From Saccharothrix syringae (GTDB lineage Bacteria > Actinomycetota > Actinomycetes > Mycobacteriales > Pseudonocardiaceae): a stretch of DNA of 64,000 nt. Positions 1 through 64,000 of the stretch are shown piece by piece; within the stretch, counting starts at the first letter, position 1; each line of letters opens with the position of its first letter. The translations under genes and the position numbers were made by a program. The DNA lies in NCBI RefSeq assembly GCF_009498035.1, contig NZ_CP034550.1, forward strand, positions 1,116,001 through 1,180,000. Reading direction: 5' to 3'. The notes beneath the pieces are model-generated. The model searched no databases. It saw only the letters and a program-made list of their open reading frames with translations, and was not told where the DNA came from.

Positions 1-1646
1 ACCCGCATCTGCAGGGGTTTCAGCCCGATCTCTACCGCTGCTTCATGGAGCAGACTTGGCGGCTCGGCTCCGAGCGCGGCGTAGTCGGCCTCATTCATCT
101 CGACACGCATTTCACCGACGATAAGGCAGGGCTGCTCCGTGCCGAAGCCTACCGGCGGCTGCGTCGGCACTGGGAATTTAGCAACGAGCTTCAGCTTTTT
201 GAAATCGGAAACCAGAGACATTACAGCGTAAATATCTACGCCCAGCACCGTCCCGCGGTCTCGTTCCGTCACGCCGTGTCCCTCTACCACCCGGACACGG
301 TGAGCCGGTCGCTGATCCACGACGGATCCGGGCCGGAGCCGGGGCTCAAAGACGCCGAGGGGAACTGGGACCAGCGGCCGCACCGCAGGCGGATCACCCA
401 GGTCACCGAAGATGTACTGGCGACCTGGCACGCCGTCTTGGAGGACTCGGCAACGCCGGTCTCGCAAACTCGCATGGTTTATGCGGTCAACCGGTCCGCA
501 GCCTCGGTACTGAACAAGCTGTCCGGCTTGCCGCGAATCAGCAGCCTTGGGCTTCAGTTCTCCCGCGGATGGGATGAGAGCATCGATAGAAAGAAGGGCT
601 ACTTCGAGGCCCGCTGGGGTGCACCCAGCACCTGGAACGAAGTAATTCTGCAGGGCCCGCACCTATATGTTGCCACCCCACTAAACAAAATCCCGAACAA
701 GACCATGCTGAGCAACGTGGACTGGTCGGCCAGCGACTTCGAGACTCTTGCGCCGGACGCTGTTCCGGTCACGGCCTACAAACCCATCGGCGACCGCTAT
801 CGCTACGACTGCGCCTACACCGACTGGGGCGATAAGGAAAATCCCGAGCCCGCACGAGACCACTACCGTATCGCCTGGCGGAACATGGGTGTCAACACCA
901 ACGAGCGGACCCTCATCTCAGCACTCATTCCTCCGGGCCCAGCCCACGTCCACGGTGTCTCCTCGGCGGGGGCACCCGAGGGAGAGCTCAGCAACCTTAT
1001 TGCTGCGAACGGCTATCTCAGCTCGCTCGTCAGCGACTTCGCGGTCCGCGTGGTACCCAAGTCGACCATCAGTATGGGCACACTCAATCGACTGCCATGG
1101 ATAAGCGGCCGCCTTCAGGCTGAGCTGATCTTGCGTACCCTTCGCCTCAATGCCGTCACCGACGTCTACGCTGACCTCTGGGCAAAATGCTGGTTGTCCG
1201 AATTTACCGGTGACTCTTGGACCGGCGGCCTCTTCCACTCCCGCCGCCCCGAATTGGGCGCTGTTGGCCCTACCTGGACCTCCGATACCCCGCTGCGGGT
1301 CGCCGCCGACCGCCGTCAGGCTCTTGTCGAGATCGACGCACTGGTTGCTCTGATGCTCGGCCTCACCCCCGACGAGCTGTGCTCGATCTACCGTACCCAA
1401 TTCGCAGTCCTGTACGGCTACGACCGCAACGTCTACTTCTACGACGCCAACGGACGGCTCGTCCCCAACTCCGTGCTCACCGCATGGCGCAAGAAGGGCG
1501 ACCGGACTACCCAAGATGAGCGCACCGCCACCAACCAGGCTGGCAACACCTACACCTACGAGCTGCCGTTCGTGACGCTGGACCGGGAAGCGGACATGCG
1601 TCAGGCGTACGCACACTTCCAGCGTCTGCTTGAGGAGCGCTCGTGA
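1..1646 (+). CDS. C-terminal part of an Eco57I-type adenine-specific DNA methyltransferase (5' end outside window)
   Basis: The reading frame is open to the window edge, so the first in-window ATG (45) is internal and the N-terminal catalytic half is missing. The visible 530-odd residues match the C-terminal pattern I know from Eco57I/PglX/DrmMI-like N6-adenine methyltransferases: an opening Leu-Tyr-Arg-Cys-Phe block, a GVVGLIH segment, and RNMGVNTNERTLISALIPPG near residue 280 counted from position 45. The SAM-binding and NPPY motifs would lie upstream and cannot be checked. The stop overlaps the next start (GTGA), so it is co-translated with the large helicase. Probable role: host DNA modification, or part of the recognition apparatus, in a defence system. 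The family is well supported; whether it modifies DNA on its own is unknown. Confidence 0.75.
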   Translation, partial: PHLQGFQPDLYRCFMEQTWRLGSERGVVGLIHLDTHFTDDKAGLLRAEAYRRLRRHWEFSNELQLFEIGNQRHYSVNIYAQHRPAVSFRHAVSLYHPDTVSRSLIHDGSGPEPGLKDAEGNWDQRPHRRRITQVTEDVLATWHAVLEDSATPVSQTRMVYAVNRSAASVLNKLSGLPRISSLGLQFSRGWDESIDRKKGYFEARWGAPSTWNEVILQGPHLYVATPLNKIPNKTMLSNVDWSASDFETLAPDAVPVTAYKPIGDRYRYDCAYTDWGDKENPEPARDHYRIAWRNMGVNTNERTLISALIPPGPAHVHGVSSAGAPEGELSNLIAANGYLSSLVSDFAVRVVPKSTISMGTLNRLPWISGRLQAELILRTLRLNAVTDVYADLWAKCWLSEFTGDSWTGGLFHSRRPELGAVGPTWTSDTPLRVAADRRQALVEIDALVALMLGLTPDELCSIYRTQFAVLYGYDRNVYFYDANGRLVPNSVLTAWRKKGDRTTQDERTATNQAGNTYTYELPFVTLDREADMRQAYAHFQRLLEERS

Positions 1647-4600
1647 GCAAGCTACTGCCCACACTCCAGGCGGCTCGGATCCGGACCAGCCTCGTCGACT
1701 ACCTTACGACGACCTTCGGGCTCACTGACGGAGACGCCCGCGACGGATTGGACTGGTTCCTGTCTGATCCGGATATCGGCATGTTCAAGGGGCCGTATGT
1801 GCGGCTGCGGTTGCCGTTCCGTCCAGCTGACGCCGGATGGCGGGCCACTCTTGACTGGTACGAAGGCTTCCCGCCGTACGGGCACCAAGCGGCGGCGTTC
1901 GCCCGGCTGGCGTCCGCCGCGGACGGGAAACCGCGTCGTCCGCTGCCAACACTGGTCACCACCGGCACCGGTTCGGGCAAGACCGAGGCATTCCTCTACC
2001 CGATCCTTGACCACGCGCTGCGCGCTCGCCGCGAGGGCGTGACGGGGATTAAGGCGCTCATCCTCTACCCGATGAACGCGCTCGCGAACGACCAGGCGGC
2101 GCGGTTGACGAAGCTGCTTACCACGCAGGGCGACCTCGCAGGGGTCACGGCCGCGCTCTACACCGGGCAGACCGGACCGACCCGCACCACGGTCACCCCG
2201 GACGGGCTGATTACCGACCGGGAGATCATCCGGGACACCGCACCGGACATCCTGCTGACCAACTACAAGATGCTCGACCAGCTGCTGCTGCGCGCCGAGG
2301 ACCAGGACCTGTGGCGGCAGTCGGCGACCAGTCTGCGCTACCTGGTGCTCGACGAGTTCCACACTTATGACGGCGCGCAGGGCACTGATGTGGCGATGCT
2401 GCTGCGCAGGCTTGGACTGGCGCTGAAGAGTTACTGGCAGGAGGACGACCCTCACATTGACGATGGGGCTCGCGCTCGGCCGCTCGGCCTGGTAACCCCG
2501 GTCGCCACCTCTGCGACGCTGGGCGACAAGGGCGACCCCACGGTAATGCTCGACTTCGCCCGCGCCGTCTTCGGGGAGCAGTTCGACGCAGACGCGATCG
2601 TGACCGAGACCCGGTTGAGTCTTGATGAATGGGCTGCAGGCGCGGCGGAGACCGTGTCCGCTGCCGGTCTCACGCCGGTGGAGATCGACGACCTCGATAT
2701 CGTCGGAGCGGTCAACGCGGTGTCGGCACTCGGCCACGACCCGACTGGCGTACTGATCGCCAGCACGGTCCTCGGAGTCCTGTACGGGGTCGAATCAGAC
2801 CGGTTCACCGACGAGTCTCCGGACTTCTTACTGGCAGCATGCCGTGCGCACCCGCTCGTGCAGGAGCTGGCGGGCCAGGCGGCACACGCGGTCGGTCTCG
2901 ACGCCCTGGCCGCCCGCGTGTTCGGGAGGGGTGACGGGGACGTCGCCCCTGTGGAGAACCTGCTGTCCTTCGTTCTGGCGGCACTCGCTCACGTGCGCGC
3001 GGTCGCGGGCCAGCCCGCGTTGTCGGTAGACGTCCACCTTTGGGTGCGTGAGTTGACGCGCATCGACCGGATCGCAGCGGCCTCGGCGCGGTTCCGGTGG
3101 GGGGACGACGGCCCGCCGGTCGCCGATGTCTACGCGGAAGAGGCCCGGCTGTCTTTCCCGGCGATCTTCTGCCGGCACTGCGGCCGCTCGGGTTGGGGCA
3201 TCGGTCTGGCACCGGTGGGCACGAGTCTGGCCGTGAATGACGACGATATCCGTCGTGACCACGCGGCAAGGGAAGGTCGTTTCCGGCCGTTGCTGTACGC
3301 CCCTGTCGAGGCGGCCGCCGACTTCGACGAGGGCCAGCGGGCAGATGGCTTGATGTGGTTCTCGGTGCGTCACCGGGAACTGCTCACCAGTGTGACCGAG
3401 GACAACCCCGCCTTGCGTGACGGCTGGATCCTGCCGGTGCTCACCAACGTCGGCGCTGACGCCGATGAGCAGAGTCGCAAAGACACCTGCCCGTCCTGCG
3501 GGCAGGAGGACGGCATCCGGTTCCTCGGCAGTGCGATCGCCACGCTGCTGTCGGTGTCCCTGTCCACGCTGTTCGGCTCGCCCACCCTCGACGCGAGGGA
3601 GAAGAAGGCGCTGGTCTTCACCGACTCGGTGCAGGACGCCGCGCACCGAGCCGGATTCATCCAGGCCCGCTCGCACACCCTGACCCTGCGGTCGGTGTTC
3701 CGCGATGCGGTGGCCGAGGGTGCGCTCACCCTCGACGAGCTGGTCGACGAGGTGATCCGGCAGGCGGGTGACGACCTGTTCGCGCGCTACCGCATCCTCG
3801 CCCCCGAGTGCGCCGACCGGGAGTCCTTCGTCGAGTTCTGGCAGGCGAAGTCGCTGCGCTCGGTGGGCTCGCCGGTACGCTCCCGCGTTCGCAAGCGGCT
3901 CGCGCTGGACGCCGCGCTGGAGTTCGGCCTCAACTCCCGCATCGGCCGCACCTTGGAGCTGACCGGTTCGGTGGCCGTCCATGTGGCGGCGGGGCAGCCC
4001 TCGCGGATGGCTGGCGTCGCCCGCGCTGCCATGCAGGGCACGACATGGCAGAACCAACTCGACGCGGACGACCGCAGCGACACGACGCTGGTGCAATGGG
4101 TTCGCGGCGTGTTGGACCGGATGCGCGCACAAGGCGCGATCGACCACCCGTGGTTCGACCGGTACCGCGCCGAGGATGGGCGAGACTGGTCGATCTGGGG
4201 CGGGCGACCCCGCGGCGAGGGTATGCCCGCATTCCCGCGCGACCGGCCCGCTCCCGCCTACCCGAAGGTCGGTGGACCGAGCGGGTCCACCCGAGGCTTG
4301 GACGCTGTCACCTCGGCCCAGTCCTGGTACGCCCGCTGGACCGCTCGTGTCCTCGACGTCTCCCCGCTCGACGGCGGACGGCTGGCGCGGCTGCTATTCG
4401 ACCGGTTGGCCCGTGACGGTGTGCTTATGACCACCACCAGCGACTCCGGCGCCACCGTGTACGCCATCCCCGCCTCCGGCGTCGTTGTCGCTCCCACCGA
4501 GGCGGCGGCCGCTCCGTCCGCCAGCCAACGTCTGCTGGTCTGTGACACTTGCCGGGCCACGACCCCTGGATCGCCTATCACGATCGAGCAGCTGACCGGA

Positions 4601-7600
4601 GCACCGTGCCTTCACGTGCGGTGCCGCGGCAGGCTTGTGCCCGAGCCGTTGCCGGACAACTTCTACCGCCGCCTGTACGCCTCCCCGGACATGCGTCGGG
4701 TCGTGGCCCGTGAACACACCAGCCTGCTGGACGACAAGACGCGCCTGGCGTACGAGGACGGCTTCCGCACCGCCAGCGGCAACCCGCAGGCACCCAATGT
4801 GCTGGTCGCCACGCCCACGCTCGAGATGGGTATCGACATCGGCGATCTCTCGGCGGTGTTCCTGGCTTCCCTGCCGCGCACCGTCGCCTCCTACCTACAG
4901 CGCGTCGGTCGGGCCGGGCGGCTCACCGGCAATGCCCTCGACATCGCCTTCGTCACCGGCCGCGGCGAGCAGCTGCCCAAGCTTGGCGACCCGCTGTCGG
5001 TCGTGGACGGTGAGGTGCGACCGCCAGCGACATACCTGGCCGCCGAGGAGATCCTGCGGCGGCAGTACACCGCATACCTGGTCGACGCCTTCGCTCGCGA
5101 TCCCCGACGCCGTCACCCGCACAAGGCTTCCGGAGCGATTGGGTCCTGCAAGCCGGGCACGTTCCTCGGCGATCTAGTCCTTCATGCCGAGCAAGGCGCC
5201 GATGAGGACCTGCCCCGGTTCGTCGCCACCTTCGACGACCTGCCCGAGGACGTGGTGACCGGGCTGCGCGAGTGGCTGCGCCCTGCCTCCGGGCTGCGCA
5301 CCAGTGGCTTCGCCGCTCACATCCACGCCGCCAGCCAGCGGTGGCAGGACACGGTGCAGACGCTGAAGCAACGGCAGATCGCCATCGCGGCGCTGCTGCC
5401 CGACCTGGAGGCACGGGTGGCGTCGCCTGCCGTGACCGACGACGACCGGCAGGCGCTGCGTTCGGCCAAGGCCACCGGCAAGCTGACCGCCGGCCAGCTC
5501 GCGCACCTGCGCGGTTCGTACTGGATCAGCGTGCTGGAGGAGTACGGGCTCCTGCCCAACTACACCTTGCTCGACGATTCAGTCACCCTCGACGTGGGTC
5601 TGTCCTGGGTCGACCCGGACACCGGGGGTCACAAGTACGACGCCGCGCAGTTCCAGCGCGGATCGGCGCACGCCCTGCGCGAGTTCGCGCCCGGTGCCAC
5701 GTTCTACGCTCGCGGCTGGGAGATCACGATCGATGCGGTCGACCTCGGGTTGGACGGTGCCTCGATCCGCACCTGGGCGTTCTGCCCCGCCTGCGGCTAC
5801 GCCGCCGATGTCGCCGAATCCGGCCGAGAGCTGCCCGTGCCGCCCTGCCACCGATGCGGCAGCCGAGGCATCCAGGACACCGGCCAGCGCCTCGACGTGG
5901 TCGAGTTGACCCGAGTGTCGGCCGAGGTCCGCCGGGATGAGGTGGCGATCTCCGACCGTCGCGATGAGCGTGGTCACGCCGCCTTCCAGATCGTCACCAC
6001 CGCCGACATCGATCCCGCCAACGCGGTACGCCGTTGGTTCGTCGAGGACACCGGCCTCGGTTGCACTTATCTGCGCACGGTTGACCTGCGGTGGATCAAC
6101 CTGGGAACGCCTGGCCACGGCGCAACTCGCACCATCGGCGGTGACGAGCGACAGGGCATGCTGTTCCGGGTCTGCTCCGGCTGCGGGAAGAAGGACACCG
6201 AATCCGGTCGTAATCGGCCGCACGAACACCGCCCATGGTGTCCGCACCGGACATCGGCCACCGAAGTGACGAGCACGATTGCCTTGTCACGAACGTTGCG
6301 CACCCAAGGATTGCTGATCCGACTGCCTCGCGCGATCACCGTCGGTGACGACTTCGCTGCGCCCAGCCTGGCTGCTGCTCTCCTGCTCGGCCTGCGTGAA
6401 CAGATGGGCGGACAGCCGGACCACATCCGGGTCGAACACGTCGTGGACCCGACGTTGTCCGACGGCACTGACAACCATGAGGCGATCCTGCTGCACGACG
6501 CGGTTGCCGGAGGCACCGGCTACCTCGCTGAGAACGCCGACCCCGCCCGCCTGCGCGAATTGCTCGTGCTGGCGTGGAACAGGGTCCGCGATTGTGAGTG
6601 TCGACACGAGGAACGACTCGCCTGCCACCGATGCCTGCTGCCGTTCGCCGCACCTAGTGCGATCCGGCGTGTCTCCCGCGCGTCGGCCGACCGGCACCTG
6701 CGCACTTTGCTTTCGTTGACTCCCGACGCTTCGACTGCCGAAGGGACGACTTGGACCGTGACTGAGGTGGCGCCTCACGAGGAGCCGGAGTCGCACCTGG
6801 AACGTGCGTTCCACCGGCTGCTCGTTGGCCGGCTGCGCCGCAATGGTGCCGCTGTCACCGAGACCCCGGGGCCAGCCGGCAACATCGTTCGCTTCACGCT
6901 GCCCGGCGCGCACCGACAGTGGACGCTCACCCCGCAGGTGAACGTCGCTGATTCAAGACCGGACTTCCTGCTGCAGACCACCGACATGAACGTGCCCGAC
7001 GTGGCGATCTTCACCGACGGACGGGCCTACCACGCCAGCGCTGCGTGCAACCGTCTCGCCGACGACGCGGCCAAGCGGGCGAACCTGCGCGACGCCGGCC
7101 TGCTCGTCCTCGCCATCACCATTCATGACCTCGCCGCTGAGGATGGCGTCCGCCACCCTGCGTGGTACAACCCCGACCTCGCCGGAAGCCTGATGAACGT
7201 GCCGCAACTTCAGGCGCCGCCGGAGGCGTACCGGGCACTCGGCCGCGGACCGGTGGACTGGCTCGTCGATTGGATCACCGCCCCCAACCCGGACGCGGTC
7301 CGTGCCGTCGCTCGGGCCGTACCGATGTTCCTGTCCGCAGGAGCACAGGGGGTACAGATCCCCGAAACCGTCGGTCTGGAGGAGGTGGCGCGGGCTGTCC
7401 TGCTCGACGAGCACCTGCCGAGTGGAGATCGCAAGGTTTACCTCTACCGTGCAGGTGCCCTCGCCGCTGTCATCGAGATGCTGCCCACGATGGTGGTGCG
7501 CGCGGCCCTTGTGCTCGACGACCGCGACGAGGTTCTTAACGACACCCACACAGCCGCGTGGCGAGGCTGGCTTCGGCTATCCAACGCCCTCGCGGCGCGG

Positions 7601-7966
7601 GACTGGCCCACCGTGGTGACCACGACGAGTCTCGCCGCCCCGGCGAGCACCGCCGAAGACGAAACCGACCAGCACGACAGCCGACCGGCAGGTGCTTGGG
7701 CCGACGCGTACGACGCTACGCGAGCTGGAGCGGAACGTACGCTTGTCGCGGCCCTCGCCGCTCATGCGATTCCCCCGCCCAAGATCGGAGCCGAGGGCCC
7801 CGACGGCATTCCACTCGACGTGTCCTGGCCCCAGTTGCGGGTCGTTGTCGGCTTCCCGGACATGGCGCCGCAGGACCGTGCCGACCTGATCGAAGCGGGC
7901 TGGCTGGTCGTGGACCCCTTGCCAGAGCTCGTCGTCGCCGCCGTCGCGGGCGCTATCTCACACTGA
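1643..7966 (+). CDS. Giant DEAD/DEAH helicase with DUF1998 and nuclease-like tail (DruE / DrmA-DrmB-like)
   Basis: Predicted 2107-aa superfamily 2 helicase, with a GTG start overlapping the upstream stop by 4 nt. Motif I (TTGTGSGKTEAF) is near residue 106, motif II is DEFH near 236, motif III ATSATLG near 290, an ATPTLEMGID block near 1056 and motif VI QRVGRAGR near 1086. Cys pairs (CRHCG, CPSCG, CPACG, CHRCG) suggest zinc knuckles. A DUF1998-like segment with GGTGYLAE and a closing CHRCLLPF lies near 1620-1670. The tail near 1770-1815 (SRPDFLL, then FTDGRAYHA) resembles a PD-(D/E)xK/Vsr-type nuclease, which is inference. Size and layout fit DruE of Druantia; DISARM DrmA and DrmB fused would look similar. 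It may translocate on or unwind phage DNA. Confidence 0.82.
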   Translation: MSKLLPTLQAARIRTSLVDYLTTTFGLTDGDARDGLDWFLSDPDIGMFKGPYVRLRLPFRPADAGWRATLDWYEGFPPYGHQAAAFARLASAADGKPRRPLPTLVTTGTGSGKTEAFLYPILDHALRARREGVTGIKALILYPMNALANDQAARLTKLLTTQGDLAGVTAALYTGQTGPTRTTVTPDGLITDREIIRDTAPDILLTNYKMLDQLLLRAEDQDLWRQSATSLRYLVLDEFHTYDGAQGTDVAMLLRRLGLALKSYWQEDDPHIDDGARARPLGLVTPVATSATLGDKGDPTVMLDFARAVFGEQFDADAIVTETRLSLDEWAAGAAETVSAAGLTPVEIDDLDIVGAVNAVSALGHDPTGVLIASTVLGVLYGVESDRFTDESPDFLLAACRAHPLVQELAGQAAHAVGLDALAARVFGRGDGDVAPVENLLSFVLAALAHVRAVAGQPALSVDVHLWVRELTRIDRIAAASARFRWGDDGPPVADVYAEEARLSFPAIFCRHCGRSGWGIGLAPVGTSLAVNDDDIRRDHAAREGRFRPLLYAPVEAAADFDEGQRADGLMWFSVRHRELLTSVTEDNPALRDGWILPVLTNVGADADEQSRKDTCPSCGQEDGIRFLGSAIATLLSVSLSTLFGSPTLDAREKKALVFTDSVQDAAHRAGFIQARSHTLTLRSVFRDAVAEGALTLDELVDEVIRQAGDDLFARYRILAPECADRESFVEFWQAKSLRSVGSPVRSRVRKRLALDAALEFGLNSRIGRTLELTGSVAVHVAAGQPSRMAGVARAAMQGTTWQNQLDADDRSDTTLVQWVRGVLDRMRAQGAIDHPWFDRYRAEDGRDWSIWGGRPRGEGMPAFPRDRPAPAYPKVGGPSGSTRGLDAVTSAQSWYARWTARVLDVSPLDGGRLARLLFDRLARDGVLMTTTSDSGATVYAIPASGVVVAPTEAAAAPSASQRLLVCDTCRATTPGSPITIEQLTGAPCLHVRCRGRLVPEPLPDNFYRRLYASPDMRRVVAREHTSLLDDKTRLAYEDGFRTASGNPQAPNVLVATPTLEMGIDIGDLSAVFLASLPRTVASYLQRVGRAGRLTGNALDIAFVTGRGEQLPKLGDPLSVVDGEVRPPATYLAAEEILRRQYTAYLVDAFARDPRRRHPHKASGAIGSCKPGTFLGDLVLHAEQGADEDLPRFVATFDDLPEDVVTGLREWLRPASGLRTSGFAAHIHAASQRWQDTVQTLKQRQIAIAALLPDLEARVASPAVTDDDRQALRSAKATGKLTAGQLAHLRGSYWISVLEEYGLLPNYTLLDDSVTLDVGLSWVDPDTGGHKYDAAQFQRGSAHALREFAPGATFYARGWEITIDAVDLGLDGASIRTWAFCPACGYAADVAESGRELPVPPCHRCGSRGIQDTGQRLDVVELTRVSAEVRRDEVAISDRRDERGHAAFQIVTTADIDPANAVRRWFVEDTGLGCTYLRTVDLRWINLGTPGHGATRTIGGDERQGMLFRVCSGCGKKDTESGRNRPHEHRPWCPHRTSATEVTSTIALSRTLRTQGLLIRLPRAITVGDDFAAPSLAAALLLGLREQMGGQPDHIRVEHVVDPTLSDGTDNHEAILLHDAVAGGTGYLAENADPARLRELLVLAWNRVRDCECRHEERLACHRCLLPFAAPSAIRRVSRASADRHLRTLLSLTPDASTAEGTTWTVTEVAPHEEPESHLERAFHRLLVGRLRRNGAAVTETPGPAGNIVRFTLPGAHRQWTLTPQVNVADSRPDFLLQTTDMNVPDVAIFTDGRAYHASAACNRLADDAAKRANLRDAGLLVLAITIHDLAAEDGVRHPAWYNPDLAGSLMNVPQLQAPPEAYRALGRGPVDWLVDWITAPNPDAVRAVARAVPMFLSAGAQGVQIPETVGLEEVARAVLLDEHLPSGDRKVYLYRAGALAAVIEMLPTMVVRAALVLDDRDEVLNDTHTAAWRGWLRLSNALAARDWPTVVTTTSLAAPASTAEDETDQHDSRPAGAWADAYDATRAGAERTLVAALAAHAIPPPKIGAEGPDGIPLDVSWPQLRVVVGFPDMAPQDRADLIEAGWLVVDPLPELVVAAVAGAISH

Positions 7967-7980
7967 TCCGGGGAGTAGCA

Positions 7981-10110
7981 ATGCCGACCATCATCATGGG
8001 CAAGCTCGCGAGCAAGATCGATGGCTCGATCCGTGCCAAGGCCATGACGTTCCTGCAAAAGCTCGGTGCCGACGACACCACCCCCGGCTTGCACGTCGAA
8101 CCCATCCAGAACGCCTCCGACTCCAGGGTCCGGACCGGCCGGGTCGACGGCTCCTGGCGGGCTGTCATGTTCCGCCTCGACAGCGGCGGCGAGCGCCACT
8201 ACGTCATCCACGGCATCTGGCCGCACGACGACGCGAACACCGTGGCGCAGCGCGTGCGGCTGAGCGTCAACCCGATCAACGGCTTGCCGCAGGTCGAGGA
8301 AATCGCGGCGCCGGTCGTGCCGGTCACACCCGACACGACTCCGCCGGTGAACCAGCCGCTGTTCGCCCGCATAGGTCACGACCGCGGCGCCCTGGTCAAC
8401 ACCCTCGGCCTGCCCCAGGACGTTGTTGACCAGGCCTTCGCCGCCGCCGACGAGGACACTGTGCTGGATCTCGCTCAGCGCTATGACGGGTGGATCGGCA
8501 CCATCCTGGTCGACCTCGCCGCCGGCGACACGGTGGAGGCAATCGTCGCGCGTATGCAGCTGGAGAAGGCGCCTCCGTCAGGCGACACCGACACCGACGT
8601 CCTCAACTCGTTCAAACGGCCTGCCGCAGCACTCCAGTACGCCTTCATCGGTGACCAAGAGGAGTTGCGCCGTGTCATTGAGCAGGGTGACTTCGGCGCA
8701 TGGCGGATCTTCCTGCACCCCGAGCAGCGTCGTTACGTCGAACGCAGTTACAGCGGCCCGTTCCGGCTGTCCGGAGGCGCAGGCACGGGTAAGACGGTGG
8801 TGCTCATCCACCGGGCCCGTGCGCTGGCCCAGCGCGACCCACAGGCCCGGATCGTACTGACCACATTCACCACAAACCTTGCCGAAGCACTGGGTGACGG
8901 CCTCGCACAGCTCGACCCACGCGTCCCTCAGACCAAGGCACTCGGTCAGCCCGGCGTGCACGTCACCGGGGTGGACGCTCTCGCCTCCGCTGTGCTGCGC
9001 AATGCCGGTAGCGGCCTGGCCGCCGCCATGCGCGAGGTCCTCGGCGAGGAACGTTCCGCGCCGATCGCCCGCACGCCAAGTACTCAGTGGCGGGAGGTCA
9101 TCGAGTCGACTGACACATCGCTGCCGCACGAGCTGGCGAACGAGATGTTCCTGTCCACCGAGTACGCCCACATCGTGCTGCCCAATAAAGTCCATGACGA
9201 GGCCGGTTACCTCCGAGTGCGCCGCCCCGGACGAGGTGTGGCCCTCGACCGTGCCAAGCGTTCGGCTGTATGGGCGCTGATCGCGGCGTACCGGGCACAG
9301 AGCCGCATCGACGGCAAACTCGACTTCACCGAGGCCGCCGCTGTCGCCGCCGCACACCTCGCCGGTCAGGCGAACAAGCAAGCCGACCACGTCCTCGTTG
9401 ACGAAGGTCAGGACCTTTCACCCAGCCACTGGCAGCTACTGCGCTCCCTCGTCGGACAGCACTCTGACGACCTCTTCATCGCCGAAGACACACATCAGCG
9501 CATCTACGGCACTCGTGTAGTCCTCGGCCGGTATGGCGTGGCCATCGTCGGTCGCTCACAACGACTTACCCTCAACTACCGGACCACCGCACAAAACCTG
9601 CAATATGCGATGAGCATCATCGATAGCGGGCAGTACGTCGATCTCGAAGATCAGCCCGAGGCCACCGGCTACCGTTCCGCTCGTACCGGCCCGAACCCGA
9701 TCGTCGAATCTGTTGACTCCCTCAGCGAGGAGTTGAAAGCCGTCGTCAACCACGTCCGGGCCTGGCTGGAATCCGGGGACGCTCCCGACACCGTGGGGGT
9801 TCTCGTTCAGGACCGCTTCCATCGCGACCGGATGGTGACGGCGCTGACTGAACACGGTATCGACGCTCGCGCGGTCGATCGTGAACGGCCGCCCTCAGGT
9901 CGGGTGCCGGTCATGACCATGCATCGAGCCAAAGGCACCGAGTTCTCCAAGGTCGTGCTGGCAGCAGGCCGCCCATCGCCCGCTGAACTGGCACGTTTGG
10001 AAGCGCTGGAGCCCTCCGAGCGGGCCGATGCCGAGTTGCGAGCCCGATCGCTGCGCTACGTGGCAGCCACCCGTGCCCGAGATGAACTTGTGGTCGTGAG
10101 CCGCCTGTGA
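7981..10110 (+). CDS. UvrD/REP-type helicase with N-terminal RelE/ParE-like domain
   Basis: A 709-aa protein starting at ATG 7981 behind GGGGAG, 14 nt after the giant helicase. Residues 1 to about 100 have the RelE/ParE toxin-fold pattern: a basic helical start, then GRVDGSWRAVMFRL, then a Tyr-Val-Ile-His strand ending in HDDANT. The rest is a superfamily 1A helicase: Walker A SGGAGTGKT near residue 265, Walker B VDEGQD, LNYRTT, and VMTMHRAKGTEF near 643. I see no separate nuclease domain. The RelE-like part may bind nucleic acid or be a toxin domain; its catalytic residues were not verified. It is the third gene of the methylase-helicase operon and shares its orientation and spacing, so it probably acts with it. 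Confidence 0.82.
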   Translation: MPTIIMGKLASKIDGSIRAKAMTFLQKLGADDTTPGLHVEPIQNASDSRVRTGRVDGSWRAVMFRLDSGGERHYVIHGIWPHDDANTVAQRVRLSVNPINGLPQVEEIAAPVVPVTPDTTPPVNQPLFARIGHDRGALVNTLGLPQDVVDQAFAAADEDTVLDLAQRYDGWIGTILVDLAAGDTVEAIVARMQLEKAPPSGDTDTDVLNSFKRPAAALQYAFIGDQEELRRVIEQGDFGAWRIFLHPEQRRYVERSYSGPFRLSGGAGTGKTVVLIHRARALAQRDPQARIVLTTFTTNLAEALGDGLAQLDPRVPQTKALGQPGVHVTGVDALASAVLRNAGSGLAAAMREVLGEERSAPIARTPSTQWREVIESTDTSLPHELANEMFLSTEYAHIVLPNKVHDEAGYLRVRRPGRGVALDRAKRSAVWALIAAYRAQSRIDGKLDFTEAAAVAAAHLAGQANKQADHVLVDEGQDLSPSHWQLLRSLVGQHSDDLFIAEDTHQRIYGTRVVLGRYGVAIVGRSQRLTLNYRTTAQNLQYAMSIIDSGQYVDLEDQPEATGYRSARTGPNPIVESVDSLSEELKAVVNHVRAWLESGDAPDTVGVLVQDRFHRDRMVTALTEHGIDARAVDRERPPSGRVPVMTMHRAKGTEFSKVVLAAGRPSPAELARLEALEPSERADAELRARSLRYVAATRARDELVVVSRL

Positions 10111-10198
10111 CGCCATCGCCAGTTGAATCGGTGTCGCGGATACAGTTTCTGCGCGGCACGCAGGGCCGAGTGCTCGGTGGTTGAGCTCGGCACTGTTG

Positions 10199-10533
10199 CC
10201 GTCATTCATGCCACTACGTTGGAGCAAATCTAGAACAGGCGGAGGGGTTGAACGGCTTGCGACGGCTCCGAACGGCGGTGAACGGAACCGGCTGACGTGC
10301 AGGTTCTCTGTTTGCGCTGGTCAGGGCGACGGTCGGACCGCGCTGGCGCAGTGAGGCTCAGCTTGTGTTGGCTGCACTTCGCCGCAGTTGGCATGCTTTG
10401 GCGGGTGTTGGGCGTAGTTCGTTGACGTGGTGGGGTTCGTGCGTCTCGGGTGTGACTGCGACGCGCGGAGTGTCTGGCTGGACCAGGGTCTGGTGGGTGT
10501 TCTGAACCGCGCACCCTGATTCGCGGGCGGTAC
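10199..10533. repeat. Degenerate repeat, copy A
   Basis: About 335 bp directly after the stop codon of the NB-ARC gene (minus strand). It aligns almost throughout with 14490-14822, and in two blocks with 18520-18716. Shared landmarks are GTCATTCA near the left end, GGAGCAAATCT, TTGAACGGC, GTTCGTTGACGTG, GTGTTCTGAACC, and TCAGGTCGTGG spanning the stop codon. Base composition is less GC-rich than the flanking genes. I see no gene in it. The short stretch 10111-10198 also holds nothing I recognise. Confidence 0.8.
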
Positions 10534-12933
10534 TCAGGTCGTGGGCGTGTCGTCGCTGGGAGGCTGGTGCAAGGCTTTGACCTCGGCGTGTAGGCGGCGC
10601 GCCACCGGATCGTCGTAGGCCGTGAGCAGGGTGGCTGCCTCGTTCAGGTGGGTCGCTGCGGCTTGCGATTCGCCGGTGGCGAGCAGGGTGGCCGCGAGGT
10701 TGTGCAGTGCGACGGCCAGTGGCCACCTCTCGTCGAACCGCCGGAACGTGTCCACCGCGTACCGGTGGAATTCGGTGGCGTCCTCATGTCGGCCCAGGGC
10801 CTGGTATGCCTCGCCGGTCGCGTCGAGAGCGGCGGCTTCCCGGACGCGGTCGTCCAGTTGCCGTTGGAGTGACGCGGCGCGTTGGTAGGGCGCCAGGGCC
10901 TCGGCGGGAGTGCCGAGTGCGACCAGTACCCGGCCCGCCTCCAGTGACCAGAACGCTTCCCAGGCAGGGTTGCGGTGGTCGCGGGCGATGGTCAGCGCGT
11001 CCTTGATGAACTCGCGGGCTTGTGCGGCGTCGCCGAGGAGTCGGTGGGCGTGGCTTAGGCCGCGCAGTGCGTCGCCCTCGCCGCCGGCGATGGACAGGCG
11101 GCGGTAGCGGTCCAGTGCTGCGGTCAACAGCGGGATTGCTTCGGCTGGTCGGTCCAGGTCGATGAGGGCGTTGGCGGTGTTGTTGGCGGAGACGGCGAGC
11201 CGGTAGTCGTCGTCCAGTTCGGCCGCGATTTCACTGGCGCGTTGGAAGAGGTCGAGTGCCGCTTGCGGTTGGTGGTCGCGCAGGAGCGCCAGGCCGAGCG
11301 CGTTGGTCGAGACCGCCTCGCCCCGGCGGTCGCCGATTTCCCGTCTGATCGCGAGTGCCCGCTCTTGGAGTTCGACGCCTCGACGGCGGTCGCCGTGCTG
11401 GACGTGGGCTTTGCCCAGGCTCTCCAGCGCGGTGGCCTCGCGTCCCGGATCGCTGAGCCGGCGGGCTGCGGACAGGGCCGCCGTCGCGGTGGTAATCCAG
11501 TCGTCGAAGTGGTTGTAGCGTGCGTGGATCTTGCGCAGGACGTCAGCCAGGAGCGACACCAGGTTGTCGGCCTGCCGTTGTTCCAGGGATCGGATGAGGA
11601 AGGTCAGGTTCCGGCGTTCGCGCTCGTACCAGAGGACGGCCTGCTCGTGGTTGGGGAACACCGGGGCCGACAACGGGGCGGGCAGGGCGGGCAGCTCGCG
11701 CTCGGCGGTCTCGGGGGCGAGTACATGGACCGCGTTGGCGGCGGTGTGGAGGTACCAGAGGGCCAGGCGGTCGAGCGCTTCGGTGGTCGAGTCGGGTGGT
11801 TCCTCGGTTCTTGCCTGGTCGTGCGCGTAGAGCCGAAGCAGGTCGTGGAACTCGTACCGGTCGGGTGCGGTGGGTTCGAGCAGGTGTGCTCCGGCGAGGT
11901 CGTCGAGCAGGCGGCGGGCGGTCGCTGTGGTGTCGCGGAGCAGCGCCGCGGCCGCGTGCGGGCCGAAGTCCTCGCCGGGGTAGAGGCCGAGCAGTCGGAA
12001 CAGGCGGCTCGCCTGCTCGGACAGCGCCCGGTACGACCAGGCGAATACTGTCCGCACGGCGTCGGAGTCGTCGTCCGATGCGAGTGCGTCCCACAGGCTC
12101 GACTCGTCGCGCAGTTCGTCGACCAGGTCGCGCAGGGGTGTCCGGGGTCTGCCGGCGGCTCGTTCTGCCGCGATCCGCAGGGCCAGCGGCAGGCGGGCGC
12201 ACAGCCTGGCCAGTTCTGCCAGGTCTTCGTCGTCGTCGTGGGGGCGGTGCTCGGCGAGCAGTTCGCGCAGCAGGGAGGTGGCCTCGTCGAGGGGGAGGAC
12301 GTCCAGGCGTACCCGGTGCGCGCCGTCCCTGGAGACCAGGCCGGCGAGTGTGCTGCGGCTGGTGACCAGTACCAGGCAGCCGGCCGTGCCGGGCAGCAGC
12401 GGGCGGATCTGGCCCGGGGTTGCGGCGTTGTCCAGCAGGATCAGGAAGCGTTTGCCCGCCAGGAAGGACCGGAATAGCGCCGAACGCGCGTCCAGGTCGG
12501 TGGGTATCTGGTTGCCGGGCACGCTCAGGGCGCGCAGGAAACGGTCCAGCGCCTCCGCCGGGCCGACCGGCGGCCCGGCGTCGTAGCCGCGCAGGTTGAC
12601 GTAAAACTGGCCGTCGGGGAAGTCGCCCGCCACTTGATGCGACCAGCGGATCGCCAGGGACGTCTTGCCCACGCCCGCGGTGCCGGCCACGACGCACACG
12701 ACGACGTGCTTCGCGGCCTCGGCCGACAGTTGCGTGAGCAGGTCGAGGGCTTCGGAGCGGTTGACGAAGCCCCGGACGTCGGCGGGCAGTTGGCGCGGCA
12801 CCGGTGTGGGAGTCCGCCCGGTGCGGTGGAAGTGGACGCCTCCGCCGATGTCGCGGGCCTGCACCACGTCGTCTGCGGAGCCGTGCAGCTCGTTGTGGGA
12901 GTCGTCGTCACCGTATGGGGTGCGCTTGTTCAC
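10534..12933 (-). CDS. NB-ARC/TPR STAND-type protein
   Basis: About 799 aa from GTG 12933, 7 nt after the DUF6879 stop; the frame is open further upstream (to 13002) but would overlap that gene. A short N-terminal stretch (HFHRTG, then a Pro-rich run) leads into an NB-ARC ATPase: Walker A GTAGVGKTSLA near residue 85, Walker B RFLILLDNA, a VLVTSR sensor and LPLALRIAAERAA (GLPL-type). A winged-helix-like segment follows, then TPR-like repeats from about residue 450 to the end. No SARP, HTH or TIR domain is fused, so the output partner must be separate. Its C-terminal 33 residues are duplicated in the remnant at 14823-14921. Likely a signal-transducing STAND ATPase; the ligand is unknown. Confidence 0.82.
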   Translation of the reverse strand: MNKRTPYGDDDSHNELHGSADDVVQARDIGGGVHFHRTGRTPTPVPRQLPADVRGFVNRSEALDLLTQLSAEAAKHVVVCVVAGTAGVGKTSLAIRWSHQVAGDFPDGQFYVNLRGYDAGPPVGPAEALDRFLRALSVPGNQIPTDLDARSALFRSFLAGKRFLILLDNAATPGQIRPLLPGTAGCLVLVTSRSTLAGLVSRDGAHRVRLDVLPLDEATSLLRELLAEHRPHDDDEDLAELARLCARLPLALRIAAERAAGRPRTPLRDLVDELRDESSLWDALASDDDSDAVRTVFAWSYRALSEQASRLFRLLGLYPGEDFGPHAAAALLRDTTATARRLLDDLAGAHLLEPTAPDRYEFHDLLRLYAHDQARTEEPPDSTTEALDRLALWYLHTAANAVHVLAPETAERELPALPAPLSAPVFPNHEQAVLWYERERRNLTFLIRSLEQRQADNLVSLLADVLRKIHARYNHFDDWITTATAALSAARRLSDPGREATALESLGKAHVQHGDRRRGVELQERALAIRREIGDRRGEAVSTNALGLALLRDHQPQAALDLFQRASEIAAELDDDYRLAVSANNTANALIDLDRPAEAIPLLTAALDRYRRLSIAGGEGDALRGLSHAHRLLGDAAQAREFIKDALTIARDHRNPAWEAFWSLEAGRVLVALGTPAEALAPYQRAASLQRQLDDRVREAAALDATGEAYQALGRHEDATEFHRYAVDTFRRFDERWPLAVALHNLAATLLATGESQAAATHLNEAATLLTAYDDPVARRLHAEVKALHQPPSDDTPTT

Positions 12934-12940
12934 GGTGCGG

Positions 12941-13552
12941 TCAGCCGGTCGACGGCAGTTGCCGGGCCACCTCTCGGTGGAAGAAGGCGCCGAGTTCCTC
13001 ACCCCGGTCGTACAGGTCGGCGACGAGTGCCTTCCAGTGCTCGACCTCGTCGGTGATGACGCACTTCACCGCTCCGGCCAGTGCGCCCTGCTCGTCGTAG
13101 AGGACCTGGTAGGCGATCGGCCGCGCCAGCAGGAAGAGCTCGGGCAGCGTTGTCCTGCCGCGTTCGAACGGCTCGACCTGCTCGGGGCCGACCACCCGGA
13201 TCTTCCCGCCCACCTGGTGGCGGACGTGGAGGGAGCTCAGCTCCCAGAGCAGGTAAGGGCTGATCGGCTGCTCCACCACCCGCACCCGCCGAACCTCCAT
13301 GCCGTTGTCGGCGATCCTGCGCTCGTAGTCCGCGAGCTTCGCCCGGCGCTTCTCCAACAGGTCGAGGGAGGTGGTCCAGTCGTTGCGGCGGGATGCCTCC
13401 CAGCTCGCGTTGTTGGACTCGATGAACTCCTGACGGCGTTCCAGCTTCCAGCTCACGCCGCTGTTGTCGTGCCAGAACTCGCGGTTGAAATCGGCGAGGT
13501 ACTCGTCCGGTGCCAGTTCGGTCCCGGGGAACACGGTGGTCAGCTCACTCAT
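12941..13552 (-). CDS. DUF6879 family protein
   Basis: A 203-aa protein rich in aromatic and charged residues (REFWHDNSG, WKLERRQEF, YLLWELSSLHVR). The pattern fits the DUF6879 family that often accompanies XRE/DUF397 regulators in actinomycetes, but that match is from memory. Its ATG overlaps the preceding small gene by 8 nt, and the NB-ARC gene follows 7 nt after its stop, so the three form one operon. In family context these proteins are thought to be regulatory accessories; no enzymatic motif is visible. Confidence 0.72.
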   Translation of the reverse strand: MSELTTVFPGTELAPDEYLADFNREFWHDNSGVSWKLERRQEFIESNNASWEASRRNDWTTSLDLLEKRRAKLADYERRIADNGMEVRRVRVVEQPISPYLLWELSSLHVRHQVGGKIRVVGPEQVEPFERGRTTLPELFLLARPIAYQVLYDEQGALAGAVKCVITDEVEHWKALVADLYDRGEELGAFFHREVARQLPSTG

Positions 13553-13814
13553 CGGGGATGTCCGCCTTCGCGGCGCGGAGCATGACGCCCGGGATCACGA
13601 CGAGCCGCTCGTCGGCGCCGATGTGCACGCCTTCGGGTAGTCGTGCGGCGTAGTCGTCGGTGAGGTCGCGACCGATGACCGCCACGTCGCCGTTGGTCAA
13701 CTCCCAGACGTCCGGGCAGGTGGGATCCTCATCGGTGACGCCCAGTTGCAGCGGGGATTTGCCCAGTCGTTTCTTGAACTGGGCCACTGGATCGGCTTCC
13801 CAGGCACGACTCAT
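13545..13814 (-). CDS. Small hypothetical protein, first gene of the NB-ARC operon
   Basis: An 89-aa protein. The ATG at 13814 is chosen because AAGGGG lies about 6 nt upstream; the in-frame upstream extension has no comparable ribosome site. The sequence is acidic with a basic N-terminal patch (FKKRLGK) and a DVWELTNGDVAVIGRDLT segment that resembles the small proteins encoded beside DUF6879 and DUF397 genes. No signal peptide or membrane segment. Function unknown; it may be a partner or modulator of the downstream STAND protein. Confidence 0.65.
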   Translation of the reverse strand: MSRAWEADPVAQFKKRLGKSPLQLGVTDEDPTCPDVWELTNGDVAVIGRDLTDDYAARLPEGVHIGADERLVVIPGVMLRAAKADIPDE

Positions 13815-14418
13815 GACATCCCCTTGCATTCTGGCGTAACCCCGGAGAAACTGTGTGATGCCATTGGGGGTGGACAACCCCGACGGTCTCGCCATAGAGC
13901 GTAGTGATCACCATTCGCACTCAGTCCGCAAAAATGCGGTTACCTCTACGCTTGGTCGGTATTCCACTACCGTGTGACAGTTCGCCATGTTCCCTCGAAT
14001 GGGGACTTCGATCGAATATTCATGTACCGGGTGGAGTCTGTGCAAATTTGTTGGTCCGCTCAGGTGACACTCGGTTGGGGCAAGTGGTCGAGTGGCAGTA
14101 GTGGTGCCCATCGTCCAGGGGGGAGTCGTGGACGCCAGCGTCGGCACCCCGGGCGGACTGTCCGGCCCTCATGTCTGTTGCGCGGCTCCGCCGTTCCAGC
14201 GCTCCTGCGCTTGGTGTCGTCCTGCGGCGAGGGGAGGGCGGTGCAGTCGTCGTGTCCGTAGCACTGCGCGATGACGGACGGTGGTGCGGTGTTGATGCCG
14301 ACCAGGCCGCCGTCGTACTGCCGTGGCGGGTCCGGTCGGGTCGATCCGGAGGTTCCGCCGCGCGAGTGCCGGGTCGGCACGATCGGGGCGCACGATTGGC
14401 CGGGCGGTCGGCGTCTGC
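13815..14418. other. Gene-free stretch upstream of the NB-ARC operon
   Basis: About 600 bp with no convincing gene on either strand. It should hold the minus-strand operon promoter; GTGATCAC (near 13903) is a short perfect palindrome and CCGCA-AAAA-TGCGG (near 13927) a 5-bp hairpin. The remaining open frames are Arg/Pro-rich and look like non-coding GC-rich shadows. The stretch may be decayed sequence from the adjoining deletions. Confidence 0.5.
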
Positions 14419-14450
14419 GCTGCGGTATGGACCAAGGTCCACACCGCAGC
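14419..14450. terminator. Strong stem-loop near repeat copy B
   Basis: Arms GCTGCGGT/ACCGCAGC (8 bp) and inner GGACC/GGTCC (5 bp) with a 2-nt apex form an imperfect hairpin. No gene clearly ends beside it, so it may be a terminator left from a lost gene or a recombination-associated hairpin. It sits just before a TTCGAGT-containing tract (14457-14486) that looks like a partial tRNA T-arm and acceptor 3' side, though the T-stem pairs poorly. Confidence 0.5.
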
Positions 14451-14489
14451 TAGGGAACGCATGTTCGGGTTCGAGTCCGGCCTCTGCCG

Positions 14490-14822
14490 TCATTCACGCT
14501 GCGGTGGGTGGAGCAAATCTGGAGCAGGCGATGGGGTTGAACGGCGTGCGACGGCTTCGAACGGCGGTGAATGGAACCGGCTGACGTGCGGGTTCTCTGT
14601 TTGCGCTGGTCAGGGAAACGGCCGGACCGTGCTGGCAGAGTGAGGTTCAGCTTCCTGTTGGCTGCACTTCGCCGCAGATGGCACGCATTGGTGGGTGTTG
14701 GGCGCAGTTCGTTGACGTGGTGAGGTCCGTGCGTCCCGGGTGTGGCTGCAGCACGCGGATTGTCTGACTGACCAGACCCGGTAGGTGTTCTGAACCGCGC
14801 AACCCGATCTGCGGGGTGATGT
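14490..14822. repeat. Degenerate repeat, copy B
   Basis: Near-full-length counterpart of 10199-10533 in the same orientation. Similarity runs on past the stop codon into the gene remnant at 14823-14921, so the duplicated unit includes the 3' end of an NB-ARC gene. Many scattered substitutions and small indels indicate an old duplication or an independently acquired relative. Confidence 0.8.
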
Positions 14823-14921
14823 TCAGGTAGTGGGCGTGTTGTCGGCGGGAGGCCGGCGCAGGGCTTCGACCTCAGTGCGTAGGTGGCGCGCGGCCGGATC
14901 GTCATAGATCGCGAGCAGGGC
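14823..14921 (-). pseudogene. Severed 3' end of a second NB-ARC/TPR gene
   Basis: The minus strand reads ALLAIYDDPAARHLRTEVEA and then LRRPPADNTPTT plus a stop, clearly homologous to the last 33 residues of the intact NB-ARC protein (YDDPVARRLHAEVKALHQ, then PPSDDTPTT). Similarity ends abruptly near 14921, where unrelated sequence begins, so the rest of the gene has been deleted. This is a remnant, not a functional gene. Confidence 0.78.
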
Positions 14922-14947
14922 CTCCACCCGACTCGGGGCGATCCACC

Positions 14948-15134
14948 CTGCGCCCCGCCCAGTGCGAGGTCCTAATCTGCCGGGTGGTGGTCGGGCTGTC
15001 CGCCGAGGAGACCGCCGACCTGCTCTCGACGATGTCCGGCGCGGTCCGGGGCGCCCGGCACCGCGCTCACCAAGCTCCGTGCCCTGCTCGCCGACCGGCG
15101 CGACGCCGCCCGACCGGCCGAGCCCACCCGACCA
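14948..15134 (+). pseudogene. Frameshifted fragment of an ECF-type sigma factor (region 4)
   Basis: The plus strand reads LRPAQCEVLICRVVVGLSAE followed by ETADLL and GAVRGARHRA, the usual sigma region 4 helix-turn-helix of ECF factors. The continuation LTKLRALLADRR is in another frame, so at least one frameshift lies near 15055-15070. Sigma region 2 is absent. The fragment starts within about 30 bp of the NB-ARC remnant, marking an old recombination junction. Confidence 0.7.
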
Positions 15135-15183
15135 CGCCGCCCTTCGCCGCCTGCGCCGCCGGAGCGGTTGCTAAGTTCACCGC

Positions 15184-18100
15184 GTGCGCGTGACCCACCT
15201 CCAGGTGGACCTGGCCGATGTCGAGCACGTCGTCGGCCGGACCACCTACGACCGGGGAACCGACTATGCGCTGCGGGGCGCCGTCCTGGGCGTGGCGTGG
15301 GACGACGCGGACACCGCGCTGCACGGCACGGTGCGCGGTCGGGGCGACGTCTACGAGGTGTCCGCATATTTCGACGAAGTCGACGACGGCGTCGTCGACT
15401 TCGCCCACGGTGAGTGCACCTGCCCCGTGGGGTTGAACTGCAAGCACGTGGTGGCGGTGGTCATCGCCGCCACCCGGCGGCCACGCGGCGGCAGGAAGCC
15501 GAAGACGACCTGGGACGAGGCGTTCCGGGACCTGCTCGGGACGGGCCGGCACGCCGGCGGGGACGCGCCGCTGGCCGTCGAGCTGACGCTCGCGCCGGAC
15601 AAGCCGCACGACCGGATCGGCCCCGCCGTGCACGCGCGGATCGTGCGGCAGGGCAAGACCGGGTGGGTCGCGAGCGGACTGGGCTGGAACCAGCTCGACG
15701 CCTACCAGGTCAAGGACTACCGCGCCGCCCACGTGCGGCTGCTGCGGGAGCTGTACGGGCTGTACCTGGCCGGCACCCGCCCCGGCTACCACTCCTACTA
15801 CGACACCAGGACCATCCAGCTGACCTCGTTCGACTCCGCCAAGCTCTGGCCGTTGCTCGACGAGGCGCGGGAAGCCGGCCTGCGGCTGGTCCACGGGCGC
15901 AGGTCGTGGGGCGACGTGGAAGCCTCCGCGGTGGCGCGGATCGCCCTCGACGTCACCAGGGCCGGCAAATCCGACCGGGTCCGCCCGGTGATCGAGGTGG
16001 ACGGTGCCACGTCCGGGATCGAACCGATCGGCTTCATCGGCTCCGACGGCCACGGCCTGGTCTACGCGGACCCGACGTGCGCACCGGTCGGAGCCGACGG
16101 CCGCCACCGGCACTTCCGGCTCGCGCGGTTCGCCACACCGGTCCCACCGGGGCTGCGGGAACTGGTGATCGACGACAAGCACCTCACCGTCCCCGAGGCC
16201 GGCCGCGACCGGTTCCGCGCCGAGATCTACCCGCGCCTGCGGCGCCTGGCCCCCGTGACCTCCTCCGACGGCACCTTCACACCCCCGGACATCTCCGGCC
16301 CCACCCTCGTCGTGCGCACCGAGTTCGGCGCGGGGCACGACGTGGGCGTCCACTGGGAGTGGGCCTACGAGATCGGGGACTCCCGGCTGCGCGTGCCGCT
16401 GGACGCGGCCGGGGCGGACGACGGCTACCGCGACCTCGACGCGGAACGCGCCGTGCTGGCCTCGGTCGAGCACGTCGTCCCGCACCCCGACCGGCTCGCC
16501 CTGAGCGGCCTGGACACCGTGCGGTTCGTCACCGGGACGCTGCCGCTGCTCGCCGGGCACCCCGGCGTCGAGGTCGAGACCACCGGTGAGCCGGTCGACT
16601 ACCGCGAGGTGAGCGACGCGGTGTCGATCGGCGTGTCGACCGCGGAACTGGCCGGGGAGACCGACTGGTTCGACCTCGGTGTCACGATCGGCGTCGAGGG
16701 CGCACCGGTGCCGTTCGTCGAGGTGTTCTCGGCGCTGAGCCGGGGCGAGTCGCACGTGCTGCTCCCCGACGGCGCCTACTTCTCCCTCGACAAGCCCGAA
16801 CTCCGCGCGCTCACCGGGCTGATCGACGAAGCCCGGACCCTCCAGGACGCCCCTGGCGGCGAACTGCGGATCAGCCGCTTCCAAGCCGGCCTGTGGGAGG
16901 AACTGGCCGGCCTCGGCGTCGTCGAACGCCAAGCGGAGGCGTGGCGGCGTCAGGTCGAGGGCCTGCTGTCCGGCGAGGCCGTCCGCGCCCACCAGGTGCC
17001 CGCCACCCTCGACGCCCGACTGCGCCCCTACCAGGTCGACGGCTTCCGCTGGCTCGCCTTCCTCTGGGAAGCCGGGCTCGGCGGCATCCTCGCCGACGAC
17101 ATGGGGCTCGGCAAGACGGTGCAGTCGCTGGCGCTGATCTGCCACGCGAAGGCGACCAGGCCCGGCGGACCGCCGTTCCTCATCGTCGCGCCCACGAGCG
17201 TCGTGTCCAACTGGACCGCCGAAGCGGCGCGCTTCGCACCCGGCCTGGACGTCGTCGCCGTGCCCGACACCGCCCGGCGGCGCGGCGTGCCGCTGGACGA
17301 GCTCATCGCCGGAGCGGACGTGGTGGTCACCTCGTACGCGGTGTTCCGGATCGACTTCGACGCCTACTCGGCCGTGCCGTGGTCCGGACTCGTGCTGGAC
17401 GAGGCCCAGTTCGCCAAGAACCACCAGTCGAAGCTCCACCAGTGCGCACGGGTCCTCCCGGCGCCCTTCAAGCTGGCGATCACCGGCACTCCGATGGAGA
17501 ACAACCTCATGGAGCTGTGGTCGCTGCTGTCGATCACCGCGCCCGGGCTGTTCCCGAACCCGGCCCGGTTCCGGGAGTACTACGGCCTGCCCATCGAGAA
17601 GCGCGGGGACGCCGACCGGCTGGCGCGGCTGCGGCGGCGCATCAAGCCGCTGGTCAAGCGCCGCACCAAGGAACAGGTCGTCGCCGACCTGCCCGCCAAG
17701 CAGGAGCAGGTGCTCGAAGTGGAGCTGCACCCGCAGCACCGCAAGGTCTACCAGACCCACCTCCAGCGGGAGCGGCAGAAGGTGCTCGGCCTGGTCGACG
17801 ACGTGGACCGGAACAGGTTCACGATCCTGCGGTCGATCACCCTGCTGCGCAGGCTCAGCCTGCACGCCGGGCTGGTCGACGACCGGCACGACGAGCTGCC
17901 GTGCGGCAAGATCGACGCGCTGGTCGGACAGCTCCGCGACGTGGTCGACGGCGGGCACCGGGCCCTCGTCTTCAGCCAGTTCACCGGCTTCCTGGACAAG
18001 GTCCGCGCCCGGCTCGACGCCGCCGGGATCGAGTACTGCTACCTCGACGGCAGGACCCGCGGTCGCGCGGCCGTGCTCAAGCGGTTCAAGGAAGGTGCCG

Positions 18101-18411
18101 CGCCGGTCTTCCTGATCAGCCTGAAGGCGGGCGGGTTCGGGCTCAACCTCACCGAGGCGGACTACTGCTTCCTGCTCGACCCGTGGTGGAACCCGGCGAC
18201 CGAGGCGCAGGCCGTGGACCGGACCCACCGCATCGGCCAGACCCGCAACGTCATCGTGTACCGCCTCGTCGCGACCGACACCATCGAGGAGAAGGTGATG
18301 GCGCTGAAGGCGAAGAAGGCCGAGCTGTTCACCAGCGTCATGGACGACGGCGACGTCTTCGGCACCGCCCTCGACGCCGACGACATCCGCGAGCTGTTCG
18401 CACCGTCGTGA
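15184..18411 (+). CDS. SWIM zinc-finger SNF2-family helicase/ATPase
   Basis: A 1075-aa protein with GTG start. An N-terminal SWIM finger (CTCPVGLNCKH near residues 78-88) and a long spacer precede a full Swi2/Snf2 motor: ADDMGLGKT near residue 640, DEAQ near 739, ITGTPMENN, SQFTGF, and a C-terminal lobe with GFGLNLTEAD, DPWWNPATEAQA and DRTHRIGQT. This is the common actinobacterial HepA-like architecture; it is thought to remodel protein-DNA or RNA polymerase complexes. It lies alone between repeat copies B and C on the opposite strand from neighbouring accessory genes. A role in defence, as for DISARM DrmD, is possible but not implied by neighbours. Confidence 0.88.
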   Translation: MRVTHLQVDLADVEHVVGRTTYDRGTDYALRGAVLGVAWDDADTALHGTVRGRGDVYEVSAYFDEVDDGVVDFAHGECTCPVGLNCKHVVAVVIAATRRPRGGRKPKTTWDEAFRDLLGTGRHAGGDAPLAVELTLAPDKPHDRIGPAVHARIVRQGKTGWVASGLGWNQLDAYQVKDYRAAHVRLLRELYGLYLAGTRPGYHSYYDTRTIQLTSFDSAKLWPLLDEAREAGLRLVHGRRSWGDVEASAVARIALDVTRAGKSDRVRPVIEVDGATSGIEPIGFIGSDGHGLVYADPTCAPVGADGRHRHFRLARFATPVPPGLRELVIDDKHLTVPEAGRDRFRAEIYPRLRRLAPVTSSDGTFTPPDISGPTLVVRTEFGAGHDVGVHWEWAYEIGDSRLRVPLDAAGADDGYRDLDAERAVLASVEHVVPHPDRLALSGLDTVRFVTGTLPLLAGHPGVEVETTGEPVDYREVSDAVSIGVSTAELAGETDWFDLGVTIGVEGAPVPFVEVFSALSRGESHVLLPDGAYFSLDKPELRALTGLIDEARTLQDAPGGELRISRFQAGLWEELAGLGVVERQAEAWRRQVEGLLSGEAVRAHQVPATLDARLRPYQVDGFRWLAFLWEAGLGGILADDMGLGKTVQSLALICHAKATRPGGPPFLIVAPTSVVSNWTAEAARFAPGLDVVAVPDTARRRGVPLDELIAGADVVVTSYAVFRIDFDAYSAVPWSGLVLDEAQFAKNHQSKLHQCARVLPAPFKLAITGTPMENNLMELWSLLSITAPGLFPNPARFREYYGLPIEKRGDADRLARLRRRIKPLVKRRTKEQVVADLPAKQEQVLEVELHPQHRKVYQTHLQRERQKVLGLVDDVDRNRFTILRSITLLRRLSLHAGLVDDRHDELPCGKIDALVGQLRDVVDGGHRALVFSQFTGFLDKVRARLDAAGIEYCYLDGRTRGRAAVLKRFKEGAAPVFLISLKAGGFGLNLTEADYCFLLDPWWNPATEAQAVDRTHRIGQTRNVIVYRLVATDTIEEKVMALKAKKAELFTSVMDDGDVFGTALDADDIRELFAPS

Positions 18412-18519
18412 ACGGCTCCCCGTCCGCCGTCGGCCACGACGCGGTCGTCGAGTTTCGCGGTTGTCGCCAAGAGGGCTCGGCTGCCGGCTTGCGGTAGCGG
18501 CAGGTTCAGGCGGTTGAGC

Positions 18520-18716
18520 TTTGGCGTCATTGATGCCGCTGTGGGTGGAGCAGATCTGGGGCAGGCGGCGGAGTTGAACGACATGCGATGTATTGACGGG
18601 TTTGGGCCCAGTTCGTTGATGTGTTGCGATTCGTGCGTTTCGGGCTCGACTGCGGGGCGCGGGTTGTCTGGCTGCACTAGGCCCTGGCGGGTGTCCTGAA
18701 CCTGCGGGCCCTGTGG
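18520..18716. repeat. Degenerate repeat, copy C (internally deleted)
   Basis: About 200 bp ending at the stop codon of the minus-strand 580-aa gene. It has the left block (GTCATTGATGCC, GGAGCAGATCTGG, GAACGACATGCGA) and the right block (AGTTCGTTGATGTG, TGTCCTGAACC, TCAGGTCGTGG) of copies A and B but lacks about 120 bp between them. The adjoining gene is unrelated to NB-ARC, so the repeat is not simply part of one gene family. Confidence 0.72.
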
Positions 18717-20459
18717 TCAGGTCGTGGCCTCGGACCTGGTTGGTTCGATGGACGTCGTGCTGGCGCTCTCGCTTTCCCCGCCCGCCTCGATGTAGGCGTA
18801 GTGCCGTCGTTGAAGCGCGTCGCGTTCAGCGTCCGGGATCGTCATCGACTCGGCGAGCACGGCGGCTAGCGCGTCCACCTGGGTATTGTTGATATCGGTG
18901 TGGAAGAGCCACCGGATGTTCTCGTCGCGCGTGATGAGGTCGATCGCCACGCGTGAGCTTCTGTCCTGTGTGGTTGTTGCGCGGACGTATCGGACTTGGT
19001 CGACCGGGATGCTTCGGCGGATCTCGGCCTGCTCGAGGAATGCATTTGTCTTGGCAGTGATGATGCGGCGATCCGTGACGGCGACCAGTGCCTTTGCCGT
19101 GGCCTTGTCCCTCGCTGTCGCCAACTTCTCCTTCGCTCCGCCGACGATCGCGGAGATGGGGCCGAGGGCATCGAGCTGGTCGGGGAAGCCGAGGACGCGT
19201 AGGGCCTCACCGTCCTCGAAGAGCCACCGCAGGATGCGGAGGTACGGCTTTGGGTCCAGCGATTCGGGTGCGCAGACGACGTCCGGAGCCTCGAGCGGAG
19301 GGGGCGGCGGGTGGAGGGCGTCGGCAAGGGGCTCGATCGCCTCCAGAAGCCGGGTGGAGACTTCGCGGGCCGTCTTCACGTCCTTCCGCTTCCCCGGCAG
19401 GGGCCATGCGTCGGGGCGGCGGAGCTCGGCGGTGATCCGCAGCTCTCGCGTCAGCGCGTCGACGAGGCTTGTCGTCTCGGCCAGGGCGGAGTCGAACTCC
19501 GCGCGGGTGTCACGCGCGATGACCTCGGCGTATTGCGCCTCGGCGGAGTCTTCGCGTCCAGCGGCTCTCGCTCTTGCGGCGCGAAGCGCGTGATACCCGG
19601 TCCATGCATTGAGGGAGGACAGGAGGGCGTAGGCGTCGAAGGCGATCGCCTCGGCGTTCGTCCGCAGATACTCGCGGTGGCTGCGTGTGTCGGCTCGACC
19701 GATCTGCCTGACGTGGTCGCGGACGTTCCCCTGGTAGAGGTCGAGCTGCTTTTGCAGCAGCGCTCCACTGCCCGCGACGTCCTCCCACAAGGACGTCGGG
19801 ACCGACTCGATCTCTCGCGCCTGGTCGACCGCGCGATCGATGGCGGTGACGAGCCCTGTCAGTTCGGCCCACTGATCCTTGCGGATGGTGGTGAGGACCT
19901 GATTCGTCACCGCGAGGTTGGTCTTGACGAGGCCCGAGATCTCACTCAGCATCACCTGAAGGCCGACCATGGCCAGTGCCGGCCCGATCGAGGCCGCGGT
20001 CTGCGCCTTGCTCACCGCATTCACGGAGTAGAAGCGGGCCTGACGCAGGATGCGGCCGGGAACCGTCACCGCTCCGAGGTTCCCGCCGTCCTTGGCGGCG
20101 AGCGTCGCGCCGTTGTTCAACAGGGTCTGTGTCGTGGCGTCGATCCTGTAGAGCCCCTGCACGCCGGCGAACGCGTTTCCGGTGTTGCCGACCACGGTCG
20201 CCAGGTTTCCGAATGAGGCGAGAATGGCCGAAATCTGCTTGCGGTCGGCAGCCGGTACGATCCCGAAATCGATTAGATCGGGCTTCAGTTCCGGAGGGAC
20301 CTCGCCGGCGACGATCGCCACCCCCGGGACCACCTCCACCAGGACCGTCGACGTCGTCGACTCGGACGTCGGATCGCCCGCAACAGGTGGGTCGGTGGTG
20401 TCGATCCGGCCGTTCTCCTCAGGCTCGGTGACCGCCATCGAGTCCGAAGGGTCCTGCAT
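18717..20459 (-). CDS. Unrecognised 580-aa protein with possible C-terminal PH-like domain
   Basis: I do not recognise this family. The N-terminal 60 residues are acidic, Thr/Ser-rich and likely disordered. Residues 60-200 are helical with a hydrophobic glycine-rich tract near 165-180 (SIGPALAMVGLQVMLSEISG), possibly a membrane or packing helix. The middle is charged and helical (Arg/Glu-rich, coiled-coil-like). Residues about 430-535 (LVAVTDRRIITAKT, a VDQVRYVRA strand, then RWLFHT) resemble bacterial PH-like domains used in membrane or protein binding. Repeat copy C begins at the stop codon. Candidate accessory or immunity-related protein; function not assigned. Confidence 0.65.
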   Translation of the reverse strand: MQDPSDSMAVTEPEENGRIDTTDPPVAGDPTSESTTSTVLVEVVPGVAIVAGEVPPELKPDLIDFGIVPAADRKQISAILASFGNLATVVGNTGNAFAGVQGLYRIDATTQTLLNNGATLAAKDGGNLGAVTVPGRILRQARFYSVNAVSKAQTAASIGPALAMVGLQVMLSEISGLVKTNLAVTNQVLTTIRKDQWAELTGLVTAIDRAVDQAREIESVPTSLWEDVAGSGALLQKQLDLYQGNVRDHVRQIGRADTRSHREYLRTNAEAIAFDAYALLSSLNAWTGYHALRAARARAAGREDSAEAQYAEVIARDTRAEFDSALAETTSLVDALTRELRITAELRRPDAWPLPGKRKDVKTAREVSTRLLEAIEPLADALHPPPPPLEAPDVVCAPESLDPKPYLRILRWLFEDGEALRVLGFPDQLDALGPISAIVGGAKEKLATARDKATAKALVAVTDRRIITAKTNAFLEQAEIRRSIPVDQVRYVRATTTQDRSSRVAIDLITRDENIRWLFHTDINNTQVDALAAVLAESMTIPDAERDALQRRHYAYIEAGGESESASTTSIEPTRSEATT

Positions 20460-20565
20460 GCGATCTCCTCCCGCAGGCGCGCAACGGTCGAACCCGCTGA
20501 TCGCTCAATCATCGCGACCAGGTCGCCACCCGTTACCACCCACGCACCTACCGACATAGGGAATC

Positions 20566-20988
20566 GTGGCGGCCGTCGAGGCGCGCCGCCGCCAAGTGGT
20601 GGGCCAGCTGCTGGCCCGCAACCCGCGCACCACCGCGCTGGGCCGGTTGAGCCCCCGCGAACGGGACGTGCTCGCGCTCATGGCCGAAGGACTCGGCAAC
20701 ACCGCCATCGCCGAACGGCTCGTCATCACCGAGGGCGGGGTGCACAAGCACATCCGCAGCATCTTCGCCAAGCTCGACCTCGCACCCGACGACCGGGCCG
20801 ACCGGCGCGTCACCGCGGTCCTGCGCTACCTGGAGGGCACCGGGGCGAGGTGGGGCCGCCGCACCCGCGGCCGGTCCGCCGACTTCACGGCCGGCCCGCC
20901 GGGAACACCGATTCCGGTGCGGGCGCGGTCCGGGGAGTGCTCGCACCGGTCCGCGATCCGGGCGGGCGGGCGTCGGCGGGGACGATGA
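20566..20988 (+). pseudogene. Remnant of a NarL/LuxR-type response regulator (DNA-binding domain only)
   Basis: The frame begins GTG and encodes LSPRERDVLALMAEGLGNTA, a clear LuxR-type helix-turn-helix, followed by VHKHIRSIFAKLDL and RVTAVLRYLEG, the usual end of NarL-type regulators. The receiver domain is missing, and after the normal C-terminus the frame reads on through about 48 low-complexity residues. Best read as the 3' part of a truncated response-regulator gene at an insertion boundary next to vanHAX. A functional stand-alone DNA-binding protein cannot be fully excluded. Confidence 0.65.
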
Positions 20989-20999
20989 GGAGGTCGTCG

Positions 21000-21163
21000 G
21001 GCAGAGGGGGTGGACTTCCCCGGCTGCCGGCTCTTCCGCGGGATGCGGTCGTTCACCGTGTCCGCCGAGCAGGTGGGGGCGTCGGTGGCCCGGTGACGGC
21101 GTATCGCGAATGTACGAGGAAATGCATACGTTCCGGTAACGCCGCGTTGTCTTGACTGCGGGC
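21000..21163 (+). promoter_or_regulatory. Presumed vanHAX promoter region
   Basis: Contains CGTATCGCGAA, TGTACGAGGAA and GCATACG between 21106 and 21132, a less GC-rich patch suited to response-regulator binding; the CGTAT/ATACG ends are inverted. No ribosome-binding site precedes ATG 21164, so the message may be leaderless. VanR is the expected activator. The assignment rests on context only. Confidence 0.4.
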
Positions 21164-22150
21164 ATGGTCTGTGGCGAACCGGTGCGGGAAGCGGGAATCA
21201 CGGTCTACGGGTGCGGGGCGGACGAGGCCGCTCTGTTCCGGGAGATGGCCCCTCGTCTTGGTGTCGCGCCGACCCTCGTGGCCGAAGCCGTGTCCGAGGT
21301 GAACGTGGGATTGGCCGCGGGGAATCGCTGCGTCAGCGTCGGTCACAAGGCTCGGATCGCGAACTCCACCCTGCTGGCGCTCGCCCGGGTCGGTGTGGAA
21401 TATATCTCCACGCGGAGCATCGGGTACGACCACATCGATGTGGAGTACGCGGCCGGCGTCGGTATTTCTGTCGGGAACGTCGCTTATTCGCCTGATGGCG
21501 TGGCCGACTACACGGTGATGTTGATGCTGATGGCGGTTCGGCATGCGAAGTCCGTCGTCCGTCGTGTGGATGTCCACGACTACCGGTTGGGTGACGTGCC
21601 CGGTAGGGAGCTGCGCGACCTGACCGTCGGGGTGGTCGGCACGGGGCGCATCGGTGCGGCGGTCGTCGACCGGCTGGCGGGTTTTGGTTGCCGGGTACTG
21701 GCCTGTGACGCCCGGGGTGGGACCTCTGCGGACTACGTTTCCCTTGATGAATTGTTGCGGTTGAGCGATGTCGTGACGCTTCATGTACCGCTCAATGCCG
21801 ATACGCACCACCTGCTGGACCGTCAACGCGTTGGGCGGATGAAGCCTGGTGCGGTCGTCGTCAACACCGGGCGCGGTTCGCTACTGGACACCGAAGCCCT
21901 TGTCTCCGCATTGGAAAGCGGCAGGTTGGGTGGTGCGGCGCTGGACGTCCTCGAAGGGGAGGAGGGGGTGTTCTACGTCGATCGCAGGAACAAACCCGTT
22001 GAGAACGCGTTGCTGTTGCGGCTGCGGGAACTGTCGAACGTGCTCGTCAGTCCGCACACCGCCTACTACACGGATCGCGCTTTGCGTGATGCCGTTGAGA
22101 ACTCCATCGTCAACTGCCTGAAGTTCGAGAGTGGGAATCCGCGTGGATAG
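21164..22150 (+). CDS. vanH: D-lactate dehydrogenase VanH
   Basis: Reduces pyruvate to D-lactate, the substrate VanA joins to D-alanine. The 328-aa protein has the D-2-hydroxyacid dehydrogenase layout: ITVYGCGADEA at the start, an NAD-binding GVVGTGRIGAAVV near residue 156, a catalytic-Arg block NTGRGSLLDT, a Glu in DVLEGEEGVF and a His in SPHTAYYT. RSIGYDHIDVEYA and MAVRHAKSVVRR are typical of actinobacterial VanH. ATG 21164 is preferred over the upstream TTG at 21152. Its stop overlaps the vanA start by 8 nt. Expression is presumably VanR-controlled. Confidence 0.95.
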   Translation: MVCGEPVREAGITVYGCGADEAALFREMAPRLGVAPTLVAEAVSEVNVGLAAGNRCVSVGHKARIANSTLLALARVGVEYISTRSIGYDHIDVEYAAGVGISVGNVAYSPDGVADYTVMLMLMAVRHAKSVVRRVDVHDYRLGDVPGRELRDLTVGVVGTGRIGAAVVDRLAGFGCRVLACDARGGTSADYVSLDELLRLSDVVTLHVPLNADTHHLLDRQRVGRMKPGAVVVNTGRGSLLDTEALVSALESGRLGGAALDVLEGEEGVFYVDRRNKPVENALLLRLRELSNVLVSPHTAYYTDRALRDAVENSIVNCLKFESGNPRG

Positions 22151-23177
22151 GTTGAGGGTCGGGATCTTGTTCGGGGGCTGTTCCGAGGAGCACCCCGTCT
22201 CCGTCAAGTCCGCGCGGGAGGTCGCGCGGAACCTCGATCTCGACAAGTACGAACCGTTCTACATCGGGATCACGGAGGGGGGTGGGTGGAGGCTCTGCGG
22301 TGGTCCCGGGGAGGGGTGGGAGAACGGCGGTCGTCCGGTCGTGCTGTCGTCGGACCGAAGCGTGCACGGACTGCTCGTCCTGGACCGGGGGCGGTATGAG
22401 GTGATCCGGCTGGACGTCGTGCTGCCCGTTCTGCACGGCAGGCTCGGGGAGGACGGTGCGGTGCAGGGGTTGTTGGAGCTGTCCGGCATCCCCTACGTCG
22501 GGTGTGACGTTCAGAGTTCCGCGCTGTGCATGGACAAGTCCCTCACCTACGTGGTCGCCAGGGGTGCGGGGGTCGCGACGCCGGACTTCCGGGCCGTCGC
22601 GGCGGGTGAGGAGCCCGATCCGGGTCGGTTCACCTATCCGGTCTTCGTGAAGCCGGCTCGTTCCGGGTCGTCCTTCGGTGTCGGCCAGGTGTCCCGGTGG
22701 GAGGAACTGGCGGGGGCGGTGGAGGCCGCGCGGCGGTACGACTCGAAGGTGTTGATCGAGGAGGCCGTGGTCGGCGGCGAGGTCGGGTGTGCCGTGCTGG
22801 GGAACGGGCCGGACCTGGTCGTGGGCGAGGTGGACCGGATCGCCCTGTCCCACGGGTTCTTCCGGATCCACCAGGAGAGCGCGCCCGAAAGCGGTTCCGA
22901 GAACTCGACGGCGATCGTCCCCGCCGACATCCCGGCGGAGTCGCGCCTGCTCGTGCAGGAGACGGCGAAGACCGTCTACCGCGCGCTGGGGTGCACGGGG
23001 TTGGCGCGGGTGGACATGTTCCTCACGGAGGACGGCGGGGTGGTCCTCAACGAGGTCAACACCCTGCCCGGTCTGACCTCGTACAGCCGTTACCCGCGGA
23101 TGATGTCGGCTGCCGGGTGGTCGCTCGCCGACGTCGTCGACCGGGTGGTCTCGCTGGCGTTGGAGGGGAGGCGGTGA
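22143..23177 (+). CDS. vanA: D-alanine--D-lactate ligase VanA
   Basis: ATP-grasp ligase that makes D-Ala-D-Lac for peptidoglycan precursors, lowering glycopeptide affinity. About 344 aa from GTG 22143 (GTG 22131 is an alternative). VanA-specific signatures are visible: MDKSLTYVVARGAG, FVKPARSGSSFGV, YDSKVLIEEAVVGGEVGCAV, an omega-loop with SHGFFRIHQE, LARVDMFL, and NEVNTLPGLTSYSRYPRMM. The KSLTY motif and omega-loop His are those of depsipeptide-forming ligases rather than housekeeping Ddl. It overlaps vanH by 8 nt and vanX by 4 nt (GTGA), the conserved HAX order. Confidence 0.95.
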   Translation: MDRLRVGILFGGCSEEHPVSVKSAREVARNLDLDKYEPFYIGITEGGGWRLCGGPGEGWENGGRPVVLSSDRSVHGLLVLDRGRYEVIRLDVVLPVLHGRLGEDGAVQGLLELSGIPYVGCDVQSSALCMDKSLTYVVARGAGVATPDFRAVAAGEEPDPGRFTYPVFVKPARSGSSFGVGQVSRWEELAGAVEAARRYDSKVLIEEAVVGGEVGCAVLGNGPDLVVGEVDRIALSHGFFRIHQESAPESGSENSTAIVPADIPAESRLLVQETAKTVYRALGCTGLARVDMFLTEDGGVVLNEVNTLPGLTSYSRYPRMMSAAGWSLADVVDRVVSLALEGRR

Positions 23178-23794
23178 GGGGCGACTTCGTCTTCGTGGAC
23201 GAGTTCGTGCCCGGGGTTCGCTGGGACGCCAAGTACGCCACCTGGGACAACTTCACCGGCAAACCGGTGGACGGCTACCTGGTCAACCGGATCGTGGGCA
23301 CGACGGCCCTGTGCGCCGCCCTGGAGGAGGCCCGGGGGAAGGCCGAATCGCTCGGCTTCGGCCTGCTCCTCTGGGACGGTTACCGCCCCCGGCGCGCCGT
23401 GGACTGCTTCCTGCGCTGGTCGGCGCGGCCGGAGGACGGGCGGACCAAGCGGCGCCACTACCCGAACATCGGCCGGGCCGAGGTGGTCGAACTGGGATAC
23501 GTGGCGGCCCGGTCGGGGCACAGCCGGGGCAGTACCGTCGACCTGACGCTCTACGACCTGGCCACCGGGGAGTTGACCCCCATGGGTGGCGGCCACGACC
23601 TGATGGATCCGATCTCGCACCACGGGGCGGAGGGGATCACGGCGGTTGAAGCGCGCAACCGCCGACACCTCTGCTCGATCATGGAGGACTGCGGTTTCGA
23701 GCGGTACGACCGCGAGTGGTGGCACTACACGCTGAAGGGTGAACCGCACCCGGACTCGTACTTCGACTTCCCGATCACGTGGTCGGGTCCGTGA
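23174..23794 (+). CDS. vanX: D-Ala-D-Ala dipeptidase VanX
   Basis: Zinc dipeptidase that destroys residual D-Ala-D-Ala so that only D-Ala-D-Lac is incorporated. 206 aa, close to the usual 202. The start reads VRGDFVFVDEFVPGVRWDAK. Active-site features: GYRPRRAV (transition-state Arg), SGHSRGSTVDL (SxHxxGxxxD zinc ligands) and REWWHYTL (ExxH, catalytic Glu and third ligand). A GGAGGGGAGG ribosome site precedes GTG 23174, which overlaps the vanA stop. Its 3' end overlaps that of vanS on the other strand by 20 bp. Confidence 0.95.
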   Translation: MRGDFVFVDEFVPGVRWDAKYATWDNFTGKPVDGYLVNRIVGTTALCAALEEARGKAESLGFGLLLWDGYRPRRAVDCFLRWSARPEDGRTKRRHYPNIGRAEVVELGYVAARSGHSRGSTVDLTLYDLATGELTPMGGGHDLMDPISHHGAEGITAVEARNRRHLCSIMEDCGFERYDREWWHYTLKGEPHPDSYFDFPITWSGP

Positions 23795-24908
23795 GGCGCG
23801 TGGGCGGTGGTGCGGCGGGTAGCCGCACCACGGCGCGGAGGCCGCCGTCGGGGCGTGGGGTGAGGGTGAGGGTGCCGTCGTGCGCTTCGGTGATGCTCCT
23901 GGCGATCGCCAGGCCCAGGCCGACGCCCGGGTGACCGGTGCGCGTGCGCGCGCTGCCGCGTTGGAACGGTTCGGTGAGGGTGGCGACCAGTTGCGGGGTG
24001 AGTTTCTCGCCGGTGTTCTCCACGGTGAGGACCACGGTCCCGGGGTCCGCGCTGGTCGTGACCCACACGGTGCCCTGGTCGGGCAGGTTGTGGACGATCG
24101 CGTTGTGCACGAGGTTCGTCGTCAGTTGCAGCAGCAGCGCGTGCGAGCCGACGGTGGGGGCGATGTCGCCGGAGGTCTCCACGGTGAGGCCGCGCTTCTC
24201 CGCCAGGGGGAGGAGCGTTTCCGTCGCCTCCTCCGCCGCGAGGGACAGGTCCACGTGCTCCCTGGCGAACGACCGCTGGTTGGCGCGGCTGAGCAGGAGC
24301 AGCGCCTCGATGAGGTCGATGGCCCGGGTGTTGACGAAGTGGAGGCGGTCGACGAGTTCGCCGGTGTCGCGGTCCAGGTCGTTGCGGGCCACTTCGAGGA
24401 GGGTCTGGGTGATCGCCAGCGGGGTGCGCAGTTCGTGGGCGGCGTTGGCCGCGAACCTGCGTTGTTCCGCGTCGTGCGCTTCGAGGCGCGCCAGCATGGT
24501 GTCGAAGGCGTCGGCCAGCTCGCGGAACTCGTCCTCGCGGCCCTCCAACTGGATGCGGTGGGCGAGCGAGCCGTTGGCGGCGAGCCTGGTGGCGTTGGTG
24601 ATCCGGGTCAGGGGCGCGAGCATGCTCCCCGCCAGGACCCAGCCCCCCACCAGGCCGAACAGCAGCAGGAACCCCAGCATCGCGGTTGCCTTCGGGGCGA
24701 AGGCCCGCCACAGCTCGAAGCGGTCGGGGATGTAGATCGGGACGTCACCGGGGCCCGGCCGGCCCGGCGTGGTGGCGATCACCTCGGGCACGTAGCGCAG
24801 CAGGAACACCCACACGACCGCGAGCAGCAGGGCGCCCGCGAGCATGAGGAACCCCAGGTAGCTGAGGGTGAGCTTGGAGCGGGCGCTCAGGCCGGGCTGC
24901 CTGTCCAC
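23775..24908 (-). CDS. vanS: VanS-type sensor histidine kinase
   Basis: About 377 aa from GTG 24908 (MDRQPGLSARSKLTLSYLGF), 7 nt after vanR. Two transmembrane helices flank a short extracytoplasmic segment (about residues 17-38 and 70-92), then HAMP, HisKA with AANAAHELRTPLA (His near 157), and a catalytic domain with NLVHNAIVHN and GVGLGLAIARS. The N-terminus closely resembles actinobacterial VanS. The short sensor loop suits direct sensing of a glycopeptide or a cell-wall intermediate. Inducer specificity cannot be read from sequence. Confidence 0.9.
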   Translation of the reverse strand: MDRQPGLSARSKLTLSYLGFLMLAGALLLAVVWVFLLRYVPEVIATTPGRPGPGDVPIYIPDRFELWRAFAPKATAMLGFLLLFGLVGGWVLAGSMLAPLTRITNATRLAANGSLAHRIQLEGREDEFRELADAFDTMLARLEAHDAEQRRFAANAAHELRTPLAITQTLLEVARNDLDRDTGELVDRLHFVNTRAIDLIEALLLLSRANQRSFAREHVDLSLAAEEATETLLPLAEKRGLTVETSGDIAPTVGSHALLLQLTTNLVHNAIVHNLPDQGTVWVTTSADPGTVVLTVENTGEKLTPQLVATLTEPFQRGSARTRTGHPGVGLGLAIARSITEAHDGTLTLTPRPDGGLRAVVRLPAAPPPTRLTDPTT

Positions 24909-24915
24909 GGGCCCC

Positions 24916-25584
24916 TTACCCGCGCCCGGCGTCGATGCGGTAGCCGACACCGGCCACGGTGGCGATGACCCACGGTTCGCCCAGGCGCTTGCGCAGGGCC
25001 GAGACGGTGATGCGCACGGCGTTGGTGAAGGGGTCGGCGTTCTCGTCCCACGCCCGTTCCAGCAGCTCCTCGGCGCTGACGACACCGCCTTCGGCGCCGA
25101 CGAGGACTTCGAGCACGGCGAACTGCTTGCGGGTGAGCGGGACGTAGCGGCCGTCCCGGTACACCTCGCGGCGGAACGGGTCGAGCCGCAGGCCCGCGAT
25201 CTCCCGCACGGGCGGCCTGTGGTGGGCGCGCCTGCGGTCGAGCGCCCTGAGCCTGAGCACCAGCTCCCGCAGCTCGAACGGCTTGGTGAGGTAGTCGTCG
25301 GCGCCCAGGCCGAACCCGGTGACCTTGTCGTCCAGGCGGTCGGCGGCGGTGAGCATGAGGATCGGCATGCCGCTGCCGGAGGCGACGATGTGCTCCGCGA
25401 TCTCGTCACCGGTGGGTCCGGGGACGTCCCGGTCGAGCACGGCGATGTCGTAGGCGTTCACGCCCAGCAGCTCCAGGGCGGTGTCGCCGTCACCGGCGAT
25501 GTCCGCGGCGATCGCTTCCAGGCGCAGGCCGTCGCGGATGGCCTCCGCCATGTAGGGCTCGTCCTCGACGATCAGCACGCGCAT
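24916..25584 (-). CDS. vanR: VanR-type response regulator (OmpR family)
   Basis: 222-aa regulator: receiver domain MRVLIVEDEPYMAEA with acidic pocket, phosphoacceptor Asp in AVLDRDVPG (about residue 51), the Thr in MLTAAD and Lys in LTKPFEL, then an OmpR winged helix (PLTRKQFAVLEVL, ALRKRLGEP, GVGYRI). First gene of the vanRS pair and presumed activator of vanHAX and itself. Unlike many actinobacterial clusters with vanRS upstream of vanJKHAX, here vanRS lies beyond vanX in convergent orientation. Confidence 0.92.
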   Translation of the reverse strand: MRVLIVEDEPYMAEAIRDGLRLEAIAADIAGDGDTALELLGVNAYDIAVLDRDVPGPTGDEIAEHIVASGSGMPILMLTAADRLDDKVTGFGLGADDYLTKPFELRELVLRLRALDRRRAHHRPPVREIAGLRLDPFRREVYRDGRYVPLTRKQFAVLEVLVGAEGGVVSAEELLERAWDENADPFTNAVRITVSALRKRLGEPWVIATVAGVGYRIDAGRG

Positions 25585-25590
25585 CCCCCG

Positions 25591-25624
25591 ATGCTATGAG
25601 CCGGTGCATATCGCCGGCATATCG
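25591..25624 (-). promoter_or_regulatory. Direct-repeat box upstream of vanR, likely VanR site
   Basis: Two perfect GCATATCG octamers at 25606-25613 and 25617-25624 are spaced exactly 11 bp, one helical turn, as OmpR-family dimers require. TAGCAT at 25591-25596 could be the -10 of a short or leaderless vanR transcript. Autoregulation is inferred. Confidence 0.5.
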
Positions 25625-25747
25625 GAATTCGGGTGCGTGCCGGGCGTGGGTGTCACTCGAACGTGTTGGGTTTGCCGGTCGGTGCGTGAACGGTCGCCCA
25701 GGCGGTACCCGTGACGTCCTGAACGACGACTGTCCGGAGGTAACGTC

Positions 25748-26005
25748 GTGGGTACCGCCAAGCGCCTCATGGCATCGCTCGTCCTCGGTGCGTCCCTCGT
25801 CGGTGTGCCGGCGGCTTCGGCCGCCACCGACGAGGCCGCCCCGCGCGTCACGACCGCGGTGACCGCCCAGGACGACAACAACGACAACGACGACAGCAGC
25901 AGCGGCAACTGGGGGCTGCTCGGCCTCCTCGGCCTGCTTGGCCTGGCCGGTCTGGCGGGTCGGAAGAGGAACCAGGTCACCGACCACCGCACCGCGGGGC
26001 GGTGA
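25748..26005 (+). CDS. Small secreted WGxxGxxG-type C-terminal-anchor protein
   Basis: 85 aa from GTG 25748 with a GGAGG site just upstream. A Sec signal peptide (MGTAKRLMASLVLGASLVGV, cut near Ala-Ser-Ala-Ala) leads to an acidic Asp/Asn/Ser stretch and a C-terminal NWGLLGLLGLLGLAGLAGRK helix followed by basic residues. This is the WGxxGxxG-CTERM tripartite sorting architecture, probably processed by a rhomboid-like or CTERM peptidase and held at the membrane. The mature product would be only about 25 soluble residues. Function unknown. Confidence 0.75.
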   Translation: MGTAKRLMASLVLGASLVGVPAASAATDEAAPRVTTAVTAQDDNNDNDDSSSGNWGLLGLLGLLGLAGLAGRKRNQVTDHRTAGR

Positions 26006-26032
26006 CGCGGACGGGGAACCCGGGGGTCGGTC

Positions 26033-26152
26033 GTGCGCCCGGGCGGCACCGGGGTCGAGTTCCTCGGCGGTCGCGCGGGGTGCCTGACGATGCTGGTGGT
26101 CTCGGTGCTGTTGTCGGTCCTGCTCACCGTCCTGCTGAACGTCCTGCTCTGA
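26033..26152 (+). CDS. 39-aa single-span membrane protein
   Basis: A short frame, GTG to TGA, encoding VRPGGTGVEFLGGRAGCLTM followed by one hydrophobic helix (LVVSVLLSVLLTVLLNVLL). I recognise the Gly/Arg head plus GGCLTM helix pattern as a recurrent tiny actinobacterial membrane protein, usually unannotated. G-rich sequence precedes the start. It lies 27 nt after the secreted protein, so they may be co-transcribed. Function unknown. Confidence 0.55.
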   Translation: MRPGGTGVEFLGGRAGCLTMLVVSVLLSVLLTVLLNVLL

Positions 26153-26176
26153 CGCCGGTGCGGCGCGACCGGCGGC

Positions 26177-27403
26177 CTACGGCGCGGTTCCCGCCCAGGT
26201 GACCGGCAGTGCGTGGACGCCGTAGATGTTCATGTCGGTCTTGAGCTCCACCTCGTCGGCGGGGACGGCCAGGGCGAGGCTCGGGAAGCGGCGCAGCAGG
26301 CCGGTGAAGCCGGCGCGCATCTCGATCCGGGCCAGCTGCTGGCCGAGGCACTGGTGGACGCCGTGGCCGAAGGACAGGTGGCCGCGGGACCTCCGGTGGA
26401 CGTCCAGGGTGTCCGGGGCGTCGAAGCGCGCGGGGTCGTGGTTGGCGGCCAGCAGGGAGACGACGACCGTCGAGCCCGCGGGGATCGTCTCGCCGGCCAG
26501 CTCGACGTCCTCGGTGGCGTAGCGGTAGAAGATGTCCGCGATGGTCAGGTAGCGCATGAGTTCTTCGACGGCGTCGGGCAGCAGGCCGGGGTCGGCGCGC
26601 AGCTCGGCGAGCTGCTCCGGGTGCTCCAGGAGCGCGAAGGTGCCCAGGGCCAGCATGTTCGCGGTGGTCTCGTGGCCGGCGAGCAGCAGCAGGAACGAGA
26701 TGCCGGTCAGCTCCTCGACGGTGAGGTCGTCGTGGCGGGCCAGGTCGGACAGCAGGTCGTCGTCGGGGGTGGCGCGCTTGCGCGTGACCAGTTCGGCCAG
26801 GTAGCCGGTGATCGCGCCGTACGCGGCCATCTTCTCGTCCAGCTCCACGTCCTTCTCCAGGAACTTCGCGGAGTTGACCTGGAAGGTCTCCCGGTCGGCG
26901 TAGGGGACGCCGAGCAGTTCGCAGATCACCAGCGAGGGCACCGGCAGCGCGAAGTGCTCGACCAGGTCGACCGGCGGCGCGAGGCGCGTCATCTCCTCCA
27001 GCTGCCGCTCGACGACCTCGACGATGTGCTCTTCGAGCTGCCTCATCCGCTTGACCGTGAAGGCGCCGGTGAGCTTGCGCCGCAGCCGGGTGTGGTCCGG
27101 CGGGTCCATGGCGATGAACAGGCCCGGGATCTGCGGTGACGGTTCGGTGGCCGCGGGCATGCCGGGGGTCTCGTAGGGCACGTGGAGGACGCCGAGGTCC
27201 TGGCGGGAGCTGAACCGGGTGTCGGCCAGGAGCTGCCGGACGGCGTCGTAGCCGGTGACGACCCAGCCCTCGTGGCCGTCGGGGAAGGTCAGCGGGCTGA
27301 CCGGGCGGGTCTCGCGCAGCCGGGTGATCGCGCTGGGCGGGTTGAAGGGGCCGGCGTCGCGCTCGGTGGGCAGGCCCTGCGGGAACTGGACGGTCTCGGT
27401 CAC
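26177..27403 (-). CDS. Cytochrome P450 (CYP105-like)
   Basis: 408 aa from GTG 27403, chosen because GAGAGGAA lies 6 nt upstream. I-helix LLAGHETTAN (acid-alcohol pair replaced by the usual His-Glu-Thr-Thr), K-helix EELMR (ExxR) and heme loop FGHGVHQCLGQQLA with the thiolate Cys near residue 351. ANHDPARF and the GLFIAMDPPDH start resemble CYP105/CYP107 family monooxygenases of secondary metabolism or xenobiotic oxidation. No ferredoxin gene is adjacent, so electrons come from elsewhere. It diverges from the drrAB-like exporter across a shared, box-rich region. Confidence 0.92.
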   Translation of the reverse strand: MTETVQFPQGLPTERDAGPFNPPSAITRLRETRPVSPLTFPDGHEGWVVTGYDAVRQLLADTRFSSRQDLGVLHVPYETPGMPAATEPSPQIPGLFIAMDPPDHTRLRRKLTGAFTVKRMRQLEEHIVEVVERQLEEMTRLAPPVDLVEHFALPVPSLVICELLGVPYADRETFQVNSAKFLEKDVELDEKMAAYGAITGYLAELVTRKRATPDDDLLSDLARHDDLTVEELTGISFLLLLAGHETTANMLALGTFALLEHPEQLAELRADPGLLPDAVEELMRYLTIADIFYRYATEDVELAGETIPAGSTVVVSLLAANHDPARFDAPDTLDVHRRSRGHLSFGHGVHQCLGQQLARIEMRAGFTGLLRRFPSLALAVPADEVELKTDMNIYGVHALPVTWAGTAP

Positions 27404-27424
27404 CGGGTTTCCTCTCTCGGGGTT

Positions 27425-27437
27425 CGTGGTGACCACG
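27425..27437. promoter_or_regulatory. Perfect 13-bp palindrome in the P450 leader
   Basis: CGTGGT-G-ACCACG, about 22 bp upstream of the P450 start. Dyad half-sites of this length are typical of dimeric repressor operators. The regulator is unknown. Confidence 0.45.
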
Positions 27438-27451
27438 ATCGGCGGCGGGCC

Positions 27452-27520
27452 TGACACGCCCCTGACACGGCCCTGACACCGGCCGCGCGACGGGGGCGGC
27501 GGCCGGTCGGGGACGTGTCA
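27452..27520. promoter_or_regulatory. Three 11-bp-spaced TGACAC boxes plus one inverted box (SARP-type operator)
   Basis: TGACAC starts at 27452, 27463 and 27474, exactly 11 bp apart, each within CCTGACAC. An inverted GTGTCA lies at 27515-27520. Direct heptamers repeating every 11 bp are the hallmark of SARP/AfsR binding sites. A SARP gene starts less than 5 kb away (32311) and its 3' end meets the exporter operon. The boxes lie between the divergent P450 and ABC genes and could control both. Confidence 0.65.
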
Positions 27521-27544
27521 GGGGCCGCGTCGACAGTGGTGGCC

Positions 27545-28468
27545 ATGACAACGGCGATCGAGGTTTCCGGGCTGCGGAAGGCTTACGGGGACAAGGTCGT
27601 GCTCGACGGCATCGACCTGGATGTCCGCGCGGGTTCGATCTTCTCCCTGCTCGGCCCGAACGGGGCGGGCAAGACGACGACGGTGAACGTGCTGACCACC
27701 CTGGCGGAGGCCGACGGCGGGACGGTGCGGGTCGCCGGGCACGACATCGCCACCGACGCCGGGGCGGTGCGCGCGGCGATCGGGGTGACCGGCCAGTTCG
27801 CGGCGGTGGACGACCTGCTGACCGGGCAGGAGAACCTGCGGCTCGTGGTCGACCTCAAGCGCGCGGACCGGCGGGTGGTCGCGGAGCTGCTGGAGCGGTT
27901 CGACCTGGTGGAGTCGGCGCGCGAGCCCGTGTCCACCTACTCCGGGGGCATGAGGCGGAAGCTGGACCTGGCGATGACGCTGGTCGGCGCCCCGCGGGTC
28001 GTCTTCCTGGACGAGCCGACGACCGGGCTGGACCCGCGCAGCCGCCGCACCACGTGGTCGGTCATCCGGGACCTGGTGGCCGACGGGGTGACCGTCTTCC
28101 TCACCACCCAGTACCTGGAGGAGGCCGACCGGCTCGCCGACCGCGTCGCGGTGCTCGACCGGGGACGCCTGGTCGCCCAGGGCACCCCCGACGAGCTCAA
28201 GCGCCGGGTCCCCGGCACCCACGTCCGGCTCCGGTTCGCCACCGCCGCCGAGCTCGACGCGGCCGCGCGGGTGCTCACCGACTCCGCGCGGGACGACGAG
28301 CCGCTGGTCCTGCGGGTCCCCGGCGACGGCGGGACCAGGTCGTTGCGCGCCCTGCTGGACCGGCTCGACGAGTACTCGATCGGCGCCGAAGAGCTCTCCG
28401 TCCGCACGCCGGACCTCGATGACGTCTTCCTCGCCCTGACGGGCCGCACCCCGGAGGTCGCGCGGTGA
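27545..28468 (+). CDS. ABC transporter ATP-binding protein (DrrA/daunorubicin-resistance type)
   Basis: 307 aa from ATG 27545. Walker A GPNGAGKTTT near residue 40, signature STYSGGMRRKLD, Walker B VVFLDEPTTGLDPRSR and the H-loop region. The YLEEADRLADRV segment and C-terminal tail are typical of DrrA proteins. It overlaps the permease start (GTGA), forming a two-gene exporter. Probable role: efflux of a drug or of a product of the P450 pathway; substrate unknown. Confidence 0.93.
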   Translation: MTTAIEVSGLRKAYGDKVVLDGIDLDVRAGSIFSLLGPNGAGKTTTVNVLTTLAEADGGTVRVAGHDIATDAGAVRAAIGVTGQFAAVDDLLTGQENLRLVVDLKRADRRVVAELLERFDLVESAREPVSTYSGGMRRKLDLAMTLVGAPRVVFLDEPTTGLDPRSRRTTWSVIRDLVADGVTVFLTTQYLEEADRLADRVAVLDRGRLVAQGTPDELKRRVPGTHVRLRFATAAELDAAARVLTDSARDDEPLVLRVPGDGGTRSLRALLDRLDEYSIGAEELSVRTPDLDDVFLALTGRTPEVAR

Positions 28469-29214
28469 ACGCCCGGTCCCACTCGGTGGTCATGCTGCGC
28501 CGCAACTTCACGCACCTCGCCCGGAACCCGACGTCGGTGTTCAACGCGGTCCTGATGCCCGTCATCGTCATGCTGATGTTCGTCTACATGATGGGCGACG
28601 CCTTCGACGTCGGCGTCGACTACATCGACTACGCGACGCCGGGGTTGATCCTGCCGGCCGTCTGCTACGGGCTGGGCGCCACCGCCACGGCGGTGAACTC
28701 CGACATGACCAAGGGCATCATCAACCGGTTCAAGGTCATGGACGTCTCCCGCGGCGCGGTGCTGACCGGGCACGTCGTCGCCGGCGTGCTGACCAACCTG
28801 GTCGCCGTCGCGGCCCTGCTCGGGGTGGCCTTCCTGCTGGGGTTCAGCCCGGCGGCGGGGCCGGCCGGGTGGCTGGGCGTGGTCGGTGTGGTGCTGCTGC
28901 TGGGCTTCGCGGCCGGCTGGTTCACCACCGCCCTGGGCCTGGCGGCGAAGTCGCCGGAGACGGCGGGCATGGCCGCGGTGCCGCTGGTCATGCTGCCGTT
29001 CTTCAGCAGCGCCATCGTGCCGGCCGAGAAGATGGGGCCGGGCCTGCGGGAGTTCGCGCGGTACCAGCCCTTCACGCCGGTCATCGAGACCATCCGCGGG
29101 CTGCTGTCCGGCGCGCCGGACGGCGGTGACGCGGCCGCCGCCGTCGCCTGGTGCGCCGGGATCGCCCTGGTCGGGTACCTGTGGTCGGCCGCCTCGTTCA
29201 GGAAGCGAGCGTGA
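28465..29214 (+). CDS. ABC-2 type permease (DrrB-like)
   Basis: 249 aa with six predicted membrane helices, typical of the ABC-2 family. The start MNARSHSVVMLRRNFTHLAR and the NPTSVFNAVLMPVIVM helix match DrrB-type permeases; ARYQPFTPVIETIRGLL is the conserved C-terminal loop. Translationally coupled to the ATPase. Its 3' end overlaps that of the SARP gene on the other strand by 17 bp. Confidence 0.92.
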   Translation: MNARSHSVVMLRRNFTHLARNPTSVFNAVLMPVIVMLMFVYMMGDAFDVGVDYIDYATPGLILPAVCYGLGATATAVNSDMTKGIINRFKVMDVSRGAVLTGHVVAGVLTNLVAVAALLGVAFLLGFSPAAGPAGWLGVVGVVLLLGFAAGWFTTALGLAAKSPETAGMAAVPLVMLPFFSSAIVPAEKMGPGLREFARYQPFTPVIETIRGLLSGAPDGGDAAAAVAWCAGIALVGYLWSAASFRKRA

Positions 29215-32200
29215 CCTCGACCAGCCGCTCCCAGCCCGTTCCCGCGCCCTCCCGGGCCGCCTCGGCGAACCCCTGGTCGCCGAGGCGGTCCCGCGCCGCC
29301 CGCTCGACCCGGGCCGCGTCCGGGTGGGCGCGGTCCGGCAGGCCGCGCACGGCGGTGCCCGCCGCGAGCAGCCGGGCGGCCTGGTCGTGCCGGTCGAGGC
29401 GCAGGGCCAGGTCCGCGACGCCGACGAGGACCTGCGCGACCACGGGCGCGTGCCCCGCCTCGGCCGCCGCCCGGCACGCCGCCCCGCGGTGGGCGCGGGC
29501 CTCGTCGAGGTCGTCGGCGAGGTAGCCGAGCAGGTCGTGCGTCATCGCGCGGACGTTCGGCTGCCCCGCCTCGTCGCCCAGCGCGGCGGTCGCGACGCCG
29601 AGCTGCCGGCGCGCTTCGGCGGCGTCGCCGTTCCAGCGGGCGAGTTCCGCCTTCGTGAAGGCCGTCGCGGCCAGCGTGCCCGGCCAGGTGACCCGTTCCG
29701 CGTGGCGCTGCGCCTCGGCCATGGCGGCGGCACTGGCGTCCTCGTCGCCCGTGAGCCAGTACAGCTGGGCCTGCCGGGCGCGCAGCCGGATGACGTCGTC
29801 GACGGCGCCGATCTCGGTGAGGACCGCGATCGCCTGCTCGCAGTGCTCGACCGCGCCGGCGAAGTCGCCGCGCGTGGCGATCCGGTCCGCCAGCTCGGTC
29901 CGGGCGAACGAGATCCCGAACCGCTCGCCGACCGCCCGGAACTCCGCGAGCGCCCCCTCCAGGAACGCCTCCGCCCCGTCCCGGCCCAGCATGATCCGCA
30001 TCTTGCCCAGGTGCAGCCGGGCCAGCGCGCGGACCCACGGGTCCTCGCTGCCCAGCAGCGGCTCCCACGCGGACAGCGACGCGCCCGGCTCGTCCAGCAT
30101 GCGCACCATCGGGACGACCAGCTCCAGCAGCGGGTTGCGCAGCCGGCCGCGTTGGCCGATCCGGTACGCCCTGCGGTACCACTGCGCCGCCTGGTGCTCG
30201 TCGCCCGGTCCGGAGCTGACGAACACCGAGATCAGGGCGTACACCATCGCGCGGACCTCGTCGGGCACCTCGCCGGGCAGTTCGGCGGCGGCGGTGATCA
30301 GCTCCATGCCCTCGGCCTTGTGCCCGCCCAGCCACCAGTACCAGCCGGCGCCCGCCGCGAGCCGCATCGCCGCGCGGGCCTCGCCGGCCGCGAGCGCGCC
30401 GCGCATCGCGGCACCGATGTTGTCGTGCTCGGCGTTGAGCACGGCGAGCCACTCCACCTGCTCGGCACGGCGCAGGTGCGGTTCCGCGGTCTCGGCCAGC
30501 TCGGTGAAGTGGGCCAGGTGCGCGTGGCGCGCCAGGTCCGACTCGCCCGCCTCCGCGAGCCGGTGCGCGGCGTACTCCCCGATCGTGCCGAGCATCCGGT
30601 AGCGCGGCGCGCCGTCACCCCCGGCGACCAGCAGCGACTTCTCGGTCAGCGAGGTGAGCAGTTCGAGCACCTCGTCCGGCTCGACCCCGTCGCCCGCGCA
30701 GACCCGCTCGGCCGCCTCCAGGCCCGCCCCGCCCGAGAACACCGACAGCCTGCGCAGGACCACCCGCTCGGCGTCGGTGAGCAGTTCCCAGCTCCAGTCG
30801 ACCACCGCGCGCAGCGTCTTGTGCCGCGGCAACGCGGTGCGGCTGCCGCCGGTGAGCAGGCGGAACCGGTCGTCGAGCCGGTGGGCGAGCTGGTCCGGGG
30901 ACATGGTGCGCAACCTGGCCGCGGCCAGCTCGATCGCCAGCGGCATCCCGTCCAGCGCCCGGCAGACGCGCGCCATCGTCGCCAACGCGCGGTCGTCGAC
31001 CACGAGGTCCTTGCGCACCGCGGCCGCCCGGTCCCGCAGCAGCCGGACGGCGGGCGCGGCCCCGACCTCCTCGGGGGAGGCGTCCGCCGCGGGCAGGGCC
31101 AGCGGCGCGACCGGCCACAGCGCCTCGCCCGTGATGCCCAGCGGTTCCCGGCTCGTCGCCAGGACCCGCAGCCGCCGGCACTCGCCGAGCAGCCGGTGCG
31201 CGAGCGCCGCCGCCGCCTCGATCACGTGCTCGCAGTTGTCCAGCACCAGCAGCGCGTCCCGCTCGCGGATCGCGGCGACGAGCCGGTCCGCGGGCTCCGC
31301 GCTGGGCGCCTCGCCGAGCAGGGTGTCCCGCAGGCCCAGCCCGGCGAGCGTCGCCTGCGCCACGTCGCCGTCCGCGCCGATGGCCGCCAGCTCGACCAGC
31401 CAGGCACCGTCCGGCAGGTCGTCGAGCAGCGTGCGCGCCGTCTCCGCGGCCAGCCTGGTCTTGCCCGAGCCGCCCGGCCCGATCAGCGTGGTGAGCCGGT
31501 GCCCGGCGACGAGGTCGCGGACCGCGGCGACGTCGGCGTCCTTGCCCACGAAGCTGGTCAGCTCGGCGCGCAGGTTGGTCCTCCGGCCCTCCGGCCGCCC
31601 CAGCTCGCCCCGCAGCAGGGCGACGTGCAGCTCGGACAGCTCCGGTGAGGGGTCGACGCCCAGCGCGTCGGCCAGGGCCTCCCGCGCGCGCTGGTACACC
31701 AGCAGCGCCTCGGTGTTGCGGCCGGCCGCGGCGAGGGCGCGCATCAGCGCGGCGACCAGCCGTTCCCGCAACGGGTTCGCGGCCACCAGGTCGGTCAGCT
31801 CGGTGACCAGCTCCGCGCCGCGGCCGGCCTCCGCGTCGAACAGGTCCTCGGCGGCGGTCAGGCGCAGTCCTTCGAGCCGGGTGGCGGCGGCGTCGAACGC
31901 CTCGCTGTCCTGCAGGCCGACGTCCTGCATGGCCGTGCCGCGCCACAGGGCGAGGGCTTCGCGCAGCAGGCGCGGGTTCTTGGTGGCGCGGGCCCGGTCG
32001 AGGAGGCGTTCGAAGCGCGTGGCGTCGACGGCGTCGGGGGGCAGGGTCAGGCGGTAGCCGTCGGTCAGGCCCTCGACCGACTTCTCCGGCAGCGCTTTTC
32101 GCAGGCGGGAGACGAGGCGTTGCAGGGCGTTCGTCGCGTCGGCGGGCGGGTGCTCGCCCCAGATCCAGTCGACGAGCGCGGCCTTGGGGACCACGTGACC

Positions 32201-32311
32201 CGGTTTGAGGGCGAGGGCGATCAGCAGGCCGCGCAGCCGCGCGCCCGGCACGTCGACGGTGGTGCCGCCGTCCGCGCGGACTTCGAACGGGCCCAGCACC
32301 GTGATCTGCAC
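29198..32311 (-). CDS. Large SARP/AfsR-family transcriptional regulator
   Basis: About 1037 aa. GTG 32311 (VQITVLGPFEVRA) is the canonical SARP start. Order: OmpR-like DNA-binding domain (about 1-90), bacterial transcriptional activation domain (about 95-245, FERLLDRAR, ALALWRG), NB-ARC ATPase with GPGGSGKTRLAAE near residue 280, DALLVLDNCEHV and LPLAIELAAARL, then a TPR-like C-terminal half. Such proteins activate antibiotic and stress genes in response to ATP or ligand state. Likely controller of the P450/exporter unit through the 11-bp boxes. Convergent 17-bp overlap with the permease gene. Confidence 0.92.
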   Translation of the reverse strand: MQITVLGPFEVRADGGTTVDVPGARLRGLLIALALKPGHVVPKAALVDWIWGEHPPADATNALQRLVSRLRKALPEKSVEGLTDGYRLTLPPDAVDATRFERLLDRARATKNPRLLREALALWRGTAMQDVGLQDSEAFDAAATRLEGLRLTAAEDLFDAEAGRGAELVTELTDLVAANPLRERLVAALMRALAAAGRNTEALLVYQRAREALADALGVDPSPELSELHVALLRGELGRPEGRRTNLRAELTSFVGKDADVAAVRDLVAGHRLTTLIGPGGSGKTRLAAETARTLLDDLPDGAWLVELAAIGADGDVAQATLAGLGLRDTLLGEAPSAEPADRLVAAIRERDALLVLDNCEHVIEAAAALAHRLLGECRRLRVLATSREPLGITGEALWPVAPLALPAADASPEEVGAAPAVRLLRDRAAAVRKDLVVDDRALATMARVCRALDGMPLAIELAAARLRTMSPDQLAHRLDDRFRLLTGGSRTALPRHKTLRAVVDWSWELLTDAERVVLRRLSVFSGGAGLEAAERVCAGDGVEPDEVLELLTSLTEKSLLVAGGDGAPRYRMLGTIGEYAAHRLAEAGESDLARHAHLAHFTELAETAEPHLRRAEQVEWLAVLNAEHDNIGAAMRGALAAGEARAAMRLAAGAGWYWWLGGHKAEGMELITAAAELPGEVPDEVRAMVYALISVFVSSGPGDEHQAAQWYRRAYRIGQRGRLRNPLLELVVPMVRMLDEPGASLSAWEPLLGSEDPWVRALARLHLGKMRIMLGRDGAEAFLEGALAEFRAVGERFGISFARTELADRIATRGDFAGAVEHCEQAIAVLTEIGAVDDVIRLRARQAQLYWLTGDEDASAAAMAEAQRHAERVTWPGTLAATAFTKAELARWNGDAAEARRQLGVATAALGDEAGQPNVRAMTHDLLGYLADDLDEARAHRGAACRAAAEAGHAPVVAQVLVGVADLALRLDRHDQAARLLAAGTAVRGLPDRAHPDAARVERAARDRLGDQGFAEAAREGAGTGWERLVEVTLAS

Positions 32312-32486
32312 CCGGCCGATTTTGCCACGGGTAGTCGGTGCGTTCGGGGCGATCGGAGGCACCCGGTCGACCGGCCCGCGCCACCGCGGCGCCGCACCCG
32401 GATTTGTCCACTTTTTGGCCCGTAGCGCTCCGATTGCCCACTTTTTTGTCTTTTTTGCCCTGTCTCCGGTGCATATTATCGGCCGC
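32312..32486. promoter_or_regulatory. Divergent promoter region between SARP and TIR operons
   Basis: Unusually T-rich for this genome: CCACTTTTT occurs twice, followed by CTTTTTT. TATTAT at 32473-32478 ends 8 nt before GTG 32487 and there is no ribosome-binding site, so the TIR mRNA may be leaderless. The strand-asymmetric T-runs could serve as a regulator or nucleoid-protein (Lsr2-type) target. Confidence 0.5.
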
Positions 32487-33077
32487 GTGTCCGGTTACCA
32501 GTTCGATTTGTTCATCAGCTACGCCCGTCGTGGCAGCGTGCAGAAATGGCTGTTGAACCACTTTCACCAGAAACTTCTGGAGTGCCTGGCAGACCAGTTG
32601 GCGCCGACGCCGAAGGTGTACGTCGACAGGACGATGCCGCGCGCTGTGCACTGGCCCTCCAACCTGCGAGACGCCCTGCGGCACAGCAAGATCATGATTC
32701 AGCTGCTCACGCCGCACTACTTCCAGTCGCAGTGGTGCAGGGCCGAGTGGTACAGCATGTTGGAGCGGGAGAGGATGCTCGGGCTGGCCAGTTCGGGGAG
32801 TTCGCAGGGGCTGGTCTACCCGATCCTGTACTCGGATTCGGACAACTTCCCGCCGGAAGGGAAATTGCGCTCCTGGCTTGACTTCAAGGAGTTCGCCCAC
32901 CCGGATCCGCCGTACCAGCAGACCAGCCACTTCGTCCTCTTCCACCGCGAGGTCAACAAGGTCGCCGCCGACCTCGTCCAACTGATCCAGCAGGCGCCTC
33001 CCTGGCAACCCGACTGGCCGGAGGTGGACCCGCCCGACCCCGTGCTCCCCCCGACACCTCCACTGCCGAGGTTCTGA
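32487..33077 (+). CDS. TIR-domain protein, catalytic Glu present
   Basis: 196 aa from GTG 32487. The TIR fold is recognisable: FDLFISYARRG at the start, PKVYVDRTMP, WPSNLRDALRHSKIMIQLLT, then SQWCRAEW with the Glu (residue 87) at the position of the NADase catalytic Glu of SARM1 and bacterial TIRs. The C-terminal 30 residues are Pro-rich. First gene of a four-gene operon; the next gene starts inside its stop (TGATG). Probable NAD-cleaving effector or signalling-nucleotide producer, but activity is inferred. Confidence 0.85.
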   Translation: MSGYQFDLFISYARRGSVQKWLLNHFHQKLLECLADQLAPTPKVYVDRTMPRAVHWPSNLRDALRHSKIMIQLLTPHYFQSQWCRAEWYSMLERERMLGLASSGSSQGLVYPILYSDSDNFPPEGKLRSWLDFKEFAHPDPPYQQTSHFVLFHREVNKVAADLVQLIQQAPPWQPDWPEVDPPDPVLPPTPPLPRF

Positions 33078-34705
33078 TGACACCCGGGACAGTCGTCACG
33101 TTCTACTCCTACAAGGGCGGGGTGGGGCGGAGTTTCACGCTGGCCAACGTCGCCGTGCTGCTGGCCCGCTGGGGCTACCGCGTGCTCACCGTCGACTGGG
33201 ACCTGGAGGCACCCGGCCTGCACCACTACTTCAGGTCGGTGATGTCCGAGGAACCAGAGGGCGGCGTGATCGACCTCGCCCACGACTTCCTCGCGGGTGC
33301 GGAAGGCCCCCGTCCGCACGCCGTGCGGGTCGACGTCGAGGGCAACACCCTCGCGCTCCTGGCCGCGGGCCGGGTCGACGGCTCCTACACGGAGCGGATG
33401 CAGCGCATCGACTGGGAAGACCTCTACCGGCGCGGGTTCGCCGACTTCCTGGAGCGCTGCCGGGAGGAGTGGACCGAGGACTACGACTTCGTGCTGATCG
33501 ACAGCCGGACCGGGATCTCGGACATCGCCGGCATCTGCACCGCGCAGCTGCCCGACCGGCTGGTCGTCCTGTTCACCGCCAACGAGCAGAACCTCAAGGA
33601 CGTGGTGGACGTCGTGCGGCGCGCGGACATCGCCCGGGACCGGCTGCCCTACGACCGGCCCCGGCACCTCGTGCTGCCGATCCTGTCCCGCCTGGACACC
33701 CGGGTGGAGTACGAGCGGGCCGAGCAGTGGCGCGGCAGGTGCGCCGAGGTCGTCGCGCCGCTGTTCGGCAACTGGCTGGTCAAGACCGTGCCGGAGGACC
33801 TGATGCTGCGGCACCTGACGGTGCCCTACATCTCGTACTGGAGCTTCGGCGAGCAGCTTTCCGTGCTGGAGGAGCACGTCCCGTCGGCGGACCAGGTCTC
33901 GTTCGCCCTGGAGACGGTGGCGGCCGTGATCGCGCAGCAGTTCGACCGCACCGACCTGCTCGCCGACAACCGGGACGCCTACGTGGCGTCGGCACGCGAC
34001 CGCCATCGGGACTTCGCCCTGGACCTGCTGGTGTCCAGTCCGCGGTCCGCACTGCGCATCGCGGACCAGCTGATCGAGGAACTGCGCGCCCTGGACGTGC
34101 GGGTCGAGCGGTCCTCGTCCGGTGACCCGGAAATCCTGGAGCAGGCCAGCGAGCTGGCCGAGCACCTGTGCCTGGTGGTCGACGGCGGCCTGAGCCGCTG
34201 GCAGGTCACCGAGGTGGAGCGCTTCCTGCGCCACACGATCGGCCCGGACGGCGGTCAGCGGCGGCTGTTCTGCGTGCTGACCGGCGACACCGACCAGAGG
34301 AGTCTGCCGGGCTTCCTGCGCAACCTGCGCCACCTGCGGTTCGAGCCGGGCGTGCGCCCCGCCGGCGTGGCCCGGGAACTGCACGACCTCATCACCGGCA
34401 CGCCCGCCGGTGAGGTGGACCGGGACCTGGAAGCCCTGCGGAACACGGCGTCCGCGTTGCGCGCCGTGCCGGACCGGGTGCCCTCCGCCGGGCGGTTGTC
34501 GCTGGTCGAGCAGACCGTGCGCGGCATGTACGCCGCGTTGGACAACGGCGACCTCGCCGCGTTGCGGGACCTGTCGGTGGACCTCGACGTGCTGTCCAAG
34601 TCCCACTCGAACGGCACCGGGTTCAGCCTGTCGCCCGGCCTGCTCACCGACGTCCACACCCTCCTCGACCGGATCGACCGTCGGATCGACGCGTCCACGA
34701 ACTGA
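33077..34705 (+). CDS. KGGVGR-type SIMIBI (ParA/MinD-like) ATPase with TIR-like C-terminal segment
   Basis: 542 aa. Deviant Walker A YSYKGGVGRSFTLANVA near residue 11, a switch block VDWDLEAPGLHHY, and a DFVLIDSRTGISD Walker B near residue 140. These define the KGGVGR-motif variant of ParA-like ATPases, often found next to TIR and effector-associated-domain genes. Residues about 320-435 (a strand with DVRVERSSSG, AEHLCLVVD, a WQ-x-x-E helix, then LPGFLRNL) look like a degenerate TIR fold; this is my inference. Likely an NTP-driven switch that assembles or licenses the TIR effector. Confidence 0.85.
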   Translation: MTPGTVVTFYSYKGGVGRSFTLANVAVLLARWGYRVLTVDWDLEAPGLHHYFRSVMSEEPEGGVIDLAHDFLAGAEGPRPHAVRVDVEGNTLALLAAGRVDGSYTERMQRIDWEDLYRRGFADFLERCREEWTEDYDFVLIDSRTGISDIAGICTAQLPDRLVVLFTANEQNLKDVVDVVRRADIARDRLPYDRPRHLVLPILSRLDTRVEYERAEQWRGRCAEVVAPLFGNWLVKTVPEDLMLRHLTVPYISYWSFGEQLSVLEEHVPSADQVSFALETVAAVIAQQFDRTDLLADNRDAYVASARDRHRDFALDLLVSSPRSALRIADQLIEELRALDVRVERSSSGDPEILEQASELAEHLCLVVDGGLSRWQVTEVERFLRHTIGPDGGQRRLFCVLTGDTDQRSLPGFLRNLRHLRFEPGVRPAGVARELHDLITGTPAGEVDRDLEALRNTASALRAVPDRVPSAGRLSLVEQTVRGMYAALDNGDLAALRDLSVDLDVLSKSHSNGTGFSLSPGLLTDVHTLLDRIDRRIDASTN

Positions 34706-34716
34706 AAGGCGGCGCA

Positions 34717-35325
34717 ATGCCGGAGCAATTCGCGAACGACGAACGGGCAGCGCTCATCGTGCTGATGCTGGAGAACCGGGATGTGCGCAACAAGGAGCTG
34801 ACCGAAGACCTCAAGACCAGGCTCGGCAAGCAGGGCCGTGAGCGGTTGAACGATCTCGGGCTGCTCCATTCGTGGAAAGAGAAGAGCGGGATCGTGCACC
34901 GGATCACCGATGAGGGGATCACCTGGTGCCTGAAGGACTTGGTGGCGGGTGGACCGCCGACGAGGTCGGGTTCCCTGTCCCGGGCGCACTTCGCGGTGCT
35001 GAGGACCTTCATCCAGTACCACCAGCGGCAGGGCACCCTGGCCGAGGTGATCCGCTCCGGCGCGGACCTGGAGTCGGTCATCCGGGCCGCCTACCTGGAA
35101 CTCTCGGCCAAGCCGCAGGACTGGGTCCGGCTGGCCAGGCTCCGCCCCCGGCTCAACGGCGCCGACCGGGACGAGGTCGACGCGGTCCTGCTGGAGATGG
35201 TGCGGACCGGCACGGTCCACCTGGCCCCGGACTCCAACCGCAAGGTGCTGACCGAGGCCGACCACGCCGCCGCGATCCGGATCGCCGGCGAGGACAACCA
35301 CCTGGTGGCGATCGAGGAATCATGA
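34717..35325 (+). CDS. Small winged-helix-like protein of the TIR-HerA operon
   Basis: 202 aa from ATG 34717. The N-terminal 75 residues (LIVLMLENRDVRNKELTEDL, then LNDLGLLHSWKEK and HRITDEGITW) read as a winged helix with the wing ending in a conserved Trp. The second half is helical with a QDWVRLARLRPRLNG segment. The two halves probably fold separately. No enzymatic motif. Overlaps the next gene (ATGA). Possible adaptor or nucleic-acid sensor; I do not recognise a named family. Confidence 0.75.
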   Translation: MPEQFANDERAALIVLMLENRDVRNKELTEDLKTRLGKQGRERLNDLGLLHSWKEKSGIVHRITDEGITWCLKDLVAGGPPTRSGSLSRAHFAVLRTFIQYHQRQGTLAEVIRSGADLESVIRAAYLELSAKPQDWVRLARLRPRLNGADRDEVDAVLLEMVRTGTVHLAPDSNRKVLTEADHAAAIRIAGEDNHLVAIEES

Positions 35326-38300
35326 CCGAGCAGCAGCGCAAGGCACTGGCCACGCTCCGCTTCAACTCCGCCGAGACGCCGGACGACGTGTGGCAGACCT
35401 CGCCGTCGCACGTGGACGGGTTGCACGCCAGGGCGGAGGAGCGGATCCGGGCCGGTATCGCGGATGCCAGGGCCAGCACCGGTCCCAGCCCCATCGGCCT
35501 GGTGCTCCAGGGCCGGAAGGGGGTCGGCAAGACCCACCTGCTGGGGTCGGTGCGCCGCATGGTGCAGCGCGAGGGCGGCTACTTCTTCCTGGTCGAGCTG
35601 ACCACGGGCCAGGAGTTCTGGGCCGACGTCGCCGAGGCGATGCGCAGCGAGCTGCGCCGGACCACGGACGACGGCGAGCTCCAGCTCACCGTGCTGCTCC
35701 GGCAGCTGTGCGACATGGCGGGCGTGCCCGCGACGGTGGCGGGGGCGATCACCGGCACGGCGGCGTTGACCCCTCACCACCTGGACGTGTTCCTGAACCA
35801 CCTGCGCGAGGTGGACGGCCGGATAGCGTTCGAGTGCGGGGACACGATCCGGGCGCTGGTGCTCTACGCGTCCGAGCACGCGGACGTCGGCATGGCCCAC
35901 CTCCTCGGCCTGGGGGAGGGAAGCCGGGAGTGGGGCCTGCTGCCCATGGCGAAGCAGCCGCTGACGCTGGTGCGGGACATCTCGCGCGTCCTCGCCATGA
36001 CCGGCCCGTGCGTGATCGCCGTCGACCAGCTGGACACCCTCGTCGGTCTGAGCCAGGACGAGTTCGACGCGGAGGTGAGGAGCGCCGAGGTGAGCCGGGA
36101 GCTCTCGCTCATCGCCGACGGGTTGATGAAGCTCCGGGAGAAGACCAGGCGGACGCTGTCGATCGTGGCCTGCCTGCCGAACACCTGGAAGATGCTGCAC
36201 TCCATCGTGAGCGACACGGTCACCGACCGGTTCACCGAAACCCCGATCCTGGGTTCGATCGTCGACCCGGCGATGGGACGCGCGCTGGTGGAGCGGTGGC
36301 TCGGGGCGGTGTACCGGCGCAACGACGTGACACCGCCGCACCCGACCTGGCCCGTGGCGCCCGGCGCCTTCACCGACGGGTGGGTCTCGCGGACGCCGCG
36401 CCAGTTGCTCAGGAGCATCCACGCGCACGCCGAGTCGTGCCTGCACGGTGAGATCCGGGAGCTGCTCTCCTTCGACGAGAAGCCCGTCGAGGCGCCCCCG
36501 CCCGCACCCGTGCCCGAGGGACCGGAACCCGAGTACCTCCAGGAGTTCGACGCCCAGTTCCAGCGGCTGCGTGAGAAGGCGGAGATCTCCGCCGCCGCGT
36601 TGCAGCGGCACAACGAGGACGACGTGATGCCGGCGCTGCTGCTGGCCGGGCTGAAGTCGTGGATCAACGAGGTCGGCAACGACGACCTGGCGTGGAAGGC
36701 CGAACAGCTCCAGGGCGGGAGCGACGCGCACGCCCAACTGCTCCACACCGTGAACGAGGACCTGGACACCGACGAGCGCTGGGGGTTCCGCCTCATCGCG
36801 AGCGCCCACGGCAACCACGTGTTGCGCCGAATGCGCAGGGTTCGCGATGCGGCCCGCTTCGGCACGCACAACCGGCACCTGGTCCTGCTCCGCAACGGCG
36901 ACGACGGGTGGCAGGGGGCGAAGACCAAGGAGGAGCTCGCCGAGCTGGAGCAGTCGGGAACGCGGCGGGTCGAGATCTCGGACGACGACCTGCGGACGTT
37001 CAGCGCGCTCAAGGAGATGCTGCCCACCCAGACGCACCAGCTGCTGGCCTGGCTGGTGGCGCGGAAGCCGGCCAGCCGGGGGACGTTCCTGCGGGAGGTC
37101 CTGCCCGGGCCGGAGCGGGCCGCGGTCGGGCACCAGGAGACCCGGCCGCCGCCGGCGGGGGGACCGGCCGCACCGACCGCACCGCCCTCGCCGACCGAGG
37201 TCGTGCTCGGCATGGACGGGGAGATCCGCATCGAACTGGAGTCGCTGCGCAAGCACGCCATCGTGTTCGCGGGTTCCGGCAGCGGGAAGACCGTGCTGCT
37301 GCGGCGGATCGTCGAGGAGTGCGCCCTGCGGGGGGTGTCGGCGATCGTGCTGGACCCGAACAACGACCTGGCGCGGCTGGGTGACGCGTGGCCGCGGCCA
37401 CCGGCCGACTGGCTGCCCGGTGACGAGGGCCACGCCGCCGAGTACCTGGCGAACACCGAGGTGGTGGTGTGGACGCCCGGCCGCGCGGGTGGGCGGCCGC
37501 TCAGCTTCCACCCGCTGCCGGACTTCGCCGAGGTGCTCGAGGACGTCGACGAGTTCACCGCCTCGGTCGAGGCGGCGGTGGCCCGCCTCATCCCGCACGC
37601 CAGGGTCGGCGGCGGTTCGAAGGGCGCCGTCCGCGGCCAGGCCGTGCTGCGGGAGGCCCTGACGCATTACGCGCGCAAGGGCGGGCGGGACCTGGCGGAG
37701 TTCATCGAGGTGCTGGACGACCTGCCCGAGGGGGTGAGCAAGCTCAGCACCGCCCGGGCGACGGCGGCGGACCTGGCGGAGACGCTGCGGGCCGCGATGG
37801 TCAACGACCCGCTGCTCGGCGGTGCGGGTGAACCCACCGACCCGGCCGTGCTGCTGACCCCCGCGCCGGGCAAGCGGGCGCGGATCTCGGTGATCAGCTT
37901 CGTCGGGCTGCCGTCGGAGGTGCAGAAGCAGGGGTTCGTCAGCCAGCTCCAGCTGGAGGTGTTCGCCTGGGCCAAGCGCAACCCGGCGGTGGACCGGCCG
38001 CTCGGCGGCCTGGTCGTGATGGACGAGGCGCAGACGATCGCGCCGTCCACCGGCTGGACGGTGAGCACGCAGAGCACGATCCTGCTGGCCTCGCAGGCCC
38101 GCAAGTACGGGTTGGGCCTGCTGCTGGCCACCCAGGCGCCGAAGGGCGTGCACAACCAGGTCGTCGGCAACGCGACGACGCAGTTCTACGGCAGGCTGAA
38201 CACCTCGGCGCAGATCGCCGCGGCGACCGAGATGGCCAAGGCCAAGGGCAGCTCGGTGGGTGACATCGCGCGGTTGGAGCGCGGGCAGTTCTACGTCACC

Positions 38301-38414
38301 GGGGAGACCTTCGGGTTCCGCCGGATGCGGACGCCGCTGTGCCTGAGCCACCACCCGTCGAGCCCGCTGCGCCTGGAGGAAGTGCTCGACCGGGCGCGCA
38401 ACGGCCGGCACTGA
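35322..38414 (+). CDS. Two-ATPase fusion: N-terminal AAA/STAND-like and C-terminal HerA/FtsK-like motor
   Basis: 1030 aa from ATG 35322. N-terminal P-loop VLQGRKGVGKTHLLG near residue 64 and VIAVDQLDTLVG near 230 resemble ORC/STAND-type AAA ATPases. A helical linker with a Pro-rich segment (about 385-400) follows. The C-terminal motor has FAGSGSGKTVLLR near residue 649, VLDPNNDLARLG, VVMDEAQTIAP near 897, then LATQAPKGVHNQV and a FYGRLNTSAQI block, the HerA/DUF87 pattern. HerA-type rings pair with Sir2 or nuclease effectors in known phage-defence systems, where they sense or translocate DNA. Last gene of the operon before a strong terminator. Confidence 0.87.
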   Translation: MTEQQRKALATLRFNSAETPDDVWQTSPSHVDGLHARAEERIRAGIADARASTGPSPIGLVLQGRKGVGKTHLLGSVRRMVQREGGYFFLVELTTGQEFWADVAEAMRSELRRTTDDGELQLTVLLRQLCDMAGVPATVAGAITGTAALTPHHLDVFLNHLREVDGRIAFECGDTIRALVLYASEHADVGMAHLLGLGEGSREWGLLPMAKQPLTLVRDISRVLAMTGPCVIAVDQLDTLVGLSQDEFDAEVRSAEVSRELSLIADGLMKLREKTRRTLSIVACLPNTWKMLHSIVSDTVTDRFTETPILGSIVDPAMGRALVERWLGAVYRRNDVTPPHPTWPVAPGAFTDGWVSRTPRQLLRSIHAHAESCLHGEIRELLSFDEKPVEAPPPAPVPEGPEPEYLQEFDAQFQRLREKAEISAAALQRHNEDDVMPALLLAGLKSWINEVGNDDLAWKAEQLQGGSDAHAQLLHTVNEDLDTDERWGFRLIASAHGNHVLRRMRRVRDAARFGTHNRHLVLLRNGDDGWQGAKTKEELAELEQSGTRRVEISDDDLRTFSALKEMLPTQTHQLLAWLVARKPASRGTFLREVLPGPERAAVGHQETRPPPAGGPAAPTAPPSPTEVVLGMDGEIRIELESLRKHAIVFAGSGSGKTVLLRRIVEECALRGVSAIVLDPNNDLARLGDAWPRPPADWLPGDEGHAAEYLANTEVVVWTPGRAGGRPLSFHPLPDFAEVLEDVDEFTASVEAAVARLIPHARVGGGSKGAVRGQAVLREALTHYARKGGRDLAEFIEVLDDLPEGVSKLSTARATAADLAETLRAAMVNDPLLGGAGEPTDPAVLLTPAPGKRARISVISFVGLPSEVQKQGFVSQLQLEVFAWAKRNPAVDRPLGGLVVMDEAQTIAPSTGWTVSTQSTILLASQARKYGLGLLLATQAPKGVHNQVVGNATTQFYGRLNTSAQIAAATEMAKAKGSSVGDIARLERGQFYVTGETFGFRRMRTPLCLSHHPSSPLRLEEVLDRARNGRH

Positions 38415-38423
38415 TCCCCGGCA

Positions 38424-38472
38424 CGGCGAAACGCGCCCCCCACCCGGGAACGGTGGGGGGCGCGCTTCGCCG
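38424..38472. terminator. Bidirectional terminator between HerA-like and TIR-like genes
   Basis: A 13-bp perfect GC-rich stem (38432-38444 with 38452-38464, loop CCGGGAA flanks) extended after one mismatch by CGGCGAA/TTCGCCG (38424-38430 with 38466-38472). It lies between two convergent genes ending at 38414 and 38478. Confidence 0.88.
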
Positions 38473-38477
38473 CGCGG

Positions 38478-39374
38478 TCAGCCGACGGTCGACGCGAGCG
38501 TCGCGTCGATCCGCTCCCAGAGCGCGGTGAACAGCTCCTCCCGGCGGTACGCGCGCGGCGCGGCACCGCCGCCGAGCACCGAGAAGTCGTGCACCTCCAG
38601 CACGGCCGCGCCCGCGTCGGTGTCGTAGACCGGGCGCGCCCAGCCGTTGGTGAGGGGGCCGCTCCCGTCGTTCCGACCGACCACGAAGTTGACCGTCTCG
38701 TCACCGCCGATCCCGCCGCGCTGGACGTCGAGCGCGTACACGGTGTCGCCCGCCCGCTCGACCCGCACGGCGATCCGCGTCTCGCCGACGTGCGCGGTGC
38801 CGACGAACCCGCGCCGCTCCAGCCGCGGGAGGGCCGCGGCGAACTGCTCGCCCAGGTAGCGCAGCGTCGCGTCCTGCTCGGCGTAGCGGCTGAAGGTGGC
38901 GGGCACGACCGGCTCCGCCTCCTCCGCCGACGCGAGCCCCTTGACCCCGCCGACCACCTCGGTGACCGGCGTGAACGCCTGCCCGACCGCCTCCGCGGCC
39001 TCGACCCGGGCAGCCAGCGCCTCGGTGAGCCGGTCCGCCCGGTCCGCCGTGCCGCGCACGTAGGCCACGTGCGGGTGCAGCAGGTCCGGGGGCACGCTCA
39101 CGTCGCCGAGCAGCACGGGCAGCACGTGCTCGTCCCCGGCCTTGACCGCGCGCAGCGCGGCCGTGGTGAAGTCGTCCACCGCCGACACGAACGGCACGAA
39201 GAACCGCACCCGCGCGTCCGGCAGGTCGCCGCCCTCCTTGTGGGACCACCACTCGTGGGTCAGCTCGGGCCCGTGCAGCACGGTCAGCCCGCGCTGCTCG
39301 AACGCCTCGACCACCTTCCCGACGGCGGAGCGCTGCTCCTCGCTGAACGACACGGCGACGTCGTACTCGCTCAC
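38478..39374 (-). CDS. TIR-like protein lacking the catalytic Glu
   Basis: 298 aa. GTG 39374 is fixed by AGGAGG 8 nt upstream. The first 140 residues have the TIR pattern SEYDVAVSFSEEQRSAVGKV, AFEQRGLTVLH, RVRFFVPFVSAV and LPVLLGDVSVP, but the W-x-x-x-E helix reads DDFTTAALRAV, with no Glu. The C-terminal half (VPATFSRYAEQDATLRYLGE, then RRGFVGTAHVGE) is a beta-rich domain I cannot name. Convergent with the TIR-HerA operon. Could be a binding rather than enzymatic TIR, perhaps a modulator. Confidence 0.75.
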   Translation of the reverse strand: MSEYDVAVSFSEEQRSAVGKVVEAFEQRGLTVLHGPELTHEWWSHKEGGDLPDARVRFFVPFVSAVDDFTTAALRAVKAGDEHVLPVLLGDVSVPPDLLHPHVAYVRGTADRADRLTEALAARVEAAEAVGQAFTPVTEVVGGVKGLASAEEAEPVVPATFSRYAEQDATLRYLGEQFAAALPRLERRGFVGTAHVGETRIAVRVERAGDTVYALDVQRGGIGGDETVNFVVGRNDGSGPLTNGWARPVYDTDAGAAVLEVHDFSVLGGGAAPRAYRREELFTALWERIDATLASTVG

Positions 39375-39617
39375 AACCGAACCTCCTGTCCACACCGGCG
39401 CGGCCGCCGGCTGTCCTGTGTGCGCGCAGCGTCCCGGCCGCGTGTCGACCGGAGGTGGACCAGGAGTGGATGCCCCGCCGTCCCCCGTTGCCGCACCCGA
39501 CGGGAAACGGGCAACACCTGGTCGGGCACCGCACGGTGATGAATCATTGTTGGTACGGGCGAAACGAACGGTCAAATGCCCGGAACGAATTCATCGATTT
39601 CCTGTGGAGGATTCGCC
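39375..39617. promoter_or_regulatory. Divergent intergenic region
   Basis: About 240 bp separating the TIR-like gene (-) and the small secreted peptide (+). The part near 39535-39595 (GATGAATCATTGTTGG, GAATTCATCGATT) is less GC-rich and could hold the plus-strand promoter. I see no gene in it. Confidence 0.45.
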
Positions 39618-39791
39618 GTGTTCAAGTCCATGCCTTCTTTCGCGGCCAGGGTCGGCGCGTTGCTCGCCGGTTCGTGCGCCATCATCGCGGTGTTCGCGTC
39701 CGGTAGCGGCGCCGCCGCCGCGTCGTTCGACGAGTGCCCGCCGCCCGTCACCGTCACCGTCGGCCCCGACGGCAACCCGTGGCACGGCTGA
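39618..39791 (+). CDS. Small secreted peptide precursor
   Basis: 57 aa from GTG 39618 with TGGAGGA upstream. N-terminal signal peptide (VFKSMPSFAARVGALLAGSC, hydrophobic core to Ala-Ala-Ala-Ala-Ser), leaving a mature peptide of about 22-24 residues that starts near SFDECPPPV, contains one Cys, and ends in GPDGNPWHG. A hairpin terminator follows immediately, and an XRE-TPR regulator gene starts 111 bp downstream. The layout resembles peptide-pheromone/receptor pairs, which is inference. It may instead be a bacteriocin-like or structural peptide. Confidence 0.6.
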   Translation: MFKSMPSFAARVGALLAGSCAIIAVFASGSGAAAASFDECPPPVTVTVGPDGNPWHG

Positions 39792-39807
39792 CCGCGCCGC
39801 AAATGCG

Positions 39808-39845
39808 CGCCCGACCGTTCGCGGTATTCCGCGGTCGGTCGGGCG
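39808..39845 (+). terminator. Stem-loop after the secreted-peptide gene
   Basis: CGCCCGACCG (39808-39817) pairs perfectly with CGGTCGGGCG (39836-39845); inside, CGCGG/CCGCG with TATT apex forms a second stem. It separates the peptide gene from the XRE regulator. Confidence 0.75.
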
Positions 39846-39902
39846 ATTGCGCCGGACCGGGCGCGGTGGTGTACTCGAAGTCGGCCGGATCAGGAGGTTC
39901 GG

Positions 39903-41126
39903 GTGGGTGGGTCGTTCGGTGAATTACTGCGTGAATGCCGGGTCGCCGCGGGGCTGTCGATAGGCCAGCTGGCCAAGCGCGTGCACTACAGCAAGGGCTA
40001 CCTCAGCAAGGTCGAGAACGACCTGAAGCTGCCGCACGAGACCATGGCGCGGCTGTGCGACGGCGTGCTGGACGCGGGCGGCAGCCTCATCGAGGCGGCC
40101 CGCTCGGCGCGCGACCGGGTCGTCGACCGGGCCGCGGACGCCGGGCTCGCGCTCGACCGCCGCCAGGTGCTGGTCGCGGGCACGGGCACGGTGCTCGGCA
40201 TGGCGCTCGCGGGCGGGCCGCGGCCGGTGCCGGACGAGCGGGTGGTCGTCGGGATGCGGACCTCGTTCGAGCACCTGCGCACCCTCGGCATGCAGACGAG
40301 CCCCGTGGTGGTCCTCGAACCACTGGTCGCCCTGGTGCGCACGGTGCACGCGCTCGCACAGGAGAACCCCGAGCCCATCAGGGCGCGGCTGCTGCTGCTC
40401 GCCGCCCGGGTCGCCGAGTACACGGGGTGGATGAACCAGGAGGCGGGCGACGGGCAGGGCGCGCTGTCGTGGACGCGGCACGCCTCGGAGCTGGCACGCG
40501 CGGGCGGCGACCGGGAGATCGTGAGCTACGCGTTCGTCCGGGAAGCCGGGCTCGCGCTCTACCGCCAGGACGCGGTGGGCACCGTCGAACTGGCCCGACA
40601 GGCCCAGCGGGTCGACCGGGCGAGCCCGCGGACCCTCGCCCTGGCCGCCCGGCGGGAGGCCCAGGGGCACGCCCTGGCCGGCGACCGCGACTCCTTCGAC
40701 CGCGCGCTGGACCGCGCCGTCCACCTCCTCGACGCCTCCGCCCCGGACACCCGGGCCTACCCCCTGCTCGGCTCGACCGCGCCCGACCCCGCCGAACTGG
40801 CCAGGGGGTGGTCGCTGTGCGACCTCGGGCGGACGGCCGAGTCGGCGGAGGTCCTGGACCGGGAGCTGGCCCGGCTGCCGGTCGCCTCCCGCCGCTCGCG
40901 GGCCCGGTTCGGCGCCCGCCGCTCGCTCGCCCACGCGCTCGCGGGCGAGGTCGACCAGAGCTGCGCCACCCTGGTCGGCACGCTCGACGACGCGGCGCAC
41001 GTCGACTCGGAGACCGTGCGCACGGACCTGCGGGAGCTGGCCAGGACGCTGGGCCGGTGGCACAACCACGGCGCGGTCCGGGAGGTCTACCCCGAGCTGC
41101 GGCGCGTGCTGCGGCAGCGGTACTGA
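39903..41126 (+). CDS. XRE-family regulator with C-terminal TPR-like domain
   Basis: 407 aa from GTG 39903, 5 nt after AGGAGG. Helix-turn-helix at residues 1-70 (FGELLRECRVAAGLSIGQLA, HYSKGYLSKVEND). A linker with DRRQVLVAGTGTVLGMALAG follows, then a helical, TPR-like region to the end (LARAGGDREIVSYAFVREAG, LALAARREAQGHALAG). This is the common actinobacterial helix-turn-helix plus TPR form, analogous in layout to peptide-sensing RRNPP proteins. The adjacent small secreted peptide is a candidate ligand. Convergent with the downstream SARP gene (43-bp gap). Confidence 0.85.
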   Translation: MGGSFGELLRECRVAAGLSIGQLAKRVHYSKGYLSKVENDLKLPHETMARLCDGVLDAGGSLIEAARSARDRVVDRAADAGLALDRRQVLVAGTGTVLGMALAGGPRPVPDERVVVGMRTSFEHLRTLGMQTSPVVVLEPLVALVRTVHALAQENPEPIRARLLLLAARVAEYTGWMNQEAGDGQGALSWTRHASELARAGGDREIVSYAFVREAGLALYRQDAVGTVELARQAQRVDRASPRTLALAARREAQGHALAGDRDSFDRALDRAVHLLDASAPDTRAYPLLGSTAPDPAELARGWSLCDLGRTAESAEVLDRELARLPVASRRSRARFGARRSLAHALAGEVDQSCATLVGTLDDAAHVDSETVRTDLRELARTLGRWHNHGAVREVYPELRRVLRQRY

Positions 41127-41169
41127 CCGGGGTGCCCGGCGGGTGGCCACCGCGACCCGCCGGGCCGGT

Positions 41170-44112
41170 TCAGCGGCACGCGCAGGTCAGGGCCGAGTGC
41201 TCGGCCCTGACCTGGTCGGCCTCGGGCTGGCCGAGCGCGGCGAACCCGGACTCCGCCGCGTCCCAGTGCCCGGCGGCGTTGGTGTGCTGCCCCAGCGCGT
41301 GCAGCACCCGCGCGACGCCGCGGTGGGCGTGCGCGCCGTGGCCGCGGTTCCCGGTGCCGGTCGCCAGGTCCAGCGCCGCCCGGTACGAGTGCAACGCACC
41401 CGCCCGGTCGCCGCCGGCCTGCGCGGTCGCGGCCCGGTCGAGGTAGAGGCGCGTGTGCAGGTCGGGGTCGGACACCTCGGCCGCCACCACCCTGGCCCGC
41501 TCCTGGCAGTGCACGGCCTCGGCCAGCCTGCCCCGCGACCGGTGCGCGTTGCCGGCGTAGTTCAGCGCGTAGGCCGCCAGGCAGTCGTCGCCCAACCCGA
41601 CGGCCAGCTCGTGGGCCTCCTCGTGGGCGGCCAGCGCCTCGTCCACGAGGCCGAGCCGCTGCTGCACCGAGCCCAGGTTGTTCAACGCGTGGGCCAGCCC
41701 CTGCACGTGGCCGACCTCGCGCAGCATCGGCACCGCGGCCCGGTGGCGGCGCAGGGCGGCGTCGAGGTCGCCGCGCTCCTCGTCGAGCACGCCGAGCATG
41801 CTCAACGCGTGCGCCTGGCCGCGCGGGTCACCGCACCGCTCGTACTTCTCCAGCGCGGCCCCGAAGTGCCCGATCGCCTCGTCGTGCCTGCCCAGTTCCA
41901 TCAGCGGGATGGCGATCGCGCACAGCGTGGCCGCCTCGCCGGGCACGTCGCCGAGCCGCCGCCACGCCGCCAGCGCGCGGGTGGCCAGCTCCAGCGCGTC
42001 CTCCAGCCGCCCGAGCCGGTCGTAGGCGGTGGCCAGCCGGAGCAGCACGTGTGCCCTGCCGTAGTCGTCGTCCAGGTCGGCGCAGACGAGCCCGCGGGCC
42101 AGCTCCATGGTCTCGACCCAGTCCTCGAACCGGCTCGTGGTGTGGAAGTGGCGCCAGATCAGCACGGCCAGCCGCCACGCGTGGTCGGGCAGGTCGTGCT
42201 CGGCGGCGTAGCGGATGGCGGCCACCAGGTTGTCCCGCTCGGCGGCGATCCACGCCCTCGCCTCGTGCTCGTCCCCGAAGACGGGGACCACCCGGCTGGT
42301 GCGGTGCAGCGCGGGCAGCTGCGCGCGGTCGAAGGGGTAGGCGGTGCCCACCGCCTCGGCCAGGCCCACCAGGTAGAAGTCGAGCAGCCGCAGCAGGGCG
42401 TCCGCGCGCTCGGTCGGCGTGGTGGGCGACGGCTCCGCGGCGGCGAACTCCTTGAGCGGGTCCAGCATCCGGTAGCGCTCCGGCGCGACCTCCTCCAGCA
42501 GGCACACCTCGTGCAGGTCGTCGAGCACCACGCGGACCCCGGCGACGTCGCGGTCCGCCAGCGCCGCCGCGCCGACCACGTCGAGGTCCGGCCCCGGCAG
42601 GTGGCCCAGCAGCCGGAACACCTCCCGCTGCGGCACGTCGAGCTGCTCGTAGGACACCCGCACCGCGGCGGCGCCCGCCACGTCGTCGGTGTCCGCGCGC
42701 CACGGCCCGCTCTCCTCCAGCAGCCGCAGCAGGTGCTCCAGCGGCCACCGGTCGTGCCTGCGGAACAGCGCCGCGGCCACCCGGATCGGCATCGGCAGGT
42801 ACCCGCACCGCTTCACCACCCCGGCCACCTCGGCCGACCTGCCGCGCAGGCGCGGTGACCCGGCCAGCGCGCGGAACAGCGCGAGGGCGTCGTCCGGCGG
42901 TAGCGGGGACAGCCGGACGTGCTCGCCGGTGTCCGGGTCGCCCACCCGCCTGCTGGTCACCACGGCCAGGCAGCCCGACGCCTCCGGCAGCAGCGGCCGC
43001 ACCTGCTCCGGCGAGTGCGCGTTGTCCAGCACCACCAGCGTCCGGGTGCCGTACAGCTCGGTCTGGTACAGCGTGAACTTCCGGTTCACCGAGGCCGGGA
43101 TCTGCTCGGGCGGCACGCCCAGCTCGACCAGGAGCTGGGTGAGCGCGTCGGAGACGGTCACCGGGGACAGGTTCGGCGTGTACCCGTTGAGCCGCACCAG
43201 CAGCTGCCCGTCGGGGAACCGGTCCCGCAGCCGGTGCGCCGCCTCGACGGCCAGGCCGGTCTTGCCCACGCCCGGCGCGCCGCTGACCCACACCGCGCGG
43301 CGCTCGCCCGGCGCCGCGGCGACCGCCTCGATCGCGCCCAGCTCCGCGCCGCGGCCGGTGAACCCGCCCGGCCGGGACGGCAGCGAGCTGGCCGGTTCGC
43401 CGCGCTCCGCCCGCGCGACGAGCTTGCGCAGCAACGGCCCCGGCTCCACGCCCTCCTCGGCGAGCGCGGCCGCGGTGCCGTGGAAGACCCGGACCGCGCC
43501 GACCCGGTCACCGCACGCGAGCAGCGCCCGCATGAGCAGTTCGGCGTGCCTCTGCCGGGCCGGGTCGGTGCGCACCACCGGGCGCAGCCGGTCCCGCGCC
43601 GACCGGTGGTCGCCCGCGTTCAGCTCCAGCTCGGCCAGGTCCCCGACCGCGTCGTAGTAGCCCTCCTCCGGGGACGTCACCCCGGTGCCGCCGACCCGGT
43701 CGACGTCGATGTCCTCCAGGAACCGCCCGCGCCACAGGTCGACCGCGGCGCGCAGCAGCCCGATGGCCCGGTGCGGGTCCTCCGCCCGCACGGCCTCCTC
43801 GCGCAGCCGCTCGAACCGGGCGGTGTCGAGCTGGTCCTCGTCGACCTGCAGCAGGTAACCCGTCGGTGTGGTCTCGATCGACACGTCGTCGGCTTCGCGG
43901 AACGCGTTGCGCAGCTTGTTGATGTAACCGCGCACGAGGGACCGGCGCTCCGGGTTGCCGCCCCAGACGATCTCCGTCAACCTCTCGGTGGACACCGGCC
44001 TGTTCGCGTGCAGCAGGAGCACCACGAGGACGAACCGCTGCTGCTGGTCGCCCAGCGGCACCCGGGTACCGCCGTGCCACGCCTCCAACGGACCGAGCAT
44101 CCGAAATTCCAC
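41170..44112 (-). CDS. Second SARP/AfsR-family regulator
   Basis: 980 aa from GTG 44112 (VEFRMLGPLEAWHGG), with GGGAGG 5 nt upstream. DNA-binding domain (about 1-95), activation domain (about 100-245, RFERLREEAVRAED, AVDLWRGRFLED), NB-ARC with SGAPGVGKTGLAVE near residue 280 and LVVLDNAHSPEQV, a VVTSRR sensor, then TPR repeats that are unusually clear (LGRLEDALELATRALAAWRR, LGDVPGEAATLC). This is AfsR-like architecture. Upstream, TCTGC-G-GCAGA is a short dyad. Target genes unknown; it diverges from the vWA gene. Confidence 0.92.
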   Translation of the reverse strand: MEFRMLGPLEAWHGGTRVPLGDQQQRFVLVVLLLHANRPVSTERLTEIVWGGNPERRSLVRGYINKLRNAFREADDVSIETTPTGYLLQVDEDQLDTARFERLREEAVRAEDPHRAIGLLRAAVDLWRGRFLEDIDVDRVGGTGVTSPEEGYYDAVGDLAELELNAGDHRSARDRLRPVVRTDPARQRHAELLMRALLACGDRVGAVRVFHGTAAALAEEGVEPGPLLRKLVARAERGEPASSLPSRPGGFTGRGAELGAIEAVAAAPGERRAVWVSGAPGVGKTGLAVEAAHRLRDRFPDGQLLVRLNGYTPNLSPVTVSDALTQLLVELGVPPEQIPASVNRKFTLYQTELYGTRTLVVLDNAHSPEQVRPLLPEASGCLAVVTSRRVGDPDTGEHVRLSPLPPDDALALFRALAGSPRLRGRSAEVAGVVKRCGYLPMPIRVAAALFRRHDRWPLEHLLRLLEESGPWRADTDDVAGAAAVRVSYEQLDVPQREVFRLLGHLPGPDLDVVGAAALADRDVAGVRVVLDDLHEVCLLEEVAPERYRMLDPLKEFAAAEPSPTTPTERADALLRLLDFYLVGLAEAVGTAYPFDRAQLPALHRTSRVVPVFGDEHEARAWIAAERDNLVAAIRYAAEHDLPDHAWRLAVLIWRHFHTTSRFEDWVETMELARGLVCADLDDDYGRAHVLLRLATAYDRLGRLEDALELATRALAAWRRLGDVPGEAATLCAIAIPLMELGRHDEAIGHFGAALEKYERCGDPRGQAHALSMLGVLDEERGDLDAALRRHRAAVPMLREVGHVQGLAHALNNLGSVQQRLGLVDEALAAHEEAHELAVGLGDDCLAAYALNYAGNAHRSRGRLAEAVHCQERARVVAAEVSDPDLHTRLYLDRAATAQAGGDRAGALHSYRAALDLATGTGNRGHGAHAHRGVARVLHALGQHTNAAGHWDAAESGFAALGQPEADQVRAEHSALTCACR

Positions 44113-44262
44113 GCTGCCTCCCGGATCGCGAGCTTGATGTCTGCGGCAGATGTCGCACAAGCGGCCGTCTGTGTGTCGGAATCCGCTTTGGATCCACCTT
44201 CGGTAGACAAACACCGGCCACGCTCCGACTTGTCCGCAAAAGGCGTGAGAAGGAGGAGTCGA
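44113..44262. promoter_or_regulatory. Divergent region between SARP and vWA genes
   Basis: 150 bp containing a dyad TCTGC-G-GCAGA flanked by two GATGTC copies (44137-44156). A strong AAGGAGGAG site precedes the vWA start. It could be an autoregulatory SARP or partner site, although the 13-bp spacing is not the canonical 11. Confidence 0.4.
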
Positions 44263-44844
44263 ATGGGTTCCGATGTGCTGCCGTGTTACGTGGTGTGCGA
44301 CGTGTCGCCGTCGATGACCGACCACATCGACGAGGTGAACGCGGGCCTGCGCGAGTTCCGCGGCGCCGTCCACGCCGACCCGTCGGCCGCCACGCGGATC
44401 AGGGTTTGCGTGGTCGGGTTCGCGGCGGCACCCACCGTGTTGCAACCGTTGCGCCCCGCGACGGAACCCGTCGAGCTGAGCGCGTCGGGAACCCGCGCGG
44501 GAACCAATTTCGCCCCCGCGTTCACCCTGCTGCGCGAGCTCATCGCCGACGACGTCCGCACCCTGAAGGCCCACCGCCTCCGGGTCCACCGCCCGGTCGT
44601 GTTCTTCACCTCCGACGGCCGGTCGGCCGACCCGGCGACCTGGCCCCGGGCCTTCGCCGCGCTGGCGGACCCCGCGTGGCCGGCCCGCCCGACCGTGGTC
44701 GCCTTCGGCCTCGGCGCCGCCGACCGCGGCACGCTGGACCGCATCGGCACGTCCCGCGTCTTCCTCGGCCAGGACGGCATCCGCCTGGGCACCGCCCTGG
44801 CGGTGTCGGTGACGTGGACGGCGCGGAGTTCCGACCGCGTCTAG
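44263..44844 (+). CDS. Stand-alone vWA-domain protein (TerY-like)
   Basis: 193 aa, essentially only a von Willebrand A domain: MIDAS CDVSPSM (D13, S15, S17), a GTRAGTNFAPAF block supplying the metal Thr, and VVFFTSDGRSAD. It resembles the vWA protein at 56722-57435 of the nine-gene operon (HRPVVFFTSDG against HRPAVFFISDG), which indicates paralogy. TerY-like vWA proteins serve as metal-dependent scaffolds in stress or conflict systems. Next gene begins 86 nt later. Confidence 0.82.
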   Translation: MGSDVLPCYVVCDVSPSMTDHIDEVNAGLREFRGAVHADPSAATRIRVCVVGFAAAPTVLQPLRPATEPVELSASGTRAGTNFAPAFTLLRELIADDVRTLKAHRLRVHRPVVFFTSDGRSADPATWPRAFAALADPAWPARPTVVAFGLGAADRGTLDRIGTSRVFLGQDGIRLGTALAVSVTWTARSSDRV

Positions 44845-44929
44845 GCCATCCACAACGTGTCCACTTCCGCTCCACGGGCCGGCCGCACCCTCCCGGGAGA
44901 ACACCGTGGAGATCGACGGGGGTGAGCCG

Positions 44930-45826
44930 ATGAACGCGTACGCGGAGCTGGTCCGGGAGCTGAAGTCGCTCCGCAAGGGCCGCGGCGTGCTGGCCGGCCG
45001 GATCGGGGACCGGGTGGGGCCGACGCTGCGCGCCACCTGCGGGGTGACCGAGGGCGACGAGCCGGGCGCGATCCGCCGGAAGGTGTCCGCCCGGCTCGCC
45101 GAGCTGGCCGGGCGGCTGCCGGCGGACCTGCGCCTGGCCACGCTGGCGGCCTTCGCCATCGACGACGACGCCCGGCAGCTGCCCCTCTACCAGGACCGGG
45201 TGCACTGGGCCGCGGTCCGGATGGACCGCGACCCGCGCACGGTCCGCCGCCGCGTCGACGAGGCCATCAACCACCTCGCCGAACTGGCCGCCGACGCACC
45301 CCGCGACCAGCCGCCCGGGCGGGCGGGCGGCTGGCGCACCACCGGGCTGCACGCGGTGCTGACCCTGGACCGGCCCCGGCCCGAGGTGATCGAGCGGCAC
45401 CAGGTCGTCGCCGACGGGGACGGCCTGCGCGAACTGCCCCTGACGCCCCCGCTCCCGCTGGACCGGTCCGACCTCGACGCCAGGGTGCTGTACGGCGGGA
45501 CCCTCGCCGGCCCGACCCTGGTCCTGCCGGTCCCGGTCCGCGAGGGCCACCCCCACGACTTCGCGGTCCGCTTCCGCCCGCCGACCGCGGACGCGATGCG
45601 GTCCCACCTCGTCTACGTGCCGCGGCACCCGTGCGACCTGCTCGACCTGAGGGTCCGCTTCGGCCGCACCACCGCCCCGCCGCGCGTGTGGGCGCTGCAC
45701 GGCGCGGACCGCCACGACGGCGCCCACCCCGGCCGGCGGTACCCGGTGGACCAGGCCGGTGAGGTCCACCTGCGGTTCCGGCACCTCGCCCCGGGCCTGG
45801 CCTACGGGGTGCGGTGGGAGGTGTAG
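44930..45826 (+). CDS. Hypothetical protein with helical N-terminus and beta-rich C-terminus
   Basis: About 298 aa. ATG 44930 follows GGGGGTGAG; a GTG at 44906 is possible. The N-terminal 100 residues (LVRELKSLRKGRGVLAGRIG, RVGPTLRATCGV, DLRLATLAAFAI) match a recurrent uncharacterised actinobacterial family, and RDPRTVRRRVDEAINHLAE looks like a helix-turn-helix. The second half is a beta-strand, Arg-rich region (LVYVPRHPCDLLDLRVRFG). Probably works with the upstream vWA protein. No enzymatic motif; function not assigned. Confidence 0.7.
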   Translation: MNAYAELVRELKSLRKGRGVLAGRIGDRVGPTLRATCGVTEGDEPGAIRRKVSARLAELAGRLPADLRLATLAAFAIDDDARQLPLYQDRVHWAAVRMDRDPRTVRRRVDEAINHLAELAADAPRDQPPGRAGGWRTTGLHAVLTLDRPRPEVIERHQVVADGDGLRELPLTPPLPLDRSDLDARVLYGGTLAGPTLVLPVPVREGHPHDFAVRFRPPTADAMRSHLVYVPRHPCDLLDLRVRFGRTTAPPRVWALHGADRHDGAHPGRRYPVDQAGEVHLRFRHLAPGLAYGVRWEV

Positions 45827-45848
45827 GCGGTGGCGCGCCCGCCCCGTC

Positions 45849-46493
45849 CTACCGCTCGCCGCCCAGCAGGCCGGATTCCCAGGCCCAGGCGGCGATCTCG
45901 ACGCGGTTGCGGGCGCCCAGCTTGCCCTGGACGCTCGCCAGGTGCGTCTTGACCGTGCCGACGGTGACGTGCAGGGCGCTCGCCACCTCCGCGTTCGTCC
46001 GCCCGCGCGCCACCAGCAGGACCACGTCCAGTTCCCGCGGTGACAGGGGGACGTCGCGGGGGGCGGGGCGGCGGGCGGTCAGGCCGCGCAGCATCCGCAC
46101 CGTGATGGCCGGGCTCACCAGGGCCTCGCCGGACGCCGCCGCTCGGATGGCCTCCACCAGGAGCGTCGCGCCGGAGGTCTTGAGCACGAAGCCGCAGGCG
46201 CCGTGGTCCAGGGCCTCGCGCACGTGCTCGTCGTCGTCGAAGGTGGTGACCACGACCACCTTCGGGCCGCCGGTGGGGCGGGTGATGCGGCGCAGTGCCG
46301 CCAGGCCGTCCAGGCGGGGCATGCGGATGTCCATGAGCACGACGTCGGGGTCCAGGTCGCGGGCGGCGGTGACCGCCTCCACGCCGTCGACCGCTTCGCC
46401 CACCACCTCGATGTCCGGTTCCGCCGACAGGATCATGCGGAAGCCCGTGCGGACCATCGCCTGGTCGTCGGCGATGAGCACCCTGATCGTCAT
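45849..46493 (-). CDS. NarL/FixJ-family response regulator
   Basis: 214 aa: receiver with IADDQAMVR, phosphoacceptor Asp in VVLMDIRMPRLDG (about residue 54), Thr in VTTFDDDE and Lys in FVLKTSGA, then a LuxR helix-turn-helix (LSPRELDVVLLVARGRTNAE). ATG 46493 overlaps the kinase stop (ATGA), so the two form a co-translated pair. Confidence 0.93.
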   Translation of the reverse strand: MTIRVLIADDQAMVRTGFRMILSAEPDIEVVGEAVDGVEAVTAARDLDPDVVLMDIRMPRLDGLAALRRITRPTGGPKVVVVTTFDDDEHVREALDHGACGFVLKTSGATLLVEAIRAAASGEALVSPAITVRMLRGLTARRPAPRDVPLSPRELDVVLLVARGRTNAEVASALHVTVGTVKTHLASVQGKLGARNRVEIAAWAWESGLLGGER

Positions 46494-47605
46494 GGGCCCT
46501 TCCCCGCGGGCAGGGTCGCCTCGACCGCCCAGCCGCCGTCGGGGGTCGGGCCCGCCGTCATGGTGCCGCCGGCGGCTGTGACGCGTTCTCGCAGGCCCAG
46601 CAGGCCGAAGCCGGTCGAGGGGGCGGTCCGGGGGTGCCCGTCGTCGGTCACGCGGACCTCGACGTGGGTGTCGGTGCGGTGTACCGACACGGTGACGGCG
46701 GTGGCGTCGTGCGCGTGCTTGCGCGCGTTGGTCAGGGCCTCCATCACCACGCGGTAGGCCGCGGCGGAGGTCGTGGGGTGGGTGTCGGTGAAGGGGCCGT
46801 GCACCGTCAGGGTGGTGGGGAACGGCGCGGTGCGGCGGAAGCGCTCCACCAGGTCCGGGATCTCGGGGATGCCGGGGGCGGGGTCGTCCTCGGGGCGGCG
46901 CAGCAGGCCCACCGCGCGGCGCATCGCGTCGACCGCCTCGACGCCGGCCCGCTCGATCTCGCGGAGCGCGGGGAGCACCAGTTCCGGGTGGGTCGGGGCG
47001 ACCGCGGCCGCGCCCTGGGCCCGCACCACCATGCCCGTGACGTGGTGGGCGACGAAGTCGTGCAGGTCGCGGGCGAACTCGGCGCGTTGCGCGGCGCGGG
47101 CGCGTTCCGCCTGCCTGGTCCGGGCGGCGGCGGTGTGGCGGACCGCGAGGCCCGCGCTCGTCGCCACGGCGACGCCCAGCGCCAGCACCAGGACGCCGAC
47201 CAGGGGGCGCGGGCCGTCCAGGTCGCCGCGCAGCGGCTGGAGGAGGACGGCGGCGGCCAGGGGTGGGGCGGTGAACGCGGCCCAGCGCGGGTTTTCCCGC
47301 CACACCAGCAGGCCGAGGGTGGTCAGGAGCGCCGCGGTGGCGGAGAGGGTGAACGGGAGGCCGACCGTCGGGTCGTGCCTGGTCGCCCACCACGCCACCG
47401 CGGCGCCGAGTGCCTGGAGGACGGCCGGGACGTGCGGGCGGCCCGGCCGGAGCGCGACCGCGCAGGCGGCCACCGCCCACGACAGGCGCGCGGGGCCGTC
47501 GGCGCCGCTGAACTCGCCCAGCCACAGGTCGACCAGGCCGAGCGTGGCCAGCGCGCACGCGGTGACCAGCCAGAGGACCGCGGTTGGGGTGGAGGACGGG
47601 CGCAC
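46490..47605 (-). CDS. HisKA_3-family sensor histidine kinase
   Basis: About 371 aa from GTG 47605; the frame opens further upstream, but that region is low-complexity. Several membrane helices in the first 150 residues, dimerisation helix with ARDLHDFVAHHVTGMVV (phospho-His), and a catalytic domain with EALTNARKHA and GFGLLGLRERV. Short extracytoplasmic loops suggest sensing within the membrane. Pairs with the downstream NarL-type regulator; signal unknown. Confidence 0.9.
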   Translation of the reverse strand: MRPSSTPTAVLWLVTACALATLGLVDLWLGEFSGADGPARLSWAVAACAVALRPGRPHVPAVLQALGAAVAWWATRHDPTVGLPFTLSATAALLTTLGLLVWRENPRWAAFTAPPLAAAVLLQPLRGDLDGPRPLVGVLVLALGVAVATSAGLAVRHTAAARTRQAERARAAQRAEFARDLHDFVAHHVTGMVVRAQGAAAVAPTHPELVLPALREIERAGVEAVDAMRRAVGLLRRPEDDPAPGIPEIPDLVERFRRTAPFPTTLTVHGPFTDTHPTTSAAAYRVVMEALTNARKHAHDATAVTVSVHRTDTHVEVRVTDDGHPRTAPSTGFGLLGLRERVTAAGGTMTAGPTPDGGWAVEATLPAGKGP

Positions 47606-47758
47606 GTCGCCAGCGTAGGTGGGGTGGCGGTGCCGCCGGATCCCTCGCCCGGGGGTCTGCCGAAAGGAGGAGGCGGGTGGGCGGGACCCGTCCCCGGGCG
47701 GAGGTCCGACCGGTGCCCGGGGGCGCACGCTGCCCCGGTCGAACCGAGGAGGTCGCTG

Positions 47759-48292
47759 GTGTGGGATGACGTGGGTTACGCGGGCATCGGGGTCGAGTCG
47801 TGGTACGTCCTGGGGCCCGCGCTCCTGCTGTACGCGGTGGTGTGGTGGCGCGGGCCGCACCTGGTGGTGAAGGGCGTGGCCGCGCTGTACGCCGCGGGGG
47901 TGCTGCACTTCACGCTGTTCCCCATCGACGTGCAACGCGGCCCCTACGCCAACCGGACGCCGTGGTACGAGCAGGTCAACTTCGTGCCGCTGCTCACCGC
48001 GGACGTGGTCACCTTCGGGCTCAACGTGGTCATGCTCGTGCCGTTCGGGGTGTTCCTGGCCACCCGGCCGACGAGCGCGGCGCGGGTGGCCCTGTGGTCG
48101 CTGGCGTTCAGCGCGTCGATCGAGCTGGCGCAGCTGCTGGTCTACGTGCTCGCCCGCAGCGCGCGCAGCGTCGACGTCAACGACCTGGTCGCGAACACCC
48201 TGGGCGGCGTCCTGGGCTTCCTGGCCGCCCGCGCCGCGCTCAGGTGGTGGGCACGACGGTCACCGTCGAGGACGGCGGCGGGGTGCTCGTGA
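47759..48292 (+). CDS. VanZ-family membrane protein
   Basis: 177 aa from GTG 47759 with AGGAGG upstream. Four to five membrane helices, with the VanZ hallmarks HFTLFPIDV, WYEQVNFVPLL, a FGLNVVMLVPFGVFL helix, SIELAQLLVY and RSVDVNDLVANTLGGVLG. VanZ proteins give low-level teicoplanin resistance in enterococci, but most actinobacterial members are of unknown role. It is 24 kb from vanHAX, so operon membership is not supported. The 3' end overlaps the HAAS gene on the other strand by 53 bp. Confidence 0.88.
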   Translation: MWDDVGYAGIGVESWYVLGPALLLYAVVWWRGPHLVVKGVAALYAAGVLHFTLFPIDVQRGPYANRTPWYEQVNFVPLLTADVVTFGLNVVMLVPFGVFLATRPTSAARVALWSLAFSASIELAQLLVYVLARSARSVDVNDLVANTLGGVLGFLAARAALRWWARRSPSRTAAGCS

Positions 48293-49385
48293 CCGGGGGC
48301 GCGGTGGTGGTGGTCGGCGCGGTGGTCGTGGACCCCGTGGTGCTCGCGGGGGCGGTGCTCGGGATCACCACCGCGAACGGGGCGCCGCGGACCTCCTCGC
48401 AGCCGTTCTCGCCCTGCGAGACGCGGGGCTTGGGGTACTGGTTGTCCGGGCGGCCGCGGTTCTCGCCGCAGCCGTACCACGGCGAGTCGAGCGGGCGCCC
48501 GTTCTCGTCGTAGAGGTACACGTCCGTCAGCGGCTTGCCGTCCTTGTCGAACACGTAGACGTTGTCCGGCAGTTGCGGCTGCGGGTTGTAGGACACCTGG
48601 GTGGGCGCGGCGGAGCGGAACAGCACCGAGCCGACGAGGGCCAGCAGGAAGCCGATGACGATGCCGGTCGCGGGCAGGGTGATCCACAGCCACCGCCGGT
48701 CCGTCCTGGCCTTGACGCCGGCCACCAGCGACAGGGCGGCGAGCGCGAGGGACACCAGCAGGACGACCGGCGAGCCGGACAGCAGCACGCCCAGCGCCGC
48801 GATGACCACCGCCCGGACCAGCCACCAGACCGGCTGCAGCGCGCGCAGCGGGGCCACGGCGCGGCCCGCGTCGGACTGCGCGACGCGCCGGAGACCGTCC
48901 CGCAGCGCCACCGCCTCCGGCAGCGCCGTGACCTCCCCGACCAGCGGGCGGTGCGCGAACACCAGTCCGGCGGCCACGGCGCCGACCAGGCAGGCGAGCA
49001 CGAACAGCTCCATGCCGTCGTGGTCGCGGGTGATCGGCACGGCGAGCGCGACCAGGGTGCAGGCGACCAGGGCCCACAGCGTGAACCGGGGCGCCAGCGC
49101 CGCGGTGCCGCTCGGCCGCTCGGCGGTGAGCACCGGGTAGCCCGCGGCGGTGAGCACCGGGTAGCCCGCGGCGGCGCGCAGCTCCCGCGCGTACGCCTCC
49201 GGCGTGCCCAGCCGCCCGGTCAGTGCGGCGGCGGAGAACTCGTCGCCCATCTCCTCGGCGACCTCGGCCACGTGCGCGCCGGCGTCGTCCACGATCTCGC
49301 CCACCTCGGCGGCGGGCAGGTCGGACAGCTCCTCGCGCATCCGGTCCAGGTAGGCCCGCACCGCGGGGTCCAGCTCCGGGCTCAT
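48240..49385 (-). CDS. HAAS-type membrane protein coupled to PadR
   Basis: 381 aa. The N-terminal ~60 residues (YLDRMREELSDLPAAEVGEI, LTGRLGTPEAYARELRAA) form the helical HAAS domain that partners PadR regulators. Several membrane helices follow (100-260), then a periplasmic tail with NPQPQLPDNVYVFDKDGKPL and a Thr/Pro-rich end. A 24-bp tandem duplication repeats AAGYPVLT in the linker. It overlaps the PadR gene (ATGA). Probably a signalling membrane partner; the ligand is unknown. Confidence 0.85.
   Translation of the reverse strand: MSPELDPAVRAYLDRMREELSDLPAAEVGEIVDDAGAHVAEVAEEMGDEFSAAALTGRLGTPEAYARELRAAAGYPVLTAAGYPVLTAERPSGTAALAPRFTLWALVACTLVALAVPITRDHDGMELFVLACLVGAVAAGLVFAHRPLVGEVTALPEAVALRDGLRRVAQSDAGRAVAPLRALQPVWWLVRAVVIAALGVLLSGSPVVLLVSLALAALSLVAGVKARTDRRWLWITLPATGIVIGFLLALVGSVLFRSAAPTQVSYNPQPQLPDNVYVFDKDGKPLTDVYLYDENGRPLDSPWYGCGENRGRPDNQYPKPRVSQGENGCEEVRGAPFAVVIPSTAPASTTGSTTTAPTTTTAPPVTSTPPPSSTVTVVPTT
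49122..49169. repeat. 24-bp perfect tandem duplication inside the HAAS gene
   Basis: Two identical 24-bp units, 49122-49145 and 49146-49169, encode AAGYPVLT twice in the linker between HAAS and the first membrane helix. In-frame and recent (no divergence). Confidence 0.92.
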
Positions 49386-49705
49386 GCTTCCTCCCCCACC
49401 AGGTCGTCGAGCGTCCGCGCGAACGACCTCCAGATCCGACCCGATTCGAGCAGCCGCGCGCGGCCCGGCTCGTTGAGGCTGTAGTACTTGCGGTGCGGTC
49501 CCTCTTCGCTGGGCACGACGTAGGACGTGAGCAGGCCGGCGTTGTAGAGCCGGCGCAGGGTGCCGTAGACCGACGCGTCGCCGACGTCGCCCAGGCCGCC
49601 CTGTCGCAGCCTGCGCAGCACGTCGTAGCCGTAGCCGTCCTCCTTGCGCAGGACCGCGAGGACGGCGAGGTCCAGCACCCCCTTGAGCAGTTGACTGGTG
49701 TCCAT
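49382..49705 (-). CDS. PadR-family transcriptional regulator
   Basis: 107 aa from ATG 49705, with AAGGGGAG upstream. MDTSQLLKGVLDLAVLAVLR, EDGYGYDVLRRL, and GTLRRLYNAGLL are the PadR winged-helix pattern. Small class-1 PadR, a repressor whose partner is the HAAS protein translated directly after it. A CTAC-TAC/GTA-GTAG dyad at 49736-49763 could be its operator. Confidence 0.93.
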   Translation of the reverse strand: MDTSQLLKGVLDLAVLAVLRKEDGYGYDVLRRLRQGGLGDVGDASVYGTLRRLYNAGLLTSYVVPSEEGPHRKYYSLNEPGRARLLESGRIWRSFARTLDDLVGEEA

Positions 49706-49735
49706 GGGCTCCCCTTGGTGGTGTGCCGTGAACAC

Positions 49736-49763
49736 TACTACGGAATACGCAGTACTGTGTAGG
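49736..49763. promoter_or_regulatory. Possible PadR operator/promoter
   Basis: CTACTACGGAATACGCAGTA followed by CTGTGTAG is an imperfect dyad (CTAC-TAC with GTA-GTAG arms) about 30 bp upstream of the PadR start. It is the only A/T-rich patch nearby. Confidence 0.45.
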
Positions 49764-49843
49764 AGGGGGTAGTTGATCGCGGTTGCCCGGCGGCCCCGCC
49801 GAGGCGCGGTGGAGGGGGCGGGAACCGGGACGGCCCCGGCTGC

Positions 49844-49906
49844 GTGCGTGGTGACGTCGTCGGCGGGCCGGCGATCCGGCGGGCCGCCGACGACGTCACC
49901 ACGCAC
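49844..49906. terminator. Perfect 23-bp inverted repeat ending at the SPFH stop codon
   Basis: 49844-49866 is the exact reverse complement of 49884-49906, with a 17-bp GC-rich spacer that itself contains CCGG dyads. It starts 1 bp after the stop codon of the last gene of the nine-gene operon, so it should act as its terminator. The arm contains GACGTC and could also be bound by protein. Confidence 0.88.
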
Positions 49907-49907
49907 A

Positions 49908-51011
49908 TCACTGCCAGTCGTCTTCGTCGTCCTCGTCGAACTCCTCGTCGAACCGCAGCGGGTCGAGCGGCCGCGCCGGGGCGTCGGCCACGACCTCCGC
50001 GGTGAGGGGTTCGTCGGTCCGGTTGCCCGGGAGGGGCAGCGAGGCGGGGGCCGGGGTGAGCCGGACGGGTGCCTCGGCCATGCTGTCGGTGATCACCGAG
50101 GTCGCGTTGTCGATGATGCCCGCCACGTCGCTGCGGTTGACCAGACCGTGTTCGAGCATGGTGCCCAGCAGGCCCTGCGCGCCGTCCCACTGCACCTGCT
50201 TCTGCTTGAGCAGCATGGCCATGACCTCGTTCGCCCGGCCCGGGTCGTCGGCCAGGAGCATGGCCAAGACGTTGTTCGGGTCCTCCGCCATCGCGCTGTT
50301 GTAGAACCGCACGCGCATGTGCCTCATCTCCAGCTCGTGCTGCTGGCGCATGCGCTCCAGCTGGATCTTGTGCTCGTCGCGCAGTGCGTCGAGGTGCTGC
50401 CGGGCGCTCTGCTCGACCCCCGCGCGCGCCAGGTCCTCCTTGGTGATCTCGTGGGTGCGGGCCTTCTCGACCCGCTTCCTGATGTACCCGGCGGTCGCGG
50501 AGTCGAGGGACAGGGTCGCGTCGCACTCCAGGACGGACAGGCCCTGCGCGACCGACTGCTTGCGCCGCGGCGCGAACGCCGCCGCGATCGCCCGCTCGGC
50601 CGCGGTGCCCTCCTCGATCGGGAACGCCGCGCTCACGTCCCGCAGCACGCGTTCCAGGTGCGGGCGCAGCACCGGGTCGGCGTCGGTCAGGTGGGTCTTC
50701 GCCGCTTCGACCGGGTCGGTGACGCGCCAGCGCGCGCTGACCTTGGCCTGGAAGAAGAACGCCTGTTCCCGGCTGGGCAGCTGGAACTGCAGCTCACGGA
50801 TGTGCACCGAGGTGTCGACCAGGAACAGCGCCCGGTACCCGGCGACACCGCCGACGGGCACCTGCTCGGTCAGGTGGTGGTAGTGGCCGTACCGGTCGAG
50901 CCACACGGTGGCGCGGTCGTCGCTGGGCGCGGGCCGGTTGCGGAACACCATCTCGCCGAACTTGACGTCGACGCGGGTGACCAGCGGTTCGGTGGGCTTG
51001 CGTTGGTTCAC
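49908..51011 (-). CDS. SPFH/band-7-like protein
   Basis: 367 aa from GTG 51011, overlapping the preceding stop by 4 nt. Residues 80-180 (EQAFFFQAKVSARWRVTDPV and DAAKT-like helix) resemble an SPFH domain. A long charged helix (residues about 200-260, LERMRQQHELEMRHMRVRF) should form a coiled coil, and the C-terminus is acidic. No signal peptide or clear membrane helix. SPFH proteins make ring-like assemblies that scaffold membrane or stress complexes. Last gene of the operon. Confidence 0.72.
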   Translation of the reverse strand: MNQRKPTEPLVTRVDVKFGEMVFRNRPAPSDDRATVWLDRYGHYHHLTEQVPVGGVAGYRALFLVDTSVHIRELQFQLPSREQAFFFQAKVSARWRVTDPVEAAKTHLTDADPVLRPHLERVLRDVSAAFPIEEGTAAERAIAAAFAPRRKQSVAQGLSVLECDATLSLDSATAGYIRKRVEKARTHEITKEDLARAGVEQSARQHLDALRDEHKIQLERMRQQHELEMRHMRVRFYNSAMAEDPNNVLAMLLADDPGRANEVMAMLLKQKQVQWDGAQGLLGTMLEHGLVNRSDVAGIIDNATSVITDSMAEAPVRLTPAPASLPLPGNRTDEPLTAEVVADAPARPLDPLRFDEEFDEDDEDDWQ

Positions 51012-53296
51012 GGTCGGACCTCCTCACGGTCGAGGTGGGCGAGCAGCGCGGTGGCGGTCGCGGTCGGCCCGCGGCGGGCCCGCGCCCACTCGCCCAGGTA
51101 GAAGCGCAGCGCGGAGCGGTCGCCGGTGGTCGCCACGACGTCGGCCAGCAGCGCGCCGAGCGGCTCCCGCTGCGAGGGGTCGCGCTCGGCGGTCTTCACC
51201 CACCGGTGAATGACGTCGAACGTCTCAGGCATGAAGTACTGGGCTTCCAGGGCCCGCGCGACGAGCGCGACGACGGCCTCCCAACGGGTGAGCCGTCGCG
51301 ACCCGACGGCGACCCGAGGGGTGGGTGCCGCGGCGTGCCGGTCGAGCTCGGCGGCCCACAGCAGCCCGGGCCACGGCTCGACGCCGCCCTCCGGGGTGGC
51401 CTCCAGGAACACGGTCAGCTGCAGCACGCAGTGCAGGGCCGTGGTCCGCAGACCGACCTTGACCGACCAGCTCCACTGCAGCAGCGCGCCCAGCACGAGG
51501 TCCAGCCGATCGGGGTCCAGGGCCAGGTTCGTGACGCAGTCGGCGACCGCGATCACCATGCGCGGCGAGGCGGTGTCGGCGGCCCTGCGCAGCCGCTTCA
51601 GCACCTGCTCCGCCGTCATCACCGGCAGGGCACCGAGGGCGTCCACGGCGGCGACCCGCGTGCCGGAGGCCGTCTTGCCGCGCAGCCAGCGGTCGATCAT
51701 GCGGACGATCAGCGGTTGGAGCTCGGGCTGCAGGGCGGGCAGCCGCAACGCGCCGATCACGGCCTGCCGCTCCCAGTACTTGTTCTCGCCCGCCCACGGC
51801 TCGATCACGTGTCGCCGGGCGTGCTCGAACTCGGACAGGCTCAGCAGGCCGACGGCGACGCCCGCCCGGATGCGCACCTGCCGGTCGGGCGAGCTGCCCA
51901 GTTCGCGCAGCCACCTCCGCACCACGCGGTGCGCCTCGGTGTACTCGCGCCATACGTGCTCCAGGACCTGGCGCGTCCGGTGCGGGTCGCGGTAGCGGAC
52001 CACTTCCAGGGTCAGGCTGCCGAACTCGCCGTCCTCGACCGCGGAGGTCAGCTCGGCCTCCACGCGCTCCACCAACTCCAGCGTCCGCACCGCGAACAGC
52101 GCGCGGGTGCGGGCGTTGGCGTCCGGCACCTCCGCGGCCTGGATGAGCTCGGCCAACACCGTGGCCGCCTCGGCCACGGTGGCCAGTGGCATGCCGTCGA
52201 ACACGGCGAGCGCGATGGCGAACGCCCGGTGATCGTGGTCGGGCAGGCCGCGGAACCACTCGCGCAGCGCCGTCTCGGCGTTGCGGGCGTAGCGCCGGCG
52301 CACTTCCTCGACATCGCGCTCGCCCCGCACCACCAGGCAGAGGCCGCGGCCCAGGTCGGCCAGGTCGCGTGCGCGCAGGCTGCGGCCGGCGACCTCTTCC
52401 ACCAGGTCGGCGCACTCGGGGAACTCGGCCAGGTCGCGCTCGGGCTCGCCCAGGTCGCGCAGTCCCACCCGGAAGTGGCTGAGCACCAGCGCCAGGTCGT
52501 CGGTCCGCGGCGCGCCGTCCACCAGGTACGCGGCAGGCTCCCGGTTCCGCAGTGGCGTGTCCGTGCCGACCAGCACCACCATCCGCGCCCCCGCGTCGGC
52601 GAGCCTGCGCGCCCACAGGTCGAGCGCGAACTCGGTGAGGCCCGCCGCCTGGTCGTACTCCAGGGACTCCAGCAGGTAGCCGTGATCGGCGACCAGGTCG
52701 ACCGGTGCGGTCGGCGAGCGCAGGTCGGTGTCCGGGCTCAGCTTGTCCACGCCGTCCGCGCACTCGACGCCGAGCAGGTTCAGCGCGGTGGCCGTGCGGC
52801 CCCACCCGGCCGGCGCGCGCAGCAGCACCAGCCGCCGTTCACGCAACCGTTGCCGCAGGTCGCGGTAGTTGGCGGGGGCGACGAACGCGGCCAGCACCGA
52901 GTTGAGCGTCTCCGGTGGGATGGGGCCGGTCGGCACGGTGCGGCGGTGGACCTCGCCCGCCCGCGGGCGGCCCGCGTCCACCAGGCCGATGGTGTTGGCC
53001 ACGAACACGTTGCCGATGCCGGCGCCGCGCTCGCCCAGCAGCGCCGCGACCGCGTCCTCCATCGCGCGGTTGTCCCGGTGCAGCTTGCGCGCATTGGCCG
53101 GGTCTGCCGCGTTGGCCTTGGGATTCGGCGCGTCGGGGTCCGCGTCGGGGTGCTCCGGACCGGTCTGCGGCTGTTCCCCGGCAGCCTGCCCACCCGCCTC
53201 CGGCTCCTCGGCGGGCTGCGCTCCGGCGGGCTGCTCGGTCCCGGGCTGCCCGGTCCCGGGCGGTTCCGGCGGCTCTGCCTGCCGCCCGTCGCTCAC
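51008..53296 (-). CDS. P-loop NTPase with helical-repeat C-terminus
   Basis: 762 aa from GTG 53296. A Pro/Gly/Glu-rich N-terminal tail (about 75 residues) precedes VLLRAPAGWGRTATALNLLG near residue 150, a P-loop in which the usual GK-T/S is replaced by GR-T, so ATP hydrolysis may be weak. ARMVVLVGTDTPL is a plausible Walker B strand. The C-terminal 450 residues are helical repeats of HEAT/ARM style (SPDRQVRIRAGVAVGLLSLS, TRVAAVDALGALPVM). STAND-like sensor layout. Overlaps both neighbours by 4 nt. Confidence 0.75.
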   Translation of the reverse strand: MSDGRQAEPPEPPGTGQPGTEQPAGAQPAEEPEAGGQAAGEQPQTGPEHPDADPDAPNPKANAADPANARKLHRDNRAMEDAVAALLGERGAGIGNVFVANTIGLVDAGRPRAGEVHRRTVPTGPIPPETLNSVLAAFVAPANYRDLRQRLRERRLVLLRAPAGWGRTATALNLLGVECADGVDKLSPDTDLRSPTAPVDLVADHGYLLESLEYDQAAGLTEFALDLWARRLADAGARMVVLVGTDTPLRNREPAAYLVDGAPRTDDLALVLSHFRVGLRDLGEPERDLAEFPECADLVEEVAGRSLRARDLADLGRGLCLVVRGERDVEEVRRRYARNAETALREWFRGLPDHDHRAFAIALAVFDGMPLATVAEAATVLAELIQAAEVPDANARTRALFAVRTLELVERVEAELTSAVEDGEFGSLTLEVVRYRDPHRTRQVLEHVWREYTEAHRVVRRWLRELGSSPDRQVRIRAGVAVGLLSLSEFEHARRHVIEPWAGENKYWERQAVIGALRLPALQPELQPLIVRMIDRWLRGKTASGTRVAAVDALGALPVMTAEQVLKRLRRAADTASPRMVIAVADCVTNLALDPDRLDLVLGALLQWSWSVKVGLRTTALHCVLQLTVFLEATPEGGVEPWPGLLWAAELDRHAAAPTPRVAVGSRRLTRWEAVVALVARALEAQYFMPETFDVIHRWVKTAERDPSQREPLGALLADVVATTGDRSALRFYLGEWARARRGPTATATALLAHLDREEVRP

Positions 53297-54006
53297 GACC
53301 GCTCGCCCAGCGTCGTGCGGGCGTCGACGTGGCCGATGCTGTCGACGGTGAACGCGTTGCCGTTCGCGTGGACGTGCACGACCTTCGCGGGAGGCGGTTC
53401 GACGGCGGGCGGCCGGTCGCCGGCGTACCCGGCGGGCACGGGCGGCTCGGCGTAGCCGGGGACCCGCACCCACACGACGCGGCCGTCGTCGACCAGCCGA
53501 CGGTAGGCCGACGGCTGGATGCCGCGATAGCCGTGCCGCACCACCGACTCGTGCACGGCGTCGGACACCGCCACGACGGATTGGGCCCGTTCGGCGGCTT
53601 TGAGCACCGCCTTCACGCCCGCGCCGTTGACCACGCGGAACGCGGTGGTCATGGCGTCACCCACCCAGCCGTGCGAGTCGCGCGCCACGAGCCCGAAGTG
53701 GACGCCGAAGCGCAGCCGCAGCCACCCGGGCGGCGGGACCGCGGCGTTGTGCCTGGCCAGCGCGTCGACCGCGACGTCCAGCAGCGGGTCGAGCACGGGC
53801 AGCACCTCGCAGTCGACCACGGCGAGCACGCCGTCGCCCAGGTCGTCCAGCCGGCACGCCCCACCGGGCAGCCCCGCCGCGTCCAGCCCCTCCCGGAGCA
53901 CCCGGTACAGCGCGTCGCGCAGCACCGCCTTCTCGGTGTCGACCCGGTCGCTGGACTTCTCCACGTCCACCACCAGGATCGATCGGCTCACTGGTTCGAG
54001 GCCCAC
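53293..54006 (-). CDS. Class III nucleotide-cyclase-like protein
   Basis: 237 aa from GTG 54006 with AGGAGG upstream. ILVVDVEKSSDR (metal-binding Asp 14) and DLGDGVLAVVD (Asp 58) are the metal-binding motifs of adenylate/guanylate cyclase homology domains. RLRFGVHFGLVARDSHGWVG and VNGAGVKAVLKAAE continue the fold. Substrate-specifying and transition-state residues were not checked, so the product (cAMP, cGMP, cCMP, cUMP or none) is unknown. In defence contexts (Pycsar) such enzymes make alarm nucleotides. Confidence 0.75.
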   Translation of the reverse strand: MGLEPVSRSILVVDVEKSSDRVDTEKAVLRDALYRVLREGLDAAGLPGGACRLDDLGDGVLAVVDCEVLPVLDPLLDVAVDALARHNAAVPPPGWLRLRFGVHFGLVARDSHGWVGDAMTTAFRVVNGAGVKAVLKAAERAQSVVAVSDAVHESVVRHGYRGIQPSAYRRLVDDGRVVWVRVPGYAEPPVPAGYAGDRPPAVEPPPAKVVHVHANGNAFTVDSIGHVDARTTLGERS

Positions 54007-54024
54007 GGCCCCCTCCTCGTCGGT

Positions 54025-54058
54025 TCGGTGTTCACGGCAGGTCGGTGTTCACGGCAGG
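54025..54058. repeat. 17-bp tandem duplication at the DA1-cyclase junction
   Basis: Two identical 17-bp units (54025-54041, 54042-54058). The first unit met by a minus-strand ribosome contains the DA1 gene stop, the second adds 17 bp to the intergenic gap and is out of frame. Confidence 0.9.
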
Positions 54059-54759
54059 CGGCCGCGCCGGCACAGCGCGTCGAGCACGGCGGTGATGCCG
54101 TGGACCACCACGGCACCGCGCACCAGGCGATAGCCCGCGCCGTACACCTCGTCCGGGTTGTCCAGCGCGGCCTGCCGCAGCTCGGCGGCGAACGCCGTCC
54201 GCCGCCGCTTGAGCCAGGCGCCGGAGAACAGTTCGCACACGCCCTCCTCCAGCCGGTGCGGCAGTGGGGGCGCACCGCGCTGGGCCAGCCACGCGTGGCC
54301 CATCTCGTGCGCGACGGTGGCGCCGAAATGGGTCCCGGTGAGACCTCGGGCGATCTCGATGCCGAGCACGTCGGTCACGGACGTGTCGATCCACGTGCGC
54401 TTGAGCGTGCGACCGAGGCACAGGCCCCGGCTACCGGTGACGAGCGCGTCGGGCTCGACCAGGGTGACCCGCACCCGCTGGTCGAGCCGGATGCCGAGCG
54501 CCGCCATCTCCGCGCGCACGGCGGGGATGTGCCGCCGGGCCTCGCCCGGGTCGTCCACGGCCTGGGCGGCGCAGGTCGGGCAACGGGTCGTGGTGGCGGT
54601 GAACGGCGACCAGCCGGGCTCGCCGCGGTGCCGCGGGCGGGCGCACAGCGCGCACGAGCCGTCCACCGGGTGCCGGGAGCAGGTCACCTCGCCGTGCATC
54701 GACCGGAGGTACCGGTCGACCGGGGGTGCTCCGCACACGGTGCAGGCGCGGTCCGTCAC
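54049..54759 (-). CDS. DA1-like zinc peptidase with N-terminal zinc-binding region
   Basis: 236 aa from GTG 54759, overlapping the kinase stop (GTGA). N-terminal Cys pairs CTVCG, C-ALC, CPTCA suggest a LIM-like zinc module. The C-terminal domain has VAHEMGHAWL (HExxH) and EEGVCELFSGAWL, the gluzincin core shared with plant DA1 and its bacterial relatives. DA1 peptidases cleave regulatory proteins and, in plants, are activated by ubiquitination. Its place among kinases and phosphatase suggests a signal-triggered protease; the substrate is unknown. Confidence 0.78.
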   Translation of the reverse strand: MTDRACTVCGAPPVDRYLRSMHGEVTCSRHPVDGSCALCARPRHRGEPGWSPFTATTTRCPTCAAQAVDDPGEARRHIPAVRAEMAALGIRLDQRVRVTLVEPDALVTGSRGLCLGRTLKRTWIDTSVTDVLGIEIARGLTGTHFGATVAHEMGHAWLAQRGAPPLPHRLEEGVCELFSGAWLKRRRTAFAAELRQAALDNPDEVYGAGYRLVRGAVVVHGITAVLDALCRRGRLP

Positions 54760-55730
54760 GTCACCGGCACCCAGCGGCCGGTGCCCGGGTGCCGCCGCCA
54801 CCCGGGCGTGCCGCTCGGCGCGGACGGGCACCCGACCGGGGCCACCTGCCGGGCCGCGGCCTCGGTCGTGCCGGTCAGCAGCGCGTCGAAGTAGTGCCCC
54901 CACTCGCGTGCGGTGGTGCGCGCGCCCGGGACGTGCCCCAGCGCGGCGCGCAGCAGCCGCGGCCCCTCACCGGGGAGCACGGCGTCGAGCCGGGCCGGGT
55001 CGCGGGCCACCGAGGCGAACGGGCCCGGGCTGAGGCAGCGCAGCACGAACAGGCCGAGCTTGTACCGGTCGCTGGCCTGGCTGAGCACGCTCTCCGGCGG
55101 TTCCCAGTCGGGTGCGTTGAGCTGCCGCACGACGGCCGCCGCGCCCTTGACCCGCACCGCGTCGCAGTCGACCAGCATCACGCACGGCCTGCCGTCGAGC
55201 CGGAACACCGCGTTCTTGGCGTTGAGATCGCCGAACACCAGGTCGTTGCGGTGCAGCAGGTGCACCGCGGAGGCCAGGTCCCGGCACACCAGCACGCGTT
55301 CGGCGAGGGAGGGCGCGGGCATGCCGAGGCGCACGGCCCGGGCGGGGTCGACGAACAGGTGCTGCACCTCGCGCAACGTGCGCACGGGCGTGCCGCTGGG
55401 CAGCACCCGGTCCGCGAAGTAGGCGTCCGGGATCAGCGGCAGCAGCACGCCGCGCACCACACCGCCCTCCTCCACCGCCCGCACGGGCCACGCGGCGCAG
55501 CGGTCCAGCCGCTGCCGGGTGGCCGGGTCCATCCGCAGGCGCCGCGCCACCACGCCGACCAGGCCGTGCGGCGGCTCGTGCCCCGGCTTGTACCGCTTGT
55601 AGACCAAGGGGCCGGGCACGTCGGGCAGCACCGCGTGCGGTGCGTGGTACACCCTCGCCTGCCCGCCGGCGCCGAGCAGCGGTCCCAGCGGCCCGACGGC
55701 GTCCGGACCGACGACGCCCCCGCCGTTCAC
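54756..55730 (-). CDS. Atypical protein kinase, copy 1
   Basis: 324 aa from GTG 55730. Kinase-like features: Gly-rich loop LGAGGQARVYHAP near residue 20, PGPLVYKRYK (catalytic Lys about 45), VFGDLNAKNAVFRLDG near 167 in place of HRDxKxxN, and VMLVDCDAV near 186 in place of DFG. YKLGLFVLRCLSPG is the alpha-F region. Close relative of the kinase at 58940-60358. It overlaps the phosphatase stop (GTGA), giving a writer-eraser pair. Cytosolic; targets unknown. Confidence 0.85.
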   Translation of the reverse strand: MNGGGVVGPDAVGPLGPLLGAGGQARVYHAPHAVLPDVPGPLVYKRYKPGHEPPHGLVGVVARRLRMDPATRQRLDRCAAWPVRAVEEGGVVRGVLLPLIPDAYFADRVLPSGTPVRTLREVQHLFVDPARAVRLGMPAPSLAERVLVCRDLASAVHLLHRNDLVFGDLNAKNAVFRLDGRPCVMLVDCDAVRVKGAAAVVRQLNAPDWEPPESVLSQASDRYKLGLFVLRCLSPGPFASVARDPARLDAVLPGEGPRLLRAALGHVPGARTTAREWGHYFDALLTGTTEAAARQVAPVGCPSAPSGTPGWRRHPGTGRWVPVT

Positions 55731-56722
55731 GACCCGCCCGGTTCGCCGATCGGCCAGAACGCCACAGCCGTGCGGTCGTCGTCGAAGCTCTTGCGCGCGA
55801 AGCCGACCTGCGCGGCGAACTCCAGCCCGGTCGGCGGCGGCGCCGACCACACCTCGGCCAGGTAGCGCCCCACGTCACCGTCGCCCGCGCCGAGCGGGTC
55901 GCCGACGCCGTCGGTCATCAGCACCAGCGCTTCACCGGGGCCGACCCGCGTGCGCACCGGGACCGGCTCGGTGGGCGGGGGCAGGGGCAGCGCCCGCACC
56001 GCCGACGACGCGAGCACCGCGTTCCCGTTCTTCACCGCTGTCCGCGGCTCCCAGCACCCGCCCGGGCGCAGCACCCACGCCGAGGTGTCGCCGACCGCCA
56101 CCAGGTGCGCCTCGTGCGCACCGCGCGCAGGCGCCAGGTCGATCACCGCGTACAGCACGGTGGTGGCCAGGTGGTCCGCGATCTCACGGGTCGACCGGGC
56201 GTGCGCGTCCGCTTCACCGAGGTCGCGCAGCAGGTCGCGTCCGCGCTGCTCGATCCGGTCGGCCACCGCCGCCAGCAGCCGTCCCCACGGGAAGCGCTCC
56301 GGCCCGACCGACGACAGCGCCGCGGCGAGGTTCGCCACGCCCCAACGAGCCGCGAGGACGGCGGCGCGGTGCGAGTGCCTGCCCGACGACACCCCGTCGG
56401 CCACCCCGATGACGAAGTAGCGGCCGTCGGTGGTGCGGCGGAAGGCGTACTCGTCCTGGCGCACGGTGCCGTAGGCCCGGTGGGACAGTCCCCGCACGCT
56501 CGCCGCCCGCACCTCGGCGAGCGTGCGCCGCCCCTCGCGCAGCGCGATCCCGTCCAGCACGGTGTCCCGCCGGTCCCAGCCGTCCGGGTCCGGCACGGGC
56601 ACGACCCGCGCGGCGGCGCGGCCGGGGTCGCCGACCAGGAACGGCTCGAACCGCCCGCGCCAGGTGGCTGCCGGCAGCGGTGCCCCGACCCCGGGGCCGG
56701 GCTCCTCGGTGGTGGCGTCCAT
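55727..56722 (-). CDS. PP2C-family Ser/Thr phosphatase
   Basis: 331 aa. ATG 56722 lies inside the vWA stop (TGATG). PP2C metal motifs are visible: IGVADGVSSGRHSHRAAV, VLMTDGVGDPLG and a C-terminal DDDRTAVAFWP. SHRAYGTVRQDEYAF is the opening N-terminal strand. The long N-terminal extension (about 85 residues, Pro/Arg-rich) is unusual. Likely the antagonist of the two operon kinases, making a TerY-P-like vWA/PP2C/kinase triad. Confidence 0.88.
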   Translation of the reverse strand: MDATTEEPGPGVGAPLPAATWRGRFEPFLVGDPGRAAARVVPVPDPDGWDRRDTVLDGIALREGRRTLAEVRAASVRGLSHRAYGTVRQDEYAFRRTTDGRYFVIGVADGVSSGRHSHRAAVLAARWGVANLAAALSSVGPERFPWGRLLAAVADRIEQRGRDLLRDLGEADAHARSTREIADHLATTVLYAVIDLAPARGAHEAHLVAVGDTSAWVLRPGGCWEPRTAVKNGNAVLASSAVRALPLPPPTEPVPVRTRVGPGEALVLMTDGVGDPLGAGDGDVGRYLAEVWSAPPPTGLEFAAQVGFARKSFDDDRTAVAFWPIGEPGGS

Positions 56723-57435
56723 CAGACGAAGTCGTCCGAGGAGTGGGCGGAGATGCCGGCCGGCAGGTCCTGCTTGTCCGGCAGGATGAGGCCCGAGCTG
56801 CCCTGGGCCATGCTGTGCCCGGAGGCGAGCATGCTGGAGATCAGGATCTCGGCGATCATCGCGATGGCGTCCGCCGGGTTCTGGCCCTGCTCCATCAGGT
56901 ACATCTGCATGGCCTTCGGCCCGGACGACGGGTGGACGAGTTGCGCCAGGACCTTCGGGTCGGCCTGGTCCACGCCGCAGGGCACCAGGTTGGGATAGGT
57001 CGGGAAGTCGTGGGTCAGGTCGCGCAGCGCGTCGCGCCAGACGTCCTCGCGGTCGGTCGGTTCGCCGTCGCTGATGAAGAACACGGCCGGGCGGTGCACC
57101 TGGAAGCCGTCGGCCTTGAGCTGCTTGACGTTGCTCTCGATCTCGTCGCGCAGCAGTCGGAACGCCGCCGCGTACGACGTGGCGCCGCGCACCGAGAGGG
57201 CGGGCAGGGTGACGTTCTCGTCGAGCAGGTCGCACAGGGGCAGGCGGACCTGCGCGTCGGTGCCGAAGTCGATCACGCCGAAGCGGACCTTGTCGGACAG
57301 GATCGGCGCGTCGGCGAGCGCGTCGACCACGGCGGGCATGATGTTGTTGGCCTGGGCGAGCTTGGCGCCGGACATCGACACCGAGACGTCGACGGCCAGG
57401 TAGAACGGCAGGAGCTTGGCGTTCTGGTTTTCCAC
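56722..57435 (-). CDS. vWA-domain protein, TerY-like
   Basis: 237 aa from GTG 57435, with GGGAGAA upstream. MIDAS motif AVDVSVSMSG (D16, S18, S20), VRGATSYAAAFRLL (metal-binding Thr) and HRPAVFFISDGEPTD. The C-terminal tail is helical with LASGHSMAQGSSG. TerY-family vWA proteins act as metal-dependent hubs next to PP2C and kinase genes, the TerY-P triad described by Anantharaman, Iyer and Aravind. Paralogue of the vWA gene at 44263. Confidence 0.87.
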   Translation of the reverse strand: MENQNAKLLPFYLAVDVSVSMSGAKLAQANNIMPAVVDALADAPILSDKVRFGVIDFGTDAQVRLPLCDLLDENVTLPALSVRGATSYAAAFRLLRDEIESNVKQLKADGFQVHRPAVFFISDGEPTDREDVWRDALRDLTHDFPTYPNLVPCGVDQADPKVLAQLVHPSSGPKAMQMYLMEQGQNPADAIAMIAEILISSMLASGHSMAQGSSGLILPDKQDLPAGISAHSSDDFV

Positions 57436-57449
57436 GTGCGGTTCTCCCG

Positions 57450-58943
57450 TCAGGGGTGGGGGATCGGGCCGGAGGTGCCGGGGCGGACGCCGTTCACGCC
57501 GGGGAGCGGCGTGAACGGGATCGGGGTCGTGTGGTCGGCGGTGCCGGTCGGGCCGAAGCCGCCGACGGGCTTGAAGGGCACGGTCATGTCGAAGCCGTTG
57601 GCCGCCGGGCGGGTGGTGGGCGCGGCGGCGGCCCGGCCGCCGTGCTGCCGGATCCACTGGTCGAGCTCCTGGTCGGTGCGCTGCTGCGCGAGCCGCGCCC
57701 AGACGTCGATGGCCTTCTTGGCCATCTCGAACTGCTTGTCGGCGACGAGCTGGGTGGTCCTGGCGTGCGCCCGGGTCTGCGCGTCCAGCTCCTGCCGCTG
57801 CATGGCGAGCTTCTGGTCGGCGCGGTCGACCGCCAGGTCCCGGTCGCGGTCGGCCCACAGCTTGTCGTCGGCGTCCGAGCCGTCGTCGGTGCGGCGCAGC
57901 ATCCGGTCGTAGAGGGTTTCGGGTCCGATGCCCGACAGCAGCTTGACGATGACCGGCAGCAGTTCGATGCACAGGAACAGCAGGAACAGCGCCAGGTGCG
58001 CCTGCCCGCCGCTGCCGCGGCCCTCGGTGATCCGGTCGAGCGCCTCAAGCCTGGCCAGCAGGCCCGTGTCGGAGGCGGTCGCGGTGCTGCCCCGCTTCTC
58101 CATCTCCTCCCGCTCGCCGCGCAGGCGTGCCAGGTCGGCCTGCACCTCGGGCAGCCGCTTGCGCGCGTTCTCGGTGTCGGTGGCCTTGCCGCTCTCCAGG
58201 CGCCCGCTCACCTTCGCGGTGGTCTCGTCCAGGGCCGCCCGGGCCCGGTCGCGCGTGGCCCTGGCCTCGTCCGCGGCCCGCTTCTTCTGCCGGTAGGACT
58301 CGCCGTCACCGGGCACGCCCGTGCCGCAGGTGCCGTCGTACTCGCACTGCGCGGAGGCCGCCGCGTCCTGGTAGGTCTTCTCCGCGGCGTCCAACTCGGC
58401 CTTGCGCGTCTTCACCTCGGGGTCGTCGGTGACGGACGTGGCGGCGCGGCCGGAGACGACGGCGAGCAGTTCCGCCTCGACGCCCTCCAGCTCCTTGATC
58501 CTGCCGTACGCCTCGTCGTACTTCTGCTGCTTCGCGGTCGTGGCCTCGGCCTGCATCACGACGAGCTCGCTGTTGATCTCCGGTTCGAAGATCCGCAGCA
58601 CCAGGGGCATCGAGATGATCGAGCCGATCACCAGGGCCAGCCCCACCCGCGGGAGGGCGGCCAGCAGGTTGAGCAGCAGGCCGTGGCCGCGCGTCATCGT
58701 GACGACGAGCATGCGGTCGAGGTTGAAGATGACCACGCCCCACAGCAGCCCGACGGCGACCGCCGCGGCGAGCGGCAGTTCGAGCACGGAGTGCAGGGCG
58801 AAGAACGCCGACACGGCGGCGACGCCGGCCGTGCTCAGCAGCACGCCGCCCATCGCGGCGTGCTTGTTCACGTCGCCCGGTGCCTTCTGGAGGATCGAGG
58901 TCCTGGCGCCGGACAGCCTGGCCAGCCACAGGGAGAAGCTCAT
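57450..58943 (-). CDS. DUF4407-like membrane protein with coiled coil
   Basis: 497 aa from ATG 58943, overlapping the kinase 2 stop (ATGA). Two N-terminal membrane helices (about 33-72), a third near 90-110 (RVGLALVIGSIISMPLVLRI), then a long charged coiled-coil segment with a CEYDGTCGTG insert, and a fourth helix (HLALFLLFLCIELLPVIVKL). Further helices and a Pro-rich tail follow. The layout matches the DUF4407 family, which is of unknown function. It would anchor the complex at the membrane. Confidence 0.8.
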   Translation of the reverse strand: MSFSLWLARLSGARTSILQKAPGDVNKHAAMGGVLLSTAGVAAVSAFFALHSVLELPLAAAVAVGLLWGVVIFNLDRMLVVTMTRGHGLLLNLLAALPRVGLALVIGSIISMPLVLRIFEPEINSELVVMQAEATTAKQQKYDEAYGRIKELEGVEAELLAVVSGRAATSVTDDPEVKTRKAELDAAEKTYQDAAASAQCEYDGTCGTGVPGDGESYRQKKRAADEARATRDRARAALDETTAKVSGRLESGKATDTENARKRLPEVQADLARLRGEREEMEKRGSTATASDTGLLARLEALDRITEGRGSGGQAHLALFLLFLCIELLPVIVKLLSGIGPETLYDRMLRRTDDGSDADDKLWADRDRDLAVDRADQKLAMQRQELDAQTRAHARTTQLVADKQFEMAKKAIDVWARLAQQRTDQELDQWIRQHGGRAAAAPTTRPAANGFDMTVPFKPVGGFGPTGTADHTTPIPFTPLPGVNGVRPGTSGPIPHP

Positions 58944-60358
58944 CGGCCCGCTCCTTCGCCGTCGCGGGACCAGAGGGCGATCCCGGGTGATCCGGTCAAC
59001 ATCGCCCGCAGGTCGAGTGGGAACGCCATCGCGCGCGGCACGGGCAGGGCGGGCGGGTCGACGGCCCGGGTGCCGTTCGGGACGGGGGCCCGCGTCCCGG
59101 GGCGCAGGTCGAGCACCGGTAGCGGTGGCAGGCCGGGCGTCGGCGGCGGGGGTGCGGTGAACGAGGGCCACCCCACTTCGGGCACGGGCACGGTCAGCGG
59201 TTCGAACCGCGGCGGCGGCACCACGGTGACCGGGCCGACCTCGCGCTCGTCGGCACCGAGGTCGTTGCGCACCCGGACGCGGACCGGGCCGGTCGCGTCG
59301 AGCACCACCGGCGTGCTGCCCCGGCCGGGCCGGCCGTCCACCCTGGACACCCGGCCGGCCGCGACCACCTCGACCTCGTGCGCCTCCTCCGCCTCCCACG
59401 CGACCTCGACGGGCCACCCGGCGAGGACGAACGCGCGGTCCAGCCGCACGTCGACCAGGCGCGGCGGGGCGGTGGCCTCGCCCAGCAGGCGTCGCAGCCG
59501 CTGCTCCCACTCGCGGGCGGTCGGCCGCGCGGCGGGGTCGGTGCCCAGCGCCCGCCGGAGCATCGCGAGCCCCTCGGCGTCCAGGACCCCGGCGGCCCGC
59601 CCGGGGTCCCGGTTGGTCGAGCCCTGCGGTCCCGGGGTGAGGCAGCGCAGGACGAACAACCCCAGCTTGTAGTGGTCGGTCGCCCGGGACAGCACGTCGC
59701 GCTCGGCCCCCGGCGGGTCCCAGTCGGGGGCGTTGAGCTGGCGCACCACCGCGACCACGCCCGCCGGGCGCACCGCGTCGCAGTCGATGAACATCACCAT
59801 CGGCCGGGCGTCGAGCCGGAACACCGCGTTCTTCGCGTTGAGGTCGCCGAAGACGACCTTCAGCTCCTCGTGCAGGAACGCCAGGCCGCTCGCGAAGTCC
59901 AGGCACACGCGCAGGCGCTGCCGCGCGTCCGGGGCGGGTCGGCCGACCTTGAGCGCGCGGTCCGGGGCGACGAACAGGTTCTGCACCTCGCGCAGGGAGT
60001 GCTTCACACCGGAGTTGCGCAGCACGCGGTCGAAGAAGGGGGCCGGGATGCGGGGCAGGACGACCCCGGCGGCCCGCCCGTGCTCCTCCACCACCCGCAC
60101 GGGCCACGCGGCCAGGCCGTCGAGCCGGGCGCGCCCGGTGTCGTCGAGGGCCTCGCGGGACGCCACGACGCGTCGCAGGCCGTGCGATTCGGGCGGGGTG
60201 CGGTACCGCTTGTAGACCAGCGGGCCCGGCGCATCGGGCAGCGCCAGGTCGGGCAGGTCGAACACGGTCGCCTCGCCGCCCTTGCCGAGCTGGTCGCCGA
60301 GCGCGCCCAGGTCGGCGGGTGTGATGGTCATGACGGTGCCGGACGAGGATTTCCCCAC
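58940..60358 (-). CDS. Atypical protein kinase, copy 2, with C-terminal Ig-like extension
   Basis: About 472 aa. GTG 60358 is chosen for GAGAGGGA upstream; ATG 60331 and ATG 60385 are alternatives. Kinase core: LGKGGEATVFDLP loop, GPLVYKRYR, KVVFGDLNAKNAVFRLDA, VMFIDCDAV, VRQLNAPDWDPPG and YKLGLFVLRCLTPG, all paralleling the 324-aa kinase. After residue 290 a beta-rich domain (LVDVRLDRAFVLAGWPVEVA, GPVRVRVRNDLGADE) looks Ig/filamin-like, then a Pro-rich tail. First gene of the nine-gene operon. Confidence 0.84.
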   Translation of the reverse strand: MGKSSSGTVMTITPADLGALGDQLGKGGEATVFDLPDLALPDAPGPLVYKRYRTPPESHGLRRVVASREALDDTGRARLDGLAAWPVRVVEEHGRAAGVVLPRIPAPFFDRVLRNSGVKHSLREVQNLFVAPDRALKVGRPAPDARQRLRVCLDFASGLAFLHEELKVVFGDLNAKNAVFRLDARPMVMFIDCDAVRPAGVVAVVRQLNAPDWDPPGAERDVLSRATDHYKLGLFVLRCLTPGPQGSTNRDPGRAAGVLDAEGLAMLRRALGTDPAARPTAREWEQRLRRLLGEATAPPRLVDVRLDRAFVLAGWPVEVAWEAEEAHEVEVVAAGRVSRVDGRPGRGSTPVVLDATGPVRVRVRNDLGADEREVGPVTVVPPPRFEPLTVPVPEVGWPSFTAPPPPTPGLPPLPVLDLRPGTRAPVPNGTRAVDPPALPVPRAMAFPLDLRAMLTGSPGIALWSRDGEGAGR

Positions 60359-60385
60359 GGATTCCCTCTCTGCAATGAACGGCAT

Positions 60386-60930
60386 TGGCTATCGGTCGCC
60401 CCGATGGAGGTGACGGAACAGTAGCGGCAAGCCGGGGTCGGATTTCCCGGTGCGCACGGCGCCGGCTGTGGGCCGGTATCACGCCGGCTCAATCGGGTGA
60501 CGGGCGGCGCTCGTTACCGCCGGATGGTCTGACTTCGGTGAACAGGTCGGCGCCACGGTCCGCGGACAGGCGGGCAACCGGGTGGGACGATGCATCGGGT
60601 GCGAATTCTTCGAACGCCGGTAGGAAAACCCCGGCGGGCCCGCTGCCAGCCTGAACGGGCTTCCGGTAACGATGTGGTAGCTAATGTGTCTCGTTTGGCG
60701 AGGCGATCTTGCTTGTGGCTTGCTAAGTATTCTCGCCGACTTCGAATGCTACCGACGGTGTGTTTGCCCGGACGCGGGTCAATCCGCAAAAATGAGGTCG
60801 CGTAATTCGTGGACCGGTATTTTTGCGACTTCGGGGTGCGGGTCCGCCTCTTGGCGGGAGTGCTCGATGTCCGAATCGACTCCCGGTGTGCGGGAAACCA
60901 CGGCGGGGAGTCGCGCCGCCGGGGCGCGGC
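60386..60930. other. Long gene-free region upstream of the nine-gene operon
   Basis: About 545 bp with no supportable gene. Near 60660-60850 the composition falls well below that of the flanks (TAACGATGTGGTAGCTAATG, TGCTAAGTATTC). The minus-strand operon promoter should lie here. TCCGCAAAAAT (60783) recurs at 13926, where it forms a hairpin; the recurrence may be chance. Frames in this region have unnatural Arg-rich composition. Confidence 0.45.
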
Positions 60931-60966
60931 GGCCCACCCGGCACCGGGCCCGGTGCCGGGTGGGCC
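60931..60966. terminator. 36-bp perfect palindrome after ribA
   Basis: 60931-60948 is the exact reverse complement of 60949-60966 (18-bp arms, no loop), 4 bp past the ribA stop. Likely terminator, perhaps also cruciform-forming. Confidence 0.88.
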
Positions 60967-60970
60967 GTGC

Positions 60971-61594
60971 TCAGCCGGTGGCGAAGGTGTCCACCTGGGG
61001 CAGGTCGTGGCCGAGGCGGTCGCGCTTGGCGGTCAGGTAGCCGATGTTGTGCGGGTTCGGCGGCGTCAGCAGCGGGACGCGGGCGGCGACCCGGACGCCG
61101 TGCGCCTCCAGGGCCTCGACCTTGTCCGGGTTGTTCGACATCAGGCGCACCGAGCGGATGCCGAGGTGCCGGAGGATCATCGCGGCGGGCGCGTAGTCGC
61201 GGACGTCCACCGGCAGGCCGAGGCTGGTGGCCGAGTCCAGGGTGTCCAACCCCTGCTCGTCCTGGAGCACGTGGGTCCTGACCTTGGCCACCAGGCCGAT
61301 GCCCCGGCCCTCGTGGCCGCGCAGGTACACCAGCACCCCGCCGCCCTCGGTGACGATCCGGTCCAGCGCGGCGTCGAGCTGGTCGCCGCACTCGCAGCGC
61401 ATGGCGCGGAAGATGTCGCCGGTCATGCACTCGGAGTGCACGCGCACCAACGCGTTCCCGGTCCGGGGTTCGCCGTGGACGAGGGCCATGTGCTCGTGGC
61501 CCGCGATCCGGAACGCCACGGCGCGGAACACGCCGCGTCGCGTCACCAGCTCGGACTCGGCCACGTCGTCGTCGTTGAACAGTCGTTCGCGCAT
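60971..61594 (-). CDS. ribA: GTP cyclohydrolase II (RibA)
   Basis: 207 aa. Converts GTP to 2,5-diamino-6-ribosylamino-pyrimidinone phosphate, formate and pyrophosphate. Zinc site SECMTGDIFRAMRCECGDQL (two Cys pairs), YLRGHEGRGIGL (catalytic loop) and MSNNPDKVEAL are hallmark motifs. Stand-alone RibA without the RibB domain, divergent from the PTPS-type gene; in actinomycetes such copies occur in pterin-like clusters rather than the main rib operon. Confidence 0.94.
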   Translation of the reverse strand: MRERLFNDDDVAESELVTRRGVFRAVAFRIAGHEHMALVHGEPRTGNALVRVHSECMTGDIFRAMRCECGDQLDAALDRIVTEGGGVLVYLRGHEGRGIGLVAKVRTHVLQDEQGLDTLDSATSLGLPVDVRDYAPAAMILRHLGIRSVRLMSNNPDKVEALEAHGVRVAARVPLLTPPNPHNIGYLTAKRDRLGHDLPQVDTFATG

Positions 61595-61671
61595 CCGGCT
61601 CCCTCGTCACCCCAAACCGGCCGGGCAATCACTACGCTCGGTCGGCACAACTTGCACCGTAACCCGCTCGC
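61595..61671. promoter_or_regulatory. Divergent promoter between ribA and the PTPS cluster
   Basis: 77 bp between divergent starts. TACGCTC at 61633 could be a -10 for the plus strand. Nothing more specific is visible. Confidence 0.35.
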
Positions 61672-62085
61672 GTGGTGGAGGTCACCCTGTTCAGCATCAC
61701 CGTACGTGATCACGTCATGGTCGCCCACAGCTTCCGCGGCGAGGTGTTCGGCCCGGCACAACGCCTGCACGGGGCAACGTTCGTGGTGGACGCCCGGTTC
61801 AAGAGGACCGATCTCGATCCGGACAACATCGTCGTCGACATCGGACTGGCGACGCAACGGCTGCGGGCCGTGCTCGACGGGCTCAACTACCGCAACCTCG
61901 ACGACGAACCCGCGTTCGCCGGGGTCAACACCTCCACGGAGTTCCTGGCCAGGCACATCGCGGACCGGCTCGCCGAGGACGTGCTGGCGGGCGAGCTGGG
62001 CGAGCACGCGCGCGGGCTGGCCGGGATCGAGGTGACCCTGCACGAGTCGCACGTGGCCTGGGCGTCCTACGAACGGGCCCTGTGA
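61672..62085 (+). CDS. 6-pyruvoyl-tetrahydropterin synthase/QueD-like enzyme
   Basis: 137 aa from GTG 61672. [31 protein letters not shown], and [12 protein letters not shown] give the zinc His residues and the Cys-less PTPS core seen in the actinobacterial subgroup. Homologues usually start at the equivalent of FSITV, and GGAGG lies just before a CTG there (61687), so a non-ATG start is possible. It heads an operon with a glycosyltransferase and a methyltransferase and diverges from ribA. Role: a pterin-like or carbon-backbone intermediate, unverified. Confidence 0.86.
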
Positions 62086-63044
62086 CGGTCCACTTCGTCC
62101 TGCCCGAACCGGTGGTGCCCAGCGGCGGCAACGCCTTCGACCGCCGGGTCGCGGACCTGCTGGGCCTGCGCCCGGTCCACGTCGGCGGCCGGTGGCCGCG
62201 CGAGGGGGACCGGGCGGGCTTGGCGCGGGCGCTGGCGGGCGTGCCGGACGGGGGCGTGGCGCTGCTGGACGGCCTGGTCGCGTGCGGGGTGCCGGAGCTG
62301 GTCCGGCCGCACGTCGGCCGGGTGCGGGTGGCGGTGCTGGTGCACCTGCCGCTGGTCCGGGAGGTCGGGCTGCCCGCGCCGGTCGCGGCCGACCTCGACG
62401 CCCGCGAGCGCGAGTGCCTGCGGGCGGTCGACGCGGTGGTGGCGACCAGCCCGGACGCGGCCCGGTGGCTGGCCGCCCACCACGGGCTGCGCGACGTGCG
62501 CGTCGTCCCGCCGGGCGTGGACCCGGCGCCGCTCGCGCCCGGCACCGACGGCGCGTCGCGGCTGCTGTGCGTGGCCTCGCTGACCCCGCGCAAGGGCCAC
62601 GACGTGCTGCTCACCGCCCTCCGCACCGTCGACGCGCCGTGGACCTGCGCGTTCGTCGGCCCCGGCGAGCCGCCGCCCGGCCTGGACGACCGGGTGGAGG
62701 CGACCGGTCCGCTGGTCGGCGCGGACCTCGACGCGCAGTACGCGCGGGCCGACCTGTTCGTGCTCGCCTCCCGCGCCGAGACCTACGGCATGGTGGTGAC
62801 CGAGGCGCTGGCGCGGGGCCTGCCGGTGATCGCGAGCGCCGTGCCCGACGCGCTGGGCGACGGCGGGGTGCTCCTGCCGCCGGGGGACGCGGCGGCGTTC
62901 GGGCGGGCGCTGCGGCACTGGTTCGCCGACGCGGCCTGGCGCGACGAACTGCGCCTGCGCGCGCGCCGCCGTCGCACCCGACTGTCCACATGGGACGAAA
63001 CAGCGGCCGCGCTGGCCGAGGTGCTGGCTAGTCTGCGGCCATGA
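62082..63044 (+). CDS. GT4-like glycosyltransferase
   Basis: 320 aa. GTG 62082 overlaps the PTPS stop (GTGA). Rossmann-type GT-B fold: [20 protein letters not shown] at the start (acceptor-side loop), [30 protein letters not shown] (donor domain) and [20 protein letters not shown] (EX7E). Family GT4 by motif. Shares an operon with the PTPS-like and methyltransferase genes, a conserved actinobacterial arrangement of unknown product. Confidence 0.88.
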
Positions 63045-63805
63045 GCGCCTTCTCCCCGGCGTGGCTGCGGCTGCGCGAACCGGCCGACGCGGACGCCCGC
63101 GCGGTGGACCTCGTCGACGCCCTCAAGATCCATCTGAACCCACCACCCCTGGTGGTGCGTGATATCGGGTGTGGAACGGGTTCTCTGGGGCGGTGGCTCG
63201 CCGGGCGGCTGCCCGGCCCGCAGCACTGGGTGCTGCACGACCGCGACGCCCGGCTGCTCGCCCTGGCGCGGTCCGAGGTGACCGGGCCGGGCGTGACCGT
63301 GGAGGCGCACGTGGGCGACCTCGCCGCGCTGACCGCCGCCGACCTGGCCGGCACCTCGCTCGTCACCGCGTCGGCGCTGCTCGACGTGCTGACGGCCGGG
63401 CAGGTGCGCGGGCTGGCGGCGGCGTGCGCCGGGCGGCCGGCGCTGTTCGCGCTGTCGGTGGTGGGCCGGGTGGAGTTCGCCTCGCCCGAGCCGCTGGACG
63501 CGCGGTTCCAGGCCGCGTTCAACGACCACCAGCGGCGCGGCGGGCTGCTCGGGCCGGACGCGGTGGGCGTGGCCGCGGCGGCGTTCGCGGAGCTGGGCGC
63601 GCGGGTGACGACCAGTCCCAGCCCGTGGCGGCTGGGGCCGGAGCGGCGCGGGCTGGCCGCGGAGTGGCTGCGCGGCTGGGTCGGCGCGGCGGTCGAGCAG
63701 GAGCCGGACCTGGCCGACGTGGCGCCCGACTACCTGCGGCGCAGGCTCGCCGGCGGGCCGGAGGTCGTGGTCCACCACGAGGACCTGCTGGCGGTGCCCG
63801 GGTGA
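63041..63805 (+). CDS. SAM-dependent methyltransferase
   Basis: 254 aa from ATG 63041, overlapping the glycosyltransferase stop (ATGA). VVRDIGCGTGSLGRWL near residue 40 is class I motif I, with VLHDRDARLLALAR as motif II and LVTASALLDVL further on. Acceptor unknown. Operon mate of the glycosyltransferase. Confidence 0.88.
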   Translation: MSAFSPAWLRLREPADADARAVDLVDALKIHLNPPPLVVRDIGCGTGSLGRWLAGRLPGPQHWVLHDRDARLLALARSEVTGPGVTVEAHVGDLAALTAADLAGTSLVTASALLDVLTAGQVRGLAAACAGRPALFALSVVGRVEFASPEPLDARFQAAFNDHQRRGGLLGPDAVGVAAAAFAELGARVTTSPSPWRLGPERRGLAAEWLRGWVGAAVEQEPDLADVAPDYLRRRLAGGPEVVVHHEDLLAVPG

Positions 63806-64000
63806 GGCGCTGGTGGCCGTGGCTGCGGTTGGCGCTCGCGGGCGCCGTGCTGGCGGTCCTGGCGTGGCGGCTGGGCACGGACGCGTTCACGGCCGGGCTG
63901 CGCGCGGTCGACCCGTGGTCGGCGGCGGCCGCGCTGGGCATCGGGGTGGTGACCACGGTGTGCTGCGCGTGGCGGTGGTGCGTGGTCGCCCGCCGCGCCG
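63802..64000 (+). CDS. Start of a multi-pass membrane protein, probably LPG synthase-like (3' end outside window)
   Basis: GTG 63802 overlaps the methyltransferase stop (GTGA). The visible 66 residues contain two hydrophobic helices (WLRLALAGAVLAVLAWRLGT, then GIGVVTTVCCAWRW) with DPWSAAAALGIG between, as in the lysylphosphatidylglycerol synthetase-like/UPF0104 membrane family that often follows this operon. The assignment is by context and the first residues only. Confidence 0.6.
   Translation, partial: MRRWWPWLRLALAGAVLAVLAWRLGTDAFTAGLRAVDPWSAAAALGIGVVTTVCCAWRWCVVARRA

Follow-up and report, generated by a model that had tools for sequence, protein, structure and literature searches.

Gene organization of the locus

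In the 64,000-nucleotide stretch of Saccharothrix syringae DNA analyzed here (the window), four genes on the plus strand lie between a conserved upstream region and a hairpin, with two associated genes beyond it:

32404..32479, plus strand: conserved upstream region, with boxes TTGTCCACTTT at 32404 and TGCCCACTTT at 32435, followed by TATTAT at 32474–32479
32487..33077, plus strand: TIR-domain protein gene (196 aa)
33077..34705, plus strand: KGGVGR-motif ParA-like protein gene (542 aa), with a TGATG overlap with the TIR gene
34717..35325, plus strand: third gene, encoding a small protein (202 aa), 11 bp after the KGGVGR gene
35322..38414, plus strand: gene for an AAA – predicted REase-like – HerA/FtsK ATPase (1030 aa), with an ATGA overlap with the third gene
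38418..38477, no strand assigned: hairpin between convergent genes, probable terminator (−51.5 kcal/mol, z −5.5)
38478..39374, minus strand: convergent TIR2-like gene (298 aa; TIR_2 18.3 bits, under the cut-off of 28)
39903..41126, plus strand: XRE-type regulator, an associated neighbor (HTH_31 7.4e-12)

These coordinates agree with the gene order, strand, and spacing (TGATG, 11 bp, ATGA) described in a previous sequence-only reading of this DNA. The 4-bp overlap between the third gene and the AAA-HerA gene was present in 46/46 loci of a first set of relatives and 44/60 of a second, and the G+C content of the locus was 70.3%, against a window average of 71.7%. The upstream boxes represent the 80% consensus of the window aligned with the clade A loci L004–L039, L048, and L049 (clades A and B are described below), and the TATTAT ends 7 bases upstream of the GTG start codon of the TIR gene. 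From this arrangement we infer a putative promoter/operator that would produce a leaderless transcript; a sigma-70 scan returned no promoters. The earlier statement that a terminator closes the operon held in part: the hairpin is very strong, but it carries no T run, and a scan for consensus terminators gave no hits. The convergent gene may encode a TIR-superfamily N-terminus and is a neighbor associated with the operon, possibly a candidate member at most. Minus-strand "TIR2" matches inside the HerA gene were rejected as shadow frames produced by an impure profile.

Two TIR-type proteins

The product of the first gene matched Pfam TIR_2 (1.1e-12, 49 bits against a cut-off of 28), and its Glu87 (codon 32745–32747) was kept in 66/66 relatives. 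The protein thus passes on both counts used to recognize a TIR, a profile score above the cut-off and a conserved Glu, and its description as a TIR with the catalytic Glu retained was borne out. Its tail is proline-rich and ends in PRF, and the closest NCBIfam model was FxsC_Nterm, at 57.7 bits, under the cut-off of 130.

The KGGVGR protein matched NF047398 (158.5 bits against a cut-off of 90) and gave ParA-like sequence matches. Every residue of the motif (K13–R18) was kept in all 66 relatives, and the P-loop lysine was replaced by Arg in 66/66. This replacement casts doubt on an ATP-driven KGGVGR switch, as does the description of a related MinD/ParA-like domain as inactive in the excerpts of PMC7159879 used here; the earlier proposal that a KGGVGR ATPase licenses the TIR becomes doubtful with it.

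The C-terminal half of the same protein contains a further predicted domain, located with an AlphaFold2 model and a structure search:

34010..34396, plus strand: TIR-like domain (approximately residues 312–440)

The top PDB structure matches of the model (mean pLDDT 79.9, pTM 0.53) were TIR domains (E 3.3e-4, TMt ~0.6); response regulators and flavodoxins, which have a similar general fold, also matched. Identification by sequence alone failed, as hhalign against the TIR protein gave a probability of 0.3% and no PDB profile matched; our reading of the domain as TIR-like comes from the structure search and from KGGVGR-TIR proteins present in other actinobacteria. The KGGVGR protein therefore seems to end in a predicted TIR-like fold, which had previously been overlooked. 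W375 was conserved in 66/66 relatives and E379 in 65/66, and both E379 and E381 were invariant across 33 aligned rows. The equivalent of the catalytic Glu could be either E379 or E381, since a weak profile match to the TIR of locus L180 (E 0.013) aligned E381, not E379, with the L180 Glu.

The AAA-HerA protein and its small partner

Three domains were delimited in the fourth protein, the middle one from model secondary structure and column counts:

35427..36446, plus strand: N-terminal AAA domain (approximately residues 36–375), with Walker A K70 intact and Walker B D235-Q236
36615..37019, plus strand: middle domain (approximately residues 432–566)
37194..38399, plus strand: HerA/FtsK motor domain (approximately residues 625–1026), with Walker A, Walker B, and sensor Gln intact

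The protein matched AAA_22 (1.3e-8) and DUF87 (1.8e-9) in Pfam, and HerA, the SIR2/HerA antiphage complex, DndH-C, and TrwB were among the matches listed when its predicted structure was searched with Foldseek, which agrees with the earlier description of a HerA-type motor fused to a second ATPase. The HerA fold in this protein and a TIR-like fold at the KGGVGR C-terminus were thus both found in predicted structures, the check that the sequence-only reading had proposed. Each of the motor residues K656, D901, E902, and Q938 was conserved in 125/125 sequences (window included), as were K70, D235, and Q236 of the AAA domain, where the Walker-B Glu is naturally replaced by Gln. The 50 fold matches listed for the whole protein were HerA/FtsK-type motors and therefore say little about the AAA part, whose Pfam match to ORC-CDC6-like was weak (0.54). 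The middle domain is predicted to have a helix/strand order like that of a PD-(D/E)XK nuclease, with no catalytic motif recognized.

The third gene's product had no match in a Pfam scan, and its top PDB profile match was the Z-DNA-binding winged helix of ZBP1 (weak, E 0.0087). The winged-helix label given to it earlier is therefore backed weakly by sequence, by one PDB profile match but not by Pfam, and the product is probably a winged-helix DNA-binding subunit.

A constant core with exchanged effectors

The third gene directly preceded the AAA-HerA gene in 128/128 related loci, and the effector beside this core differed: TIR+KGGVGR in 66 loci, DUF4365 with an unknown protein in 16, AIPR in 12, DUF559 in 12, a TIR-DUF559 fusion with PIN_8 in 3, PIN_8 in 1, and none recognized in 18. 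These are observed counts only, with classes assigned by our own profiles built from the same loci; examples were checked with Pfam, giving AIPR at 5.1e-46 (1/12 tested), PIN_8 at 1.5e-61, DUF4365 at 1.8e-11 (2/16 tested), and DUF559 at 2e-14 (6/12 tested). The fusion is a single polypeptide of TIR (1.6e-34) and DUF559 (1.5e-12) upstream of the core in another family (2/2 tested; 3 loci, one genus), which makes TIR a recurrent output of the core. The exchange of effectors on a constant core argues for conflict with foreign DNA, and the 18 loci with no recognized effector count against a defense reading.

TIR and KGGVGR genes occurred together in 38/46 and 28/60 loci of the two sets, and no locus had one without the other. 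On the HerA tree, the TIR+KGGVGR loci formed one clade (66/67 rows). This was a quick tree without bootstrap that left out L105, whose HerA frame is shortened, and one of each of three near-identical pairs; the row of L059, a reversed locus, was left out of the relatives' alignment. The order of the nuclease clades is not claimed because several DUF559 and DUF4365 rows gave long-branch warnings. The HerA pair lacked TIR-KGGVGR in 62/128 loci, as would be expected if TIR-KGGVGR and the HerA pair were separate operons without any relation that happened to be adjacent; we consider this very improbable, because the TIR+KGGVGR loci are a single clade on that tree and clades A and B both retain the four-gene set despite their different flanks. 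The conserved co-occurrence that the earlier reading depended on was thereby found, and a core combined with different effectors is a frequent feature of immune systems. It is similarly far-fetched that the locus is a remnant of DNA transfer or plasmid partition, with a coupling-protein-like HerA/FtsK and a ParA: the TrwB fold match and the ParA-like sequence matches fit such an origin, but no relaxase or transfer gene was noticed among the neighbors named by family, and the partners are nuclease and TIR proteins instead.

Neighbors and distribution of clades A and B

In clade A, the TIR2-like convergent gene was present in 36/45 loci and the XRE-type regulator in 39/45, and these neighbors were kept across Pseudonocardiaceae. 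HerA was 63–84% identical to that of the window across the 38 four-gene loci of the first set. Clade A appears to follow genera, unlike the usual mobile defense gene, and is a chromosomal locus with conserved neighbors rather than a typical mobile island. Within the source genus its distribution was patchy, with HerA of clade A level (68–100% identity) in 9/25 genomes. The XRE neighbor (85–88% identity) occurred in six other genomes of the genus, each of which also has clade A HerA, whereas no genome lacking that HerA had the neighbor; the 25 genomes gave no pair of occupied and empty sites. Phage or plasmid cargo was considered and rejected: a search of 50,697 phage records gave no relatives, the 34 pattern matches in viral contigs yielded no confirmed one, and five records of a plasmid collection matched. 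Three of these matched across most of the protein, all at <60% identity, and may not be true plasmids because one is 11.85 Mb long and another carries ribosomal protein genes. Defense genes lie near some relatives, namely pPIWI_RE in L085, L088, L089, and L091 and type I restriction genes in L042.

The retention of the TIR2-like gene and the regulator across genera, the HerA identities, and the near-average G+C content would also suit a domesticated locus of cell physiology, which senses the state of the cell's own DNA (segregation, damage, or hyphal development) and controls whether hyphal compartments die or go dormant, with phages not being the target. We regard this as unlikely, given the patchy presence in the source genus, the different effectors on the core, and the different flanks of clade B.

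In clade B, a SEFIR-like gene adjoined the TIR gene in 18/19 loci; 3/3 of those tested were SEFIR, and one matched bSEFIR in PADLOC (8.4e-31). Given three candidate members of the TIR superfamily in the operon or next to it, the TIR protein might be a messenger maker or a scaffold, and the TIR2-like, SEFIR, or KGGVGR-TIR protein the real executioner. FxsC, the closest family, is part of multi-component systems, and Thoeris-type TIRs make messengers. However, the neighbor proteins of clades A and B match each other only marginally, so they offer no common executioner, and the TIR2-like gene was found in 36 of the 45 clade A loci; this division of labor is rather unlikely, though it deserves more weight than the physiological role.

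Proposed function

A DNA-motor module that elsewhere accompanies predicted DNA- or RNA-cutting enzymes is combined here with two TIR-type proteins, and the operon is therefore probably a cell-sacrificing defense against invading DNA. The explanation that we favor, with moderate confidence, is that a DNA-sensing HerA core drives the TIR/KGGVGR output, leading to NAD+ loss and the arrest or death of the infected cell. It builds on the observed gene order, co-occurrence, and different effectors on one core, and on the predicted HerA and second TIR-like folds. Genes 3 and 4 would be the invariant module, which senses DNA and acts on it as a motor, and we infer that foreign or abnormal DNA is the trigger that engages this module and that the proteins form a complex. 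The output would be a predicted nuclease (DUF559, DUF4365, AIPR, or PIN_8) in the relatives and, here, a TIR enzyme. The KGGVGR protein would hold this enzyme, and its TIR-like domain may serve as an adaptor or assembly seed. Once released or assembled, the TIR protein would presumably act as an NADase, and the consumption of NAD+ would stop or kill the infected cell, giving protection against phages or plasmids. Points against this explanation are the absence of relatives from the phage records, the stable neighbors of clade A, the missing P-loop lysine of the KGGVGR protein, and the fact that FxsC, although under cut-off, is the curated family closest to the TIR.

A more far-reaching scenario, which we offer tentatively, is that one HerA sensor core takes at least five outputs and that in Pseudonocardiaceae it took over the TIR/KGGVGR-TIR pair of the peptide-based FxSxx systems, exchanging DNA cutting for a two-TIR relay in which a non-hydrolyzing KGGVGR-TIR adaptor seeds the active TIR; multicellular actinobacteria would then have retained the system in place as a long-lived switch for immunity or death. 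If so, HerA-type DNA motors would serve generally as sensors, connectable to either nucleases or TIR enzymes, and the little-understood KGGVGR/FxsC proteins would gain a defined partner. The same core with different effectors offers a ready natural set for studying how HerA complexes activate their effectors.

Comparison with known systems

Several memberships were examined and rejected for the five proteins scanned. The HerA part matched mad8 of MADS (PADLOC 5e-19), with no other mad protein found; for Thoeris, ThsB matched at E 0.0037, type III ThcB4 (5e-5) was under cut-off, and no ThsA was found. bSEFIR resembles the locus through the TIR-related protein that adjoins the clade B copies, which lies outside the window's own operon. 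BREX-Related Capture, as presented in the excerpts of PMC12839542, shares the combination of HerA/FtsK, AAA, and a DNA-binding partner, but its components PglZ, STAND, and TGT were not matched here.

The FxSxx-COOH systems (PMC7159879) share a TIR gene directly followed by a KGGVGR gene whose product also contains a TIR; in them, FxsC and the KGGVGR-TIR protein often occur with NB-ARC-TPR. In contrast, the pair described here sits on a HerA core, and the models for the FxsC C-terminal domain, NB-ARC, and FxSxx_TPR did not match it; with the FxsC score under cut-off and no FxSxx_TPR match in the KGGVGR protein, membership was rejected. Nezha (SIR2-HerA) shares an NADase-type effector and a HerA motor, both of which are required for immunity according to the sections of PMC11559045 used. 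Here, the proteins are TIR and KGGVGR and HerA is fused to AAA and REase-like domains, and membership was rejected as none of the five proteins scanned matched SIR2.

The closest likeness is to HerA/FtsK capture, the Orc/CDC6-coupled class for which an anti-invader role has been proposed (PMC10853773, seen in part). The shared elements are the HerA/FtsK motor, the AAA ATPase, an effector, and variously fused domains, and the HerA/FtsK ATPase domain required for the class is present by Pfam, structure matches, and Walker residues. The class also has an inactive REase-like domain inserted behind the AAA core and a wHTH partner, whose counterparts here would be the predicted middle domain and gene 3. 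Its AAA component is Orc/CDC6; the AAA domain here, with its natural Walker-B Gln, is a possible member of that family, with Pfam matches to AAA_22 (1.3e-8) and ORC-CDC6-like (0.54). Because of the resemblance of the AAA-HerA core, the system is not wholly undescribed, contrary to the suggestion of the sequence-only reading; the part of that claim that stands concerns the TIR version, which was absent from the texts searched, although Supplementary Data S1 of PMC10853773, outside the scope of the search, could contain such a variant. Profile scans found no active REase in the four genes, and relatives have DUF559, DUF4365, or AIPR; at this locus, the usual active nuclease of HerA/FtsK capture is replaced by TIR and KGGVGR.

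A real and conserved operon

The single-contig genome of 10.93 Mb that contains the window carries a real and conserved operon of four genes:

32487–33077, +, TIR gene (protein P0001)
33077–34705, +, KGGVGR gene
34717–35325, +, gene 3, 202 residues
35322–38414, +, AAA-HerA gene, 1030 residues

The gene spacings named in the sequence-only reading agreed with these coordinates. That reading had also closed the unit with a terminator; a hairpin does follow the AAA-HerA gene (−51.5 kcal/mol, z −5.5), but the T run is absent. Upstream of the TIR gene (32404–32451) are two TGNCCACTTT boxes, 30 bases apart, a pattern that had no other occurrence on either strand of the window. The G+C content of the TIR gene (32487–33077) is 63.1%, with 86.8% at third positions, and the seven other genes measured were higher (67.5–76.6%).

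Relatives of the HerA protein were detected at E ≤1e−30 in 106 of 297 family genomes (17 of 46 genera), and at E ≤1e−40 in 32 of 296 class genomes, including the host's own. A scan of genome contigs with the HerA protein as query gave 46 loci, of which 38 contained all four genes in order and 8 contained gene 3 and HerA only. For the examination of neighbors, the family search supplied 60 further loci, the class search 20, and a plasmid collection 2. No relative was found in phage records, and none of 34 pattern matches in viral contigs was confirmed.

Different partners occupy one core

Altogether, 128 loci were labeled (three pairs among them were near-copies), and HerA was directly preceded by gene 3 in every one; we refer to this pair as the core. 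According to partner labels from profiles built out of the same 128 loci, TIR and KGGVGR genes lay beside the core in 66, DUF4365 with F4 (a protein family with a length of about 333 residues) likewise in the upstream slot in 16, AIPR downstream in 12, DUF559 upstream in 12, a TIR-DUF559 fusion plus PIN_8 downstream in 3, and PIN_8 in 1. No recognized effector adjoined the core in the remaining 18 (L105–L110 and 12 others), several of which belong to the host's genus. Pfam confirmed the partner names on examples (AIPR, 1/12; DUF4365, 2/16; DUF559, 6/12; TIR-DUF559, 2/3; PIN_8, 2/4).

The host genome itself has a second core copy (L074, G000:C1:4564102), in which DUF4365 and F4 replace TIR and KGGVGR. 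F4 adjoins DUF4365 in 16/16 loci, in the slot of KGGVGR (e.g., L075, 7302–8303, oriented), and two members scanned had no Pfam match. The TIR-DUF559 fusion, core, and PIN_8 are found in L164, L158, and L157, and a KGGVGKT ParA-like gene follows HerA in L164 and L157. Outside Actinomycetota, a Methylobacterium plasmid carried a divergent copy (38% identity), accompanied by DUF559. A DUF559–gene 3–HerA cassette (L143, 6293–11261) lies between rplN and rpsQ, beside a VapB/PIN pair, in a record from Tsukamurella; the record was submitted as a plasmid, a status made doubtful by its ribosomal protein genes. Such genes also occur near L045 and L152, and therefore this region may be an insertion hot spot.

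In a quick HerA tree (125 rows, SH-aLRT only, with long-branch warnings on several nuclease rows), the TIR+KGGVGR rows formed one group of 67 with a support of 100, in which only L071 lacked these genes. The full set of partner groups required 16 changes on this tree, compared with 55.7 in shuffles. The nuclease groups encircle the TIR+KGGVGR group, from which we infer that the core's earlier output was a nuclease. The nearest named relatives of the window's HerA were from Saccharothrix. Clade A, the window's own group of TIR+KGGVGR loci, mostly clustered by genus on the HerA tree alone, with exceptions such as an Amycolatopsis row (L033) among Lentzea.

HerA with clade A-level identity was present in 9 of 25 genomes of the genus; a close XRE gene was present in seven, all within those nine. 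Five genomes of one genus (G119, G211, G220, G244, and G251) carried both a clade A-level HerA (69–70% identity) and one at the level of clade B, the second TIR+KGGVGR group (55–57%); the two clade B copies fetched from these five (L058 and L064) both had TIR and KGGVGR.

The flanks of the two clades have in common, beyond the four genes, just two families: a regulator, mostly on the − strand (42/45 clade A and 6/19 clade B loci), and another family (24 and 8 loci, respectively). Of the 45 clade A loci, 36 had a convergent TIR2-like gene and 39 had an XRE regulator; neither was found in the flanks of the 19 clade B loci. In 18/19 clade B loci, a SEFIR-like gene lay just upstream on the opposite strand; all three tested were SEFIR, two also exceeded the cut-off for NPCBM, and the one scanned with PADLOC matched bSEFIR (8.4e−31). 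The TIR2-like and SEFIR neighbors matched each other only marginally.

Upstream genes were tested in four of the 12 AIPR loci, and pPIWI_RE was present in all four (L085, L088, L089, and L091); a fifth locus, L042, had type I restriction genes. These loci were chosen for their interesting-looking neighbors. Upstream of the operon, the window contains, within 45–7966, a gene resembling type IIG restriction-methyltransferases in their C-terminal part (1.8e−141), followed by a 2107-residue DruE-like helicase (3.6e−84), and, at 15184–18411, an SNF2 helicase matching DpdE (3.6e−222) and ZorD. In L021, the same operon is immediately preceded by a gene (3817–7002) with 58% identity to this SNF2 helicase.

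A TIR protein, a second predicted TIR-like domain, and a HerA-type ATPase

P0001 matched Pfam TIR_2 with 49 bits (cut-off, 28), and its E87 was conserved in 66/66 relatives. Its nearest curated family was FxsC, for which it scored below the cut-off; an FxsC match was obtained in 23/23 TIR rows scanned. The protein closes with a proline-rich tail (33000–33074), and PRF is the exact end in 26/66 relatives, often being followed by a few more residues in the others; it is a possible docking motif. In L061 (5876–6701, oriented), the TIR gene beside KGGVGR and HerA appears split across two frames and is apparently a broken copy.

The KGGVGR protein matched NF047398 with 158.5 bits (cut-off, 90). Each residue of K13–R18 and W375 was conserved in 66/66 relatives, and E379 in 65/66, with Asp in the remaining one. 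Sequence comparison alone gave no significant TIR match for the C-terminus. In a model of its C-terminal 242 residues (33 rows, pLDDT 79.9, pTM 0.53), however, seven of the eight PDB matches at E ≤0.001 were TIR domains (E 3.3e−4 to 8.1e−4, TMt 0.58–0.61), the eighth being a receptor with a flavodoxin fusion. SARM1 and a bacterial NAD-consuming TIR ranked lower, and there were also matches to response regulators and flavodoxins, whose general fold is the same. The predicted structure suggests a hidden TIR-like domain in the C-terminal half.

KGGVGR matches at E ≤1e−20 occurred in 33 of 197 class genomes. Among 29 of these loci scanned, each extending about 1.5 kb away from the match, 10 had an upstream TIR match and another directly after the KGGVGR domain, 5 had the upstream match only, and 14 had neither. 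In all three pairs checked out of these ten, the upstream gene was FxsC over the cut-off and the KGGVGR protein carried TIR_2. Because KGGVGR-TIR follows FxsC in these pairs and FxsC is also the nearest family of P0001, we infer a common origin for both kinds of pair.

Gene 3, called a winged helix in the sequence-only reading, had no convincing family match: its single NCBIfam match (E 0.0036) was far below the cut-off, and its profile weakly matched a Z-DNA-binding winged helix (E 0.0087). The AAA-HerA protein contains AAA_22 (residues 60–132) and DUF87 (634–876) according to Pfam. Its model (mean pLDDT 79.8, pTM 0.44, with untrustworthy relative domain placement) matched Sulfolobus HerA (E 5.4e−10), the SIR2/HerA antiphage complex, and the DndH C-domain (TMt 0.59). 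Query-length TM-scores were low (0.21–0.27 among the matches listed), which we take to mean that the match is confined to the motor part.

The AAA domain kept its Walker-A lysine in 125/125 rows, the window included, and its Walker-B Glu was Gln in all of them; such a change slows or stops hydrolysis in these folds. The KGGVGR protein has lost the P-loop lysine, and this loss weakens nucleotide use. K656, D901, E902, and Q938 of the HerA motor were kept in 125/125 rows, again including the window. A related MinD/ParA-like domain is termed inactive in PMC7159879. Any motor in this system would therefore be the HerA domain.

Proposed mechanism and comparison with known systems

The genes, their predicted folds, their conservation, and the different effectors on the core are observed. 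The likeliest interpretation is a switch that is triggered by DNA, depends on HerA, and has TIR as its output. In this scheme, DNA would be the trigger, the proteins would form a complex, and TIR would cause NAD+ loss and might confer protection. The best comparison for such a switch is SIR2-HerA, for which the NADase and HerA are reported to be both required (PMC11559045). No title or abstract start found in the literature named the combination of TIR, KGGVGR, and HerA, which supplementary data may hold. The closest class, described in PMC10853773, is that of HerA/FtsK systems with Orc/CDC6 AAA+; there, HerA/FtsK domains occur with Orc/CDC6 AAA+, inactive REase, active REase, and wHTH, and related Orc/CDC6 proteins carry TIR fusions outside the HerA association. 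A BREX-related branch of HerA/FtsK systems is outlined in PMC12839542. The operon is a putative new member of a described HerA-centered class, distinguished by an unusual, predicted two-TIR output.
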